Assembly: GCA_033182465.1 (NCBI GenBank)
Contig: CP137328.1
Span: forward strand, 1,612,001 to 1,676,000
Direction: 5' to 3'
Length of the DNA stretch: 64,000 bases
DNA from: Sanghuangporus weigelae
Taxonomy: Eukaryota > Basidiomycota > Agaricomycetes > Hymenochaetales > Hymenochaetaceae
Part shown: positions 1 to 64,000 of the stretch, piece by piece
Layout: each line of letters opens with the position of its first letter
How positions within the stretch are numbered: the first letter of the stretch is position 1
The notes under the pieces: model-generated
Databases searched by the model: none
Told to the model about the DNA's origin: nothing
The model's input: only the letters and a program-made list of their open reading frames with translations
Translations under genes and position numbers: made by a program

Positions 1-72
1 CACGATGTCCCTCATTGTTTTAATACCTCACTTAAACAACCTGACTTCCGACGCTGACCGAATCCCCGACAG

Positions 73-153
73 GACTTCCTGATCGATGAGAAGTCGCTCG
101 TGGATAATCCCGACTGGTCAGGCCTGAACCCGACTCTGCCCATCTACATCTAG
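73..153 (+). CDS. 3' terminal exon of an unidentified gene (partial)
   Basis: The window opens inside an intron (pyrimidine-rich, a CTGAC branch-like site at about 51-58, acceptor AG at 71-72). It is followed by an 81-nt exon that stays open to a TAG at 151-153. The exon encodes 26 residues rich in D, N and P and ending in PTLPIYI. The rest of the gene lies to the left of the window. I do not recognise the product from this short tail. The reading frame is inferred from the only frame that is open across the exon; the donor side cannot be seen. Confidence 0.5.
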   Translation, partial: DFLIDEKSLVDNPDWSGLNPTLPIYI

Positions 154-210
154 GTAAGTAAGATGGGAAGGGATAGGGATATAGGGATGTCCGGTAGCGT
201 GAGGAATAAA

Positions 211-240
211 GATGATGATGATGATGATGATAAGATGATG
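211..240. repeat. GAT trinucleotide microsatellite
   Basis: Seven consecutive GAT units, then an interrupted continuation, just downstream of the left-edge gene. It is non-coding in any supported model. Confidence 0.8.
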
Positions 241-1176
241 CGGTGCGATGCGAGGGGTGAGGGGCTATCCAATCAGCGGGGTTGGGTGCCCAAGCCTCCT
301 TTCATTCACCTACACGGAGCGTGAGGTTGTTGGGGATGTGTATCGGAGCGGCCCACCGATAAAATCACGGACTAACCTGTCGCTGGGGGGGGGGAGTCGC
401 TTGCTTCTACTGTCTGTCTGTCTGTCGCTCGCTCGCTCCACTTTGCGAACCCATCCCCATCTCGTCACCGTCGAATCCCACAGAAACATAATGAACCTTC
501 GAACCTTCGAACCAATGGAAATCGGGGACTTCGTAGTAGTTAGTTGCAACAAACCCACCCCAGATGATACGATGCGATGCGATACGATACGATAACTTAA
601 CTTACACATGTATGTACATTAAACTTCGAAAGGACGGTTGCGCGGGATCAATATCAATATCAATATCGGACTGTGTATGTTTGTATATATGTATAATAAT
701 AAATCACACTCGGACGTAAAACCAAAGTCAGTCGGTTGTTCGTTCGTTTGTTTGGGGAAGAATGCTTTATCTAAATATAGCGTGAAGAGGTCCACGAAAC
801 ACACATGCGCAGTAAGTAGCAAAATCAATAGCAAAGTGAGAAAAACATAAGGAGATATCTATCCCATCTATGTATATTCCAGAATTTCTATATATGTTTA
901 TACAATTATGTATGTATGCGACCGTCTATATCCCAGCAAAAAGGAAGGGAAAACGAAAATCTATATATATCTAAATCTAGGTAAGTATGCAACTACATAA
1001 ATAACAGTCTATCGCGCAAAGCGAGCGGGCGAGCGAGCGAGAGGGTAGAGAGGTATCCGAGCATCGAGTATCGAGTTATCGAGATTGAAAGAAAGTCTAT
1101 ACAGAGATGAAGTCTATACAGAGAGATGAAAGTCTATACAACGCCGGGGAGAGGGAGAGGGGAGAGGAGGGGTTTA

Positions 1177-1208
1177 AGAGGAAAAGAGGAAAAGAGGAAA
1201 AGAGGAAG
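1177..1208. repeat. GGAAAAGA purine-tract repeat
   Basis: Several tandem copies of an AGAGGAAA-type unit in an all-purine stretch. It lies inside the gene-free 3' region. Confidence 0.7.
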
Positions 1209-2255
1209 ATTGGAATTGGAATTGAAATATACAACGATTATACCTAATAACTAAAACGAGCGGAGAGCCAGCGTTGTGATCTGTATGAAAATGTAAAAAA
1301 AAAGAAACAATGTTCTTCGATCTGCAGCATCGGCTAAGATTCGAAAGGAAAGGAACATGCAGGAAGGAGATACTAGGCTTTTTTGGTTGTAGGAGAGGGA
1401 AGGAGGGAGGGAGGGAGGAGGGAAAAAAAGCCAAATCAACGACTAAGCAGCGCTTCTCTTCACAAAACAAAGCAAAACGAACTCTAGCGCCGCCCGGCAG
1501 AAGAAGAAGCGGAGCTCGAACAAAAAAAAAAAAAAAAGGGACTGGTAGAGGGTGGAGTGGAGCGGGTATGAGATAGATACGTCAAAGTGAAAGCATTGGG
1601 AATTAGGGGTCGAGGGGGAAGAGGAAGGATGAAGGAAGTTGTTTTGTTCTGTACAGATGATATGTCATGTCATGTTATGTTACGATGTGGTCCATGCGCA
1701 TCTAAATGCTGCCTAATCTACACAGCTCCAAAGAGAAGAGAAGAGAAACGAGAAACGAGGGGGGGAAGTTTTGGAAAGGATTCTTCTTACCCTTCCTTAT
1801 TTTTGTACAATGCACGTCATAGCGAAGAGACGGGGGTCAAGAATGGGACACTGGATGGAAGGGAGGCGAAGTCGCCGAACGTGGAAAAATCAGGGGAAAA
1901 CTTGTAAGATGCACAACAAACACCATAGAAACGGAAGAAGACGATGAAAGATAAGAAGTAAAGCTGAACGGAAAACATAAGGCACAAGACGTAAGGCGAA
2001 GGAGGTATTATCATTGGAAGATATGTCGGAGAGCGAGGAGCCGAAAGCAGGAAAAGATTCGGGAGAAGAGGGACAAAATGGAGAGCGAGGAAGAAGAGTT
2101 ATTCATAGCATAGGACAAATCGCACGGTATCCACCCTTCGTTCCTACATTCGAAAATCGAATCGAACAGCTCAAAAGACGACGAAATCTCATGTTTTTCT
2201 TCCCTCGCCATTTGGTCCGATCCGATTCGAAGAGCAAGATCCAAAATGAGCACAA

Positions 2256-5200
2256 TCACAAACTGAATATACCCCCAGCACGCTTCCGACTCTGAATGGG
2301 GAAAATAACGACCAGCGAGATCCCTAATCCGACTGTCAAGCCAACGCTGACAGAAATCAGCTGCGAAGCCGTTCGGAAACCGGATAGATACGAAGTGGAC
2401 GTTCCAGAGGTGTTGTTCTGCGATGCGAAGGTGATGAGGCCGCCATTGCCCAGCCCTGAGGGGAGTTGGAACAGGATGCCTGTAATCTAATAGTCACAGA
2501 GTCAATCGCTCAGTCAGTCAAACAGCAACCAATAAAAAAAGAAAAATGCACGCACCATAATGACGAACGCATTTCCCGAGAAGAACCGCCCATACAAGTT
2601 GGCAATGAAGCCTACAGCAAACGCCCTGAATACAAACTTAGTTAGCCTCCTCTAATCAACAAGAAAAAACGGAATCGCAAAACCACACATACCCAATAGC
2701 CGAACTAACATCATTCCGATTCGGGAACTTGAGCGCCGAAAAGTGATTACACGTCCACCCAATGCACGAAATAATCACCGTCACAATCAGTTCCTTCTTC
2801 CGCCACGGCGCCTGGTTCCTCAGCGACAAGAACAGCGAGAACATCGGGACGGTCAGAAACGCCCACTGTCCTCCAGGCGTGCGCTGGTACCAGGGCCCAT
2901 CAGCGTGATGACTACTGCCGCAGGTATAATCTTCCGGATCCGCAACGGGGTTCCCGGTGAATTTCTCGTAGAGCGTGCCGCCGATGCTGAGCCCGAAACC
3001 GAGGAATAATGCGTACATGACCGCGTAGCCGAGTCGTACGGCGCCAGAGACGATGTTCCGACTCGAGAGCTCCAGCGAACCGTTGAGAACCAGAAACCCT
3101 GGAAGGATGAGCACAATGGACCCTGACGCGACGGCCGAGTAGCAAAAGTGGTGCGTCCCTGCGAAGACGGCGGACAGGAAGCTGAGGAGCGTTGTAATCG
3201 TGATCCTAAACAAGCGGCGGGCATCACATCAATATACCGCAAGTAGAAACAAGAACAAGACGTACTCAAAGACATTCGAGTACAGCTCATTTCTCACACT
3301 CATGATTTGCACGAAAACCAGGAATACCCCAAGCGGGAACGCAATGAGGCAGTCGATGAAGCTCCCGCTGAAGCTCACTTGACAAATCGCCGCAGAGCAA
3401 AAGCCTCCAAACAACGCCAACTGCCAGGTCGAATACGGCGGCTTCTGCTGCATGAGCGCATCGAGCGCGCGACTCGCCTCGCCAACGCCAACTTCGTCAT
3501 GGATGACCTTCCAATACAGGTCGTACGCGTCCTGCAGCTTCCCGAGAGACAAGGCAGCGCCCTGGCGGATGAACTTGATGTTACTCGTGCTCGTCGCAGC
3601 GTCGTCGAACGAGATGAGCATCACGTCCGGCAAGTACATGCAGCTCAGCTCCATCTCCAGCACGCGCGCCGTCGCCTGGATCTGCGCAGGCAGCCGATGG
3701 CTCGGCGCGCCGAACATCATAAACGCACGCGCGAGCTTGAGGATGAACTCCTGCCGCTGCATAATCTCCGCGACGTGCCTCGTGATGTAGATCTCCGCCT
3801 TCTTGCGCTTGCGCTTCCGTTTCTCCTCCGCCCGCACGCGATTTTTCTCGTCCCAGTAATCATGGCTCCCCGCATCGCTCATCGTATCGGGCGTACCCGC
3901 CCCGCTCCGCGTCGGCATCATCTCGCTGTTGCTCCCGTTCATTGACGACTTCTGGAAATCTTTCAGTATCCCCGCCCACTTGCGTCGCGCCACACCAGGC
4001 GTGCTTGCTCCAGTACTGTTATTATTCAGCGTCATCGAAGTAGCTGCGCTCCCACGAGTCGGTATAGTCGTCAAACTGAGGGTATCGCTATGCGTGCGCG
4101 AATGCCCGCCAACTCCGAGCCTATCACCGAGAAGCGGAGCCGTACTATCAAGGCTATTAGACTGCGCGTGTCCAAGCGTAGGCAGGGGCGGAGAATCGCC
4201 AAAGCTCAGAACAGCTTTCGAAGCGCCCATAAGCGGCGTCTCGCTCACATCACTAGCCGGACTCGGAGTCGCATTGGCAATGACATCAATAATACTCGGC
4301 GGGACCTCCCCCGCAGGCGTCGTCGGGGCGCTCCTCGACATCCCCAGCGCCAACGTCGAATCGCTCCCACTCGCGGCGGCACCGAAGAACCCGGATTCGC
4401 TCCTCGTCCAGTTCATCGACGCGCTCGTGCGCGCAGTGTTCCCTGGAGTCCTAGCGAGAGACTTGTTTGCGTTCTTAATCCGCCGAAGCGCCTCCTCAGC
4501 CTCTGGAGTGGCACCCTCTTCGCTCCACGAATACCGGTTCAAATGGAAGCCAGGTTTCTTCGGGTTCGGTCCAATACGCGAAGCCGCAGGCGCGGCTACA
4601 CCCGTCAAGTTGCCCGTACTCGCTATGAGGCTCCCAAACACACCCGCACCGCTCCTCGCACCACTCGGCAACGAATCACCTAGCACGGGAATGCGGGGCA
4701 TAGGAAGAGCAGTGAGCCTCGTCGGCGAGGTCTTTTCCTTTATCCGTTCAATACCTCCAGACATCGTGCGAGTCAAATCACTGAACGAGCTCTTGATCTT
4801 CAACGACTGCAGCGAGCGCGTTCCGGCGCGCTGCGCGTACAACGGTTGCGGTGGTGTCAATTCCGCACTGCTGCCACTCTTACTTCCACTTCCAGATTCC
4901 AGTCCAATTTTGCGTTCCTGACTCCGCTCGCGGGACCTCTCGTGCTCGAATCGCTCTCGTTCATGCTCGCTATCAATCATACTACCAGAGTTCAAGCGCG
5001 TGTTGATCCTCTGCAACTCGTCCCTCCGTCGTTCGTCCTCATCATGAACTCGATCCTTTTCTCCTCGCGCAGAGGCATGCTTGCCGAAATAATCGCCTTT
5101 CTCTTCCTTCTCCTTCTCCCTTTCCCGATCTTTTCGTTTTCCGTAAGCAAAAGGACTATACGCAGGGAAGCCTCCTTCGCTCTCCGGCGAGGCCGGTTCA

Positions 5201-7439
5201 CTTCCACTAGGCGTCCTATCACCGGGCGTCGTGAATCCGCTCCTCGCTCCACCCGCAGGTCGATCGTACAACGTCAACAAAGCAGAAAGGACACCGCTTC
5301 CCAAAGCAAGTGGTGCATGATGCGACGACTGCTTATACGTTGCCGTATTCTCGACGTCCTCGTCTTCCCGCTGATGAGACTCAGATCCAGTCCGGCCATG
5401 ACTTCGTCTCCGGAAGCTAAACAATCCCCGTCTCTCGCTCCCCGCCTGGTTCTCGTCCTTATCAATAGAATACTCTCGCGATTTCTCAGTAATCTCCGCA
5501 TTCTCCTTACTCTCATCATTCGATGCAGGGGCAGAACGCGACCGCTTCCTCTCCACCGCCGCAGAGTGCGAGAAGCGCGTAGGCCGACGCGGGAGAGGTG
5601 CATCAGCGTCAATATCCTCGGGTGCCAAGCGCTGAAGGGCCCTGTTCCCTTTAAACCCCGCCAGGAACTGGAAACCCCTCGTGTGCGCACGTACAAGCTT
5701 CGACGCCCTCCTCTCCACGCGCCGCTTCTCTTCTTCCTCTGCATCGAGAGCAGTGAAACTCCCAAGCGCACCATCGCCTACCCTCCCTCCTCCACCGCCA
5801 GAATCAGCAGCGGAAGAAGAAGTTGTCGGATAGTTATCCTTCGAGCTTGACCTAAACGGGAAGCGCGAGAACCGACTCGCTAGTCCTCCTCCACTCGCAC
5901 TGCTCTTCAGCCCATCGGTGGCGTTGTTCGACGCAGACGCGGGCAAGGGACGCGGCAACCCGTACTGCTCAGTGCTCTCAATTACGGCTTCGCCGGGCAT
6001 GCTCCGCTCCGGCGTAAGCTCGCTTGTTTCGGTCCCGGCGTCGCTGTGGATCGGCGAGAGCGTCGTCGGGGTGAATATCTCGTTCAAATTGCTACTTGTC
6101 GAAACCCGATTTGCGTCCGAGAAAGGATTGGGAGGGAGAGAAGTGAGACGCGGAGGCTCTGTGCGACGGGATCCAAGTTGTGGCCTTGAAGAAGGACCAG
6201 CGGAAGAACCTAGATGATGGTCCACAGTCATATTACTATTGCTACTATGATCCGCGAAGTCGCGTCTGAGAGTGGTATGAGATTGCGACGGTGAATTTTC
6301 GTGTGAACTGGATTGGTGACGCTCGAGTGCGTGAGTGAGAGTTTGGAAAGCTTTGGGCTATTCGCCGGAAAGAGCGGAACGTCGTTATCGTGTGGTAGTG
6401 GCGGCCGAAGAAAAGACGTGAAAATCGGAATCGCAAGAACATCCACACAGCCCGTTGAGAAGCAAGAACATATACCGAAAAAGCGATGGGTCAGTCGATC
6501 ATGAAAACACAAGAATAACAGAAAATCCAAATCAGGAAAAGCGCCGAATAAAGAATGAGAAACCGAGTTATATATAATCCAGGGTGCTCGGGATGACGAG
6601 CCGAGAGAGCCGAGAGAGCCGCATCGACGACCCGGGGAGCCAGAAAGAAGAAGGATAGAAAGAGGGCAGTCACCGCGCACACTGCACCCGAGAGCGGAAG
6701 GTTCAGCAATGCATGCATGTCACAAGAGCACAACGCGTCGACGCTCCGACAGTGCTCCCAGAGATTTGATCCGCCTTACGTGCTCCCCAATCATCAAACA
6801 ATGATGCAATATATGCTCAAATACGGACGCGCATACAGCGTATTATCCCCATCCAGACCGCAAAACAGGGCCACAGAAGCAACGCGCGAAACGTAAAGCA
6901 AATAAGGAGATATTAGAACTGAAGAGAAGACTCACATCCAGCCCTTCCTCATCCAGCAAATGCATATGTCGTATCTCACTCGCACTCGGCACTACAGCAT
7001 TGGGATTATCGAGTTGTCGAGACGGGGGTCCGGCTCGATGATAAGCGGGATGAGGTGAATGAGCGAGCTCGGCAGCACCCATCGGGCCTTCGCCTTTCGT
7101 GCTCGCAGCCCACTGGACGTTCTTCCGAGGCGTCTTTATCCCAGTCCCAGTCCCAGTGCCACTAGCACTACCAGTCGGAGCATGCAAGGACGCTTGGGAC
7201 ATTCCGCCCGCCCTTCGTTCGGTAGACAAAGGAACATTCGGGGACGAACCCTGTTGCGAACTCGAGTCGGTGGAGGAGGCTGGGTTCGACGATGAAGAGG
7301 ACGATTCAGAAGCAGACCGATTGCTCTCAACGGCCGGGATGTTCAGTGCAGGCGCAGGCATAGGCATATTTACAAACTCGGGAAGCTCGATCTCCTCTGG
7401 CATTCGCGTCGGCGACGGCGGTGAAATTGGTGTCGACAT
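2256..7439 (-). CDS. PRM10: PRM10/ThrE-family membrane protein (DUF1212)
   Basis: Member of the fungal PRM10 branch of the ThrE (threonine/serine exporter) family. Its substrate in fungi is not established. My model has five exons on the minus strand: 7439-6936, 6357-3266, 3205-2693, 2625-2556 and 2486-2256, giving about 1469 aa. The first about 1030 residues are Ser/Arg/Glu-rich and look disordered. The rest is the conserved domain, starting with MQRQEFILKLARAFMMFGAPSHR-type sequence, then roughly ten hydrophobic segments. Exon 1 ends in LDEEGLD and exon 2 opens with PKAFQTLTHALERH; joined in phase 0 they give the linker expected from related fungal proteins. The ATG at 6231 is therefore internal, though it could serve a shorter transcript. 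An in-frame ATG at 7448 is an alternative start. The 578-nt first intron is unusually long for this gene set. S. cerevisiae PRM10 is pheromone-regulated; nothing here shows that for this gene. Confidence 0.85.
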
Positions 7440-7448
7440 CTTTCCCAC

Positions 7449-10400
7449 TCTCGTCCTTCAGCGCGTTTTATGCCTGTCCGGATGTAGGCTCCCAAATTCC
7501 GAGTAACAGAGTCCGAGCAGTAGGCTTTCCTCGAGTTAGACTGTATGGACCGGTCTTCCGAAGCAGATGGAGAAAGCAAGGGGCAGAAATTAATGACAAG
7601 AAGGAAGGGGGGGGGAGCGAAACGTTGGCGAAATGTCAACAGTGGCTTCCCAAGTTCGTGGAAGGGCGAAGCCAAAACAACGCGTATTTCGTCTATTGGC
7701 TGATTGATACCCTGGCCCTCCTTCGGGGAGCGACAGATAAAGCAAGGACGGGATAAGTCGCGGATAAGTCGCGGGTTCGGTCTTGCTCGCTGGTAGGACT
7801 TGAGAATCCGAACGAAGATCGAAGATCGAAGAATCGAAGGTACGTGGTTAGCGTCGAGGTAGGTGGGAAGAGAAGAAGCGCTAGTACGGTACGGAACAAC
7901 GTTGCAAGCCGTGTACTAGGAGGGAAGGACAGTGGTAAATGAAGCGGGGTTTCTTCAAGGCCAGCCACGGGGAAGTGGGAAGTGAAAGTGGAAGTGGAAG
8001 AACGTCGAACGAACGCCGCAGATGCTACGTTCGATAAGCTACAGCAGAACACACGCGTGCGATATGTCGTGCTCGCTTGAAGATGGTGGTGAGTGGAAAT
8101 GCCAGTGGGGGAGATACTCCGTGGTACTGATACTGGTGTGTGTTCGAATTGTGTGGTGTATGCAAGCTCAGGCTCTTAGCTAAGCCAGGTCAAACTATAA
8201 TCAAAAAAGAAAGAAGAACATGCGGTGGCCAAAATAGCCCGAGCGCAAACTCACTCAGCGTTAAAAACAAAGAAAAGGGCGAGTCCAGACCGACCTTGCA
8301 CTGCCCGCTGGATCTACGAGTTATCTGCACCCCTAGAATGTTACTTTTTGTTGCTCCGCTTTGTTCTGTTCCTCGCTCGTTTTTGTCCTGTCCTTTGTTC
8401 GGTGCGCGAGTCGTTACGTTACGACGAGGGTGAGTAAATCGTAAGGCCGAGACAAAGACGAAACGTTGAGTGAAGAAGACAATGATAAGGACAACAATGA
8501 GGGATATAACGAAAGGCAGACGTGCGACGGGACTGAGGAAGAGAAGAGGGATTGGACGAGTATGTATGTATAAGCAGATGTGGAGTGGATACTCTGTCCC
8601 GCTCGGCGTGGCCAACGCCAACGCCAACGATCGTCTCTTCTTCGATCACTATCTATCCCCTTGCGGAGACAAGGGATAGGGAAATCAAAATACTCATATC
8701 CCGCGACTCGCAAGTATCTTCCAGCATCCTCGATCCGACAGCAACAAAGAACTCAAAGAGTAAAAGTCGTGTTACTTAGATAAGCTCGGCGTCGGATGCG
8801 TCTCGCTCGGGAAATCAAATCTGTCCAATCTATCTCGGCATCGGCTCACGGCCCGCGCCGCGGTACTTGCCTGAAGCAGGCACGGTCAAACCGATCGTCC
8901 CTTCTTACTCTCGGCTCGGCTGGCTTGGAAAAACATAACATCCCGGTAATATATCATATTCATTCACCAGGATCCGGAAAAGAAAATGTGGTAGTCTTCA
9001 TCTGATTCTGAAAGGAGAGGACAGCATAAAGTCTCTCTCGAGTCGTCTTCCAATCGGCCACCCACCGCCCTCGCTAAAAAGCAAAATATTCTCAGAGAGA
9101 AAATAATCTGTGCAAGCGAGTCGCGATCGGCGACTAGAGATGGAGCATGCCATGTGTCGAGAACGATTCTACCGGCCATCGTTCCAGCATTACGCAACGC
9201 AAAACTTCTCTTTTCCCTAATCCTCTCGTGCTGCTCTCTCGTAATAACATCATCAAGCTTTATAATTCACAGATCCATCACACTAACATTGACTCCAAGT
9301 TGAGTTGTGAGTATTACCATTCCCATTCCGCTCCAGCGTGAAACGTGAATGTACAATACAACACCTAGCATAGCTTGCATAGTACTATTTCACGTATTCC
9401 ATTTCTATCGAAGGATCGAGGCCGTCTCACTTGGATACACATGCATGCTTGGATTTGGTTCCGTCGAGTACTACACGAGTCTGCCAGATCGACGACATCT
9501 GCGCAGCAAGCTACGCCATACTTCCATGACACAGTAGCATGGAAACATGGGAAACATGGAAACGTGGAGGATATCCGACTCCTCATCATTGCCTTCCGAA
9601 CCCATACTTATCACTCCTGTTCCTATCTGCCCTTAGCATTCGCAAAAGGTAAGTACTTCGTCCTAGCGAGATCTCTGCTTGCTTGCGCGTCCAGCTTCGA
9701 ATTCCTAAACGCTGGTTAAACACTCAGATAAGTGCACACAAGTTATTTGTATTCATCAAGACAAGAGAACTCCGGGACTTCACTATATCTCATGCGATGG
9801 TGCTGCGCGCTAGACTCGTGCTACGTGCGATAATAGCTAATATAAAATCATCACATCACATCACGTTAACAGTTAACACATATATTAGTAGTATCATCAT
9901 AGCATAGCGTGGCCGCGGCAAACCAAACTTAGGCTACGCCTTCTCTTACACACGTAACTATAAGCCTAAAAATGACTCCTACGACTCCAAATTCACATTC
10001 GAGTACAAGTTAGTCTCCAAGCCTGTATCACCTCCAGCGAAAGCTCATCAATCCTCCCCACTGTCACTGTCACTGATACTACACTTTCACCGAGCTCAAT
10101 TCTCCCAAACCACTCCCACTCCCACTCTCCATCCGCCGCAAGCCTCTTGCAAAAGTCCTGTTCTCATCTCATCTCCAATGGTAATACGCATGTATGTACG
10201 CCACCAAATAAGCCCGTTCTCTCACATTCATTCACCCAATCACTCACTCACTCACAACAACATTTGCATACACTAGCTACGTAGTCTCACTCATCCGTAA
10301 GCGTAAGACACCCAGAGATAGGGGAGAAACGACAAGTCAAGAAATAGGATATCAAACTCAAACTTTCTTTGTTGCATGCGTTGTATTGCGTATTGCGTAT

Positions 10401-11297
10401 TGCGTATTATAAAACAAATGATGAAGGAAGGACACACATGTACAAAACAGGAAAACGAGTCGGGACAGCTATAAAAACAAGACGAAGAAAAGAGAAAGAA
10501 GAGGGCGGAAGCGAGAGAGAAGAGAGAGAGGCGGAATGTGACGGTAAGGGTACTGAAAAGGAGGTCGACGGAAGGGTGAAGGAAGCGTGTATGTATGCAT
10601 GTACACAAAAAGAGAGGGTAACGTAGCGTACATACGATCAACACGAGAGTCGAGCGTGGAGGGCGTAGAAAGAACGTATAGACGGGACGGACGGGAGGTT
10701 GGAGGATGATGGATTCCATGACTGGCTGGCTGTAGGATTCCAAGTCTGAAAACCGGGTCATGAAAGGGGTTGAGTGAAGCGTGAAAGCTGGGGTAGGATG
10801 ACGGACACGATACGGAACAACGGAAAAGCAGAAGAAAGAAAGAAGGGGTAAAGGAAACTAAACGAGTCATGAAAAAAAAAGCGAAACATACTGTAAGTAC
10901 GTTACGTTACGTATGAAGTACAGGCAACAACGAGAAGAAAAAAAGAAAGCAACACGTTGATATAATCCAGGTTGCCCGCACTTGAAACCACTTTTCTTTC
11001 CTTCTCTCGAGTAATGTGAGGTGAGGCAAGGTAAGGCAAGAAGCGCGCCTGGATGACAGACTTGAACTTGATTCTTTCAATCGGGGAGAACTTGAACGTT
11101 GAACAGGACGCGTCGGTGATAAAAGTACACAGAAGCCGGGATCCGGATGTCGTAGCCTTGACTCTTGAACAACAACAAAAAAAGGACACGAAGACTTGAC
11201 AGGAAAGGAAGAACAGGCGAGGCGAGTAAGGCAAATCCAAGACCAAAATCTCTCGGATTGTCTACGAGAGGGGCAAGACAGGTCAACTCGCATCCAG
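7449..11297. other. long gene-free stretch upstream of the PRM10-like gene and downstream of NIK1
   Basis: About 3.85 kb containing the promoter of the PRM10-like gene and the 3' UTR of NIK1. Both flanking genes are on the minus strand. Open frames here are short, overlapping on both strands and low in complexity, so I call none. The stretch has purine-rich runs, a GTATTGC tandem near 10384-10409 and repeated CACTCA and TGTACG motifs. No tRNA-like A/B boxes were found. Confidence 0.6.
10384..10409. repeat. 7-bp tandem repeat (GTATTGC)n
   Basis: Three to four head-to-tail copies of GTATTGC in the gene-free stretch 3' of NIK1. Confidence 0.8.
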
Positions 11298-14200
11298 TCA
11301 TCGCATAAGCTGCTCAGCAATCGCCGCCCGAAGCTTCCGCCGGTGCTTCTGCGCCTTCTCACCCGCGAGCTTATTGATCGCATTCAGCAAGTCTCCTCGT
11401 CTCAGCGGTTCTATTCCACCGAGATCCAATCAATCAGCACTTCTCATCAACGACAAAAAGGGGAGAGAGAAGCAGCAGGGGTACGTACTCGTAATATGGT
11501 CGTCCTAAGTAGATCGATATGAAAGAAGATGCGATGCGTGCGTGCATGGAGGAAGAAGATAGAAAAATTTACGCATGAGATCCGATACACATGAAACACA
11601 TAAACCAATAGGAAGTTAAACGCACCATCCCGGCTTGGAGACATCGTTCCCGATCGCCAATCACTACAGATAAGAAGGAAGGAAGGAAGAAAGCGTTAGC
11701 CAGGTTCGCAACGGAAACAGGACACGACGATATGAGACAAGATAGGAACGTAAGCGTAAGCGAAACGGAGAGTGATGCAGGGAACATATGAATTTGGGAA
11801 TGTTAGGCACGAAGACCGGGGATAACGAACGAACGGGAAGAATGAAACGGGAAATCCAAAGGAGCAAGAAGATCAAAGAGAAAAAAAAACTTCAACACGT
11901 ACTGGCATGAGCAGTGAGCGCGATGATAGGAGTCCGGTCCAGACCCTCGTGCAGCTCGAACGCGCGAATAAGCTCCGTCGCTTCCATTCCTCCCATGAAC
12001 GGCATCGATACGTCCATCTGCGCAAAGAAAGAAAAGGCGTGAGTCATCGATGAGTCAATATCCTCGAATCAGGAGTCCCGGGGGAAAGGGGAGAACCCTC
12101 GAAGACCGACTAACTGAATTGAAATGAAGGAAATGAAATACATACGAGGATAATATCAAACGGCCGCCCCTGCGCAACGCGCAACTTGTACGAATCCACC
12201 GCCAGGCTCCCGTTCTCCGCAATCTCCACCGCGTGCCCGTACTTCTCCAGAATCTTCACTGCCAGCTTCTGGTTCACCAGATTATCCTCCGCGAGCAGTA
12301 TGTCGAACGTCACGTCGTTCGGCGCAGCCACCGGCGAGACCGTGTTGCTCTCCAACGCGCTTATCAGAGCCGCGGAGAGATCTTGCGCGGTCGCGGGCGT
12401 GGTCACCTGCGATGAGATGCTGTTGTCCAAACACCATTTCACTATGTACAGAAATTGGTATGTACGAGTTAGCTCGTTTATGGAAGGGAAGAGGTTAGCA
12501 TGCATACAGTTCAATCTGTGTATTGACTGGATAAGGTGGAGAAAACCTCGTGTGAGTAACACAGATACGCACATGTGTGTAAAATCACGCACCGGGGCGA
12601 GTAATACTATAGGTATGTATCGGAGGTGTTCGTATTCTCGGATCTGCTCCGTCTGTAGAAATCAAGCAATGAGCATCCACGTCCCATGAAGAAAGAAGAA
12701 AGAATTAATAAAAAACACATACCACAGTCAACGAATCCACCAAGATCGTATCAATATGCGGGCATCGCTCCTTGTCTGCAACCTGCACGACGTCCTTCAC
12801 CACATACGGCTTCAGGCCCAGATCCGATATCCGATCCGCCACGCCCGTCCTGTCCCCAAGCGTATCGACAAACAAAATCGCGCGTCTCGCGAAGGGCTGC
12901 ATCTTCGCGAGCACGCTCTCCATGGAGGACAGCGAGACTTGGGAGGTGATGGTGAAGAAGAACTTGCTGCCCTTCCCGAGCTCGCTCTCCACCCACATGT
13001 TGCCGGTCATGAGCGAGACGAGCCGCTTGGAGATGGACAGCCCGAGCCCCGTACCACCGTACTCCTATATTCAAGTATACATATACATATATATCTATCA
13101 GTGCTCAATTCATATAGTGACAAAAAAGCTGAAAACTTACTCTCGTCGTTGACCCATCCGCCTGACAGAACGTGTCGAAAATCAAGTTCAACTTATCCTT
13201 CGCGATCCCAATGCCCGTATCGGAGACGCAGAACTCCAACTTCACCGTCGTCTCCTCGATCGACACGAGCCTGCACGCAAGCGCGACATGGCCCTTCCTC
13301 GTCACCTTGCTCGGCGTGAACTTGATCGCGTTGCCGACGAGGTTCGTGATAACCTGTCGGAGGCGCAGGGAATCGCCGATAAGCTGGTCTGGGATGTCCG
13401 GGTCGACGTCGTACGTCAGGTCGAGGTTGTTCTGCGAGGCGCGCACGACGAGCGTCTTGAGGATCCCGAAGACGGTGTGTCGTAATGAGTACGAGACCTG
13501 CTCCATCGTCATACGACCAGCCTCGACTGCATTTCAAATCAGTTGCCCGGAAACAGAAAAGTCAAAAACAAAAGACCACCCACTCTTCGAAATATCCAAA
13601 ATATCATCAATAATAAGCAGTAACGACCTCGCAAGGCTATGCACAAGCAACAAGCTCTCCCTCTGGCTCCTATTCAGATCACTATCCAGGGTAAGCTCCG
13701 TCATCCCAATGATGCCATTCATCGGCGTCCTAATCTCATGGGACATATTCGCCAGGAACTCCGACTTGCTCCTGTTCGCCAACTCCGCCGCTTCACGCGC
13801 AGCGGTGTTCTTCTGGATCGACTCGCGCAGGTTGTACACCATCTGGTTGATCTGCGTCTTGAGCGAGTCCATCTCGCCCGAGGCCTCGACGGTGATAAAG
13901 CGCGTAAAGTCCCCGTCCATGGCTGCCGCGCTGATCTGCGCGAACCCTCGGACTTGCGTCGTCAGGTTCCCGGCCATCGTGTTCACGGCCATGCTAGCGA
14001 AAAAGAATTCCGCAGTATGCATTTAAAAGAGATCACGGGTCGACGGGATGTGGTGATGATATTGTTGCCACGACCAACATAACGGAGTTACCATTCCCGT
14101 TCCCCCAACGACAAAAGGTTCGCGGAAGGATCGTCCGAAGCAGCCAAGAAAAAGAAAGGTCAATAAAGAAGAAGGGAAGAAGTCAAAAGTCAGCTCCGAA

Positions 14201-17197
14201 AGTTCTCGACCTCAATTCAAAAAAAGATGAATATAAACATCGACGTACGTGATCTCCTGCCACGTCCCCTGCACATTGCCCACCTCCGCCTGGACGCCCA
14301 GCTTACCCTCCGTACCGACCTCCCGCGCGACCTTGGTGACTTCAGCAGAGAACATCGCGAGCTGGTCGATCATGCCGTTGATGGTGTTGACGAGGTCCAG
14401 GATCTCGCCCTGCACGCTCACGCCCGTGATCTTCTGCGTCAGGTCGCCCTTCGCGACCGCCGTCGTCGCCACCGCGATCGTGCGCACTTGTAAGGTCAAC
14501 TACACGGCGAAACAGAAATCAGTACTTTTACGAGTATGAATGATAGTGTAGTGTGAGAGCAACGCACATTAGCAGCCATAGCGTTCACATTATCCGTCAA
14601 GTCCTTCCACGTCCCGCCCACATTCGTCACCCGCGCCTGCCCACCGAGCCGCCCCTCCGTCCCGACCTCCCTCGCAAGCCGCGTCACCTCGTCCGCAAAC
14701 ACCCGCAACGACTCCGTCATTCCGTTCACCGTCTCCTTCAGATCGAGTATCTCCCCGCGCACGTCGACGGTGATCTTCTTCGTCAGGTCGCCGCCGGCAA
14801 CGGCCTTGGTCACCTCTGTGATCGAGCGCACTTGGTCCGTGAGGTTCATAGCCATCAGGTTGACGTTATCCGTGAGGCTCTACGGTCAACAAAGACAACC
14901 AAAATCAGCAACCAAAGAAAAGATTGTTGTTATCATGACCGACCTTCCACACTCCCTGCACGATAGGTACAACAGCCTGCCCACCAAGCTTGCCCTCCGT
15001 ACCGACCTCGATCGAAACACGGATGACCTCATTCGCAAGGGACGAAAGCTGCGCAACCATACTATTCACGGTCTCCTTCAAATCGAGCATCTCACCCTGC
15101 ACGTCGACGTCGACGACCTTAGACAAGTTCCCATGCGCGACGGCCTTCGTCACCTCCGAGATCGAGCGCACTTGGTTCGTCAGGTTGCTCGCCATTTTCT
15201 AGTTAATAGCATTAGTCGTCTTCTTCGTTCTTCGAAGAGACATTGGGGAGACCTACGTTGACATTGAGCGTCAAATCCGCCCACGTCCCCTGCACACCCT
15301 CCACGCGCGCCTGTCCACCGAGGATACCCTGCGTGCCGACCTGGAGCGCCACACGCGTGACCTCGCTCGCAAACGTGCTGAGCTGGTCTATCATGGAGTT
15401 GACTGTCTCCTTCAGTGTCGCCATCTCGCCCTCAACTTGGATCTCGACCTTCTGCGTCAAGTCGCCCCGCGCGACGGCGGTCGTCACAAAAGCGATGGAC
15501 CGGACTTGGTTCGTCAGGTTCGAACACATCCGATTGACCTGTTCGTCACCAAAGAAGTAAGCAAACAGTGATGATACGATGAGGCCGCATTTACGTACGT
15601 TAACCGTAAGCTGCTCCCATACACCCTCTACGTCCGGAACGACTGCCTGACCGCCCAATTTACCCTGACTGCCTACTTCCAGCGTGACTCGCGTCACTTC
15701 CGTAGCCAGCGCCCGAAGTCGAATTACCATGCCATTAACCGTGTTTTTCAAATCCAAGATCTCGCCACTACAATCGACATCTATTTGCTTAGAGAGATCT
15801 CCGAGAGCGACAGCTTTTGTGACCTGAGCGATAGACCGGACCTGCGACGTAAGATTGGCAGCGAGACGATTGACGACACCAGTAAGCTCGCGCCATGTAC
15901 CCTCTACGTCAAGCACCAACGCTTGGCCGCCGAGTTTACTATATGCGCGTAGTTAGCCTACGTAGATCGTACCTCATACAACAATCAAGCAAATACGTAC
16001 CCTTCTGTACCAACCTCCTGACTGACTCGAGTAACCTCCTTTGCGAATTGTCCCAAGTTGTCCACCTACGGATCATGAGGAATTTTCCGTTCAATTAAAG
16101 GAAGATAGACGTACCATAGTATTAATGACTTCCTTGAGTTGGATCATGACGTTACCCTGGACGGGCACGGTGATCTTCTGCGAGAGGTCGCCGCGCGCGA
16201 CAGCCTGGCACACACGAGAGACGTCCTGGATTTGAGTCTTTAAGAGTTTGAGTTCCTCCATCGCGCTCAGGCCGCCCTCAATCGCCGCGGTAGCGAGCGG
16301 GCCGGTAGCGGGGACGACGAAGGGGCTGTCGCCGGGAGTGCGATTCATGTAAAAGTCGAAATCCTGAGAGAGTGGGAAGCCGTTGAGCGCGTGGCCACAG
16401 TAAGGGCACTTGGGCTGCTCGGTGACCGATGTGACGGGCTCGCTGCGCGCGCTGCTCATGGACTGCGGCAGGCTGCGCTCGAAAATCTTCGCGGGGTCGA
16501 TTTCGGTCTTGAGGCCCTCGAGGGAGATGGTCATCGGTGTCGGCTTGGCGCGCTTCTTCCTGTCTCTCCGCAGACCCATCGGGGCCTCGCGGTGCCGAGG
16601 CGCATTCGGCTGGCGGATTTGATGGTTCTGCTGCTCCACCTCCGCGCCGTCGTTTGTGTCCATAGCGTCCGCTTCGGAGGCATCGCACATATCAAAGTCG
16701 GCTGTGGTAGAGGACGAATCTGGGGACGACTGTCGATGATGGGCATGCGCATCATTGACGCTATAATGGCTGCAGCTGCTCGTCGTGCTGTCTGTCAGCG
16801 TAGATTGCGAGTGGGCGCGAGTTTTATAGACCAACTTGACACCATTGCTCGAAGTATTATTATCATATAAGGAGAGGTCCTCGAGCTCTACGCTGCGCCT
16901 CTTCTTGGGTTGGCCCGCGAGGGCGGATGACTCCCAGACGGAGTCCTGCATTCTAGCGAACTTGAGTGCGTCCTCTGCAGCATACATTCTGCGAGCCATC
17001 GCCGAGAGGGAGCGGAGGATAGAATCCGTCTGCCAGCTAGTCGGGCCGTCGTAGCGCGGGACTGGGCTCGAGCCAGGACCCGGGCCGAGTTCGTAAAGGG
17101 AGAGAACGGCGACGAGATGAGAAAGAAAGGGGTCGTTGTGAGCTGCGACGACGCCGACGCTGTCTGCAGCGCCGTAAGCGTCGGGGAAGTCTGACAT
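11298..17197 (-). CDS. NIK1: Group III hybrid histidine kinase with HAMP repeats (NIK1 type)
   Basis: Cytoplasmic osmosensing hybrid kinase of the Nik1/Os-1 class, upstream of the HOG MAP-kinase cascade; this class is the target of phenylpyrrole and dicarboximide fungicides. I read 17 exons, 1460 aa. Exons (minus): 17197-16115, 16065-16001, 15938-15599, 15538-15257, 15198-14944, 14879-14568, 14499-14249, 13993-13584, 13526-13141, 13064-12723, 12652-12593, 12526-12508, 12441-12146, 12017-11903, 11663-11626, 11504-11489, 11410-11298. In order the protein has a disordered N-terminus, about seven HAMP units (about 330-925), an H-box with [12 protein letters not shown] (His about 948), an ATPase with [16 protein letters not shown] and GTGLGLSI, and a receiver with LLAEDN, the phospho-acceptor in ILMDVSMP (Asp about 1369) and ITKP. 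All catalytic motifs are intact. Exons of 16 and 19 nt are needed to complete the receiver and the linker before it. The 254-nt intron 14248-13994 is the least certain junction. Confidence 0.95.
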
Positions 17198-19409
17198 TGT
17201 GGAAAGAGGAAAAACGAGTCCTCGACGACGAAATCGAGCGAGCGAGCGAGTGAATAGAGAGAGAGAGGCGTACCCGTGGGAAGCTCTTGCCTTTCGTACC
17301 GATAATATTTAATTCAGTTATTCCTTTTCTGGAAAGAAAATCTTAAATTCTAATCAATCACATAATCCGTGAAACTCACTCTGGTAATCATGCAGCACCT
17401 TTGCCTCATGATGCCTGAGTCGGCAACCTCTTACTCAACATCATCATCATCTCTCTCACAGATCTCATCAAAAATACTCCACTACACTCTAGAAAACGTT
17501 TCTTATCGATTCTCTCTCTCTTTTCGGCACCTGTTTTTCCCCTCAGCGCTATTCGACGCGACGGAAACGGAAGCAGAAGTTGTGTATGTGCATATGATCC
17601 GAACCAGTCAGTGACGACAAAAAAAAACGGCGAAAAGGCACTCCACTATTACTACTCGTCAAAAGGGCTCCTCGCGCCGAATTCCGGTATCACGGAATAT
17701 CTTTGACGCTTAACGAAGAGAAGTCACGACGAAAGCGAAATGCGATCTTTTCGTTTACCTCAAGTAAAGGAATACCTGCTACCCGCAGAAACGCCTTGCG
17801 AGTCGAGCCTCGAGTCAACGATCTTCATCTTCACCAGGCGCCGGCCGACGTAAGTGGCACAAGCTCCCACCTAACTCTTCTGCTTCTTGCTATCAAATAA
17901 GGTACATCGCCCCATAGGTCCCACCCGCTCTACCTTCACTCGAAGTTTATCAAGTAGGTTTCGTCCGGCGGCGACGTCGGCAGCGAAAGAAAGGGACAAC
18001 GCTTCTTTATGTCCTCGTGCACACGACACGAGATAGAAAAGTGCCAAGTCGCTTTTTTCTCGGCTTGTTCCCGTCTTGCTTCTGTGCTTCTGTGCTTCTG
18101 TAGTGTGCTGTACTGTTCCACTCAGGTAACTCTACTCTGCATACTAGTAGTATAGCTGCACGGTTTCCTGACTGAGCGAAAAGCTTCTCGAATCCTTCGA
18201 TCTACTCTACTGTACCAGTACCAGTAAGTCCCATTTACTATAAGTGTACTGTACATCCGATTCTGAATCTGAACTCTGGATGGATAATGACCTACATAGT
18301 CGGTGGCATCCCCTGCCGAACGTGCAGGTGACCCAATCCGAACATCCATCCAACCGAATCCTCTCCTCTCCCCTGCAGGGAAAGCTTCCGACGATGTCGT
18401 GATGTCGCGAAATCTCGCGCGGCGTTGAGACAGAGGCCCACATGACTCATAGCCTTTCTTCGTGTGAGTAAGTAAGTTGTGTAGTCTACGTGTATCATCT
18501 TTTCTGTACGTACTGTTGAAACGTGCCCGTCCAGCTTCCAAGTGGAATACAATACAATACTATACTATACATAAATAACCTATCAATCATGCACGAGTAC
18601 GAGTCCCGAGGGCATCCAATCCAATCCCATCTCTGTATCCACACACGTCCAATATTAATGAGATAGATAGATATGCACATTAATATTGTGATTTGTATTC
18701 CCATTCAATGCACCCGATATCTTTCATCTCGATCTCGGAAAGCAAGCAAAGACAAACGCAATAAACACCCACAAAAGAAATCTGAACCTGCATATATACA
18801 TATGTATGTACAATGCGCCGAATATGTGTGTACTGTATGTGTGAATGAAAGCTCTCGCAGCTGCATGGAATGCTTGGTATATGATAGGGGTCCGGCACGT
18901 CCGTCCATCCCTAAACTCCCTATCATACAATACAATCAGAAACGATCAATCAATCGATCATCGACTCACACGAGAGGAGACGCTTGAAGAGGGGATCTGC
19001 AGTTAAGCGACTCGGAACTTGGTGCTTGAAATTGATACTTACTTACATACGTTGGCTCAGAATTAAAGAGAGGTGAGCAGATTGAACTGAAGACGATTAC
19101 ATTACATTGATTACTGTCTACTGATTAGAGCGATATGAATGCGTATACTTTTACTACTCTATACTAATATACAACGAGTAGATATGGTATTTTATACAAC
19201 AAAATTGTCATTCGTCCCTTCAGGCTTTGTGCGTTTCCGATTCGGATCGGATTCGATATGCCGGAACCTTATATATATGTGTGTGTGTATTTGATGATGT
19301 ATAAATACGGACAAACAAAAAGTATCAAACCTAAACCTACTTTTAGTAAGTGTTATGATGTATGTTACTGGTTGATATGGATCGTCAGCACTCAAAGGTC
19401 TAGAACTAG

Positions 19410-19437
19410 ATAGACAGACGGACAGACGGACAGACGG
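19410..19437. repeat. ACGGACAG tandem repeat
   Basis: Four short head-to-tail copies of a GACGGACA-type unit in the long intergenic stretch upstream of NIK1. Confidence 0.7.
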
Positions 19438-21367
19438 TTGTTTATACATTCTGTAATGGATATCAGAGGTAGTGACAATATTAATGACTTACACCTTCCC
19501 ACTCATCCTAAATAAGAAAACAAAAGAAAGTGACACCCATTTCGATGCGAAAGTTCAATATGGAATGGAATAGGAATTGGAATGGAATGGAGGGGAAGCT
19601 GGCAGATATTCCAAACCCAGTCAGTGATAGCAAAGCAAGTCTTTTCCCCGAGTAACTTACTCACTCCCCACCTCCACGTCTACTACAGACTCTTTACACT
19701 TTCTGTTTGCCGTTCGACCTACTAGACTCGGCTCGTTTCTGATACGCATCTCCGGATATCATTGATATTGTGAGTGGAATGTCTTACGCCATCCCACTCG
19801 GTCTGGGTAAGAAGACAAAAGAACGAAAGACCTCGTTTGATGCGATATATCAACTGCATGCAATTGACAATAGCAAACTTGAAATCGAAGCGGTTTTCTT
19901 TCCTTCTCGTATTCTTTATCCACTAAACACAATACAAAACTACTTACTCACTCCCACATCCACGTCTAGACTCTGGTACGATCTAGACTCTCTCCTCGAC
20001 CTCCAATCCAAAGACGGGTCTGGGATGTCGGATCTACGTACAACCCCACAATACGCACGTTCGGCGAACCAGTACCCAAATAACAGAGTTCTGCGCTCTG
20101 TGTATTTGAACTTGAATGAGTGGGGTCTGGAACAGATACTCAAGTTTGGCGAGGAATCTAGAGCAGAGCAGAGCGGGACTGAATCTGGGTCTGGGTCTGA
20201 TGCGACTCAGAGAACATAACTCCCGAAACGAAACACTTATTCGAAGGGAGACCGAGCAAAACCCATGCGCATAGCGCTTCGTTCGCTCCGAGTCGGGTTC
20301 TCAAGTATACATACAAACTGCTTCGTGATTAGAGTTGATTCGAACCCCGAATCCAAAGTCGGAGGGTGTACTTGACGAGCGACGATATTTGTGGTAGATT
20401 AAAAGCTTATGAGCCGAAAGTGGACGGACGGCGATGAAGAGGTCTAGCTGACATCCATCCACGCGTCCATCCATCTATCCGTAGATAGTAGGAGTTAGGA
20501 AGGTAACTGGTAATTGGTGCCCGGCATTTTGGAACGGTTTCATGCAAGCTCGTTACCCGGATTCACATGTGCTACTACGTAGTAGTACGGACTGTATAGA
20601 GTCGTTTACACATTCGACATCCCAGCCTCTCAAAAGCCACTCGTACTTCCAAAAAAAAAATACTTCGCATGTCAGTCATGAGTATTCTGTAGTTGCCACA
20701 GAGACACCGTAAGATTAACCACAAGAACTCGCATTTCGCATTTCGCATTCAAAGATTCGCTGAACCCCTCACACGACTCAAGTCAAGTCACAAGGGGGAC
20801 AAAAGACGCACAAGCACAGGTAAGGTATCGTATTCGCGTACTACTACCACCAAGAAAAGAAAAGAAAATCGCCAAAAGAAAAGCAATCACTGAGCGAATC
20901 GCGCTGAATCACGCGTTGTGTTGTGGTGAAGGCAATAGTAAGGCAGGAAGGCAAACAAGGCAAGGACAAGGTAATCGTCAAGCCGACAAACGGAGAAGGG
21001 GGTATACAACGACATGCCTGCCAGAGACGTATAAAAGGCAGAAAGGTAAAAAGACGATGAAGTGATCATAAACTAATCATGATCGTGTGAAAAGGCTCTC
21101 TTCGACGACGCCTCTGGGGGAGTCGTCGACCTAGGAGAGCCAAAGTGTAAAAGATTAACAGACAATAAGAAAAGAAAAGCCGATTTGAAGGATGAGGACT
21201 AAAGCACATGGAGGGTTCGAATCAAGGAAGAAAGATGAATCGAGGATGAAATAGAGAAAACCAGGACAAGTGAAGCGGTATTATGAACTTGAGAATGTCG
21301 TTCGCTCTGCTTTGGTCTTTCAACTTCAACTTCAACCTCGAAACTTCGTAGGGACGATGGAAAAGGA

Positions 21368-21391
21368 TGAACGAACGAACGAACGAACAAC
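21368..21391. repeat. (AACG)n microsatellite
   Basis: Five to six consecutive tetranucleotide units in the 3' flank of the membrane-protein gene. Confidence 0.8.
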
Positions 21392-21615
21392 CGCTTCACA
21401 TAAATATACATAAAATTGTCAGGTCGCAAGAAAAGAGAAAGAAGACAAGAAATGAGAATGACAGGACACCTGAGACGATATGCCTCGGGCAGCATGAGAA
21501 TAAAGGGGGAAGGGATATGGATATAGTTGTACACAACGCGCTCGACTACTTACTCAACTCATCTTCGTCCTGCATCTTAGCATTGCCTGCTTCAAAGCAA
21601 TCCACGGCAACACAA

Positions 21616-23520
21616 TCAATGCGCAGATCCGATATGCGCATCCTCATCAGCATTCTGCGTATCCGTGCTCGAGCGCGTCACAGCCATGCTCTTCCTAAAC
21701 GGGTTCGTATCCGTAGAAGATGAATCGGAGCGCAAACGCGTAGCCGCATTATCCAATCCCATTGCCGTTCCAGGTGCTCCGAACGTCGTCGAAGAGGGCG
21801 GAGGCGAGTACAAAGTCCTCATCGCCGGTCCCGCGGGAGGGGGACTTGTCATCGCAGCGGCGTTCAGCACAGGCATGGGGAACGAGATCGTCGGAGCAGG
21901 CGTACCGGGCGGGGAGGTCATCCCACTTCCACCCGTGCGACGGCGCTCAGCGTACGCACGGAGCATCTGATCCGGCGACATTGCCGCACTGGCAGACAGG
22001 GGAGTCATCGGCATCGCTTCCATAATGGGCGACTTCGCCGTTGCTGCTGGCGGTGGCGCAGCCGGCATGGGCACTGAGGTCTCGACGCGCATGGGCTGAG
22101 ACTGCTGATGTTCGGAACGCGAGAAGAGGAGATCCGCTTGTGCGTCATTCCCCGTGCGCATCAGCGACAACGCGGGCAGGACGGCGTCGAGAGAGGGACG
22201 AGACTCGTTCTCGTCATCTCCGTTCATCCTTGCGCGGATTTCGTCCGCGCTGAGATCGAGAGGTCCGCTGCGCTGAGTCGGGCTCAACATAATAGCGTTG
22301 TTATCGTCAGCATCAGAACTGTTATTTGTCTCGACCTCAGGCACGTACTCCGAGAGACGTGAGGGAATGGGAACCGGTGGGATGTAAGCCGAGTGGAATG
22401 CGCGAGACGGGACACCAGCACGACGAGAATCAACTGAAGGACGGCCACGAGAACCAAGTCCGTCTCCGGTAGAGGTACGAGAGAAGCGAGTGTCGGCAGC
22501 GAAGGAAATGCGAGAAACGCGTCCAGCGCTTCCTGCAGAGGAGGCGATCGGACCACGAAGACCAACACCAGTACGACGAATTTGTCCCATTTCAGGTCGA
22601 CCATCAGACGAGATACCATCACCTGCGTATGCACTTGACGGACGAGGGATACCAACACCAGCATTGCCTGCACCAGACCAGATAGATGCCCTGTTCGGAT
22701 CAGCCACGCTCGCACGGATAGCAGCTTCGGCTCCCTTCACGCTTATGCTGCGCCAATCGCCCGAAATGACCGACATGCGCTTATCGACCATCTCACTCCA
22801 CCTCTTGCGGCGTTTCTCCTCACGCTTGCGGGTGATCTTGATGTACGCGAAGAGCGCCAGAGCGACGGCGAGGAGAGAAAAGATGACAGCTGCTGCAATT
22901 CCACCCTTGGAAATTCCGCCCTTGTCAGTCGTGAGGTTATTCACCTGCGTGACATTTGCGTCGCCCGACGATGTCGTTCCGACGGCCGAGTCATCTGTGT
23001 TCTTGGCGGACGAATCGTACTTGGCTGTCCAGATAGGACCTGGAGGGAGCGAAGCGAAGATCTGTGGGGTACCCGTTTGGACGATGGTAAGTTGCATGTC
23101 GACGGACTCGGTCGAGTTCCACCACTTTGGTTTCAATGTCGCCTGCAGCGGGAAAGGTTATCAAAAGTGCAATAGTTAGAAAGAAGAAAACGACGTACAT
23201 TGTAGCTACCCTTTGTGAAATCGACGTTCTGGAACATTTGAACGAGTGTTGTTGCTTGGTAGGGTGCGTAGAGATAGATGTCGGCACCAGTGATGTTCAA
23301 GCAGCTGGTATCCCAAGCGAACATGACATCGTCGCCTACATCGACGACTTGATCGGCCGAGGGAGCCGTAATGAATCCCGTCGAGCAAGCTATATCCCAA
23401 AAGATCAATATTTGAACACGAATAAAAGGACGAGGACGACGCACAAGCACGTTTTACAGCCTTTTTATGAATGTTCTTGGCAGCACCTGCATGGCCAATA
23501 CGAAAAGTGCCTATAGCCAT
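21616..23520 (-). CDS. Single-pass membrane protein with glycosylated lumenal domain and long cytoplasmic tail
   Basis: Three exons on the minus strand (23520-23445, 23389-23199, 23142-21616) give 597 aa in one frame. Residues about 25-150 form a beta-rich-looking domain with PSADQVVDVGDDVMFAWDT, a WWN motif and several N-x-S/T sites. This resembles the N-terminal lumenal domain of many uncharacterised basidiomycete type I membrane proteins. A single hydrophobic helix (AAAVIFSLLAVALALFAY, about 170-194) is followed by a basic stop-transfer run (RKREEKRRKRW) and a Ser/Pro-rich tail of about 400 residues, probably phosphorylated and disordered. The first exon as modelled (MAIGTFRIGH) lacks a classical signal peptide, which is odd for this topology; the true 5' end may lie further upstream. 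Function unknown. Confidence 0.65.
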
Positions 23521-24115
23521 CGCTGCTGCTTTGTTGTCGTCGTCGTCGAGAAAAGGAATGTGGTGGCCAAGCGGGCCTGGATGAGAAAAGGAGAGAAAGG
23601 ACGAGGTCGTGAAGGAGGCGATAGGCGAGATGGCGGGCAGAGGACAAGCGGGGATGATATCGAAGCGTCGGCTGGGCGCGACTTGATTACCTCATTCCAC
23701 CGACAATCATCCCACGAGGATCGTCAATCACCGAGCTATCTATCCTCCTCCTCCTAGCAACCGCACACTTCATGTCCACTCTCTTATGCAGGGAGTGTCC
23801 CCGAATTGTATCCTTGGATATGCCCTGCATTAACTACTAGACAGACCGAGCGCGAGAGAGCGAACTGCAGAAATCGATTTATAACATCACGAATAAACAT
23901 CCACTCGATTGATACGTGTAACGAATCTTCTTCCAATAAACATGACTGCTCATGAGTTAGTCGCAAGAATCTGCAGCGCTTATGTATATAGTCCCGACAT
24001 CTGTGCCTTGCCAGTATTATGCAAGGTCTCTTGGATCTGCGGGGAAATAAGAAAATGCTGCATTCAAGGTAAATTCACAAAAATGAACAAATAACGAAGG
24101 GTAGTCTAGAAGAGT
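23521..24115. other. intergenic: promoter of the membrane protein and 3' flank of NUP84
   Basis: About 0.6 kb. It contains the upstream region of the membrane-protein gene. From about 23860 on it is the left edge of the tandem duplication described separately. No gene seen. Confidence 0.6.
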
Positions 24116-27100
24116 CTAGGAAAGCACACGAAGAGGTCTCAACGGATCTGACCCGCCATTCTCCAGCCCACGTAGAATCGCCTGGCGTATCGAGCGAAGA
24201 TAGTCTTCCAGACGCTGCACACCATCACTGATGAAGTCCTCGTACAACCCGTACCGCGAGTCTGCGACGATATTTGCAAGGCTGAATGCGTGTTTCAGGT
24301 TTCTTAGAAAAAGCGCAGAGGCGCGTAAGCACGGGAACTGCGAGATGAAAAGACGAGGAAGGAAAGCGGACTAACCGAGGAATCCTGTCTCCCAATCCGA
24401 CAAGCAAGTCATGTAGTCGTACGACGAGTTCCGGGATGTAGATTCTCCGTATGCGAACCATGACGAGTTTTCGTTGGTCGCCTGTTCGTCAGCTATATCA
24501 ATTTCAAGGCAACTAAAAAGAAAAAAGGACACATACGAGTCTGACTTCTCGCCACTTCTTCTTCGTTGACAAGCCATTCCGTTGTCAGCATCTCCACAAT
24601 CCTCTCCCTAATGTCATCCACTAATTTCTATTGAACAAGAAAAAATCGACAGTTCAGCCGCCACAATATGAATGAAAGAAGGCAAAAAGAAACTCACGGA
24701 ATAGGCATCCAGCCATTTCTCCTTCCCTCCCTTGGTTGTCAAAGAGCGCTCTACAGTATGCGCCTCCGCAACACGATCGAACAACTCCCAAATACCGAAG
24801 AACTGTAGGTAGTGCATGTATTCCGTGCTCTGACTCCGCGAACGAGCACCCTCGGCAGGAAGAAGTTTGAGCTGGGAGGGGAGCATTCGGAGTAGCGTAC
24901 GCGCGCCATGGATTCTTCCGCATCCTTGAGGTTTATTGTATGTCAGTACCGGGAGAGAGACGTGGAAAAAAGGAGACGAACCTAAAAAATACCGAATGAT
25001 AGCATTCGCTTGCTCCAGTGCATCCGGATACGTTTGTTCATAGAACGTTGTCCACTCAATCGAGCGGATGAGGAACCACTCTGTATCTGACAGAGTGTCC
25101 TTCGTAACTACTGGAGGTAGAGTTACTTTCATACGTGGCAGCATCTATGACACCGGTCATAAGAGTTCTACATTTATGCGGAATAGGCAAAAAACGAACC
25201 TCGAACGCTTTTTCGAGCGTTTTCTCCGTTGTGACCTGAGCGACGCGGATCATGTCCAGAGAGTTCTTTTGGGCACGCAACAAAGCCTGTCGACGTTCGT
25301 CGATGTCTACAGACAAATCTAGACTCGTGAGGAACAGAGCATAACGCTCGACGGCATTGTCGCCTAATGCGCTCGCGTAGAGTGCTATATGGTCACGTTG
25401 GCCTGCTCTCTAGAGTTCTAATTTAGTAACATGCGTGACTTTGCAGAAGATACGGATAAATACCTCAAGAACCTGAAGGTAGACTTCGAGTATGGTCTGT
25501 GTCGCATCCGCAGGAATAGGCATGTCGATTAGTCGAAGGAAAAGGCATAGATGAGCAAAAAATCGCGTTAGGCTCGGAAAGCTACACGTTCAGTCAGTAC
25601 CGACATTACATTGTACAGTTTTGTGAGAAGAAACTGACTTTGGCTGAGTAGGGTTGAACTCGTCAGATTGGAGACCTATAGCGAATTCTTCGAGTAGTTT
25701 GTCCGTTCTATTGAGGATAATATGAAGCTGAGAAACGTGGAAAGGGTCTGTTGACGGAGGCCTATCGGACGTTAAAATCAGCCTGGTTGGTGATCTCGGA
25801 AAGACTAAAGCACGTACCCCTCCGCAACGCCAACATGCGTCAACGACTCTAGAGCAGCAACCGCCTCTCGCTCCCACTCCCTCTCCTCCCTTTCCTCTGC
25901 TCGTTTTTCCCGCTGTTCGCGCGCAGGAGTAAAGGTCGCAGCAGATGCCTCTTCCGCTGCGATACGCTCGACAGCCTCAAGTCCACCTTCCCAATAACCT
26001 TCTCCAATCCGGTGAAGCGCGTCGGAGGTCCGGCCTTCACATACAACACTGACTTGCGCCCAGAGGTGGTCGTGCCACGTTCTACAGACACTTTTAAGCA
26101 CGACAGACGTCGCAGCCGATGGCGCGAGAGCTGCATGTAAAGCGCGGTCCGGTTCGGAAAGAAGAGGCTACCAAAATCAATGCGCTTAGTCGAGGGCGAA
26201 AAAAAGGTGTAAGTGGCTTACATTCAAGGCAGCACGCGTGCACGTCTGCTTCCAAAGCTTTCTACGCTTATTTCCTGACCAGCCTTCTGCAAATTCTGTA
26301 TCGCCATTTTCGTTCGTCTGAGTTTGCCTTGTAAGCGCCTTCCAGTCGAAAAGTAGCGAGCCACGTATACACCCTGCACGCCAAGGCCGTTTCGCTCTTC
26401 GGCACAAGTCAACGGCTTCATCTATCTTCCCGGCTCGTACGTATACATACAAAGCCTGTGCTAGAGCTTTCTCGTAATTCTGTGTTCTCCGTTAATGTGA
26501 TGCTATTCAAGGCCGGGCAATCGGAACTCACAGCATCATCAGCAGATAGAACTTTCCCATCATTCTCCCTGTTCAAAGCATCTGGATCCAATTCAGTAAC
26601 GAGTTTTTCCACTTCGCGTCGATCGCCCGTCCTCTGTGCCTGTTGCAACCTTAGTCGCGTAAATTTCCAGTAGCCTGTCGCGTTTTCAGGAGGAATAGGC
26701 ACAGGCGCGCTATCATGCAGCCATTCACGGACTATCACGAGTTCATTGAGGAGAGGAGAGTCCCTGAGAATAGATTGTGCGAGCGTTCTAGTAGGCAAGT
26801 AGGGATTCTTGCGGAGGAGCTCTTTTGCGGATGGAAATGGAGCTGGTTCGGTCTTACGAACACTGATCATGCATTGGGTTTGAGTGTATCTGATATCTAC
26901 AAAATGGCAGAGTTTACTCACGACATGAGCAACTGAACGAGATCCCATGTATTACTCTCCAGCTTCAACATCGCAATCTCCTCCTTCGTGGCCGGAGTCA
27001 CAACCTGCCCTTCAGTCGCTTCTTTCAATTCATGAAGCCTAGTAGATTTGCAGAAGTCATCAGCAGACAAACTCATCATCTAATGTCCTATACGCACCGT

Positions 27101-27231
27101 TTCTGGCACATCCTGCTTAACCTCGGTGCGAATCCCTTGTCGCGGTCGAGCACGGCGTCCAGGTCGTCTCGATTCGAGAGACATCCTGCGAGTACCTCCG
27201 CGGCTTGTGCGTAGAATGTCGTCGTACTCAT
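24116..27231 (-). CDS. NUP84: Nucleoporin Nup84/Nup107
   Basis: Scaffold subunit of the Y-shaped (Nup84/Nup107-160) complex of the nuclear pore. I read 13 minus-strand exons: 27231-27098, 27038-26922, 26862-26532, 26479-26222, 26167-25818, 25761-25639, 25581-25464, 25409-25200, 25144-24982, 24924-24698, 24627-24537, 24481-24376 and 24281-24116. They give 797 aa, close to family size (yeast Nup84 726 aa). Recognisable family blocks are NYEKALAQALYVYVRAGKID followed by DLCRRAKRPWRAG (the alpha-helical segment typical of Nup107), TWHDHLWAQ, a run of helical repeats, LLRMLPSQL with YLQFFGIWELFD, and the C-terminal IYIPELVVRLHDLL. The protein is all-helical with no membrane segment. It is the intact member of a duplicated pair; the partner at 31490-32969 is decayed. 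Introns are 40-80 nt. Confidence 0.9.
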
Positions 27232-28028
27232 TACTATCGTTCAGATACCAAGATTATGCCGGCCGTTAAAAAGCGAACAAGAAAACGAGAGGAAACTGTC
27301 GTTGTGGACTGTGGTTTGACCTTGTTCAGGACAGATTTGGTTCCATATTCGTGGGAAAACCGCATCCAAACTCTGAATACTTCGATTTAAATCATACTAA
27401 TTAGTAATTATGAAATAGGTATCTTTGGGAAGGAAAACAATTTCTGCTGTCGGTGAAATCGTAGTCATCACTAGTACCACATAGAACTCAACTTATGTCA
27501 TATGTAGATGTTTCTCGGTTTAAGTCTTCTCGCACAGGACTAGTACTGATTTTAGTATCTGAGGCGTGGGAGAAGATCGTCCATATTTCAGGCTCATGAA
27601 AGCAAAACTCTCCTTATCCAAGGACAGTCTACATGAAGACGTCCAGTCCTTCAGTGGCAGGAACCAGGTCAGTTGTACCGGTATGGTATGTTTGCCCATT
27701 TCTTTGCGACTTTATGTCGATCTCATCGAACAATTATACAGTAGACTGAGGTTTTCGTAGAAGGCTCTTCTTCAGCTAACCTTTGATATGATGGCGCTGG
27801 GATTGATCTCCTTCGTCAAAGCATTGCGGTTCTTTCTCTCTCAAGATTATGGGATACCACGGCGATCTCAAAAGATCACCGAGGCGATAAACGATCCATT
27901 TATTACATCTGAGGTACTGGAGGAAAAATGCAAGGTACGGTGGAACACAAGGTAAACAGACAGCTGAAACTGGCGAGATAAGCACAGAAGCAACAGCAGA
28001 TAGCGAGCACGAGGTGTAGCGCTGTGCA
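27232..28028. other. intergenic: NUP84 promoter and gene A 3' flank
   Basis: About 0.8 kb, duplicated at about 32970-33749. It contains the NUP84 upstream region and, at 27861-27910, the 3' element shared with other family genes. Short open frames are not supported. Confidence 0.6.
27861..27910 (-). promoter_or_regulatory. Shared 3' element downstream of gene A
   Basis: About 120-170 nt past the stop of gene A. On the + strand it contains AAAGATCACCGAGGCGATAA followed by an AT-rich tail. Related versions (GATC-A/G-CCGAG core then AT-rich) lie downstream of genes B, C, E and F and in the D remnant. Probably transcribed 3' UTR or a polyadenylation region; function inferred only from conservation and position. 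Confidence 0.45.
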
Positions 28029-29347
28029 TCATTCTTCTTGCGCAGGTCTAGTAAATGCCTCGTTGCGCATATTTGATTCCTCGAATCTATATGGTGTTGC
28101 TCGGCGAACCAGGAACGCGAAGTCATCCGGATCTAGTTCTCGCGCCTCCCATGTTGGAGCTGTTTCTGTCTCGACAACCTCGACATGGACACCTGGCGAG
28201 GACGGAGCCATTGTAACGTTGTGTCGCTCGGTGGACGGGAAAGATTCGAATGGATTTCTGTGCGGAAAACCAGCCTCGTTCCTGTCGCCACTAGGCTCGG
28301 TATCATTCCGGAGTCTAGAAGAAATCCGTGGTTTGGACAGGACTAGCATAGTTCGTGCCAAAACGAATTCTGTCGCTGAGCACGTGCCCTTGCGACGAGA
28401 GCGTTGTAAGGGGCTTGACGTTAAACGTGGTGCGGGTGCATTAACATTTTCCTTCCGAGACTGTCCCGAACAGACTGCAATGGGGTCGGAAACATTGTTG
28501 AGAATAGGCATCTCATCATGTCTTTGCTCTGCGCCGTGCTGGGTCTCAGGCAAGATTAAGACGTCGTTAGCTTCTTCTACTCCCGGGTTCGCGTTTGTGG
28601 TAATTCGGAGGTTGCGTGCAACTGAAGGCGCTTCACAAACGGGTGTACTCCGGCGGATGTTCCGATGAATGCGCCGTGTCTTAGCTCGTTTCGAAACAAC
28701 ATCACCCGTTTGCAGATCTGCGTCGCTCGTCTCTTCTCTCCCTCTCTTTCGTCCGGTTATTACTATGCTGGTATCGTCTGAGGTGCCGTTATTATGCTTT
28801 GCATCGCGCACTCCCGTCTCCAATGGGTCGTGGTCCGGCGAAATCTCTGCGATAATTTATTAGATAATGAGACAGGTATCGGATTTGGTCACACACTTCC
28901 AGAAACAACTAGAGTCGATATTACAGAACTTGAGTCACCTTTCTTCTTGGTGGCTTGTTTTGCGCGACGTGGCTTGGCCGCACCTGGGAGATCCGTTTGA
29001 TATAAAAGGAAACTAAATTTCAGATATGAATGCTTACGAGTTGCCTTCGTGCCGCGACGACGACGACCAGCGATTCCGGATTTCGGATCAGTAGATGCAG
29101 CCGCGTGAGTAGCGAGTGGCTTGCTGTCTATGTATATTTTGGAGTTGAGAACCTCATTGTTCTCTGTGCCTCTGTCATTTGCGGAGATGCAGCGTTCATT
29201 GACATCTTTCTCCGAGTCTACATTGACGGCGGAGTCCTTTTCATCGATGACACTACGTTGTGGTTCCGCAGTGACGGCCCCGGACGCTTCAGAGCCGCCA
29301 TTGTTGGCGGCGAGTTTCTTCGCCATGGCACGCGTAATGAGTCCCAT
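28029..29347 (-). CDS. Family gene A: disordered basic protein with TRAMAKK N-terminus
   Basis: Unrecognised; founder of the local family. Three exons on the minus strand (29347-29038, 28983-28939, 28846-28029) give 390 aa. The N-terminus is MGLITRAMAKKLAANN. Next come an acidic/polar stretch, an Arg cluster (AGRRRRGTK) split by intron 1, and a second basic cluster (KPRRAKQATKKK). After intron 2 there is GRKRGREETSD, then SKRAKTRRIHRN, SPLQRSRRKG and the C-terminal block LDPDDFAFLVRRATPY. No signal peptide or membrane segment; the basic clusters suggest a nuclear protein. It lies in duplication copy 1, and its near-twin C (33750-35059) has kept the same exon layout and full frame. The protein is low in complexity and I assign no function. 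Confidence 0.75.
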
Positions 29348-29469
29348 GTCCGTGATGATGAAATGTACAGACTAGAGATGGATAAGGGCAAAGGCTGGAC
29401 CCGCTCAAAGTTGGTATGTGAGCGAGGAGTGGTTGTGGTTGATTGTGAGGAGGTCGCGAGGAGTGTAGG

Positions 29470-29527
29470 GCCTTAAATAGTACGTGGCTTGGACGCGGTC
29501 ACGTTACTTGTTCAGCACCAGGCCACG
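29470..29527 (-). promoter_or_regulatory. Shared promoter block of gene A
   Basis: About 125 nt before the ATG of gene A lies a TATA-like TATTTAAGG (minus strand). About 20 nt further upstream is a block containing GTAACGTGACCGCGT and, beyond it, CGTGGCCTGG. The same arrangement and spacing recurs before genes C, E and F. Confidence 0.6.
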
Positions 29528-29668
29528 ACTCAAATCGCGACTCGCCTGCAAGATGTAAGTCAAGATAGTGTTCGGGTATATTTGTTCGCACCTTTCAAGA
29601 GATTAGGTCACGTCACCAAAACATTAGGGCTCATTGATTCCCACCTATCAGGTTTATGAGGTTGCACA

Positions 29669-29712
29669 GCGATCTTGAAGGATCACCGAGCAGAGGAGCT
29701 CATCTATTAAAT
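29669..29712 (-). promoter_or_regulatory. Shared 3' element downstream of gene B
   Basis: Directly after the gene B stop. On the + strand it reads GAAGGATCACCGAGCAGAGG, then an AT-rich stretch. Matches the elements after genes A, C, E and F in the core ATCACCGAG and general layout. Confidence 0.45.
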
Positions 29713-31053
29713 ATATCTTCGACGTACAAGGAAACCGAATTTGGGAGACCTGGCAGGAAAAAAAGGTAACAATATAGAAAAAGGAAAGCCGAAATCGGCA
29801 GGATACGTGGAAAGGGACTGGAAACAAGCATAAAGGCAGCGCCGTGCGCTTGCTTTCATCCTTCTTCCCCCTCCCCCTCCCCGGGTTCCAATGATGGCCG
29901 GATTGCGTAATTCGGACTCGGGAGGAGTATACGGTGTTACCCGGCGAACCAGAAATGCGAAGTCGTCTAGATCTAGCTCTCGCAGCTCCCATGCAGACCT
30001 CTTTCCTACCTCGCCGACTTTGTCATCGTAGTAGCGATTGTTCATGCCGAGATCGTTTGAGGCTCGCAAAAAGCTGGTCTGCAAGTCAACACGGGCACGT
30101 GGCAAGGACGGAGCGGTTAAGACCTCTCTAATATCTCTTTCCGAGAACTTACCCTTATGAAGAGAGCGCCGTGCGACGCTTGTTGAACTTTGTCTGAGTG
30201 CGTTCTCCTTTTCCTCCCGACGACGCCTGGATGGGACTGCAACTAGATCGAGAGAACTGTAAGGACTAGGCATATTGGCGGCCTTGGGTTCCGGGCCATA
30301 CTGTTCTTTACACAAAGAAAGGCTATCAGTGTCTGTGCACGAGTTCGTGCAATAGGAATCCCAAAGTTTACGCGCAGCCGAAGACGTCTCGTCAATAATT
30401 GCGTCTTGGCAGATCTTTTGACGGACGCGCCGAGTGTTGGTATACGTTGGACTAATGTCGCGACCTGGTTGTGGATCTACGTCGCTCATGTCCACTCTTC
30501 CTCACTTTTGTCCTGTCGTGACTATGCGGGGACTTTTTGGTTTGCCTTTACTATCCTTCCTAGCGCGTGATCTTGTTTTTGAATTACCACTGCCCGGCGA
30601 GGGCCCTGTGATCAAGCCCGCGACTTCAGCGACTGAAACGTGCAATGACATGTCACTCACGTCTAGATACGTCTAGCGGTGATGGCTCATGATCTGAGCC
30701 GTGTTTGCTCGCCATGGCTTGTGCAGCACGACTTGGCTTGGCCGCACCTGGGAGAAGTCCGTTCAGTATAAAACTCAGACGTGAAAGCTCACGGGTTGCG
30801 TTCTTATCCAGATACAGGTGGGCCAGTGTGGATCGACTTGCTCTCTGTATGGATGTTGGATTTGAGAACCGCGTTGGTCTCCGTGTTCTACCATTAGCAG
30901 CGACTCGGTTTCTGCTGACGTCTCAGTCCGCGTTGATGGCCGGGTTCTTTTCAAACGCGAAAAAGTTTGATTCGCAGTGATGTATCTAGATGCTTCAGAA
31001 TGACTATTATTGGCGGCGAACTTCTTCGTCATGGCGCGCGTGACGACTCCCAT
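29707..31053 (-). pseudogene. Family gene B, broken paralogue
   Basis: Paralogue of gene A in the same copy of the duplication. Exon 1 starts at 31053 with MGVVTRAMTKKFAANN but loses frame soon after: compared with remnant D it lacks 4 nt after the AATCAA codons (about 30968-30980). Exon 2 lacks the GT donor found in A and C at the same place, although a GTGAGT lies about 30 nt on. In exon 3 the codon aligned with the first Arg after GRK in gene A is TGA (30502-30504). Beyond it the frame stays open for about 260 codons and keeps NTRRVRQK and LDLDDFAFLVRRVTPY, so a shorter protein from ATG 30489 or 30495 cannot be excluded. On balance a pseudogene. Confidence 0.65.
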
Positions 31054-31489
31054 GTCTCGGTGGTGGAGAGTACAAGTTGGAAGTTGATAGGGACAAAGGT
31101 CGGACTTGCTAAGGCTCGGATGCCAGTGTAAAGTGGTTGTGGTCAATTGTCAAGAGTTCGTGAGGAGGGCAAAGCAAATGATACTGATGAGAGCAGCGTA
31201 GAACAGAAAATAAGAGACCGCAATTCAGAGATCGAATTTATAGTAAATATTCATATAACATCATGAATAAACATCAATTCGAATGGTACTGTGTAATGGA
31301 TTCTGATAAATATGACTTCTCAACAAGCTCGTTGCTTCACCCTACACTGAGTACCGCATAATTCCTACATCCCTACCAAGCTCATTGTTCTGCAAGAACT
31401 CTTGGATCCATCAGGATGCGAGAAAGAAATCACATTCAAAGTTAATTCACATAAAAGTGAACAATCTATACAGAAAGGCCCAGAAGAGT
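31054..31489. other. junction between the two duplication copies
   Basis: Contains the upstream flank of gene B, which lacks the promoter block seen at genes A, C, E and F. The boundary of the two copies is at about 31180-31220, and the start of copy 2 follows. No gene seen. Confidence 0.55.
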
Positions 31490-32969
31490 CTAGGACAGCA
31501 TCCGCAGAAGTCGCAATGGAACTGACCCAGCTCGCGTAGAATCGCCTGCCGTATCAAACTGAGAAAGTCTTCCAGCAGCTGGACAACACCATCGCTGATG
31601 AAGTCTTCGTACAGCCCCTTGTGCGAGTCTGCGAGGCTGAATGCATGCTTCAGCTTCAGGTTTCCGGGAGTACACAGGCGTGTGCGAGTAACTAGGTAAC
31701 AGGAAGGGAAGAAGGGGATACTAACCGAGAGAGGAATCCTGCCCTCCGACCCAGCGAGCGACCTATGTAGTCGTACGACGAATTGCGGAATGTGGATTTT
31801 TCGTATGCGAACCATTACGAGTTTTCGTTGAAGTCAGTGAAGCGCATCGGACTTCCGATCTTGACATACAAACAATGCCTACTTGTGCCCAGGGTTGGTC
31901 ATGCCACCTTCAACAGACACTTTTTAGGACGACAGATGTCGCGGTCGATGGTGCAAGAGCTGGGTGTGAAGCGCGGTCTGATTCGAAAAGAAGAGGCTAA
32001 CGAAATCAATGCGTTTAGTCAAGGGAGAAAACCTATGTATAAGTAGCTTACATTCAAGGCTGCCCGCGCACGCGCCTGCTTCCGGAGCTTTCTACATTTA
32101 TTTCTTAACCAGCGCCTTCTGCAAATTCTGTATCGCCATTTTCGTTCGTCTGAGTTTGCCCGATAAGCGCCTTCAAGTCGAAAAGCAGTGAGCCACGTAT
32201 ACATCTTGCACGCCATGGTCGCTTCGCTCTTCGACATATGTCAACGGCTACATCTATCTTCCCGGCTCGAACATATCCATACAAAGCTTGTGCAAGAGCT
32301 TCTTCATAGTTCTTTGTTGTTCGTTGATGTGATTCCGCTCAAGAACGGGGAATTAGAGCCCACAGCATCATCAGCAGACAAAGCTTTCCCATCATTCTCT
32401 CTGTTCAAAGCATCTGGATCTAATTCAGTAACGAGTTTTTCCACTTCGCCGTCCTCTGTGCCAACCTTAGTCGCGTAAACTTCCAGTAACCTGTCGCGTT
32501 TTCAGGTGGAATCGGTACAAGGGCACTATCATGCAGCCATCCACGAACTATTACGAGCTCATTGAGAGGAGAGTCCCTGAGAATAGATTGCGCAAGCCTT
32601 CTAGTAGGCAAGTAAGGATTCTTGCGGAGGAGCTCTCTCGCGGATGGAAATGGAGCTGGTTCGGTCTTACGAACGCTGGTTATGCATTGGGTTTGAGTGT
32701 ATCTGATATCTACAAAACGGTAGAGTTTACTCACGACATGAGCAACTGAACGAGATCCCATGTATTACTCTCTAGCTTCAACATCGCAATCTCCTCCTTC
32801 GTAGTCGGAGTCACAACTTGCCCTTCGGTCGCTTCTTTTTCTGGCACATCTTACTTAACCTCTGTGCGAATCCCTTGTCGCGGTCGAGCACAGCGTCCAA
32901 GTCGTCTCGAATCGAGAGACACCCTGCTAGTACCTTCGCGGCTTGTGTGTAGAACGTCGTCGCGCTCAT
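31490..32969 (-). pseudogene. Truncated NUP84 pseudogene in duplication copy 2
   Basis: Clear copy of the intact NUP84 gene. It has an ATG at 32969 and the first coding blocks (CLSIRDDLDAVLDRDKGFA, NPYLPTRRLAQSILRD, PIPPENATGYWKFTRLRL), but intron 1 is gone together with adjacent codons. Short deletions after the GYWKFTRLRL block shift the frame, and exons 6-11 are missing: sequence of exon 12 runs directly into sequence of exon 5 near 31830. The C-terminal block LYEDFISDG is still recognisable. The terminal stop of the intact gene is altered here. Not translatable as one product. Confidence 0.9.
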
Positions 32970-33749
32970 CACTATCGTTCAGATTCCAGGATTATGCCGG
33001 CCGTTGAAAAACGAGCAAGAAAACGAAAGAAACCGTCGTTGTGGACTGTGGTTGACCTTGTCCAGGACGGATTTAGTTCTGTATTCGTGAGGCTTTACCA
33101 CCAATCATAAATAGATATCTTTAGGAAGAAAAACAATTCCAGCTGTTATGAAATCGTAGTCATCGCTAGTACTATGTACATAGAACTTATGTTACGTATG
33201 TAGAGGTTTAACGTCGTCTCCAAATCGGTCGTGATCGTCGCAGGCAGGACTGATTTAGTATCTGAGGCGTGGGAGAAGATCGCCCATATTTCAGGTTCAG
33301 GCGAAAATGATGAAAGCAAACATTCTCATCAGGGACCGTCTGCATGGAATAACTCTCTACTGCAGGAAACCAGCATGGTATGATATGTTTCCAGCTTCTT
33401 CGCGGCTTCGCATCGATCTCATCGAACATTAATACAGTAGACTGAGGTTTTCGTAGAAGGCTCTTCTTCAACTAACTATTCTTTGATATGCTGGCGCTGG
33501 AATTAATCCCCTTCGTCAAAGCATTGCAGTTCTTTCTCTCTCAAGATTATGAGACACCACGACGGTCTCAAAAGATCACCGAGGCGATAAACGATCTATT
33601 TATTACATCTGAGTTACTGGAGGAAAATGCAAAATGCAAGGTACGGTGGAACGCAAGGTAAACAGAAAACTAGAATTGGCGAGATAAGCAGAATGGGGAC
33701 AGAAACAACAGCAGATGACGAGCATGAGGTGTAGTGCCGTACATCATTC
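32970..33749. other. intergenic in copy 2: pseudogene upstream region and gene C 3' flank
   Basis: Duplicate of 27232-28028. Contains the 3' element of gene C at 33561-33610. No gene seen. Confidence 0.55.
33561..33610 (-). promoter_or_regulatory. Shared 3' element downstream of gene C
   Basis: Copy of the element at 27861-27910, with the core AAAGATCACCGAGGCGATAA unchanged while the flanks show substitutions. Confidence 0.45.
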
Positions 33750-35059
33750 TTATTGCGCAGGTCTGATAATTGCCTCGTTTCGCACATTTGATTCTTCAAA
33801 TCTGTACGGCGTTGCTCGGCGGACCAGGAACGCGAAGTCATCCGGATCCAGTCGTGGTGCCTCCCATGTTGGAGCCGTTTCTGCCTCGACAACCTCGGTA
33901 TGGGCACCTGGAGAGGACGGAGCCGTTGTACCGTCGTGTCGCTCGATGGACGGGAAAGATTCGGATGGATTTCTGTGTGAAAAGCCAGCCTCGTTCCTCT
34001 CCCCGCTAGGCCCGGGATCATTGCGGAGTCTAGAAGAAATCCGTGGTTTGGATAGTGCCAGCATAGTCCGTGCCAAAACGAATTCTATCTCTGAGTACGT
34101 GCCCTTGCGACGAGAACGCTGCAGGGGACTTGACGTTAAATGTGCTGCGGAGGCATTTTCTTTTTCCTCCTGGAACTGCCCCGAACAGACCTCAACGGGA
34201 CCGGGGACACTGCTGAGGCTGTGTGTCTCGTCAGACCTACGCTCTGCGCCGTATTGGGTCGCAGGCAAATCAAGGCCATCATTTGCTTTTACTTCGGAGC
34301 TCGAGTTGGTCGAGTCCCGAAGGTTGCGCTCAACCGAAGGCTCTTCGCCGATAGTTGTACGTTGAATGTTTCGACGGCTGCGCCGTGTCTCAGCACGTTT
34401 CGAAACATTATCACGACTCGTATGCGAATCTGCGTCGCTCGTCTCTTCTCTTCTTCTCTTTCGGCCGGCTGTTACTACGCTGGTATCTTCCGAGGTACCA
34501 TTGTTATGCGTTGCATCACGCACCGTCGCCGATGGGTCGTGGTCCGGCGAAATCTCTGCGATAATTTATTAGATAATGAGACAGGTATCAGATTTGGTCA
34601 CTCACTTCCAGAGACAACTAGAGTCGCTACTGCACGACTTGAGCCACCTTTTCTCACGGTGGCTTGTGTAGTGCGACGTGGCTTGGTCGCACCTGGGAAG
34701 AGACCCGCTCAGTATAAAAGGAAACTAATTTTCAGATACGAATGCTTACGAGTTGCCTTCGCACCGCGACTACGACGACCAGCGATTCCCGATTCCGGGT
34801 CAGTAGACGGAGACGCGTGAGTAGCGATCGGCTCGCTCTCTGTATGGATTTTGGGGTTGAGAGCCTCATTGCTCTCTGTGCTTCTGTTATTTGCGGAGAT
34901 GCAGTGTTCATTGACATCTCTCTCCGAGTCCACATTGACGGCGGAGTCCTTTCCATCGTTAACACTACGTCGTACGTCCGCAGTGACAGCCCCGGATGCT
35001 TCAGAGCCGCCATTGTTGGCAGCGAGTTTCTTCGCCATGGCACGCGTAATGAGTCCCAT
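33750..35059 (-). CDS. Family gene C: intact twin of gene A
   Basis: Unrecognised. Three minus-strand exons (35059-34750, 34692-34648, 34555-33750) give 386 aa. Exon 1 and exon 2 are exactly the length of those in gene A (310 and 45 nt), with the same intron phases. The protein keeps MGLITRAMAKKLAANNGG, the Arg cluster split by intron 1, GRKRRREETSDADSH, SPLQRSRRKG and the C-terminal LDPDDFAFLVRRATPY. Substitutions are spread throughout, and exon 3 carries length changes that keep the frame. The neighbouring duplicated genes (NUP84 copy, D) have decayed, so an open frame here hints at maintained function, though the duplication may simply be young. Likely a nuclear, disordered, basic protein. 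Confidence 0.75.
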
Positions 35060-35411
35060 GTCTATGATGATGAATTGTACAATCTGGAGATGGATAAGGA
35101 CAAAGGCTGGACCCGCTCAAAGTTGGTATGTGAGCGAGGAGTGGTTGTGGTTAATTGTGAGGAGGTTGCGAGGAGTGCAGGGCCTTAAATAGTGTGTGGC
35201 TTGGACGCGGTCACGTTACTTGTTCAGCACCAGGCCACGACTCAAATCGCGACTCGCCTGCAAGATGTAAGTCAAGATAGTGTTCGGGTATATTTGTTCG
35301 CACCTTTCAAGAGATTAGGTCACGTCACCAAAACATTAGGGCTCACGAATTCTCGCCTGCCAAGTTTATGATGTGCTACAGCGATCTTGAAGGATCACCG
35401 AGCCGAGGAAC
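35060..35411. other. intergenic: gene C promoter and remnant D 3' side
   Basis: Duplicate of the gene A promoter region. It holds the shared promoter block at 35181-35239 and the 3' element of the D remnant at 35381-35420. No gene seen. Confidence 0.55.
35181..35239 (-). promoter_or_regulatory. Shared promoter block of gene C
   Basis: Near-identical to the block at 29470-29527: TATTTAAGG-like TATA on the minus strand about 124 nt before the ATG, then GTAACGTGACCGCGT and CGTGGCCTGG further upstream. Confidence 0.6.
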
Positions 35412-35741
35412 TCATCTATTAGATATACCTTCGACGTACAGGGAAACTGAGTTCTTACTACGAGTAGCACCCGATCTTCGGATGGCAGATACAGGTGGGC
35501 AGGTGTGGATCGACTTCCATTCTGTATGGATGTTGGATTTGAGAACCTCGTTGGTCTCCGTGTTTCTACCATTAGCAGTGACTTGGTTTCTGCTGATGTC
35601 TCTGTCCGCGTCTACATTGATGGCCGGGTTCTTTTCAACCGCGACAATACCCGCTTGATTCGCAGTGATGTATCCAGATGCTTCAGAACGACTATTATTG
35701 GTGACGAATTTCTTCGTCATGGCGCGCGTGACGAGTCCCAT
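35412..35741 (-). pseudogene. Family remnant D (first exon only)
   Basis: Starts with MGLVTRAMTKKFVTNN at 35741 and stays in frame through the exon 1 region, including the AINVDADRD block also seen in A and C. The sequence then crosses a deletion junction at about 35455-35490 and ends in unrelated residues. The second and third exons present in gene B are missing. It corresponds to gene B of copy 1. It has the better-preserved exon 1 but no body, so I treat it as a relic, although a short peptide of about 110 aa could still be made. Confidence 0.65.
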
Positions 35742-35860
35742 GTCTCGGTGGTGGAGAGTACAAGTTGATAAGGACAAAGGTCGGACTTGCTAAGGCTCGG
35801 ATACCAGAGGAAAGTGATCGTGGTCGATTGTCAGGAGTTCGTGAGAAGCGCAAGGCCTCA

Positions 35861-36999
35861 AGTATGCTTATACACATGAATGCGCCAACTCTTTCAGAAG
35901 ACAATAGCTAGTTTTTCTTCTATGTCCAATATTCAATTTGCGTATTTTTAATTTACAAGAATACGCTTGATTAGAAATGAGTCATGTCGAGTTTAGTGCG
36001 CTTTTGATTGTCCTGCTGGATAACTAAAAAGCATGCAACATGACACACCCTCAAAGCCTTTCAGATACTAACGCTCAGAATGTCCAAAGAGGAACTGCTG
36101 TTGATAAATCAATAATCCAAAGCATCCCAAAGCGAGTCAATGCAGGTGCCTTCATGACGACCCTGGATTTCTAGCCAGATACAGGAAGATAGTACAGTAG
36201 AGCAGACGTATTTGAATGCGACACGGCTTGTGTACATGCTGAACAGACTTCGTGAATAAATTGAGGGTTTAGTAAGGAATTGGGCAGCCAAAACTTGGTG
36301 GAGTCTACTAGGTATCTACTAGGTATTCATTAAATAGCTTTTTCAAGCCTATTCTTCCCAGATGAGATACCATATTTTTGTGGGAATTGAGTATCAGAGA
36401 TCGCATCATGACTTCCACTCGGAGTCGGAGTTCGAAACGGATGAGTCACGTCACCCTCATCGGCTCCATCAAAGGCGTGAGAGAAATTCTGATCTCTCCG
36501 TCAACTTTCACTCCACTCAAAGGCGCAGCCTGACTACCAACACTCATCTCAGGACACTCTGTATCAAAGTCGAATGGCTCATACAGATCATCTTAGATGT
36601 CTATGTCGATCTGTTTCAGTGCAACAAGTGATGAAGCTCTCGACGCGCCTAAATGTCGAGTTCTTGCACGACCATATGCGTATCTCGACAGTTGAACTGG
36701 GCCTCGATCCAAACCTTTCGTAGCGATGCTGAGACGCTATCACTATCACACCCTCAACTTTATGAGGCGCTCCGGCAATTTCGGAAGATCGCCGAGCCAA
36801 CGAACGACTGAAGCCGGCCGTCCGTATATTACATTGATACTGCACAAGAGGAACAAGGAAAAGGAAAAGTACAAACGAGATCGAGAGTAAAGTCCAACAT
36901 TGTATCAGGACCAGGTGAATCACCCTCGTTGAGCAGAATCGAGCGCGATCGTTGGACAGACAGTGGGACTCGTCATTGCGAGTAATGAACGCGTCACGC
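35861..36999. other. intergenic between the duplication and gene E
   Basis: About 1.1 kb beyond copy 2. It contains the 3' flank of gene E, with its version of the shared 3' element at 36772-36835. Open frames on either strand show no domain. No gene seen. Confidence 0.55.
36772..36835 (-). promoter_or_regulatory. Shared 3' element downstream of gene E
   Basis: About 165-230 nt past the gene E stop. Reads GGAAGATCGCCGAGCC and then an AT-rich TATATTACATTG tail on the + strand, a diverged version of the element after genes A to C. Confidence 0.35.
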
Positions 37000-38615
37000 T
37001 TAGCTCGCTTCGTGCATTGAAGGTGGAGGCGAAGCAAGCCCTGAGATCTCGCCTGATCGGATAGCGTTTATGAGACCTTGATCCGGCTCGGGAGCTAGAC
37101 TCCGATAACGATTCATGACTATGTGGTCGTGAGCGTCCTCGGAGGCTTCGATCAACAGCTCATCACCGGGTTCTTCGTCTTCGAGCTGTAGCAGGCGTGT
37201 GAGTACCACGCCCGCTCCGTCTTCTTCAGCATCCCGAGAAGCGAGAGGAATCATCATGTCCAGATCTTGGTTGATAAGGACGATCTCCTCCTCTTCCTTT
37301 ATGTACGGCGGAGGAGTCATAAGAAACTCGATGGATGGACTTCGTGGTTCGGTCTTGATTCCATCCGACCAAACTGCTGATGGGACACTCTCCACAGACG
37401 TGTGACGTCCATGGGAGAGTCCCCTTGGACCTGGCCTGGTCGGTTCGCTGACTAGTTCCCAGTTCATAGGGAGAGAAGATGGCAGGGGAGATTCTTCGTC
37501 ACTTCCTGGTCCGCAAATATCTGGTGGGTTTGACTCGTCGTTGACCAGGGTCTCTTGCGGCGACTCCGTCGAAGTTTTGGAAGCAGACGAGCTCTTTCCC
37601 TCATTTCCACCTGAGTGGTCAGAATCTCCCAAATCTCGTCTTCGCATACGGCGCGAAGGGCCAGGTGCTTCAATCACGTCATCGGCCTCTTCGTCATTGC
37701 GCTTTCGCTTTCTCGATTCTGATTTCTTCGTTGGAGCGTTCTTGCGACCTTTCATATTTCGAGAGCGGTCTGATCTTCTGCAGTCCTGTTGGGGAATGCA
37801 GACGGACGATCTGGCCGCTAGACGTGCAGAACGTCTTTTAACCGTGGAAGAGCAGTTGTCATGAATTCCGATTTCCCAAGTTATTGGACCTCGAGCATCC
37901 TGACCCACACTGTCGTTTGGTGATGTCTCCAGCTTGCGCCGAACGCGTCGCGTGTTCACGCATGGACCGGCTGCAAATGTTGGAGCTTTTTCTTCTTCAT
38001 CTCTCCTTCTTTTCACGCCTCGGTTTGATGAACGGTGATAATCTTCTTTCTCGGATCTATCTTTTGCGGAGCCATTGATGGTTGACGACGTATACGGTGG
38101 CAATTTTGTTGTTGCTGCCGAAGTGGAGAACGATAAGAATCGTTTCAAATGGACGGAATGTAAATTTACAGACCTCTGCATTTATTCATGGGGTCGTTCG
38201 AGCGTACCTCAGGCTTCGAGCTACTCTTCTTTGTAGTGGCTTGAACGGAGCGTGGTTGCTTCCTTGCGCCTGTTAACGGTCATTAACGTAAGAACTGCTT
38301 AGGGGAAGAGTAGTTTGATTGCTCACGAGTAGGTTTTCGATCGTTACCATGCGAATTGGTCCCTGACGGGACACCTGAACGAAAACGAGTACGTGCAGAC
38401 TTGTCCTTTCTGTGGTATGTCGGAAGAAGAGCACTGTTGCTCTTCGCGCCTGTGCTGCAAGCAGAAGCATGGTCATCAACAGCACCTCTCACCGCATCTT
38501 CACGGATGACGGCGTTCGTACTGTGATCGTTATGGTATGATTTTGTTGATGTAGTTTCGCCAGAACTATCATTCCTGATGGTACATTTCTTGGTCATTGA
38601 GCGTGTAACGACCAT
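37000..38615 (-). CDS. Family gene E: diverged disordered nuclear-type protein
   Basis: Unrecognised family member outside the duplication. Exon 1 (38615-38327) begins MVVTRSMTKKCTIRND and ends in phase 1 at the same place as A and C. Exon 2 (38269-38208) gives RARKQPRSVQATTKKSS, matching KPRRAKQATKKK of gene A. The last exon runs to the stop at 37000 and encodes GVKRRRDEEEK, NTRRVRRKLE, KRRSARLAARSS, ESRKRKRNDEE and an acidic C-terminal half. It lacks the LDPDDFAFLVRR block. Joining exon 2 to the last exon with an acceptor at 38176 keeps frame but makes a 32-nt intron, which is shorter than any other here; the true acceptor may lie further in (for example after about 38060). Total is about 500 aa or somewhat less. 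Several basic clusters suggest a nuclear location. Confidence 0.6.
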
Positions 38616-38745
38616 TCTGAAGCGCGGAGTGATGATGGTTACAAATTGACAGAAGTGAAGCACAGCAGAGGCTTGGGAATCGCTGGGAGCGAGGGTCTCG
38701 ACAAGGACCGGTAGCTCTTTAATGCTAGAGCTCCCTGGCAGACTA

Positions 38746-38805
38746 GGACCTTAAGTGAATACGAGTCGAAGCACGGTTACGTTCTTTGACCAGCAACAGG
38801 CCACG
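38746..38805 (-). promoter_or_regulatory. Shared promoter block of gene E
   Basis: CACTTAAGGTCC (minus strand) sits about 135 nt before the gene E ATG, with AACGTAACCGTG and CCGTGGCCTGTTG further upstream. Order and spacing match genes A, C and F although the coding regions have diverged greatly. Confidence 0.5.
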
Positions 38806-39770
38806 GTCTAAGTTTCTGCAAATTTAAACTCCGCTTGTTTTCGACGCGTCGCTTTGAAGATGTGAAATACGTGATCTTTCTAGTGGTCTTCTTTTTTTAT
38901 TTGGAATGTATCAACAATTATCAAGTGTTGTGCATTGGCCGTTGCGTCAGAGCACAACCCACATCAAATACAGCTCTATGGAATGGGCTTCTGTTGATTT
39001 AAACAGCGCTGTCGCTTAGATCTTCCCGCTTGGACCGTCAAGGCTCAACAAAAGGTGTTCGGCGTGCTTTTGCACTGCAGGGTCACTTTGACAACGTCGA
39101 AGGAGACAGATTGCTTTGTCTCTCTCTTCCCATTCTCATCTCTTGTCCTCTCTACTCCGATCGGTAGGCGATACATCACTAGCTATACACTGGAGAGGAA
39201 CAATACATACTCTTGGGTTCTTGGTTTTTCAGTAGTAATAATACTGTATCGACTACAGTGCCATCTCCAGTGAAGAAGACATACAGTATGTACAGTTCAA
39301 GAAAGAAGTATAGACGCAAGCACCTCGATTGAAATGAGTCCTTCACAATAACAACTCTTATATATGTCACCTTGAATCAAAGGCAAGAAACGTACCGTAC
39401 CGCGTCGCAGAATCTGCCGAGAGTAATTGACGCTGAATCCATCTGAAATTTCTAATAGTAACTAATAGGTTTGCCGTTCTTGCACTTGATTAAACTTGGT
39501 GCCTGAGCAAATCAAAGCGCGATCGTTGCTAATTCAGGTACGGTGGCGTGGGAGATGTGGAAATGATAAACGGATCGCATCAAAGAAAAGCATGCATCCT
39601 TTTTTCGACTGTCTGCACCCCGTCGAATGACCGATGAAGAAACATGACAAACGAGCATCTTTTCGTTGCTATTCAGGTGAATGTGCATCTCTCATTCAGA
39701 ACATGAGACTTTATCTTCGTCCTACAGGACCCCAACGCAAGTCACACATTAGACGCTCATAGCGCACTTC

Positions 39771-39810
39771 AGCAATCCTGGGGGACTGCCGAGCCAGCGG
39801 AGAATACATT
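39771..39810 (-). promoter_or_regulatory. Shared 3' element downstream of gene F
   Basis: About 210-250 nt past the gene F stop. Core GGACTGCCGAGCCAGCGGAG followed by an AT-rich tail on the + strand; the most diverged member of the set. Confidence 0.3.
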
Positions 39811-40017
39811 CATTTTGCAGATAATTTTACAGGTCCAGTAATAATTGTACAAGGAAGCAGACCTCCAAGGTATGTAGAAACACCTCTCTGCTGATGGTGA
39901 AAAGGGAAGAAGTCGTAAAAAAACGCGACTTGCTAGAACTTCGTGTTGGTCCGTAGGCTTCTAAGCCTGCCTCTTTATAGACAAGGCAAGTCGACCTGAT
40001 TCCGGATATAGATGCAA

Positions 40018-41010
40018 TCAAACTTTGGTGGCCCCCGGATGCTCCATGCATTCACCCTTCTTCACCTCAGAAAACTCCATCAGTATCCGGAGTAGTTCGT
40101 TGTCTAATGCTGTCAGCCCAAGATAGATACGCGTCTTCTTCGGATTGCGTTCTAGCGGTACTGGGAGAAACAGAGCCGTGACAGTCTGCTTCATGACTCC
40201 ACCCGAAAACTTCAATAGCACATTGGCTATTGCTACTTCGTCAGGGGCTTCGGTGTCGCGGTGGTGTGAAGAAGTCGGACCTGACACGACCTCGACAATT
40301 CCCGAGATGTTCTCGTTGGTGGGAATAGTCGAAGTCTTGTTGCCGTCTGTGTTGGCGGCTCGATGTCGGACACGTCGTTTCGACGGGGTACCCTCTTGAA
40401 CGGCAACAGTGGCATTCTCTTTATCGTTGTCGCCCTCGTCCCTCCGCCTCTTTTGACCTCGTTTCAGCTGTGGATGGACTGACGGTGAATCTACAGAGGG
40501 AATGTCATCAAATTTTTGGTAAAGTAAGGAGCAGCTGGAGAGGACACACCAATGCTCCGGTCTGGTGAGTTTGTGCCATTAGCCGGGTTTGGACCATCTG
40601 GCGTGGTGGTGGCTTGACTCGACTTGGTTGATGCTATGATGCGACTTTAGTCAGTAGAAAAGCAGGGTGAGCGAGCAATGTGCTTGGTTACTAGTGAGCT
40701 TGTGACCACTACGACACTTTGTTCTTCCTGAGCTCGGACCAGGAGCACCAAAAATGTCATTGTCGCTGTTATCTTTGGAGATTTGTGTTGCTTGGGCTCC
40801 GTTGGCCCTTGTGTCTCCTCTGATTGAAGAGGCAAGGTTGTTAACAGAAGCTTCTGCCGCTTCTCCATAGATGGCGGCGGCGAGGCACATCGAAGAGTCA
40901 GTGCTGCCAACTTGGGCTGCGGGATCAGTGCAAGAATCGCTGTGTTCGCCGGTGTTAGTGCTGGTTGCGCCTTCCTTGGCCATCCTGGCCATCCGTCTCG
41001 TCAGGACCAT
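40018..41010 (-). CDS. Family gene F: TRRMARM protein with a distinct C-terminal domain
   Basis: Unrecognised. Three exons on the minus strand (41010-40692, 40633-40550, 40490-40018) give 291 aa. The N-terminus MVLTRRMARMAKEG is a diverged form of the family start. Exon 1 ends in phase 1 after a KCRSGHKLT stretch, as in A, C and E. After intron 2 comes LKRGQKRRRDEGDND, the counterpart of GRKRGREE in gene A, then SKRRVRHRA. The last about 100 residues (VAIANVLLKFSGGVMKQTVT, LFLPVPLERNPKKTRIYLGL) look like a folded beta-rich domain unlike the other family members. Promoter and 3' elements are shared with the family. No function assigned. Confidence 0.7.
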
Positions 41011-42515
41011 GTTGATAGATGGATGTAAAATGGGAATATGGGGACAGGAATCGCTTCGGGCAGGAAACTCAAGATCGAGGTGGATGTGGTTAATTGTTAG
41101 GAGGTTGTGGATTGAACGGACCTTAAGTAGTGCGTGACCAAAACGCGGTCACGTTACTTATTCTACAGGCGGCCACGGTCTCTGGCACCTCCCTTTCCGA
41201 AGCGGACGTCTGTATACTAATATGTTAACGCACTTGAACTGTTCTCGGGCGTTGATAGTCCCCATCTGCTGTCAAGACATCGTGCTTGTGCCTAACATGT
41301 CGCCTACGTATGTGGATGGGTTGGAGTCTTTATCGTTGTAGCTGGCGTGACTGCTGATGCCTTTGCGGTCAACTATTGACTGCGAATAAGAAGTTCTTCG
41401 CAAGGACAGCTAACGACTAAAGATCTAGAGAACTTGAGACTACGCGCATTTGTAAATACTATATAGTTCCTTGAATTTTATTTTGTTCTTCAAAATATTA
41501 CCTGGCCTTATATTCACCGAGATTGGCGTGTTGTTTACAAAATTGAGGAGAGACGGTACGATGCAATTTCTTCATGTAACCAACGAGGATGACCTTATCT
41601 GGTCTTCTTAGCTTATTAGTAATCATTGACCGGCCCTTGACAGATCTTGAGAATTAAACTTTTTCGTCCAGATTGATTGTTCTTTCTTTGTTTATTACCA
41701 CCACCAAATGTATGGCGCCGACTCACTGTATTCTCGTCCCATGGCCAATGTCTCTGGCATGTAGGGGAGGAATACAAATCCGGGATACATAGTGCCTTTT
41801 TCATTCAACGTAGTCCATATGTATTATTATTTTTTCCTCATTCAAAGTTACTGTCTCTCAAGGAGACATGGACTCGGCACATAAGAGATTCATCCTTCCG
41901 CCCTGCATCTCATACTAACAACGCAGTCGACAATGGCGGTATCTACCGCTGAGTTGATGGCTCAATGCACTCTACTGGTAAACGGAATATGCTTGCAAAT
42001 ATCCAGCCGCGCTGGGTGGCTCAAAGATTCAATTTCTTATTGTCTATTGTTTTCTAAATTGGAGCCAAGAAACGCCTGCCAAATGAACTGCACGTTGCAG
42101 TCCTGGTGCTCTGTGATTGAGGTTTTGCCGCCTCGCATTTGGGCGTTTGGCCCTGAAGGCATGTTTTCGTGTTGAGTTACTCTGTGCACACTTGCCTGCG
42201 CAAGTCTGTCCTCCTTCTCTTTCGTTCTGTTCAACGGGCGTCCAGCATGAAGTGGTGTCTGGGGATCAAGGCATTCAGCCGAGGGCTTACACCGAAATTT
42301 TCGGTACTGTAGTCAGTTTCGCGGAAACAGGAGTGGGGCTGCCTTGTTGAAGCCACCACAAGTTCCGGAAGCTTTTGTTTTGTTGTGGGCCACCTCCGGT
42401 GACTCGACCTTATAACTACTTAAAAGAGTTGTGAGTAATTTCTTTATGGAACGAGTGGACCACTGACCTATCTTAAAAGCCCCAACCTTAGTTATTCTTC
42501 GGCCAGACTACTATC
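41011..42515. other. intergenic: gene F promoter and kinase upstream region
   Basis: About 1.5 kb between divergent genes. The gene F promoter block is at 41118-41178. The remainder (41.2-42.5 kb) has scattered short open frames on both strands without recognisable domains. Nothing further called. Confidence 0.5.
41118..41178 (-). promoter_or_regulatory. Shared promoter block of gene F
   Basis: CTACTTAAGGTCCG (minus strand) about 110 nt before the ATG, then AAGTAACGTGACCGCGTTTT and CCGTGGCCGCC further upstream. The central block is identical to that of genes A and C over about 15 nt. Confidence 0.6.
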
Positions 42516-44604
42516 ATGACCTGTCTTCATGAGGCTACGCTATCCGAACAGCAGAATCGTCAGAAGGAATGCTGGACATGCTGGTGCGTAGATCGCATCA
42601 TTTCCCTTACTAATAGTAACCTGAAGTGTCTTTTAGCTCGGATTGTGATATCGCGCTTCCCGATTCACGAACCATCTTTGTTCCCAACCTCCTCGAACAA
42701 GTATCTCGTAACGAAGTCATTGAAAGCGGCATAGGCAAGCGCAGGAAACTTGGTGATGAGAGTTTTGTTTCTAAATATGCTCTGAATTGGGCAGACCTCT
42801 TGCCAGAGATTGAGAGTAGGAAGCAGAGTATCTTGGACGAACTCTCTACCGACAGCGCATCGAGTTCTCTGGAATGCAGAATGGGGAAGCTGCTGGATGA
42901 GATTGGAGCTGCGATCGGGAAACGCCTCGGTATTCCAAGGGTGGACATGTCGGGCGAATTCACCTGTCAGTTTTCGTTCTCGTCGGATGGTGATAATCGT
43001 TCTGTGTCGAATGCAGACAAGCCATCCGAGCTAGCTTTGACTGTACACGAATTTATCCGAGTCGATCGCCAACATGGATGGGGTCTCGTGATAGTCCCAA
43101 TGCTCTTTCGTCGGGACCGGGATATCGATGACTTCGACTGGACCTCATACAAGCTCCTCGCGTTTGCACGGCATATTTGGGAGCACACGTATTCTCGATG
43201 TTTCGTCATAGGTATTGCGTTTGGCAAAGACGATTTCCGGTTGATGATATTCGGCCAGTCGGGAGTAATGTTCTCCAGAAACTATGATATTTCGGGTGTA
43301 TCGGATTTCGCTCGACTCATAGTAGGGTTGCTGTTTGCAAACGAGGAGGTACTCGGTTACGACTCGTCCATGAATGGGCTGGAAATTCTTGTTAATGGAA
43401 ATGAGTACACTCCCAGGAATGTCTGCGGAAGGCAAGAGCTTACGTTCGAGGGTAGCACTTGTGTCCTTGCTAAACGTTTCGAAGACATGTACGCCATTAA
43501 AGACGTCTGGCTCGCGGGTTGTTGAATATGAATTGCTCAAGACTCTAGACGGCGCCGTCGATTCTACGGATTTCTTCAAAAAAGGTGGCATAGGACTGCC
43601 AACTCTTAATCATTTCCGCTATGTAATGAAGCCCGTCGGAACTCATCTGAATGAGTTCACTTGCCTGGAGGAGTTGATATCGGCAATTCGTGACATCGTC
43701 AAAGGTACGCTGGAATAATCTTCACTACTTTTTGTCACCTTTCTTTGACTCACCATCGCATAATAAAAGCGATTAAAGATCTTCACGATCGCCGCATCTT
43801 ACATGCAGATATAAGATACGATCATATTATCCTTGTACCGGACTCTGGTTCTCCAAGTTCTCTTCGTAAGGCGTGTCTCATCGACTTTGCCTACGCAATC
43901 GACTTGGAAGATTTACGCTATAGATATGAGGTATTGTGATGATTTAGCCATCATCGTAATTCTATGTGTTCACAAATTATCCTCAGGAGATTGCGCGGGC
44001 AGCAGCATACCCATGCATAAGCATCAAGCGGGGCTACTATCATGACCTCGAGTCGACATTGTACCTGCTATGCTTTGTATGCATGGCATTCAAGGGTCCG
44101 AGCAGTGGCAGCGCTCCGACATACGAGCCCGACTCTCCACTCTTACCATGGCACTATCCGACGACACCGTATGAATGGGAAGCAGCGTACCTCGATAGAT
44201 CTCAAGCTCTGACGTCTCGAATTTGTTTCAATGCAAGGATTTTGCGCCACTTCCATCCATATTTTGAAGACGTAAAGGAACGCGTGCTCAAGATGTACGA
44301 CGTACTGTTTCCGGATGCGCTGGACGCCTATCAAAGGCATAATGCCGGGATAACTCTCAGATATCTCTTCCGCAACTTACAGCAGGCTCAAACGCAACCT
44401 GACTCAATCGAGAATATCGAGCGTAGACAAGTAATGCTTCGACAAATACATGAGTATCAGAGGCGTTTGGCGATACAGGCTGTAGCGGATCAACCACCTG
44501 TCGAAGTCTTTAACAAGCTATTCTTGATTCTCGATGATACGTTGGATATGCTCAGGCGCAAGTCCTGGGCGAAGCTAGAAACACGGTTGACCATCCGCCT
44601 CTAA
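42516..44604 (+). pseudogene. FunK1-like protein kinase, frame-broken
   Basis: Resembles the basidiomycete FunK1 kinase family. Exons: 42516-42583, 42637-43704, 43770-43930, 43987-44604. The N-terminal half (AIKDVWLA, FGQSGVMFSRNYDISGV) is typical of the family's upstream region. The C-terminal half has LHDRRILHADIRYDH, IDFAYAIDLED and GYYHDLESTLYLL, the last being characteristic of FunK1. Exon 2 is out of frame: reading in from the left ends in TGA at 43522-43524 just after DVWLAGC, while the downstream frame resumes as RVVEYELLKTLDG. One extra base (or two missing) near 43510-43520 explains it. The catalytic loop has HAD rather than HRD and His where the metal-binding Asn is expected; the DFG position is DFA. 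So it is probably not an active kinase, unless the frame break is a sequencing error. Confidence 0.7.
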
Positions 44605-45196
44605 TGAGGGCGCGGAAACTGAGAATAATAGAGAATTGGGTGAGTAGAATGACTGGGAAAGAATCTTTCGAACACCAGCGAAAACACTATTATACGCTGT
44701 TATCATATTTGTATATGCTCAATTTGTATATATTGTCTCTGATACAGAGAAGCTCGCCATGCGACGGTACAAGGAGTGACGGAGACGAGTTGAGTCGTTC
44801 GACGTTCGTTCAAATTAAGAAATATTCGTGGGAAGGTATTATGAGAGTCACGACAGATTCAGACTCCGATCCTGTGCATTTCAGACGCGTCCCATCTGTT
44901 TCCTCGCTACCTCATCACGTTCATTTTGCAAGCTGTGCTGTTCATCTTCCAGTTCACTCTTTTATTCATTCATTCATTTTTCATAATTCGATTCTGTGCT
45001 TTGACACTGAAGAACGCAACGATTGCATATAGCAACCAACGAAGACCACAGGTGGAAGACTCGGTAGGTCGTATCTCAGGTGCTTGGGACGAAATGGCTC
45101 GCTAATACAGCAGAAGCTTGCATTCCTTGTCGTGAAGTCAGGTGTCGGAAACGATTCAAGCGCATACATTTTGCCTATTTGACGCGTTTGCTAACT
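44605..45196. other. intergenic: kinase 3' flank and cyclin-like gene promoter
   Basis: About 0.6 kb between two + strand genes, AT-rich with pyrimidine runs toward the next ATG. No gene seen. Confidence 0.55.
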
Positions 45197-47257
45197 ATGA
45201 CTGCGCCTGCCGTTTTTCACCGGGATGAACGAGAGATACTTACAGCGGGCGATCCAGAGCAGCCATATGCACCTGACGCTGATCGTCAAGACAAGACACC
45301 TGTACTTCCGCCTGCTAGTATGGATCGTAGCTTCGAGCCATTCTCGTCTTCGCCATCTACTTCGCCTAGGACTTCCACTTCGCCGCAAACAGCTAATGAC
45401 GTGAGCGCATATACTCAGGACTCGGAACCTGTTCCCTTCTCCAGTACCCCCGATCTTGGTTCTAGGACGGCTTCCTCTTCTCCAGGCTTTGACTATGTCT
45501 CACAGTTAGTAGTTACTCCTCCGGAAGAAAAGTTTATTCGCACGTTGGACAGGAAGCTCCAAGGTCTGCTTAATGCGAAAAATCATGGAGACGTCTCATC
45601 TTCTGTGACACCCTCCCGTTCTTGCTCGGTGGATGAGGCATCGCAGACTACGGCGTCCGTAATCAGTGCTGTGAGATATGATACAGCACCATCATCAGTA
45701 GGCTCGGACATCTCTCATTTTTCCCTGAAGCGCAAAAGGACGGAGCCTCCTACCTGTGATACGACTGTCGAGCATGTTGAGTCAGTGGTCTATGACGATG
45801 ACGACACAGATCCAGAAGACAGTAGTACTCAGCTCAGTGTACCTGCCTGCAAGAAGCTTAAGGAAACGTCTTTCAACTATACCGTAACTGAAACTGCTTC
45901 AATGCGACGGGCTCGTTCACTCTCAGTCTCCTCTTCGCACGGGTCCCTTGTTCCTACAGAGAAAGCTTCTCCTTCACCTCCGTCTACTCCGGTATATAAG
46001 TCTCCAGCTGTTCCTATCATCGCCCCTCCTGAGTTTGTCTCTATTCCTCGTCCACCCATGTCTCCAGACGACGATTCCGAGGCGCGTCTCAAGACTCTCT
46101 TGAGGAGAGAAACAATTCTTCGTCGCCGCGAGGGATTCGAAGGGGGCATTGACGATATTTTTGACAGATCAACGACCACAGAACAAGTGGATGAGCTCCT
46201 CGGAATCAGTGAGGAAGTTCGCAGAGAGGTTGTAAGCTGGATGCTCCGGGTACGGTATCTTCACGTTTTTAGGCTATATGCGTTTCTAACTATTGCGTAG
46301 ATTACACCGAGCAAGAAATTGGACGTTGGCGAATTGCGGCATCAGCTGCGGACTTGCCCGGAAACGCGATTCCATGCCATACAACTTTTCACTCGTTACT
46401 TCATGCGAGTCGGCGACGCGATGCCCGTTGCTACCGGACGAGAGACACCGCTCATGAGACTCTGCCGAAAGCGTATCACTTGGGACGTCGCTATGAGCTG
46501 CCTAGCTCTCGCTGTCAAGGCTTGTACATGTACTTCTTTCCTTGTTCGCATATGACCGAGCTTTGAGTTTAGTTCAATCGTGACTTCTTAAACCCGTTCT
46601 CTCCTGTATACTCACGCGAGTTTCTCGTCCTTGCTCCTCATCCCATGTCTCATGATGACTTCGAGGTACGCACTAATACCCAATTGAGGGGCAAAACTTA
46701 ATTCATGTCACTTAGATCTCTCAGAAGGACGTTCTTCAAGCGCTGAACTACGAGATACGTGATATTACTCCTGGACCATTCATGACGGAGATTTGGGGAA
46801 GCCTTCCATCGCTGCGCAGGCTCCTCTCCTTCCCAGACGGCTGGGAGCTTACGCAGCTCAATGCGTGGCAGATTTTGAACGCGGGTGCTGCAGGTAACTC
46901 TGTTCGTTCTTCACAAAAGCCTCTTTGATGCATGTCCTTGCAGCGAGTGAGATGATCCAGTTTCCCATGTCTTTGCTTACGGCAGCTGCTGTCATTGAGG
47001 GCGCCGTAGTTGCACTCATGGATAAATTTGAAGAAGAAGCAGAAGAGTCGGACTCTGATGTAACAGTCAGAGAGGAAGCGGAAGCTGTTATTGCCGACAC
47101 GGTCATGGACATCAAGGAGCTTATGGACATTGCGTCGGTATGTCCAGCCATAGGATGTATGAAGGACTGTAGATTACACATACTTACACATACCTTGAAG
47201 GTTGACATGAAGCGCTGCCGAAGATGGTTACGAAAGGTTATACGTGCAGCTTACTGA
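45197..47257 (+). CDS. Cyclin-box-like protein with disordered N-terminus
   Basis: Six exons: 45197-46249, 46301-46519, 46573-46665, 46716-46893, 46944-47137 and 47201-47257, 597 aa. The first about 330 residues are Ser/Pro/Thr-rich and disordered with a KRKR cluster. The C-terminal about 260 residues read like a cyclin fold: EVVSWMLRITPSKK, ETRFHAIQLFTRYFMRV, WDVAMSCLALAVK, then PVYSREFLVL, QKDVLQALNYEI and a helical second half. Upstream in-frame residues before the ATG at 45197 lack an ATG start. The second intron has no GT donor in the right phase; the only frame-keeping junction is AAG|GCTTGT at 46519/46520, a GC-AG intron. Alternative donors at 46524 or 46530 would break frame. A cell-cycle or transcriptional role is possible but is inference. 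Confidence 0.6.
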
Positions 47258-47809
47258 GCATACTTCCTTCAACAGTAAACCGCCATCCTTCATCATCCAC
47301 AACTCTCGACACGTTACCTACAGCAAAATGCACTAAATCTCTCGTGCACTAATTCTGCGTTCCGATTGTTCACTTTCATAACCTAGTCGTCAGGTATTCG
47401 CTTTCCATGACATATCATACCCATGGACTATCACTCTAGATGATTTTTCCTGTCGTGGATCAGTGCTGGAAATCACCATCAGCTTACAAACTCATAGATG
47501 TTATGACCACGTATTTTAGCAACTTTGAACTCATGTAACTTACGCCATAGCCGTGGATCAAAATTCAATTTCTGCGGAATTACAAAACGGGATGTCTGTT
47601 CGTACGAGTCTTCTTCCGGAGCTTGGAAAATTCGAGCGAACGACGTGTTGGTGGCACGTGCTGCGTGTCTCCTCTGCTCTTACTTCCACTGTTCCTCTTC
47701 CACTGGCCGAGGGTCGCCAACGCAGTCGTCAAACGCTTTTCACTGTTTGCGATATAGCCTGGACAAGCTCTCAGTGTGACTCTGTTTCACTACAATCTAT
47801 TGAGGAAGG
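47258..47809. other. intergenic: GPI13 promoter region
   Basis: About 0.55 kb between two + strand genes. Open frames that overlap the GPI13 start in another frame are not supported. No gene seen. Confidence 0.55.
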
Positions 47810-50800
47810 ATGTCTGGAGGGTGGGAATGGCGACCGAGAGGGACACGTCTGGCGATTGCAGTCCTTGGCTGGGTTTTCCTGACGCACATGGCCGGCCTGT
47901 ACCTCTTCACTCGAGGATTCCTGCTTACGAGAATGGCGCTTTCAGATATAAGTAGCTGTCCAGATGAGAGCTGTACTCTACCAGCGACGCACCAGCGCGT
48001 CGTGCTACTCATAATCGACGCTCTTCGTTTCGATTTCGTCTCGTCCGACCCACCTGAACCGCGCTCGCCTTATCATCATGATGTTCTGACACTTCCGAGA
48101 GAACTTACATCGAAGTATCCGGATCGCTCGTTTTTGTTCAATTCGTTCTCGGACCCGCCGACTGCGACGCTCCAGAGAATTAAAGGCATTACAACTGGTT
48201 CACTACCAACCTTTGTGGATATTGGGTCGAATTTTGCAGGATATGCTATCGAGGAGGACTCGCTTATTAACCAACTACATTTGGCGGGAAAACGGGTACG
48301 TTCAATTCTCTGTTTGGTCTGCTGGTTCGTGTGTGAAAGTGAAGGTTTCGCGGAATCAGGAAAGGAGACCATTATTTTGCTTCATATTGCCAGTTCTGTT
48401 GAAATCTTGGGTCTTATCTTTGACGTGTTCGGCTTACACTTGCTGATAGTCTTCTAGGCTGCTTTTATGGGTGACGATACCTGGATGACGGTCTTCCCGA
48501 CACTCTTCGCTGCAAATATGACCTATCCTTACGACTCATTTAATGTGGAAGACTTGCATACGGTTGACGAGGGCGTGATCCGTCACCTGTTCCCATTACT
48601 CGAGGATGAATCACCTTCTTGGGATGTAATAGTGGGTCATTTCTTGGGAGTCGACCATGTAGGACATCGAGTCGGTCCAGACCATCCAGTGATGAAAGCC
48701 AAGTTGTCGCAGATGGACGATGTGCTTCGCCACGTTATTGATGGACTTGATGACGATACGCTTCTCGTCGTCCTGGGAGACCATGGAATGGACAGAAAGG
48801 GCGACCATGGTGGGGATGACGTTTTCGAGACTTCCGCCGCTATGTGGATCTACAGCAAAGGCGTAACTTTGCAAGATGCCTCGTCTTCGAACATAGTTCC
48901 AACCGAGATTCTAGAGCGAAAAGCTTATCCTGGATCCGTTGTGGAACATCGATGGATACAACAAATCGATATTGTGCCGACATTGGCTCTTCTACTTGGT
49001 TTGCCCATACCGTTCAATAATCTCGGGTCCGTCATCCCCGAGCTATTTTCCCGGGGATCGGTTCTTGCTGAAGCCATCAAGCTCAATGCTGCTCAAGTGA
49101 AACGATACTTAGAAGCATACCATTCCGGCGCTTCTGACCAGGAACTCATCTCGAGATGGTCCTCTCTTGAAAGCACATGGCATAATGCTACTTCCGATTC
49201 TGGCCCGTCGGCCTACTTCAACTACACGCGGCATGTGCTGAATGTGTGCCGCTCGTTGTGGGCGCAGTTCAATGTTGGACAGATGTCCATTGGTTTGGGC
49301 TTATTGGCGATGTCAGTGGCCACCACCGCAGGTCTTTACGCCCGTTTGGGGACCATTTCAGACTGGGAGAACTGGGCTACTAAGCGTATTAGAAAACTCG
49401 TTCGAGTATCCGCTGTGAGCCTTCTTGCGAGCCCAGTCATCTACTTCGCTTGGTGTCACGTTAGTTCCGAACTGGGTTTCATTGATGTCATGCTTGCGAT
49501 TCCAACTTTCTCTTCCTGCATGGCTATGCTAGTAGACCTGTTTCCTAGCTTCACTCTTCACTCCGTGACTTCGTATCCTGTAATCCTACTCTTACATTTC
49601 CTACTTTTCTTCTCGAATTCCTTCACTTTTTGGGAAGACCGTATTGTGCCATTCTTCCTCATCAGCTCTTTGATTCCTGCCGTCCGTGTTGGATTCACAG
49701 CTGCAGATGAACGTTTACGGAGACGCATTTTGTTCTTCTCGGCTATCTATGCAGTTTGTGTGCGTCTCATGGCGTTCAGCACTGTATGCCGAGAAGAACA
49801 ACAACCTTATTGCCACGTCACTTTCTATACCTCGTCGGCGCAGTCTTCTTCCCCAGTGTTACTCGTAGTACTATCCATTCCTATTTCCATTATCTTACCG
49901 TCCGTCTTCCGTCGATTCCTCGCTATTTCGGCATCGGATAAGGGCCTCGTGCCGAAGTTCCTGTCTTACGTTCTTCGACCCGCGCTCGTCATGAGCAGTG
50001 CGAATTGGATGCTGGAATGGGCAGAGTCGAAAGACCTGTTTGGACTCGAATGGGCCGTGACTTCGCGTGCTATTCGTTCAATACTAGCAAGCTGTACATT
50101 CGCTGGGGTTTTGTTGGGTGGGTTGGGTCTCTGGTGGCTCAATCCTCTCTGCATTGACATTCGCGTATCCAAACCTTCAGGAGGCGAGTCAGATGCGGGC
50201 GCTAAGCCCAAGACCGTTGTCGTTATTAACTCGAATGCGTACGGAGCTCCATACCTGCTGTTTTGGGCCGTCGCTTTCTCATTCGTGTACCTTGCGACAC
50301 AACTTACGGGTCAGATCATCTTGGCTCTTTCTGCGGTCGCGCTGCTCGCGCATCTTGAGGTGGCCGATAGCGTTCGCGATGCCGAAGCGCTCGCTCGCGC
50401 TTTCTCCGGATCGAAGCTATCCACTGTGTTGGATGCAGAGAAGCTGGAAACCCCTCCATTCTCTTTCAGTCAACTTTCAACGCTAGCGTTACTCGGTCTG
50501 CATGCATTCTATGCAACAGGACACCAAGCGACCATTGCATCGTTACAATGGAAATCAGCATTCTTATTTACGAGTACCGTATCAGCAATGTCGCGAGTCT
50601 CCGTCGTACTTAATACCGTCGGTCCAGTCGCAGTACTAGCGCTCGCGGCGCCGCTACTTGCATGCTGGCAAGTCGTCGTCCCAACACCCGGAGCACCCGT
50701 TGTCTCACGCACACGCGTCACGGGCGAGTCTGTACGAGCAGCCATAGGGATTATGCTCTACTATTCCGTCTTGCTTTTGAGCACGGCAGCGAGCGCGGCT

Positions 50801-50974
50801 CTTCTGCGAAGACATCTGATGGTATGGAAGGTATTCGCGCCGAGGTTTATGGCTGCTGCCATTGAGCTTGTCGCTGTTGATTTGACGGTTCTTGTTGGTG
50901 TTGGCATTGGCGTGAGTAGGACGACCTCGGCTGTGTCAGCTTTGTTACAGCGCACGGCACAAAAGACTACTTAA
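47810..50974 (+). CDS. GPI13: GPI ethanolamine phosphate transferase 3 (GPI13/PIG-O)
   Basis: ER membrane enzyme that adds ethanolamine phosphate to the third mannose of the GPI precursor, the link later used to attach proteins. Two exons (47810-48295, 48458-50974) give exactly 1000 aa, within family range. An N-terminal membrane segment (about 12-30) is followed by a lumenal alkaline-phosphatase-superfamily domain. Its motifs are IIDALRFDF, the nucleophile region GITTGSLPTFVD, MGDDTWM, GHFLGVDHVGH and GDHGMDRKGDHGG, with all metal-binding residues in place. From about residue 430 on there are many hydrophobic segments to the C-terminus, as expected. The intron of 162 nt is longer than usual but both ends are canonical and the frame is kept (LAGKR joined to AAFMGDDTW). 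Confidence 0.95.
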
Positions 50975-51830
50975 GTAGTTGTTCACCTCAATACCGTGAC
51001 TGTACTTCACCGCATAGACATAGATGGCCGCGTGCCACCAAAATGCATTTACATAGTCTACAATGGAACATCTGTCTGGACAAGAAAGCAAAGGATGTCC
51101 TCGGTCATCGGAAATATTGTCGCTACGGAAAGTGTACGTACACGATCTCATATTTGACCTTCCGGTGCTCTCGAAGACGGTTAATCGAGGCCAACGGGTA
51201 TTTCCAGTGAATCAAGGTTCGGGATCCACCAACTTGAACAACTGCACAATCTTGTAGTGTCCTAGATCTAAAGAAACGACATTGGTAAGCCCTCCCGATC
51301 GCTCGTCAATAAGACATCTTTATACAAAACGTCCTTCGCCACTTCGCTCCAGCATTTATTAGCAAGGGATGCTGCGAATAACGTTGGTTGCAAGACGGTT
51401 TTTGTATACAATAGTGGTGCATGATGAACTCGTCGATCGTTGTCGATTTGTTAGGAAAATGCTAGAAGGAGATTGACCGGCAGATATTTCCATTTGCTGA
51501 CTGTCGTTTTTTCGACAACATCGGCCGGGATTCCAATGTAGCCTTCTCGAGCCGGATGATTGGGCAGTAGGAAGGACATGGTTAGAACCTAGAAAAGAGA
51601 TGCGTTCTAGCACTAATAAGTAATTGAGAGGCCGATCCCATCATCCTCGGACCCCTTTTATATTGTCGCCAAGAGGATCCTGAGATATACACTGAGCGCG
51701 AGATCGAAAACACGCTCACAATCATCGATGTGAAGGTGAAGATCCCGAGGAAACGGAATATGAAGCAAAGGTAAACGATCGGACATTTGGATCATTATCG
51801 TCCTACCATAGCAAAAATACATTTACAAGA
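50975..51830. other. intergenic between convergent genes
   Basis: About 0.86 kb between the stops of GPI13 (+) and the Rieske-DUF455 gene (minus), so it holds two 3' UTRs. Short open frames are unsupported. Confidence 0.6.
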
Positions 51831-53475
51831 CTACCCCGCTTTTGATCCAGGAAGCTCAAGTTTTGGCTGTTCCCTCAGCTCTCCAGCCAAATCCTCATAA
51901 AAATCCCTCGTCAATCCAGCCTTCTCCCGATCTTCAACATTGAACGGTCCCTTCAGATGCCCCGAGAAATGAAGATGCACTTCCTCGCGGAACGTCTGGA
52001 CGGGATCCACGCCTTGCTCCGCGCAGAGGAAGGTGAACCATCGGTGACCAGCGGTGACGTGAGTAAGCTCGTCGTTGTGGATTATATTGAGCGCTTCGAC
52101 GCTTTCTGTATCGCCTTGCCTCGCGAACTTGGCGATTGTTTGAGGATTGACGTCGAGTCCGCGTGCTTCGTGTACGAGGTGCACGATTGCGAGTCGGGAT
52201 CGGAGGGAGTGGGCAGTTTCGGTTGCGGACGACCAGAGTGCTGCGTGGATGGGGAGTGAACCATACGCCGTGTCTAGCGCGGCGAGACGGGACAGCAGCA
52301 GAGAGAAGTGCTTTGCCTCATCAAGCGCGACTTTTGAGAAGTCGGAGAAGAATTGGAGCGGCAAAGTTGGATTTGTTGGTCCGAAGCGGGCAATGGCATC
52401 CCAACTAATACTCGTATGTTAGCTTGACGAAAGAGCTCAGGACCGGAGACTTACGCCAGGTCAATCCTAAAGTCACACTCCGTCAAGACTGATTTATTGG
52501 TCAAATGAGTCTGCAGTACTTACGCCCACTGTTCAATGTTTGCAAGAGCATGTAACATTGCGGGTCTTCCCTTCCGTTTTGCCGCTCGGCCCGGGTCGAC
52601 AAATTTCATTATATCCAGTCTTGGTGGGAAGTTAGGAGGTTTCGGAGCATTCGTACCTCTTCCGATAGACGCCAGCTTTCCTGAGCGGAAGAGCTGCACG
52701 GCATGTCTCGTCCGCTCGACTTTTAGTTGTGGATGAGGAGTGCTGAGTATGAGAACGGCCCATTGGATGAGCGTTTTAGGTGGGCTATCTTTAGGCACAA
52801 TGTCCTCCGGTATTGTGATGAGATCTGGCATGGACTGATCGGATGCTGCAAATATACTTTTGGGCGGTGGTGGGTCCGCAAATTCTACGAAAATAATATG
52901 AATTAGATCAATCGTTACTCATACGAAGAAGGTTTGATGGGCATACCTTCCGACACTGGCCTGAACTCTACCAGTCTCCAGCTCTTTCCTTCTTCGGGTG
53001 CTTCGATCCAAACCATACCCTCATCCTTACCATCCTTCCTCCGGACGTCAACTCTATATACACAAGCTCTTAGCCCAGTATCACTTTGCCCCGTTCGCAT
53101 GTCAAAGTCGTATCTGAAAGGAAACATAAGATCTAAAGGTCTTCAATTGACATCTATAGATAGTGCACCTGTGCCAAGGGCAAACAGCAACGACGCCACT
53201 CTCGCATTCCTCAATGTCTGCATGAGACATGTCAGCGCCCAGATGTGGACAAGCTGATTCCATCACATATAGTTGCTCAGAAATGAAAGAAGCATCGTTG
53301 GTAACAGAGCCGGTGGCAAGACGAAAAAGGAGAAGTGAGCGATATACACCTTCACTTGATCGTAGAGTTAGCAGGTATCGCGTATGGGATAGGATTTTTA
53401 AGACAGGAACTATCCTATGTCGATTTTCAGTCAAGTTGTGAAAAATACTATCCACACGTACTCAATGAAGTCCAT
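51831..53475 (-). CDS. Rieske [2Fe-2S] domain fused to DUF455 (ferritin-like) protein
   Basis: Six minus-strand exons (53475-53462, 53354-53169, 53113-52947, 52884-52524, 52466-52455, 52404-51831) give 437 aa. Residues about 5-120 form a Rieske domain with both cluster motifs: CPHLG and CPWHRYDFD, the latter created exactly by splicing 53169 to 53113. A linker (DPPPPKS) leads to DUF455, a ferritin-like four-helix family whose metal-type residues are seen in EAKHFSLL, EARGLDV and NDELTHVTAGHRWF. The 12-nt exon 5 (IDLA, with split codons) is needed to keep frame. Such a pairing suggests an oxidoreductase in which the Rieske cluster feeds electrons to a di-metal site; that is inference. Divergent from the TatD gene with a 363-nt shared promoter. 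The 14-nt first exon is the least certain part. Confidence 0.85.
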
Positions 53476-53838
53476 AACCAGAAAGTTCGGGACTGGAAAC
53501 GAGCCAAGCAGACAAATTTTCTCTGTTGAGAACGACTCCGCAATGCCGTCTTCTTCGGATAAAATCAGGAATATAGTGATTGAATAGCTCTCTGAGCAGC
53601 TTTAACTGAAATGAAATTGACAAACCTGTCCTGAAAATTAAAACTAGAACACGTGATCTATTACTTCTCTAACGCTTGGAAAATCGTTCTCATCTGCTTA
53701 CCACCATCTTTCGCATATCTCATCCTGTCTCGGTTACTCTTTCGTTGCTCTTTTAAGCCAATCTTTTCTCAAAGGTCCGTCAGTTTTCGCGGGTATTGCG
53801 CAAGGTCATCATTAGTTCGTCCGGGAGTACGAAATAGA
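53476..53838. promoter_or_regulatory. Divergent promoter region between Rieske-DUF455 and TatD genes
   Basis: 363 nt between two divergent start codons, with pyrimidine-rich tracts near the TatD side. An in-frame extension of the TatD gene without ATG runs through part of it; I treat that as 5' UTR. No specific motif identified. Confidence 0.5.
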
Positions 53839-55093
53839 ATGGGCAAGAACAACAAGAAACGGCCAGGACCTCCTGAGGAATCCCAATTGTTCCTCTCGTC
53901 ACTCGAAGCTTCTGCAGAACCGATTATCGATACGCATACCCATTTACTCTCGACCTTCTCCGCTTACCGAAGCAAATACACCACGGGAAAGTACGAATCT
54001 GTGTTTGATTTCGTACGAGGTGTTTATGAAGGAAAGAACGTGGAGGTGATAATTGATGTATACTGCGAAGCACCTGTGCAGTCACAGTGGAAAGAGTTGG
54101 CGGACTCGGCATTGACTCTGGAGCTCAGGCAGGAAAAATGGAATGGGATAGAGTATTGGTTCGTCATGGGTAAGTTTCTTCAAGTTATTCGTGACCGTGT
54201 CCGAGAGATTAAAGATTCCATTGTATATTCAGGTGTACATCCGTAAGCGAATTGAGCTACCTGTCGGCTGATTCCTGATGTTGTTTCAGACACGAATCTA
54301 AGGACTACACTGATGAAGTAGAGGCGCACATGTTCGTCCGGTCAATTACTAATACTCACTGTCCGTACCTCATGATTCTCAAGATTAGAAGCAATGACAC
54401 ATCCTAGAAATGTCGGCTGGGGAGAAATCGGCTTGGACTACCATTATGATCTTTCGCCACGCGACGTTCAACGAAACGTCTTCATTCGACAATTGCAGCA
54501 CGCTGTGAGATTAGGGAAGCCATTGACTATCCACACACGAGAGGCTGAGGAAGATACTGAGCGTATCTTGAAGGAGCATGTACCTAAAGATTATAAGGTG
54601 AGCCGATGAATTTCATCGCGGATAAACAGCCGTACTGAGGAGCCTAAGATTCACGTTCACTGCTTCACCGACTCTCCAGAGTTCGCAAAGCGACTATTAG
54701 ACCATTTCCCAAACTTGTATATCGGCATTACAGGTACGCAGTTCGTCCTGCGCGAAAGAAAATCATTTCAGTGACGCCGTCTTATTTCAAGGTGTCATAA
54801 CTTATTCGACGAATTTTAACACCTCGAGTATCATCAAGAATCTCTGCACGGGATCGTCCGGACCAATGCGAATAGTTCTTGAGACGGACGCGCCTTACAT
54901 GGTTCCTGGTAATATCTACAAAGCGCTTCCGGAGCTCAAAAGTGGCGCCCGCTTCCCGATTTGTCACACTGCTATGATCCCATGGACTGCAGACTTTATC
55001 GCCAGCGTTGCGAAGGACGTGGGCTCAGACTACGATAGGGACCGAGTGATGCACGAGGCGAGGGAGAATGCAAGGAAGGTGTATGGTGTGTAG
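53839..55093 (+). CDS. TatD-type metal-dependent hydrolase (putative deoxyribonuclease)
   Basis: TIM-barrel hydrolase of the TatD family, 3'-5' exonucleases linked to DNA repair and apoptosis. Six exons (53839-54169, 54233-54242, 54290-54331, 54384-54597, 54649-54733, 54792-55093) give 327 aa, normal for the family. Metal-binding motifs are all present: IDTHTHL, GVHPHES, GEIGLDYHYD, IHTREAEED, VHCFTDS and ETDAPYM. The first HPH motif is assembled from a 10-nt micro-exon (54233-54242) plus the next exon, so both splice events are needed for activity. The start chosen is the first ATG giving the basic N-terminus MGKNNKKRPG. Confidence 0.95.
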
Positions 55094-55388
55094 ACTTAAT
55101 TAGATAATAGAGGTAAGGACTCTTGTTTTTCACGCTTCATTTAGCAATGAAAGTGCTAATAAATTAAAAGGAAGATTGTAGCTTAGACATTGAGAGGATA
55201 CACCAAGTCTAGTATCTGCTAGACTTTGTCTATCGTCTGGAGTAAAGTCCAAGAATCTATGAAAGAGAGATAAAAAAGAAACCGAAGAAAAGGAAACATG
55301 TGAAATACAATTCAGCAAGTCTACGCTACTGAATCGGCTACTTTGCAGGCTAGCTGCAAAGCAAACGTTTCTTACGACTTCTTTGCGT

Positions 55389-56499
55389 TTATGAAAATCC
55401 ACTGAGCTCGTCAGTTGGCACGCTGTCGAAACCGCTCGTCGACGTCGAGAAGCTGTTGGAAGTGGAAACTGGAATATCGCTGCCTATGACCTGACTGTCG
55501 AATGAGTCACCGCTTGGACCGCCACTAGTTCCAGAAGGAGCAAGGACAGTGTCACTGTCGGAGCCACTACCGCCGAAACCACTGTCGGTACCGGCAGGAC
55601 TTTCAGTTGTATCAGTCGGGCTGCCAAAACCACCCGATGTGTCTGAAGGACTGCCAAAGTCACTTGCGGAATCTGAGGGACTACCGAATCCGGTGTCCGA
55701 GTCTGTAGGACTGCCGAATCCGGTGTCCGAGTCAGTAGGGCTGCCGAAACCAGAATCACTCATGCTGTCAGTGGGTTCACTACTGAGACTGTCGGTCGGG
55801 GCGTCGCTCAAGCTATCGGTATCAGTGCTGTTAGCTGCGCTGTCATCTGTAGGAGCACCGAACGTTGCGTTCGAGAAAGGCCTGAAAATTCTCATCAGCT
55901 TTATTTTCTTTGGAAATAATCTGGTCGACACTCACGTTTCCTCCGTCGCGTTGGTGATACGAAGACCGTACGAGCTGGCCTCGGAACCGTTGTTGGCAAA
56001 GTGGACCGCGCATTGCACAAGTCCGTTCTCTGGGCACCTGAAATATGCTTCGGCGATGGACGCTGCACCACTCAGAGCCTGGCCGGTGGTGGAGTCCTGA
56101 TCCAACAAATAATTAGTTCTAGGACTATGGAGCAAAGAGTGGGATAGGCGTGTACCAGGACCATGAGGGATTCAATATTGGTTGCATCGCCTGCTGTGCA
56201 ACCGGTCATCTCGGTAGCCTGGCAAGTGTAGCTGGATGAAATGTGAGTATCACTTATTAATCGCCAGAAGATAAATTGTCTGATGATGCTCACTTTGAGT
56301 CCGTCGTGCAAGTGAAGAGCTCGACCGCCCAAGGACCAGCAAGTGGCCCCTTTGCAGTGCATCCGAGTTCACCAGTGATCTCCTGGACTTGGCGCTTGCT
56401 AGTCTTAGGAGCAGTAACGCGAAGAACAGATGGCGAGGCTACAGCGCTACCGAGGAGCGCTGCAGTGCTAACAATGATTGCTACGGACCTGAAATGCAT
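55389..56499 (-). CDS. Secreted cysteine-containing protein with SPTDSDTGFG repeats (S1)
   Basis: Unrecognised secreted protein. Four minus-strand exons (56499-56294, 56231-56156, 56096-55936, 55881-55389) give 311 aa. A signal peptide (MHFRSVAIIVSTAALLGSAVAS) is followed by a dibasic KR site. A domain of about 125 residues follows with paired cysteines (GCTAKGP, FTCTTD, YTCQATEMTGCTAGD, FRCPENGLVQCAVHF). The last about 160 residues are Ser/Asp/Gly/Thr-rich and contain tandem GFGSPTDSDT-type repeats. No GPI signal or membrane helix is obvious at the C-terminus (ends DELSGFS). The next gene (S2) is a paralogue of the Cys domain without the repeat tail. Could be a cell-wall or interaction protein. 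Confidence 0.8.
55590..55790 (-). repeat. 30-nt coding tandem repeat in S1
   Basis: About six imperfect units of 24-30 nt encode GFGSP-T/S-DS-type decapeptides. Two adjacent units (about 55678-55737) are almost identical in DNA, pointing to recent unit duplication. Confidence 0.75.
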
Positions 56500-57019
56500 G
56501 TCGATTAGAGGTCTCCTCTGTGTATCAGCTAGATCCTAGAATGCAAGAGCGAGCAAGGTGGGATGCAGAAGTGCATTGAGCTTCTGAGTATCGATGCTAT
56601 ATATGCTCACTATGCATCTTCATACGAGGTTTGCCTGTTGCACACCTCTCGAAGGCATGCTCGAGTCGCAAAGGATATAGAGAGAGACTGTATTCTCAGC
56701 TGCTGGATTGGCAAACAAAGACAGGTATGCACAACTTTGCGATTGTTGTCCTTTTACTTTCTCACGCAATGATCGATCGTCTCTGATAGGTGGACTGCAT
56801 AATATTTGGAACTTTCAGAGTACGAATACGCGGACAGGCGAGTCTATTTGAGAAACGAATAAACGGGAGTGTAAAACTACATGAAAGATGGAGAATAGTG
56901 ACCGACGCCAGACGAATACTCTGGGGTTCTCCTGGACATCGCTAGGATTTTACGCGCAAACTAAGGACATTGGTCTCATTAAACATGCCTATACAGTCTT
57001 GACACTGAGATTCTTCGTG
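56500..57019. other. intergenic: S1 promoter and S2 3' flank
   Basis: About 0.5 kb between two minus-strand paralogues. No gene seen. Confidence 0.55.
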
Positions 57020-57566
57020 TCAGGCCCATTGAGATTGGGTTTCTTCTTTGTGTATAATGTTCAGTCCGTACAGACTAGCTTTGCTTTTGCCTTCCTCCGT
57101 AAAGATGACTGAGCAGGATACCATTCCGGTCTCTGGGCAGAGGAATGGAGCCTTTGACACAGATGCTGCTCCTCCAGCAGGAGCAGCGGTTGACGGATCC
57201 TGTGAACGATATGTTGGCATTTCAAGATCATGAAGGTTAGGACACCGAAAATTGACGCTCACTCTGACGACGAGCTCCTCGATGTTACTCGGGTCTCCTG
57301 CCATGCATCCAGTGCTGTCTGTAGCCAAACAGGTATACCTATCAAATTTCAAGTGCATCAATGGAATTCTGGGGCGCAACACACAGAATGAAATCGTACC
57401 ATTGCTCTGGTATGCAATTGGCCAGTAGGACGGTATTATAAGGACTGAGTGGTCCAAACGCATCGCACTGCATGGTTTGGGTGTTGTAACTCTCAGCCTG
57501 TGTCGGCGATGCAATGGCCGACAGGGCAAAACATAAGGCGACAGAGAACTGTGCGATGATCTTCAT
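57020..57566 (-). CDS. Small secreted cysteine-containing protein (S2), paralogue of S1
   Basis: Unrecognised. Three minus-strand exons (57566-57400, 57338-57263, 57199-57020) give 140 aa. A signal peptide (MKIIAQFSVALCFALSAIAS) leads to the same domain as S1: MQCDAFGPLSPYN, YTCLATDSTGCMAGDPSNIE, PFLCPETGMVSCSVIF. Intron positions and phases match S1 (middle exon 76 nt in both), which shows common descent. It ends soon after the Cys domain and lacks the S1 repeat tail. Small, secreted, Cys-containing and lineage-restricted in appearance, so an effector or cell-surface role is conceivable but unproven. Confidence 0.8.
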
Positions 57567-57889
57567 CGGTGATTGAAGTTGAGGTACAGTTTCACAGCAG
57601 CGCTGGACGAGGTGGTGGATCAGCAAATTTGTGAGGTGCATATCTGGACCGATGATACTTTTATGGATCTGCTCACATCCGGTTGGCCGAGGAGGATGTA
57701 ACTTTGCATTTGCTCACGAATAAAGGGATAATTTTGCCGACGCAGAATTACATGAGCTCGCAAAGTTACCCCGATAGATTTATGTTGCCAGTAAATGTGG
57801 ACACGTTTGGACCTAGGAAATAATTTGATGGAGCTTATGAGTTTTGTCACGGTCTTGCCTGAAAGGTTGCTGAGTGCATGTCGCGACAC

Positions 57890-58203
57890 CACCTTTATGG
57901 AGGCATGCAGAAGTCAGGAAAGAGACAGCATCTCACTTTCAGGAGAGCCACAGTAACTGTGGCAGCCAGGGCAAACGACTGAATTTCATATATACATATA
58001 GCCTGACGACTGTAGACGGTCCAGCCGATTACTTCGGCTTTGATCGGCCCGTGTCGGAGCTCGAATATTTGGGCCTCCGTGGCAACCGCGACGCGTTGGA
58101 CTGACCTCCTTGGCAATATTACAGCACAGCTAACGATCCTCGATGTTTGTGGGTAAAATGACGCATCCGTTGTGCTGTAATCTGTTGGCGTACTAGCTTC
58201 CAC
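57890..58203 (-). pseudogene. Possible S1/S2 relic (S3)
   Basis: An open stretch on the minus strand just upstream of S2 contains TDASFYPQTSRIVSCAVI, which lines up loosely with SKAPFLCPETGMVSCSVI of S2, and is preceded by an acceptor-like CTGATGCAG. No signal-peptide exon or YTC..TGC exon was found nearby. It may be a decayed third family copy or a coincidence. Confidence 0.25.
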
Positions 58204-58945
58204 TGCATCAGCATAATAGGATCACTACCGGGGCTCGTGCACCTTGTCACGTTGGACATGTCCTATGACAAAATGATGCTCTGTGGGATGTTCAGGAGCG
58301 GAGCAAACATCACGTCGAGCTATGTAGCTCTGCAAGGAGTACTGCACAGCTGAAAACTGACCATGCTACTGGCAGAATAATCGAGTCGGTGAAGTCTAGG
58401 CAAAGGAGACTGGAAGAGGCGGCGGAAAAAGTTTGAATCAAGCTTTGTATGAATAAATACGAGTAATCTCATTTTGCCTCAGCCCTTCATCGCAAATCAA
58501 TTGAACTATGTTCTGCACTGGCAGCTCCGGGCAGAAAGGACTATGTATCTCTAGGACTGTGAAGGTCTTTTGACCGCACCAGAACCTTCACCTAGGCTTC
58601 AGATGGGAGATTTTATGTAAAATTTCCACGAAATAGTTTCGAAATTTAACTGATACTGAGAGCTTGATTATCCTCATGAATATTTCCTTTTTGTGACAAT
58701 GCTAAAAATTACAGGTAGTGTATCGAAACCAAGAAAGCCAATTTGCCATACTCAAGACAAGTAAATCACATGAATTGCGCGTGATCGTGATAAGATAACA
58801 AAACTTCTGACTCGAAATTTTTTAACCAGCCGACCCACGGTTCACCCTCAACCACCACTATCTCGTCGGTACGTATACTCATCATATCTTCCGCCAATCA
58901 TCGTTTAGCAGTGAACGTTGTAGAACAAGGCGGTCGAACATATCT
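58204..58945. other. intergenic: SPE3-LYS9 promoter region
   Basis: About 0.74 kb, AT-rich around 58600-58830, ahead of the fusion gene. No gene seen. Confidence 0.55.
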
Positions 58946-61434
<2,489 letters not shown>

Positions 61435-61744
61435 GAGGTGCTCGACTTGAAATGAAAGATGCACGAGGTGTAATAGAAGCTCAGATGGCAAATTTGTATG
61501 GTTTCTGTATGATGATAGAGGATTGTAGAATCTTGAAGTCTTAAATGTTGTTGAAAGACACGATTTCTTGCTTTCAGTGTTTATTGTTTGGTTTTTGATG
61601 ATGGGTGATTGGCGCCCGACTGAGTGGGAAGGCACGACACACGAATGGACCCACAAATGACTCAACTTCAATGTGCTTCCATTGCTTCTCTTCTCTTCTT
61701 ATCCATCTACCATCGCCATCGAGCTACGAGATTAGGTAGTGAAT
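61435..61744. other. intergenic: SPE3-LYS9 3' flank and ATL promoter
   Basis: 310 nt between two + strand genes; nothing coding seen. Confidence 0.5.
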
Positions 61745-62522
61745 ATGGATAGTGCAGAGTTCCATGCAGCAGTGAGTATCCAGCGAGGTGTCTCTATCGC
61801 TGTCACTGAATCAGGCGCGACGACCTCCTAAACGCTCCTGGGGAATGCTTTCCGTTAAACCATATTTGTTCTGATGAACCACCGGGATTGAATTCTTTTG
61901 AGGTTTATCAAGTTGTCCGTTTGGTTCCGTTCGGAAAAGCTACGAGCTACGGGTAAGTGCGTGCTTGCGCTGACTTGGGTGCGGGGTTATTTTAGCGTCC
62001 CTGCGCAGGGGCAATGTCTAGTCTAATGTACAATGATAACTGATGACGGCTTGGATGCAGACATGTTGCGAAGTTGATTGGGATGCCCCGCCATGCGAGG
62101 CACGTTGGACAAGGTAGTAAGAAGCTTCAACCCATTTCAGGATAGACTCTCACCTCTCCGTCTTCCTTTGGCATCCTGTCCCCTTCAATCAAATAGCACT
62201 CAAATTCCTCCCAGACGGTACGGATGTCCCTTGGCAACGTGTCGTCTCCTCTTCTGGAAAGATATCTTCTCGGGGACCGGGGACTGAGGGTGCGCAGAGG
62301 CAGCGTGAAGCGTTAGAGGCGGAGGGTGTGGAAGTACGCGTGACGAGGGAAGGCGAGTTCGTGGTCAACTGGGGCGTATGCGGATGGTTCCCCGAGCGGG
62401 TTGACGTCAACGTGAACAATTTGACCACAAATGCGAATAGTCTAGATAACGAGGATGGTGAAGACGATGCTAGCTTGGGCGCTAGGGGCGAGGTGGATGA
62501 GACGGAGAATGGAGAGACATGA
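61745..62522 (+). CDS. ATL1: Alkyltransferase-like protein (ATL), DNA lesion binding
   Basis: Relative of O6-alkylguanine-DNA alkyltransferase that binds alkylated guanine without repairing it and hands the lesion to nucleotide excision repair, as S. pombe Atl1 does. Four exons (61745-61771, 61903-61952, 62061-62113, 62197-62522) give 151 aa. The protein reads EFHAAVYQVVRLVPFGKATS, YGHVAKLIGMPRHARHVGQ (helix-turn-helix and Arg finger region), then VPWQRVVSSSGKIS. The PCHR motif with the alkyl-acceptor Cys is replaced by PWQR, the mark of ATLs. The C-terminal about 45 residues are acidic (NEDGEDDAS, EVDETENGE) and absent from Atl1. Splice phases agree at all three junctions. Confidence 0.9.
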
Positions 62523-63676
62523 GGTGGAAAAAGAGGAAGTCATGATTGGGTCGCTTTCGTTGGTCCCTTCGATGCGCTGACATTCAATGGATCTCAACCT
62601 TTATTCTGCTCCCGTCCCCCCTTCTTTACGATCAAGCTAAAAAGACAAAATTGGGCACATTTCTTCCTGAGCGGTTGGAGCACCGGTTGGAGTACCATTC
62701 AAACTCTCCGTCTTTACTTACCATTCATTTACGTTGACTCCCGCGTTCCTAATGATCTGATCTCGATGTAACAACTTTTGAGCAAATCAGAGAATGTCAT
62801 TTCCATACCAGTCTATTTCTTTCGAATAAACAAGGAATACTTCCTATATCTCTTTTTCTTCTTCGTGCTTTCGAAGGTCCAGGGTGCGGATCGGAATCTC
62901 TGACTTCAGAGTCATACCCGTAGACGTAGGGGCAGAAGCGGCCTTGTGCATCGCGCGTGAGCAATCACTCAATCTCTCGATGAATCGATTCGAAATCCGA
63001 CCACTTTCTCTTTTGTCTGCCTTTGTTCTCTCTCCCCTTCCAGTTCACTCCCTCTTCACGCGAACTTCTTTCTTTGTCATGTCTCACGTCACACGTTGCT
63101 GCACCCTTTTCGTCCTCCTGTCCGATTTGGGCAAGATTTGCTATTTTGTCTCTTCTATCTCGAAGAGACAGCCAAAATCGGGTTGGCGCCGAGCTTTCGG
63201 CCTTACTCGATGCTGCATTCGTCCCTCCTGACTGACCTCAAGGCGGGGGAGTTGCCTGGCCACAGGGCTATCTTCATGCACATCGTCGAATAATGGCAAA
63301 ACTTGCTTTTGATGGATATATTAATTTTTATTTCATATTATATACATACTTACAGTAGATCGATTGATTTCGCGGAGTCTTGATTATACTGTTTGTTTGT
63401 TCCTTTCATTTCTCCCGTTTCGATCCATTGTTAGCACCGTCGTTAACCTTCTTCTTTTTGGTCCCTTTGGTGCTCGGTCGGTTGGTTAAGGGTTCCTTTC
63501 GTATATAAAGACCAAATCTCGGAGGCCATCCTCTTGTTTCCGCCTTTTTTGGTCTTTGTCTTCTTTTGGCGAGAAAGAGTTCTTTGTTTGTGGCCCTCTC
63601 AAACTCTCGTCATCCCTTTCTATCCGGCCTTCTCGTAATATTTACTCTTCTCAGCTGAGGGAGCACTGACGGCGTC
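62523..63676. other. intergenic: ATL 3' flank and HMG-box gene promoter
   Basis: About 1.15 kb, with long pyrimidine-rich runs (about 63000-63130 and 63370-63660) typical of fungal promoters on the + strand. Open frames here are low complexity. No gene seen. Confidence 0.55.
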
Positions 63677-64000
63677 ATGCCTTGTGTGCGCCATGTTAAC
63701 ACGCAGCGTGAAGACCGACGCGGTACGTTGGCTCCCAGTTGATCCATGAAGGACGCTGACTATGCCGCGCGCATACACAGGGCCATCTCCATCTCCCTAC
63801 CCATCTAGCAGGGGTCCGAGCGTCAGTCGGAGCACACTTACACCATGCGAATCACAACCATCGACCGACAAGCCTAACCCAACAAAGAAACCTCACGCAC
63901 AGTCGACATCGCAATCAGAAGCACAATCGCATGCACGTAAGCGCGAAGAGGGGTACATCAAGCGACCCTCCAACGCGTTCATCCTCTTCCGCACAGACTT
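63677..64000 (+). CDS. HMG-box transcription factor, 5' end (partial)
   Basis: The window ends inside an HMG box: KREEGYIKRPSNAFILFRTD, the start of the MATA-type HMG domain found in fungal mating and developmental regulators. It is preceded by a Ser/Pro/Gln-rich leader. Two starts fit. One is an unspliced ATG at 63762 (MPRAYTGPSPSP). The other is an ATG at 63677 (MPCVRHVNTQREDRR) joined through a typical 59-nt intron (GTACGT at 63722, CTGAC branch at about 63756, CACAG to 63780); both lead to the same frame. If the intron is retained, short upstream frames at 63693-63749 and 63746-63808 precede or overlap the 63762 start. The remainder of the gene is outside the window. Confidence 0.75.

Follow-up and report, generated by a model that had tools for sequence, protein, structure and literature searches.

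A multi-copy, mostly disordered and probably nuclear protein family on one contig of Sanghuangporus weigelae, with a candidate nucleosome-docking motif in one of its types

Genes at the locus, family layout and promoter box

The window, that is, the whole stretch of 64,000 nucleotides analysed, holds six related elements (A to F) on the minus strand, lying at the places given by the first-pass annotation. Gene A is composed of exon 1 (29038..29347), which begins with the start motif MGLITRAMAKK recognised in the alignment, a basic exon 2 with a phase-1 donor at its end (28939..28983) and exon 3 (28029..28846), and its spliced model encodes 390 aa. Gene C has the exons 34750..35059, 34648..34692 and 33750..34555 (386 aa), and gene E, beginning with MVVTRSMTKK, has the exons 38327..38615, 38174..38269 and 37000..38114, encoding a 499-aa product with a basic N-part and an acidic C-part. 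The alignment places an RRSARLA motif of E, in the form known from HMGN (Dsup and APC3 have RRSSRL; PMC12487698, PMC6773438, PMC11445581), at residues 222-228 (37816..37836). Gene F, beginning with MVLTRRMAR, has the exons 40692..41010, 40550..40633 and 40018..40490, and its 291-aa product contains a KEN tripeptide. The first and second introns are 54 and 92 bp in A, 57 and 92 bp in C, 57 and 59 bp in E, and 58 and 59 bp in F. Both are in phase 1 in all four genes, with the splice junctions chosen by eye on alignments; the first-pass annotation had named one phase-1 intron. In modelling the F-type and the outlying E-type copies phase 1 was imposed or rewarded, so the phases of those copies are not independent evidence; the model of copy E326 requires a non-homologous donor (phase 0).

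The two remaining elements are relics, as had been supposed: B (29896..31053) aligns with the start motif but has a broken frame, and D (35469..35741) aligns with exon 1 only. The common C-terminal ending described for A, B and C was recovered as LDPDDFAFLVRR near the C-terminus of A and C, and as LDLDDFAFLVRR retained in B, while for the second basic motif reported after intron 2 the spacing given earlier is only approximate. The first-pass annotation counted two intact copies in an array of six; both numbers are too low, since four genes (A, C, E and F) are open in the window and the family extends well beyond it. Moreover, a segment comprising the 5' part of Nup107 and gene A (26012..29741) is duplicated at 31837-35453 with 82-86% identity, and in the exon frames of the window the only neighbours above the Pfam cut-off are Nup107 and a fungal kinase.

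A whole-genome search (33.9 Mb) found 23 family copies, all located on contig C11; the search scores first-look candidates only, so the absence outside C11 is not absolute. Sixteen copies form a partly mirror-image cluster at 1,561.9-1,653.0 kb, which leaves the window at its left side, and the other seven, all E-type, lie at 326-363 kb (six copies in a single orientation) and at 1,024 kb. Across the two introns 17 of the 23 copies are open, and six are damaged or doubtful. The shared N-terminal start motif was borne out: the 144 kb examined contain 15 occurrences of the pattern M-x(1,2)-[VIL]-T-R-x-M-x-[KR], versus a total of one over 20 Markov-1 simulations of 144 kb each (mean 0.05), and the motif is present in 22 of the 23 copies, being degenerate in E341. 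In addition, a conversion tract with 98-100% identity links copies of the mirror cluster about 49 kb apart, and about 600 bp of gene A exon 3 are 98-100% identical to copy A1 of the left cluster. The family turns over and evolves fast.

Most copies share a promoter box, AACGTGACCG-N9/10-CAC, which is rare elsewhere in the genome. Genome-wide there are 20 exact matches, 17 of which are located 111-146 bp upstream of family ATGs, and the reversed box used as a control gave one match; the exact box is retained in 17 of the 23 copies. In the window, where the boxes too lie on the minus strand, the pattern search places it at 29484..29505 for gene A (with N9), at 35196..35217 for gene C and at 41134..41155 for gene F. 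Because 8 of 1100 shuffled upstream stretches hold the box at two or fewer mismatches, the cases with two and three mismatches (F74 and E) are weak. Gene E, the motif-bearing gene in the window, has merely a degenerate box, with three mismatches, its position (38761..38783) being read on the sequence. The family is probably co-regulated. Neither this box nor the HMGN/Dsup-type motif of the E-type had been described in the first-pass annotation.

Relationship of the types, selection and protein properties

Profile-profile comparison, from which E326 was omitted, gave probabilities of 95.7 (A-F), 99.1 (E-F) and 97.6 (E-A), with a maximum of 0.69 over 60 column-shuffled control alignments. The three types are therefore homologous and constitute a single family whose introns lie at common positions, as first proposed, and the region common to them is the N-terminal ~170-190 residues. 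No Pfam family was found for the seven E-type proteins or the four spliced A/F-type proteins, a PDB profile search with the E-type gave no match at E<=10, and viral contigs scanned with the E-type alignment yielded 233 pattern stretches and no relative. This agrees with the earlier statement that the proteins belong to no known family, and a search of the open-access literature for disordered lineage-specific families of Agaricomycetes returned none relevant by title. The family is undescribed.

The A and E types are protein-coding genes under purifying selection. The dN/dS ratio is 0.38-0.60 over 18 pairs (10 of 10 A-type pairs, 8 of 21 E-type pairs and none of the F-type), with all bootstrap intervals below 1, so the proteins are maintained by selection; for gene C against gene A it is 0.38 (0.29-0.49). 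A whole-gene ratio near 0.5 shows loose constraint. The most constrained part is the C-terminal 130 codons of the E-type, with dN/dS of 0.19-0.34 in eight pairs. Exon 1 of the pair A2-A3 has a ratio of 1.87, but dS there is merely 0.04.

That the proteins are disordered holds for most of them: the charge-hydropathy rule classes 15 of the 16 proteins examined as disordered and F as just ordered, and their hydrophobic content is low. Structure prediction of E exon 3 from the single sequence gave low confidence throughout (mean pLDDT 44.5), with three short predicted helices at the C-terminus; this model is consistent with disorder but is weak proof of it. The proteins are not basic overall, contrary to the earlier description, the net charge being +6 in A, -1 in C, +5 in E and +3 in F. 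In the E-type the charge is bipolar, with +22 to +32 in the N-part and -22 to -27 in the C-part of all seven proteins. We infer a nuclear location for the family proteins.

The E-type motif and its likeness to nucleosome-binding proteins

All seven aligned E-type proteins contain RRS[A/S]RLA, and the next residue is A, S or Y. It is the top-conserved 7-column window of E positions 20-370, with six of seven columns invariant, and its conservation was equalled by 34 of 10000 permutations. The motif codons differ mostly silently, and the sole amino-acid difference is A/S, the same difference that separates RRSARL of HMGN from RRSSRL of Dsup and APC3 (PMC12487698, PMC11445581). The chance of RRS[AS]RL in a shuffled E-type protein is 0.0006-0.00125 (three proteins). 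A degenerate DNA pattern, with serine codons restricted to TCN, has 21 matches in the genome (11 for the reversed control), ten of which encode RRS[AS]RLA; eight of these ten are E-type copies and two are non-family places on C6 and C7. The motif is lost in the damaged copy E341. The A and F types do not have it, so an account of the whole family needs another function for them.

On the side of the presumed target, VLEYLAAEILELAG...IRNDEE is found at three H2A-like loci, of which C2 carries one and C8 two. By residue numbering this stretch takes in the H2A acidic-patch residues named in PMC12487698; judged by these sequences, the host H2A keeps its acidic patch.

HMGN proteins, as described in PMC11537863, combine a nuclear localization signal, a nucleosome-binding domain and an acidic chromatin unfolding domain. 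The E-type shares the RRSARL core with the vertebrate proteins HMGN2 and HMGN5 (PMC12487698) and has the same order of a basic part followed by an acidic C-terminal part in all seven proteins (PMC11537863), and its basic clusters resemble nuclear-import signals. However, of the eight-residue HMGN core RRSARLSA only positions 1-6 match (with S at position 4 in E1), and position 7 is A in the E-type versus S in HMGN, so the core is incomplete; none of the seven proteins matches HMGN in Pfam at E<=1. Furthermore, the E-type differs from HMGN in being fungal, 463-499 aa long and part of a multi-copy array, other members of which (the A and F types) are without RRSARL. In size the E-type exceeds HMGN by far, and unlike Dsup it is not strongly basic overall. 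With tardigrade Dsup it shares a disordered protein carrying RRSSRL: E1 reads PRRSSRLA, against PPRRSSRLT in Dsup (PMC12487698, PMC6773438), while the other six E-type proteins have RRSARLA, all in predicted disordered proteins. The motif lies in the C-terminal region of Dsup, whereas in the E-type it is mid-protein, upstream of the acidic tail. The PRRSSRL of the loop of APC3 (CDC27) equals seven residues of E1 exactly, and cyclin B1 docks by arginines within its first seven residues (PMC11445581); by eye only, the N-terminus of cyclin B1 is loosely like the M-x-x-T-R start of the family. Neither APC3 nor cyclin B1 has kinship with the family. Among open-access papers, a search for HMGN and fungi revealed no fungal HMGN motif by title or start of abstract (Fusarium HmbC is a fungal HMG protein), and 'HMGN-like' with 'basidiomycete' gave no match.

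Possible functions and their evaluation

We put at about one in two (0.5) the chance that this is a fast-turnover, mostly disordered, probably nuclear family whose E-type members dock on nucleosomes. The arginines of RRS[A/S]RLA would occupy the acidic patch formed by H2A and H2B, the way those of HMGN2, Dsup and APC3 do, and the acidic tail may loosen chromatin or recruit partners. The A and F types, which have the N-terminal region in common with the E-type, could be its co-expressed partners or competitors, and removal in the cell cycle might be directed by short motifs, LxTPPP in E and KEN in the other two types. The best reading of the likeness is that the E-type may function like HMGN/Dsup by convergence and is not HMGN by descent. 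Several points weigh against docking: the motif is short, its position 7 departs from the HMGN core, the A and F types are without it, E341 has lost it, and two places outside the family encode it; gene E carries a degenerate box; the E-type is far longer than HMGN and lacks the strong overall basicity of Dsup; and constraint over whole genes is loose, with six copies damaged or doubtful.

Those short motifs are also the basis of the next most plausible explanation, to which we give somewhat better than one chance in five: nuclear, cell-cycle-limited regulators defined by their degrons, whose basic clusters would be import or DNA-contact patches and whose RRSARLA would have no nucleosome role. 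KEN is found in all five A-type proteins (A, C, A1, A2 and A3) and in all five open F-type proteins (F, F1, F65, F73 and F61), the probability in a shuffled protein being 0.06-0.10 (five proteins), and the E-type residues L393, T395, P396, P397 and P398 are invariant in 7/7, the Leu at P-2 agreeing with the Cdc4 consensus (PMC5216119). Nevertheless, KEN is missing from all seven E-type proteins and from F74, by eye it sits at non-matching positions in A and F, and it is left unexplained why RRS[AS]RLA should be the top-conserved window of the E middle part. Moreover, degron motifs, being short, are frequent in disordered proteins. It is rather improbable, though compatible with nucleosome docking and not opposed to it, that the proteins are transcription co-regulators, in which partners would recruit E to promoters and its acidic-hydrophobic stretch DxDxMIPLxS would serve for activation. 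The strong constraint on the E-type C-terminal 130 codons and the invariance of D412, D414, M416, I417, P418, L419 and S421 in all seven proteins speak for it, and the stretch resembles viral acidic activation domains; on the other side, Pfam revealed no DNA-binding domain in the E-type or A/F-type proteins searched.

The arrangement of the copies, namely a single contig, a mirror-image cluster with its conversion tract, and intact and broken copies mixed, could also suggest a selfish or genetic-conflict cluster of the drive or spore-killing kind, whose copies multiply, convert and decay and whose chromatin binding would serve the element rather than the cell. We consider this unlikely, as purifying selection was observed in all 18 pairs computed, seven E-type copies lie far off, six of them in the same orientation, and the matches to STE3 and Homeobox_KN are on other contigs; on casual inspection no pairing of toxin and antidote was seen. 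A link to a mating-type locus was rejected in its own right: at E<=0.001, STE3 (PF02076) was found on C10 and C7 and Homeobox_KN (PF05920) on C1 and C9, with none on C11. Finally, the A-type copies do lie within duplicated segments holding Nup107 pieces, as transposon fragments or non-coding debris of segmental duplication might. This explanation is very improbable and was rejected on selection, introns and distribution: most copies are open across their introns, dN/dS is well below 1 in every pair computed, the exact promoter box is kept in 17 of the 23, Pfam showed no transposon domain, and among the first-look candidates scored copies were found on C11 alone, with no sign of dispersal over the chromosomes.

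Going further than nucleosome docking by the E-type, one may tentatively suppose, at odds of roughly one in three, that fungi independently evolved an HMGN/Dsup-type nucleosome-docking class, forming here a private regulon of about 17 intact, co-regulated and rapidly diversifying paralogues on one chromosome. One branch would grip the acidic patch, while its sister branches, which have the N-terminal region in common with it but have lost or never had the grip, would tune it. Should docking not hold, what is left is an undescribed family that is under selection and probably co-regulated. The natural paralogues, some having the motif and others lacking it, are mostly under one promoter element and offer a set for testing docking in a fungus. 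A selected fungal motif in the same charge layout would be a candidate independent case and, if true, would mean that this docking mode has arisen repeatedly.

Copies and layout of the family on C11

In the window, which covers C11:1,612,001-1,676,000, the minus strand encodes the array genes A, C, E and F, each with two introns, both in phase 1, and products of 390, 386, 499 and 291 amino acids, respectively; B and D are relics, as in the first-pass annotation. The start motif that it had pointed out, searched for as M-x(1,2)-[VIL]-T-R-x-M-x-[KR], was counted 15 times in a 144-kb region including the window, whereas 20 simulated sequences averaged 0.05. In searches of the whole genome (33.87 Mb, 13 contigs), genes A and E gave 16 and 20 matches at E<=1, respectively, and gene F gave 9 at E<=5, all on contig C11 (CP137328.1), where every one of the 13 exact genome matches to the DNA pattern of the start motif is also located (reversed control, 0). 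The family totals 23 copies, with the start motif in 22 and a degenerate start in E341, and 17 of them read open across two introns. Seven are A-type (A, C, A1, A2 and A3 open; B and D relics), nine are E-type (E, E1, E326, E351, E358, E361 and E1024 open; E341 and E354 damaged) and seven are F-type (F, F1, F61, F65 and F73 open; F63 and F74 doubtful); an A-type 3' fragment at C11:1,590.36-1,590.66 kb is excluded from the counts.

Sixteen copies form a single cluster at C11:1,561.9-1,653.0 kb, which is partly a mirror image, with F1-E1-A1-A2-A3-Nup107 pieces in the left arm (plus strand) and F-E-D-C-B-A-Nup107 in the right arm (minus strand). The inner ends of the arms are ~34 kb apart, and matching stretches are 68-89% identical. 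Outside the cluster, six E-type copies occupy 326-363 kb of C11 and a further one lies at 1,024 kb.

Several other features were noted in the genome. In both arms, coding pieces of Nup107 (PF04121; window 23880-27025 and 31254-32838; C11:1599910-1601508) are duplicated in fragments together with A-type genes. Next to the cluster lies a fungal-type protein kinase frame (PF17667, window 42626-43525), and short stretches at 43.6-44.3 kb are matched in inverted orientation (71-76%) next to the left arm; the regions concerned are window 42626-44604 and C11:1601763-1601905 and 1602450-1602540. The solitary E-type gene (C11:1023857-1025409) is open, has an exact promoter box, lies ~0.6 Mb from either array and may mark the older location. 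Window 59,411-60,820 encodes a spermidine synthase-saccharopine dehydrogenase fusion, an arrangement suggestive of a basidiomycete, and the region of this fusion (window 59063-61430) has an inverted second copy at C11:1697907-1700360, ~24 kb away, with 67-70% DNA identity. Internal tandem repeats (window 14255-15520, 64-65% DNA identity) adjoin a HisKA frame and presumably represent histidine-kinase HAMP repeats. STE3-family matches map to C10 in three places (716-719, 1545 and 1734 kb) and to C7 in one; 3 of the 14 are interrupted by a stop, possibly because of introns.

Homology, selection and a common promoter box

By profile comparison the three types are homologous in an N-terminal region of ~170-190 residues, with probabilities of 95.7-99.1, whereas none of 60 shuffled controls exceeded 0.69; their C-terminal parts differ. 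The first-pass annotation knew no family for these genes, and this holds for Pfam, where no matching family was found, and for a PDB sequence search with the E-type, which gave no match. The reading of the copies as debris was rejected in favour of genes, since whole-gene dN/dS is 0.38-0.60 in 18 pairs (10/10 A-type, 8/21 E-type; pairs drawn from these two types only), with no bootstrap interval reaching 1; for the last 130 codons of the E-type it is 0.19-0.34. Between A and A1, identity is 98-100% along ~600 bp of exon 3 and falls to 78-86% in exon 1, and A2 and A3 present the opposite pattern (exon 1, 93%; exon 3, 61-79%); judging by such patterns, the family copies exchange sequence.

Upstream alignment revealed a promoter box, AACGTGACCG-N9/10-CAC, with 20 exact matches in the whole genome (reversed control, 1), of which 17 are placed 111-146 bp before family ATGs and the remaining three on C2, C4 and C13. 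Among the 17, the second half is GTCAC in eight, forming an inverted pair with the first-half GTGAC, and GCCAC in seven. E341 and A1 have one mismatch each, F74 two and E three, and relics B and D lack the box. Since the box outlasts the divergence of the proteins, which reaches ~25% identity between types, it argues for shared control of the family copies. Moreover, CACGTG is present in 7/9 E-type upstream stretches of 330 bp, versus 0/13 A- and F-type stretches (F61 left out), at ~230-255 bp before the ATG, with the first match at 323 in E326.

The E-type proteins as candidate nucleosome-docking proteins

In our reading, to which we give a probability of about one half, the E-type proteins are disordered chromatin proteins that would dock on nucleosomes and carry an acidic tail. 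The case for docking rests on a short motif, RRS[A/S]RLA, which is invariant among the open copies, is nearly family-specific in the genome and occurs in a protein layout of the right kind. It is common to all seven E-type proteins aligned, being the top-conserved window of their fast-evolving middle part, and codon changes within it are mostly silent. Its degenerate DNA pattern has 21 genome matches, 10 of them truly encoding the motif, and eight of these sites are E-type copies, including the damaged E354; E341 has lost it. The reversed control gave 11 matches, so the background of the pattern is near chance. In 7/7 proteins a basic N-part (+22 to +32) is followed by an acidic C-part (-22 to -27). 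The H2A acidic-patch residues, assigned by conventional numbering, are kept at three loci of the genome.

HMGN, Dsup and the APC3 loop bind nucleosomes via RRSARLSA, PPRRSSRLT and PRRSSRL, respectively, in each case placing arginines into the acidic patch of H2A-H2B (PMC12487698; PMC11445581; PMC6773438), and HMGN has the same basic-then-acidic charge layout (PMC11537863). The E-type motif includes both the A variant, as in HMGN RRSARL, and the S variant, as in Dsup and APC3 RRSSRL. By the membership tests applied, the E-type does not belong to the HMGNs: its residue at core position 7 differs, there is no Pfam HMGN match, and the proteins are fungal and several times larger than HMGN.

The A- and F-types have the start motif and the basic region in common, without RRSARL, and may be partners or competitors. 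The tripeptide KEN is present in 5/5 A-type and 5/5 open F-type proteins and absent from all seven E-type proteins searched, and LxTPPP is invariant in E. On a weak reading, KEN and TPPP may be degrons, and the A- and F-types are possibly removed in the cell cycle. Cdc4 prefers Leu at P-2, which LxTPPP of E fits (PMC5216119). If docking holds, the E-type would work like HMGN.
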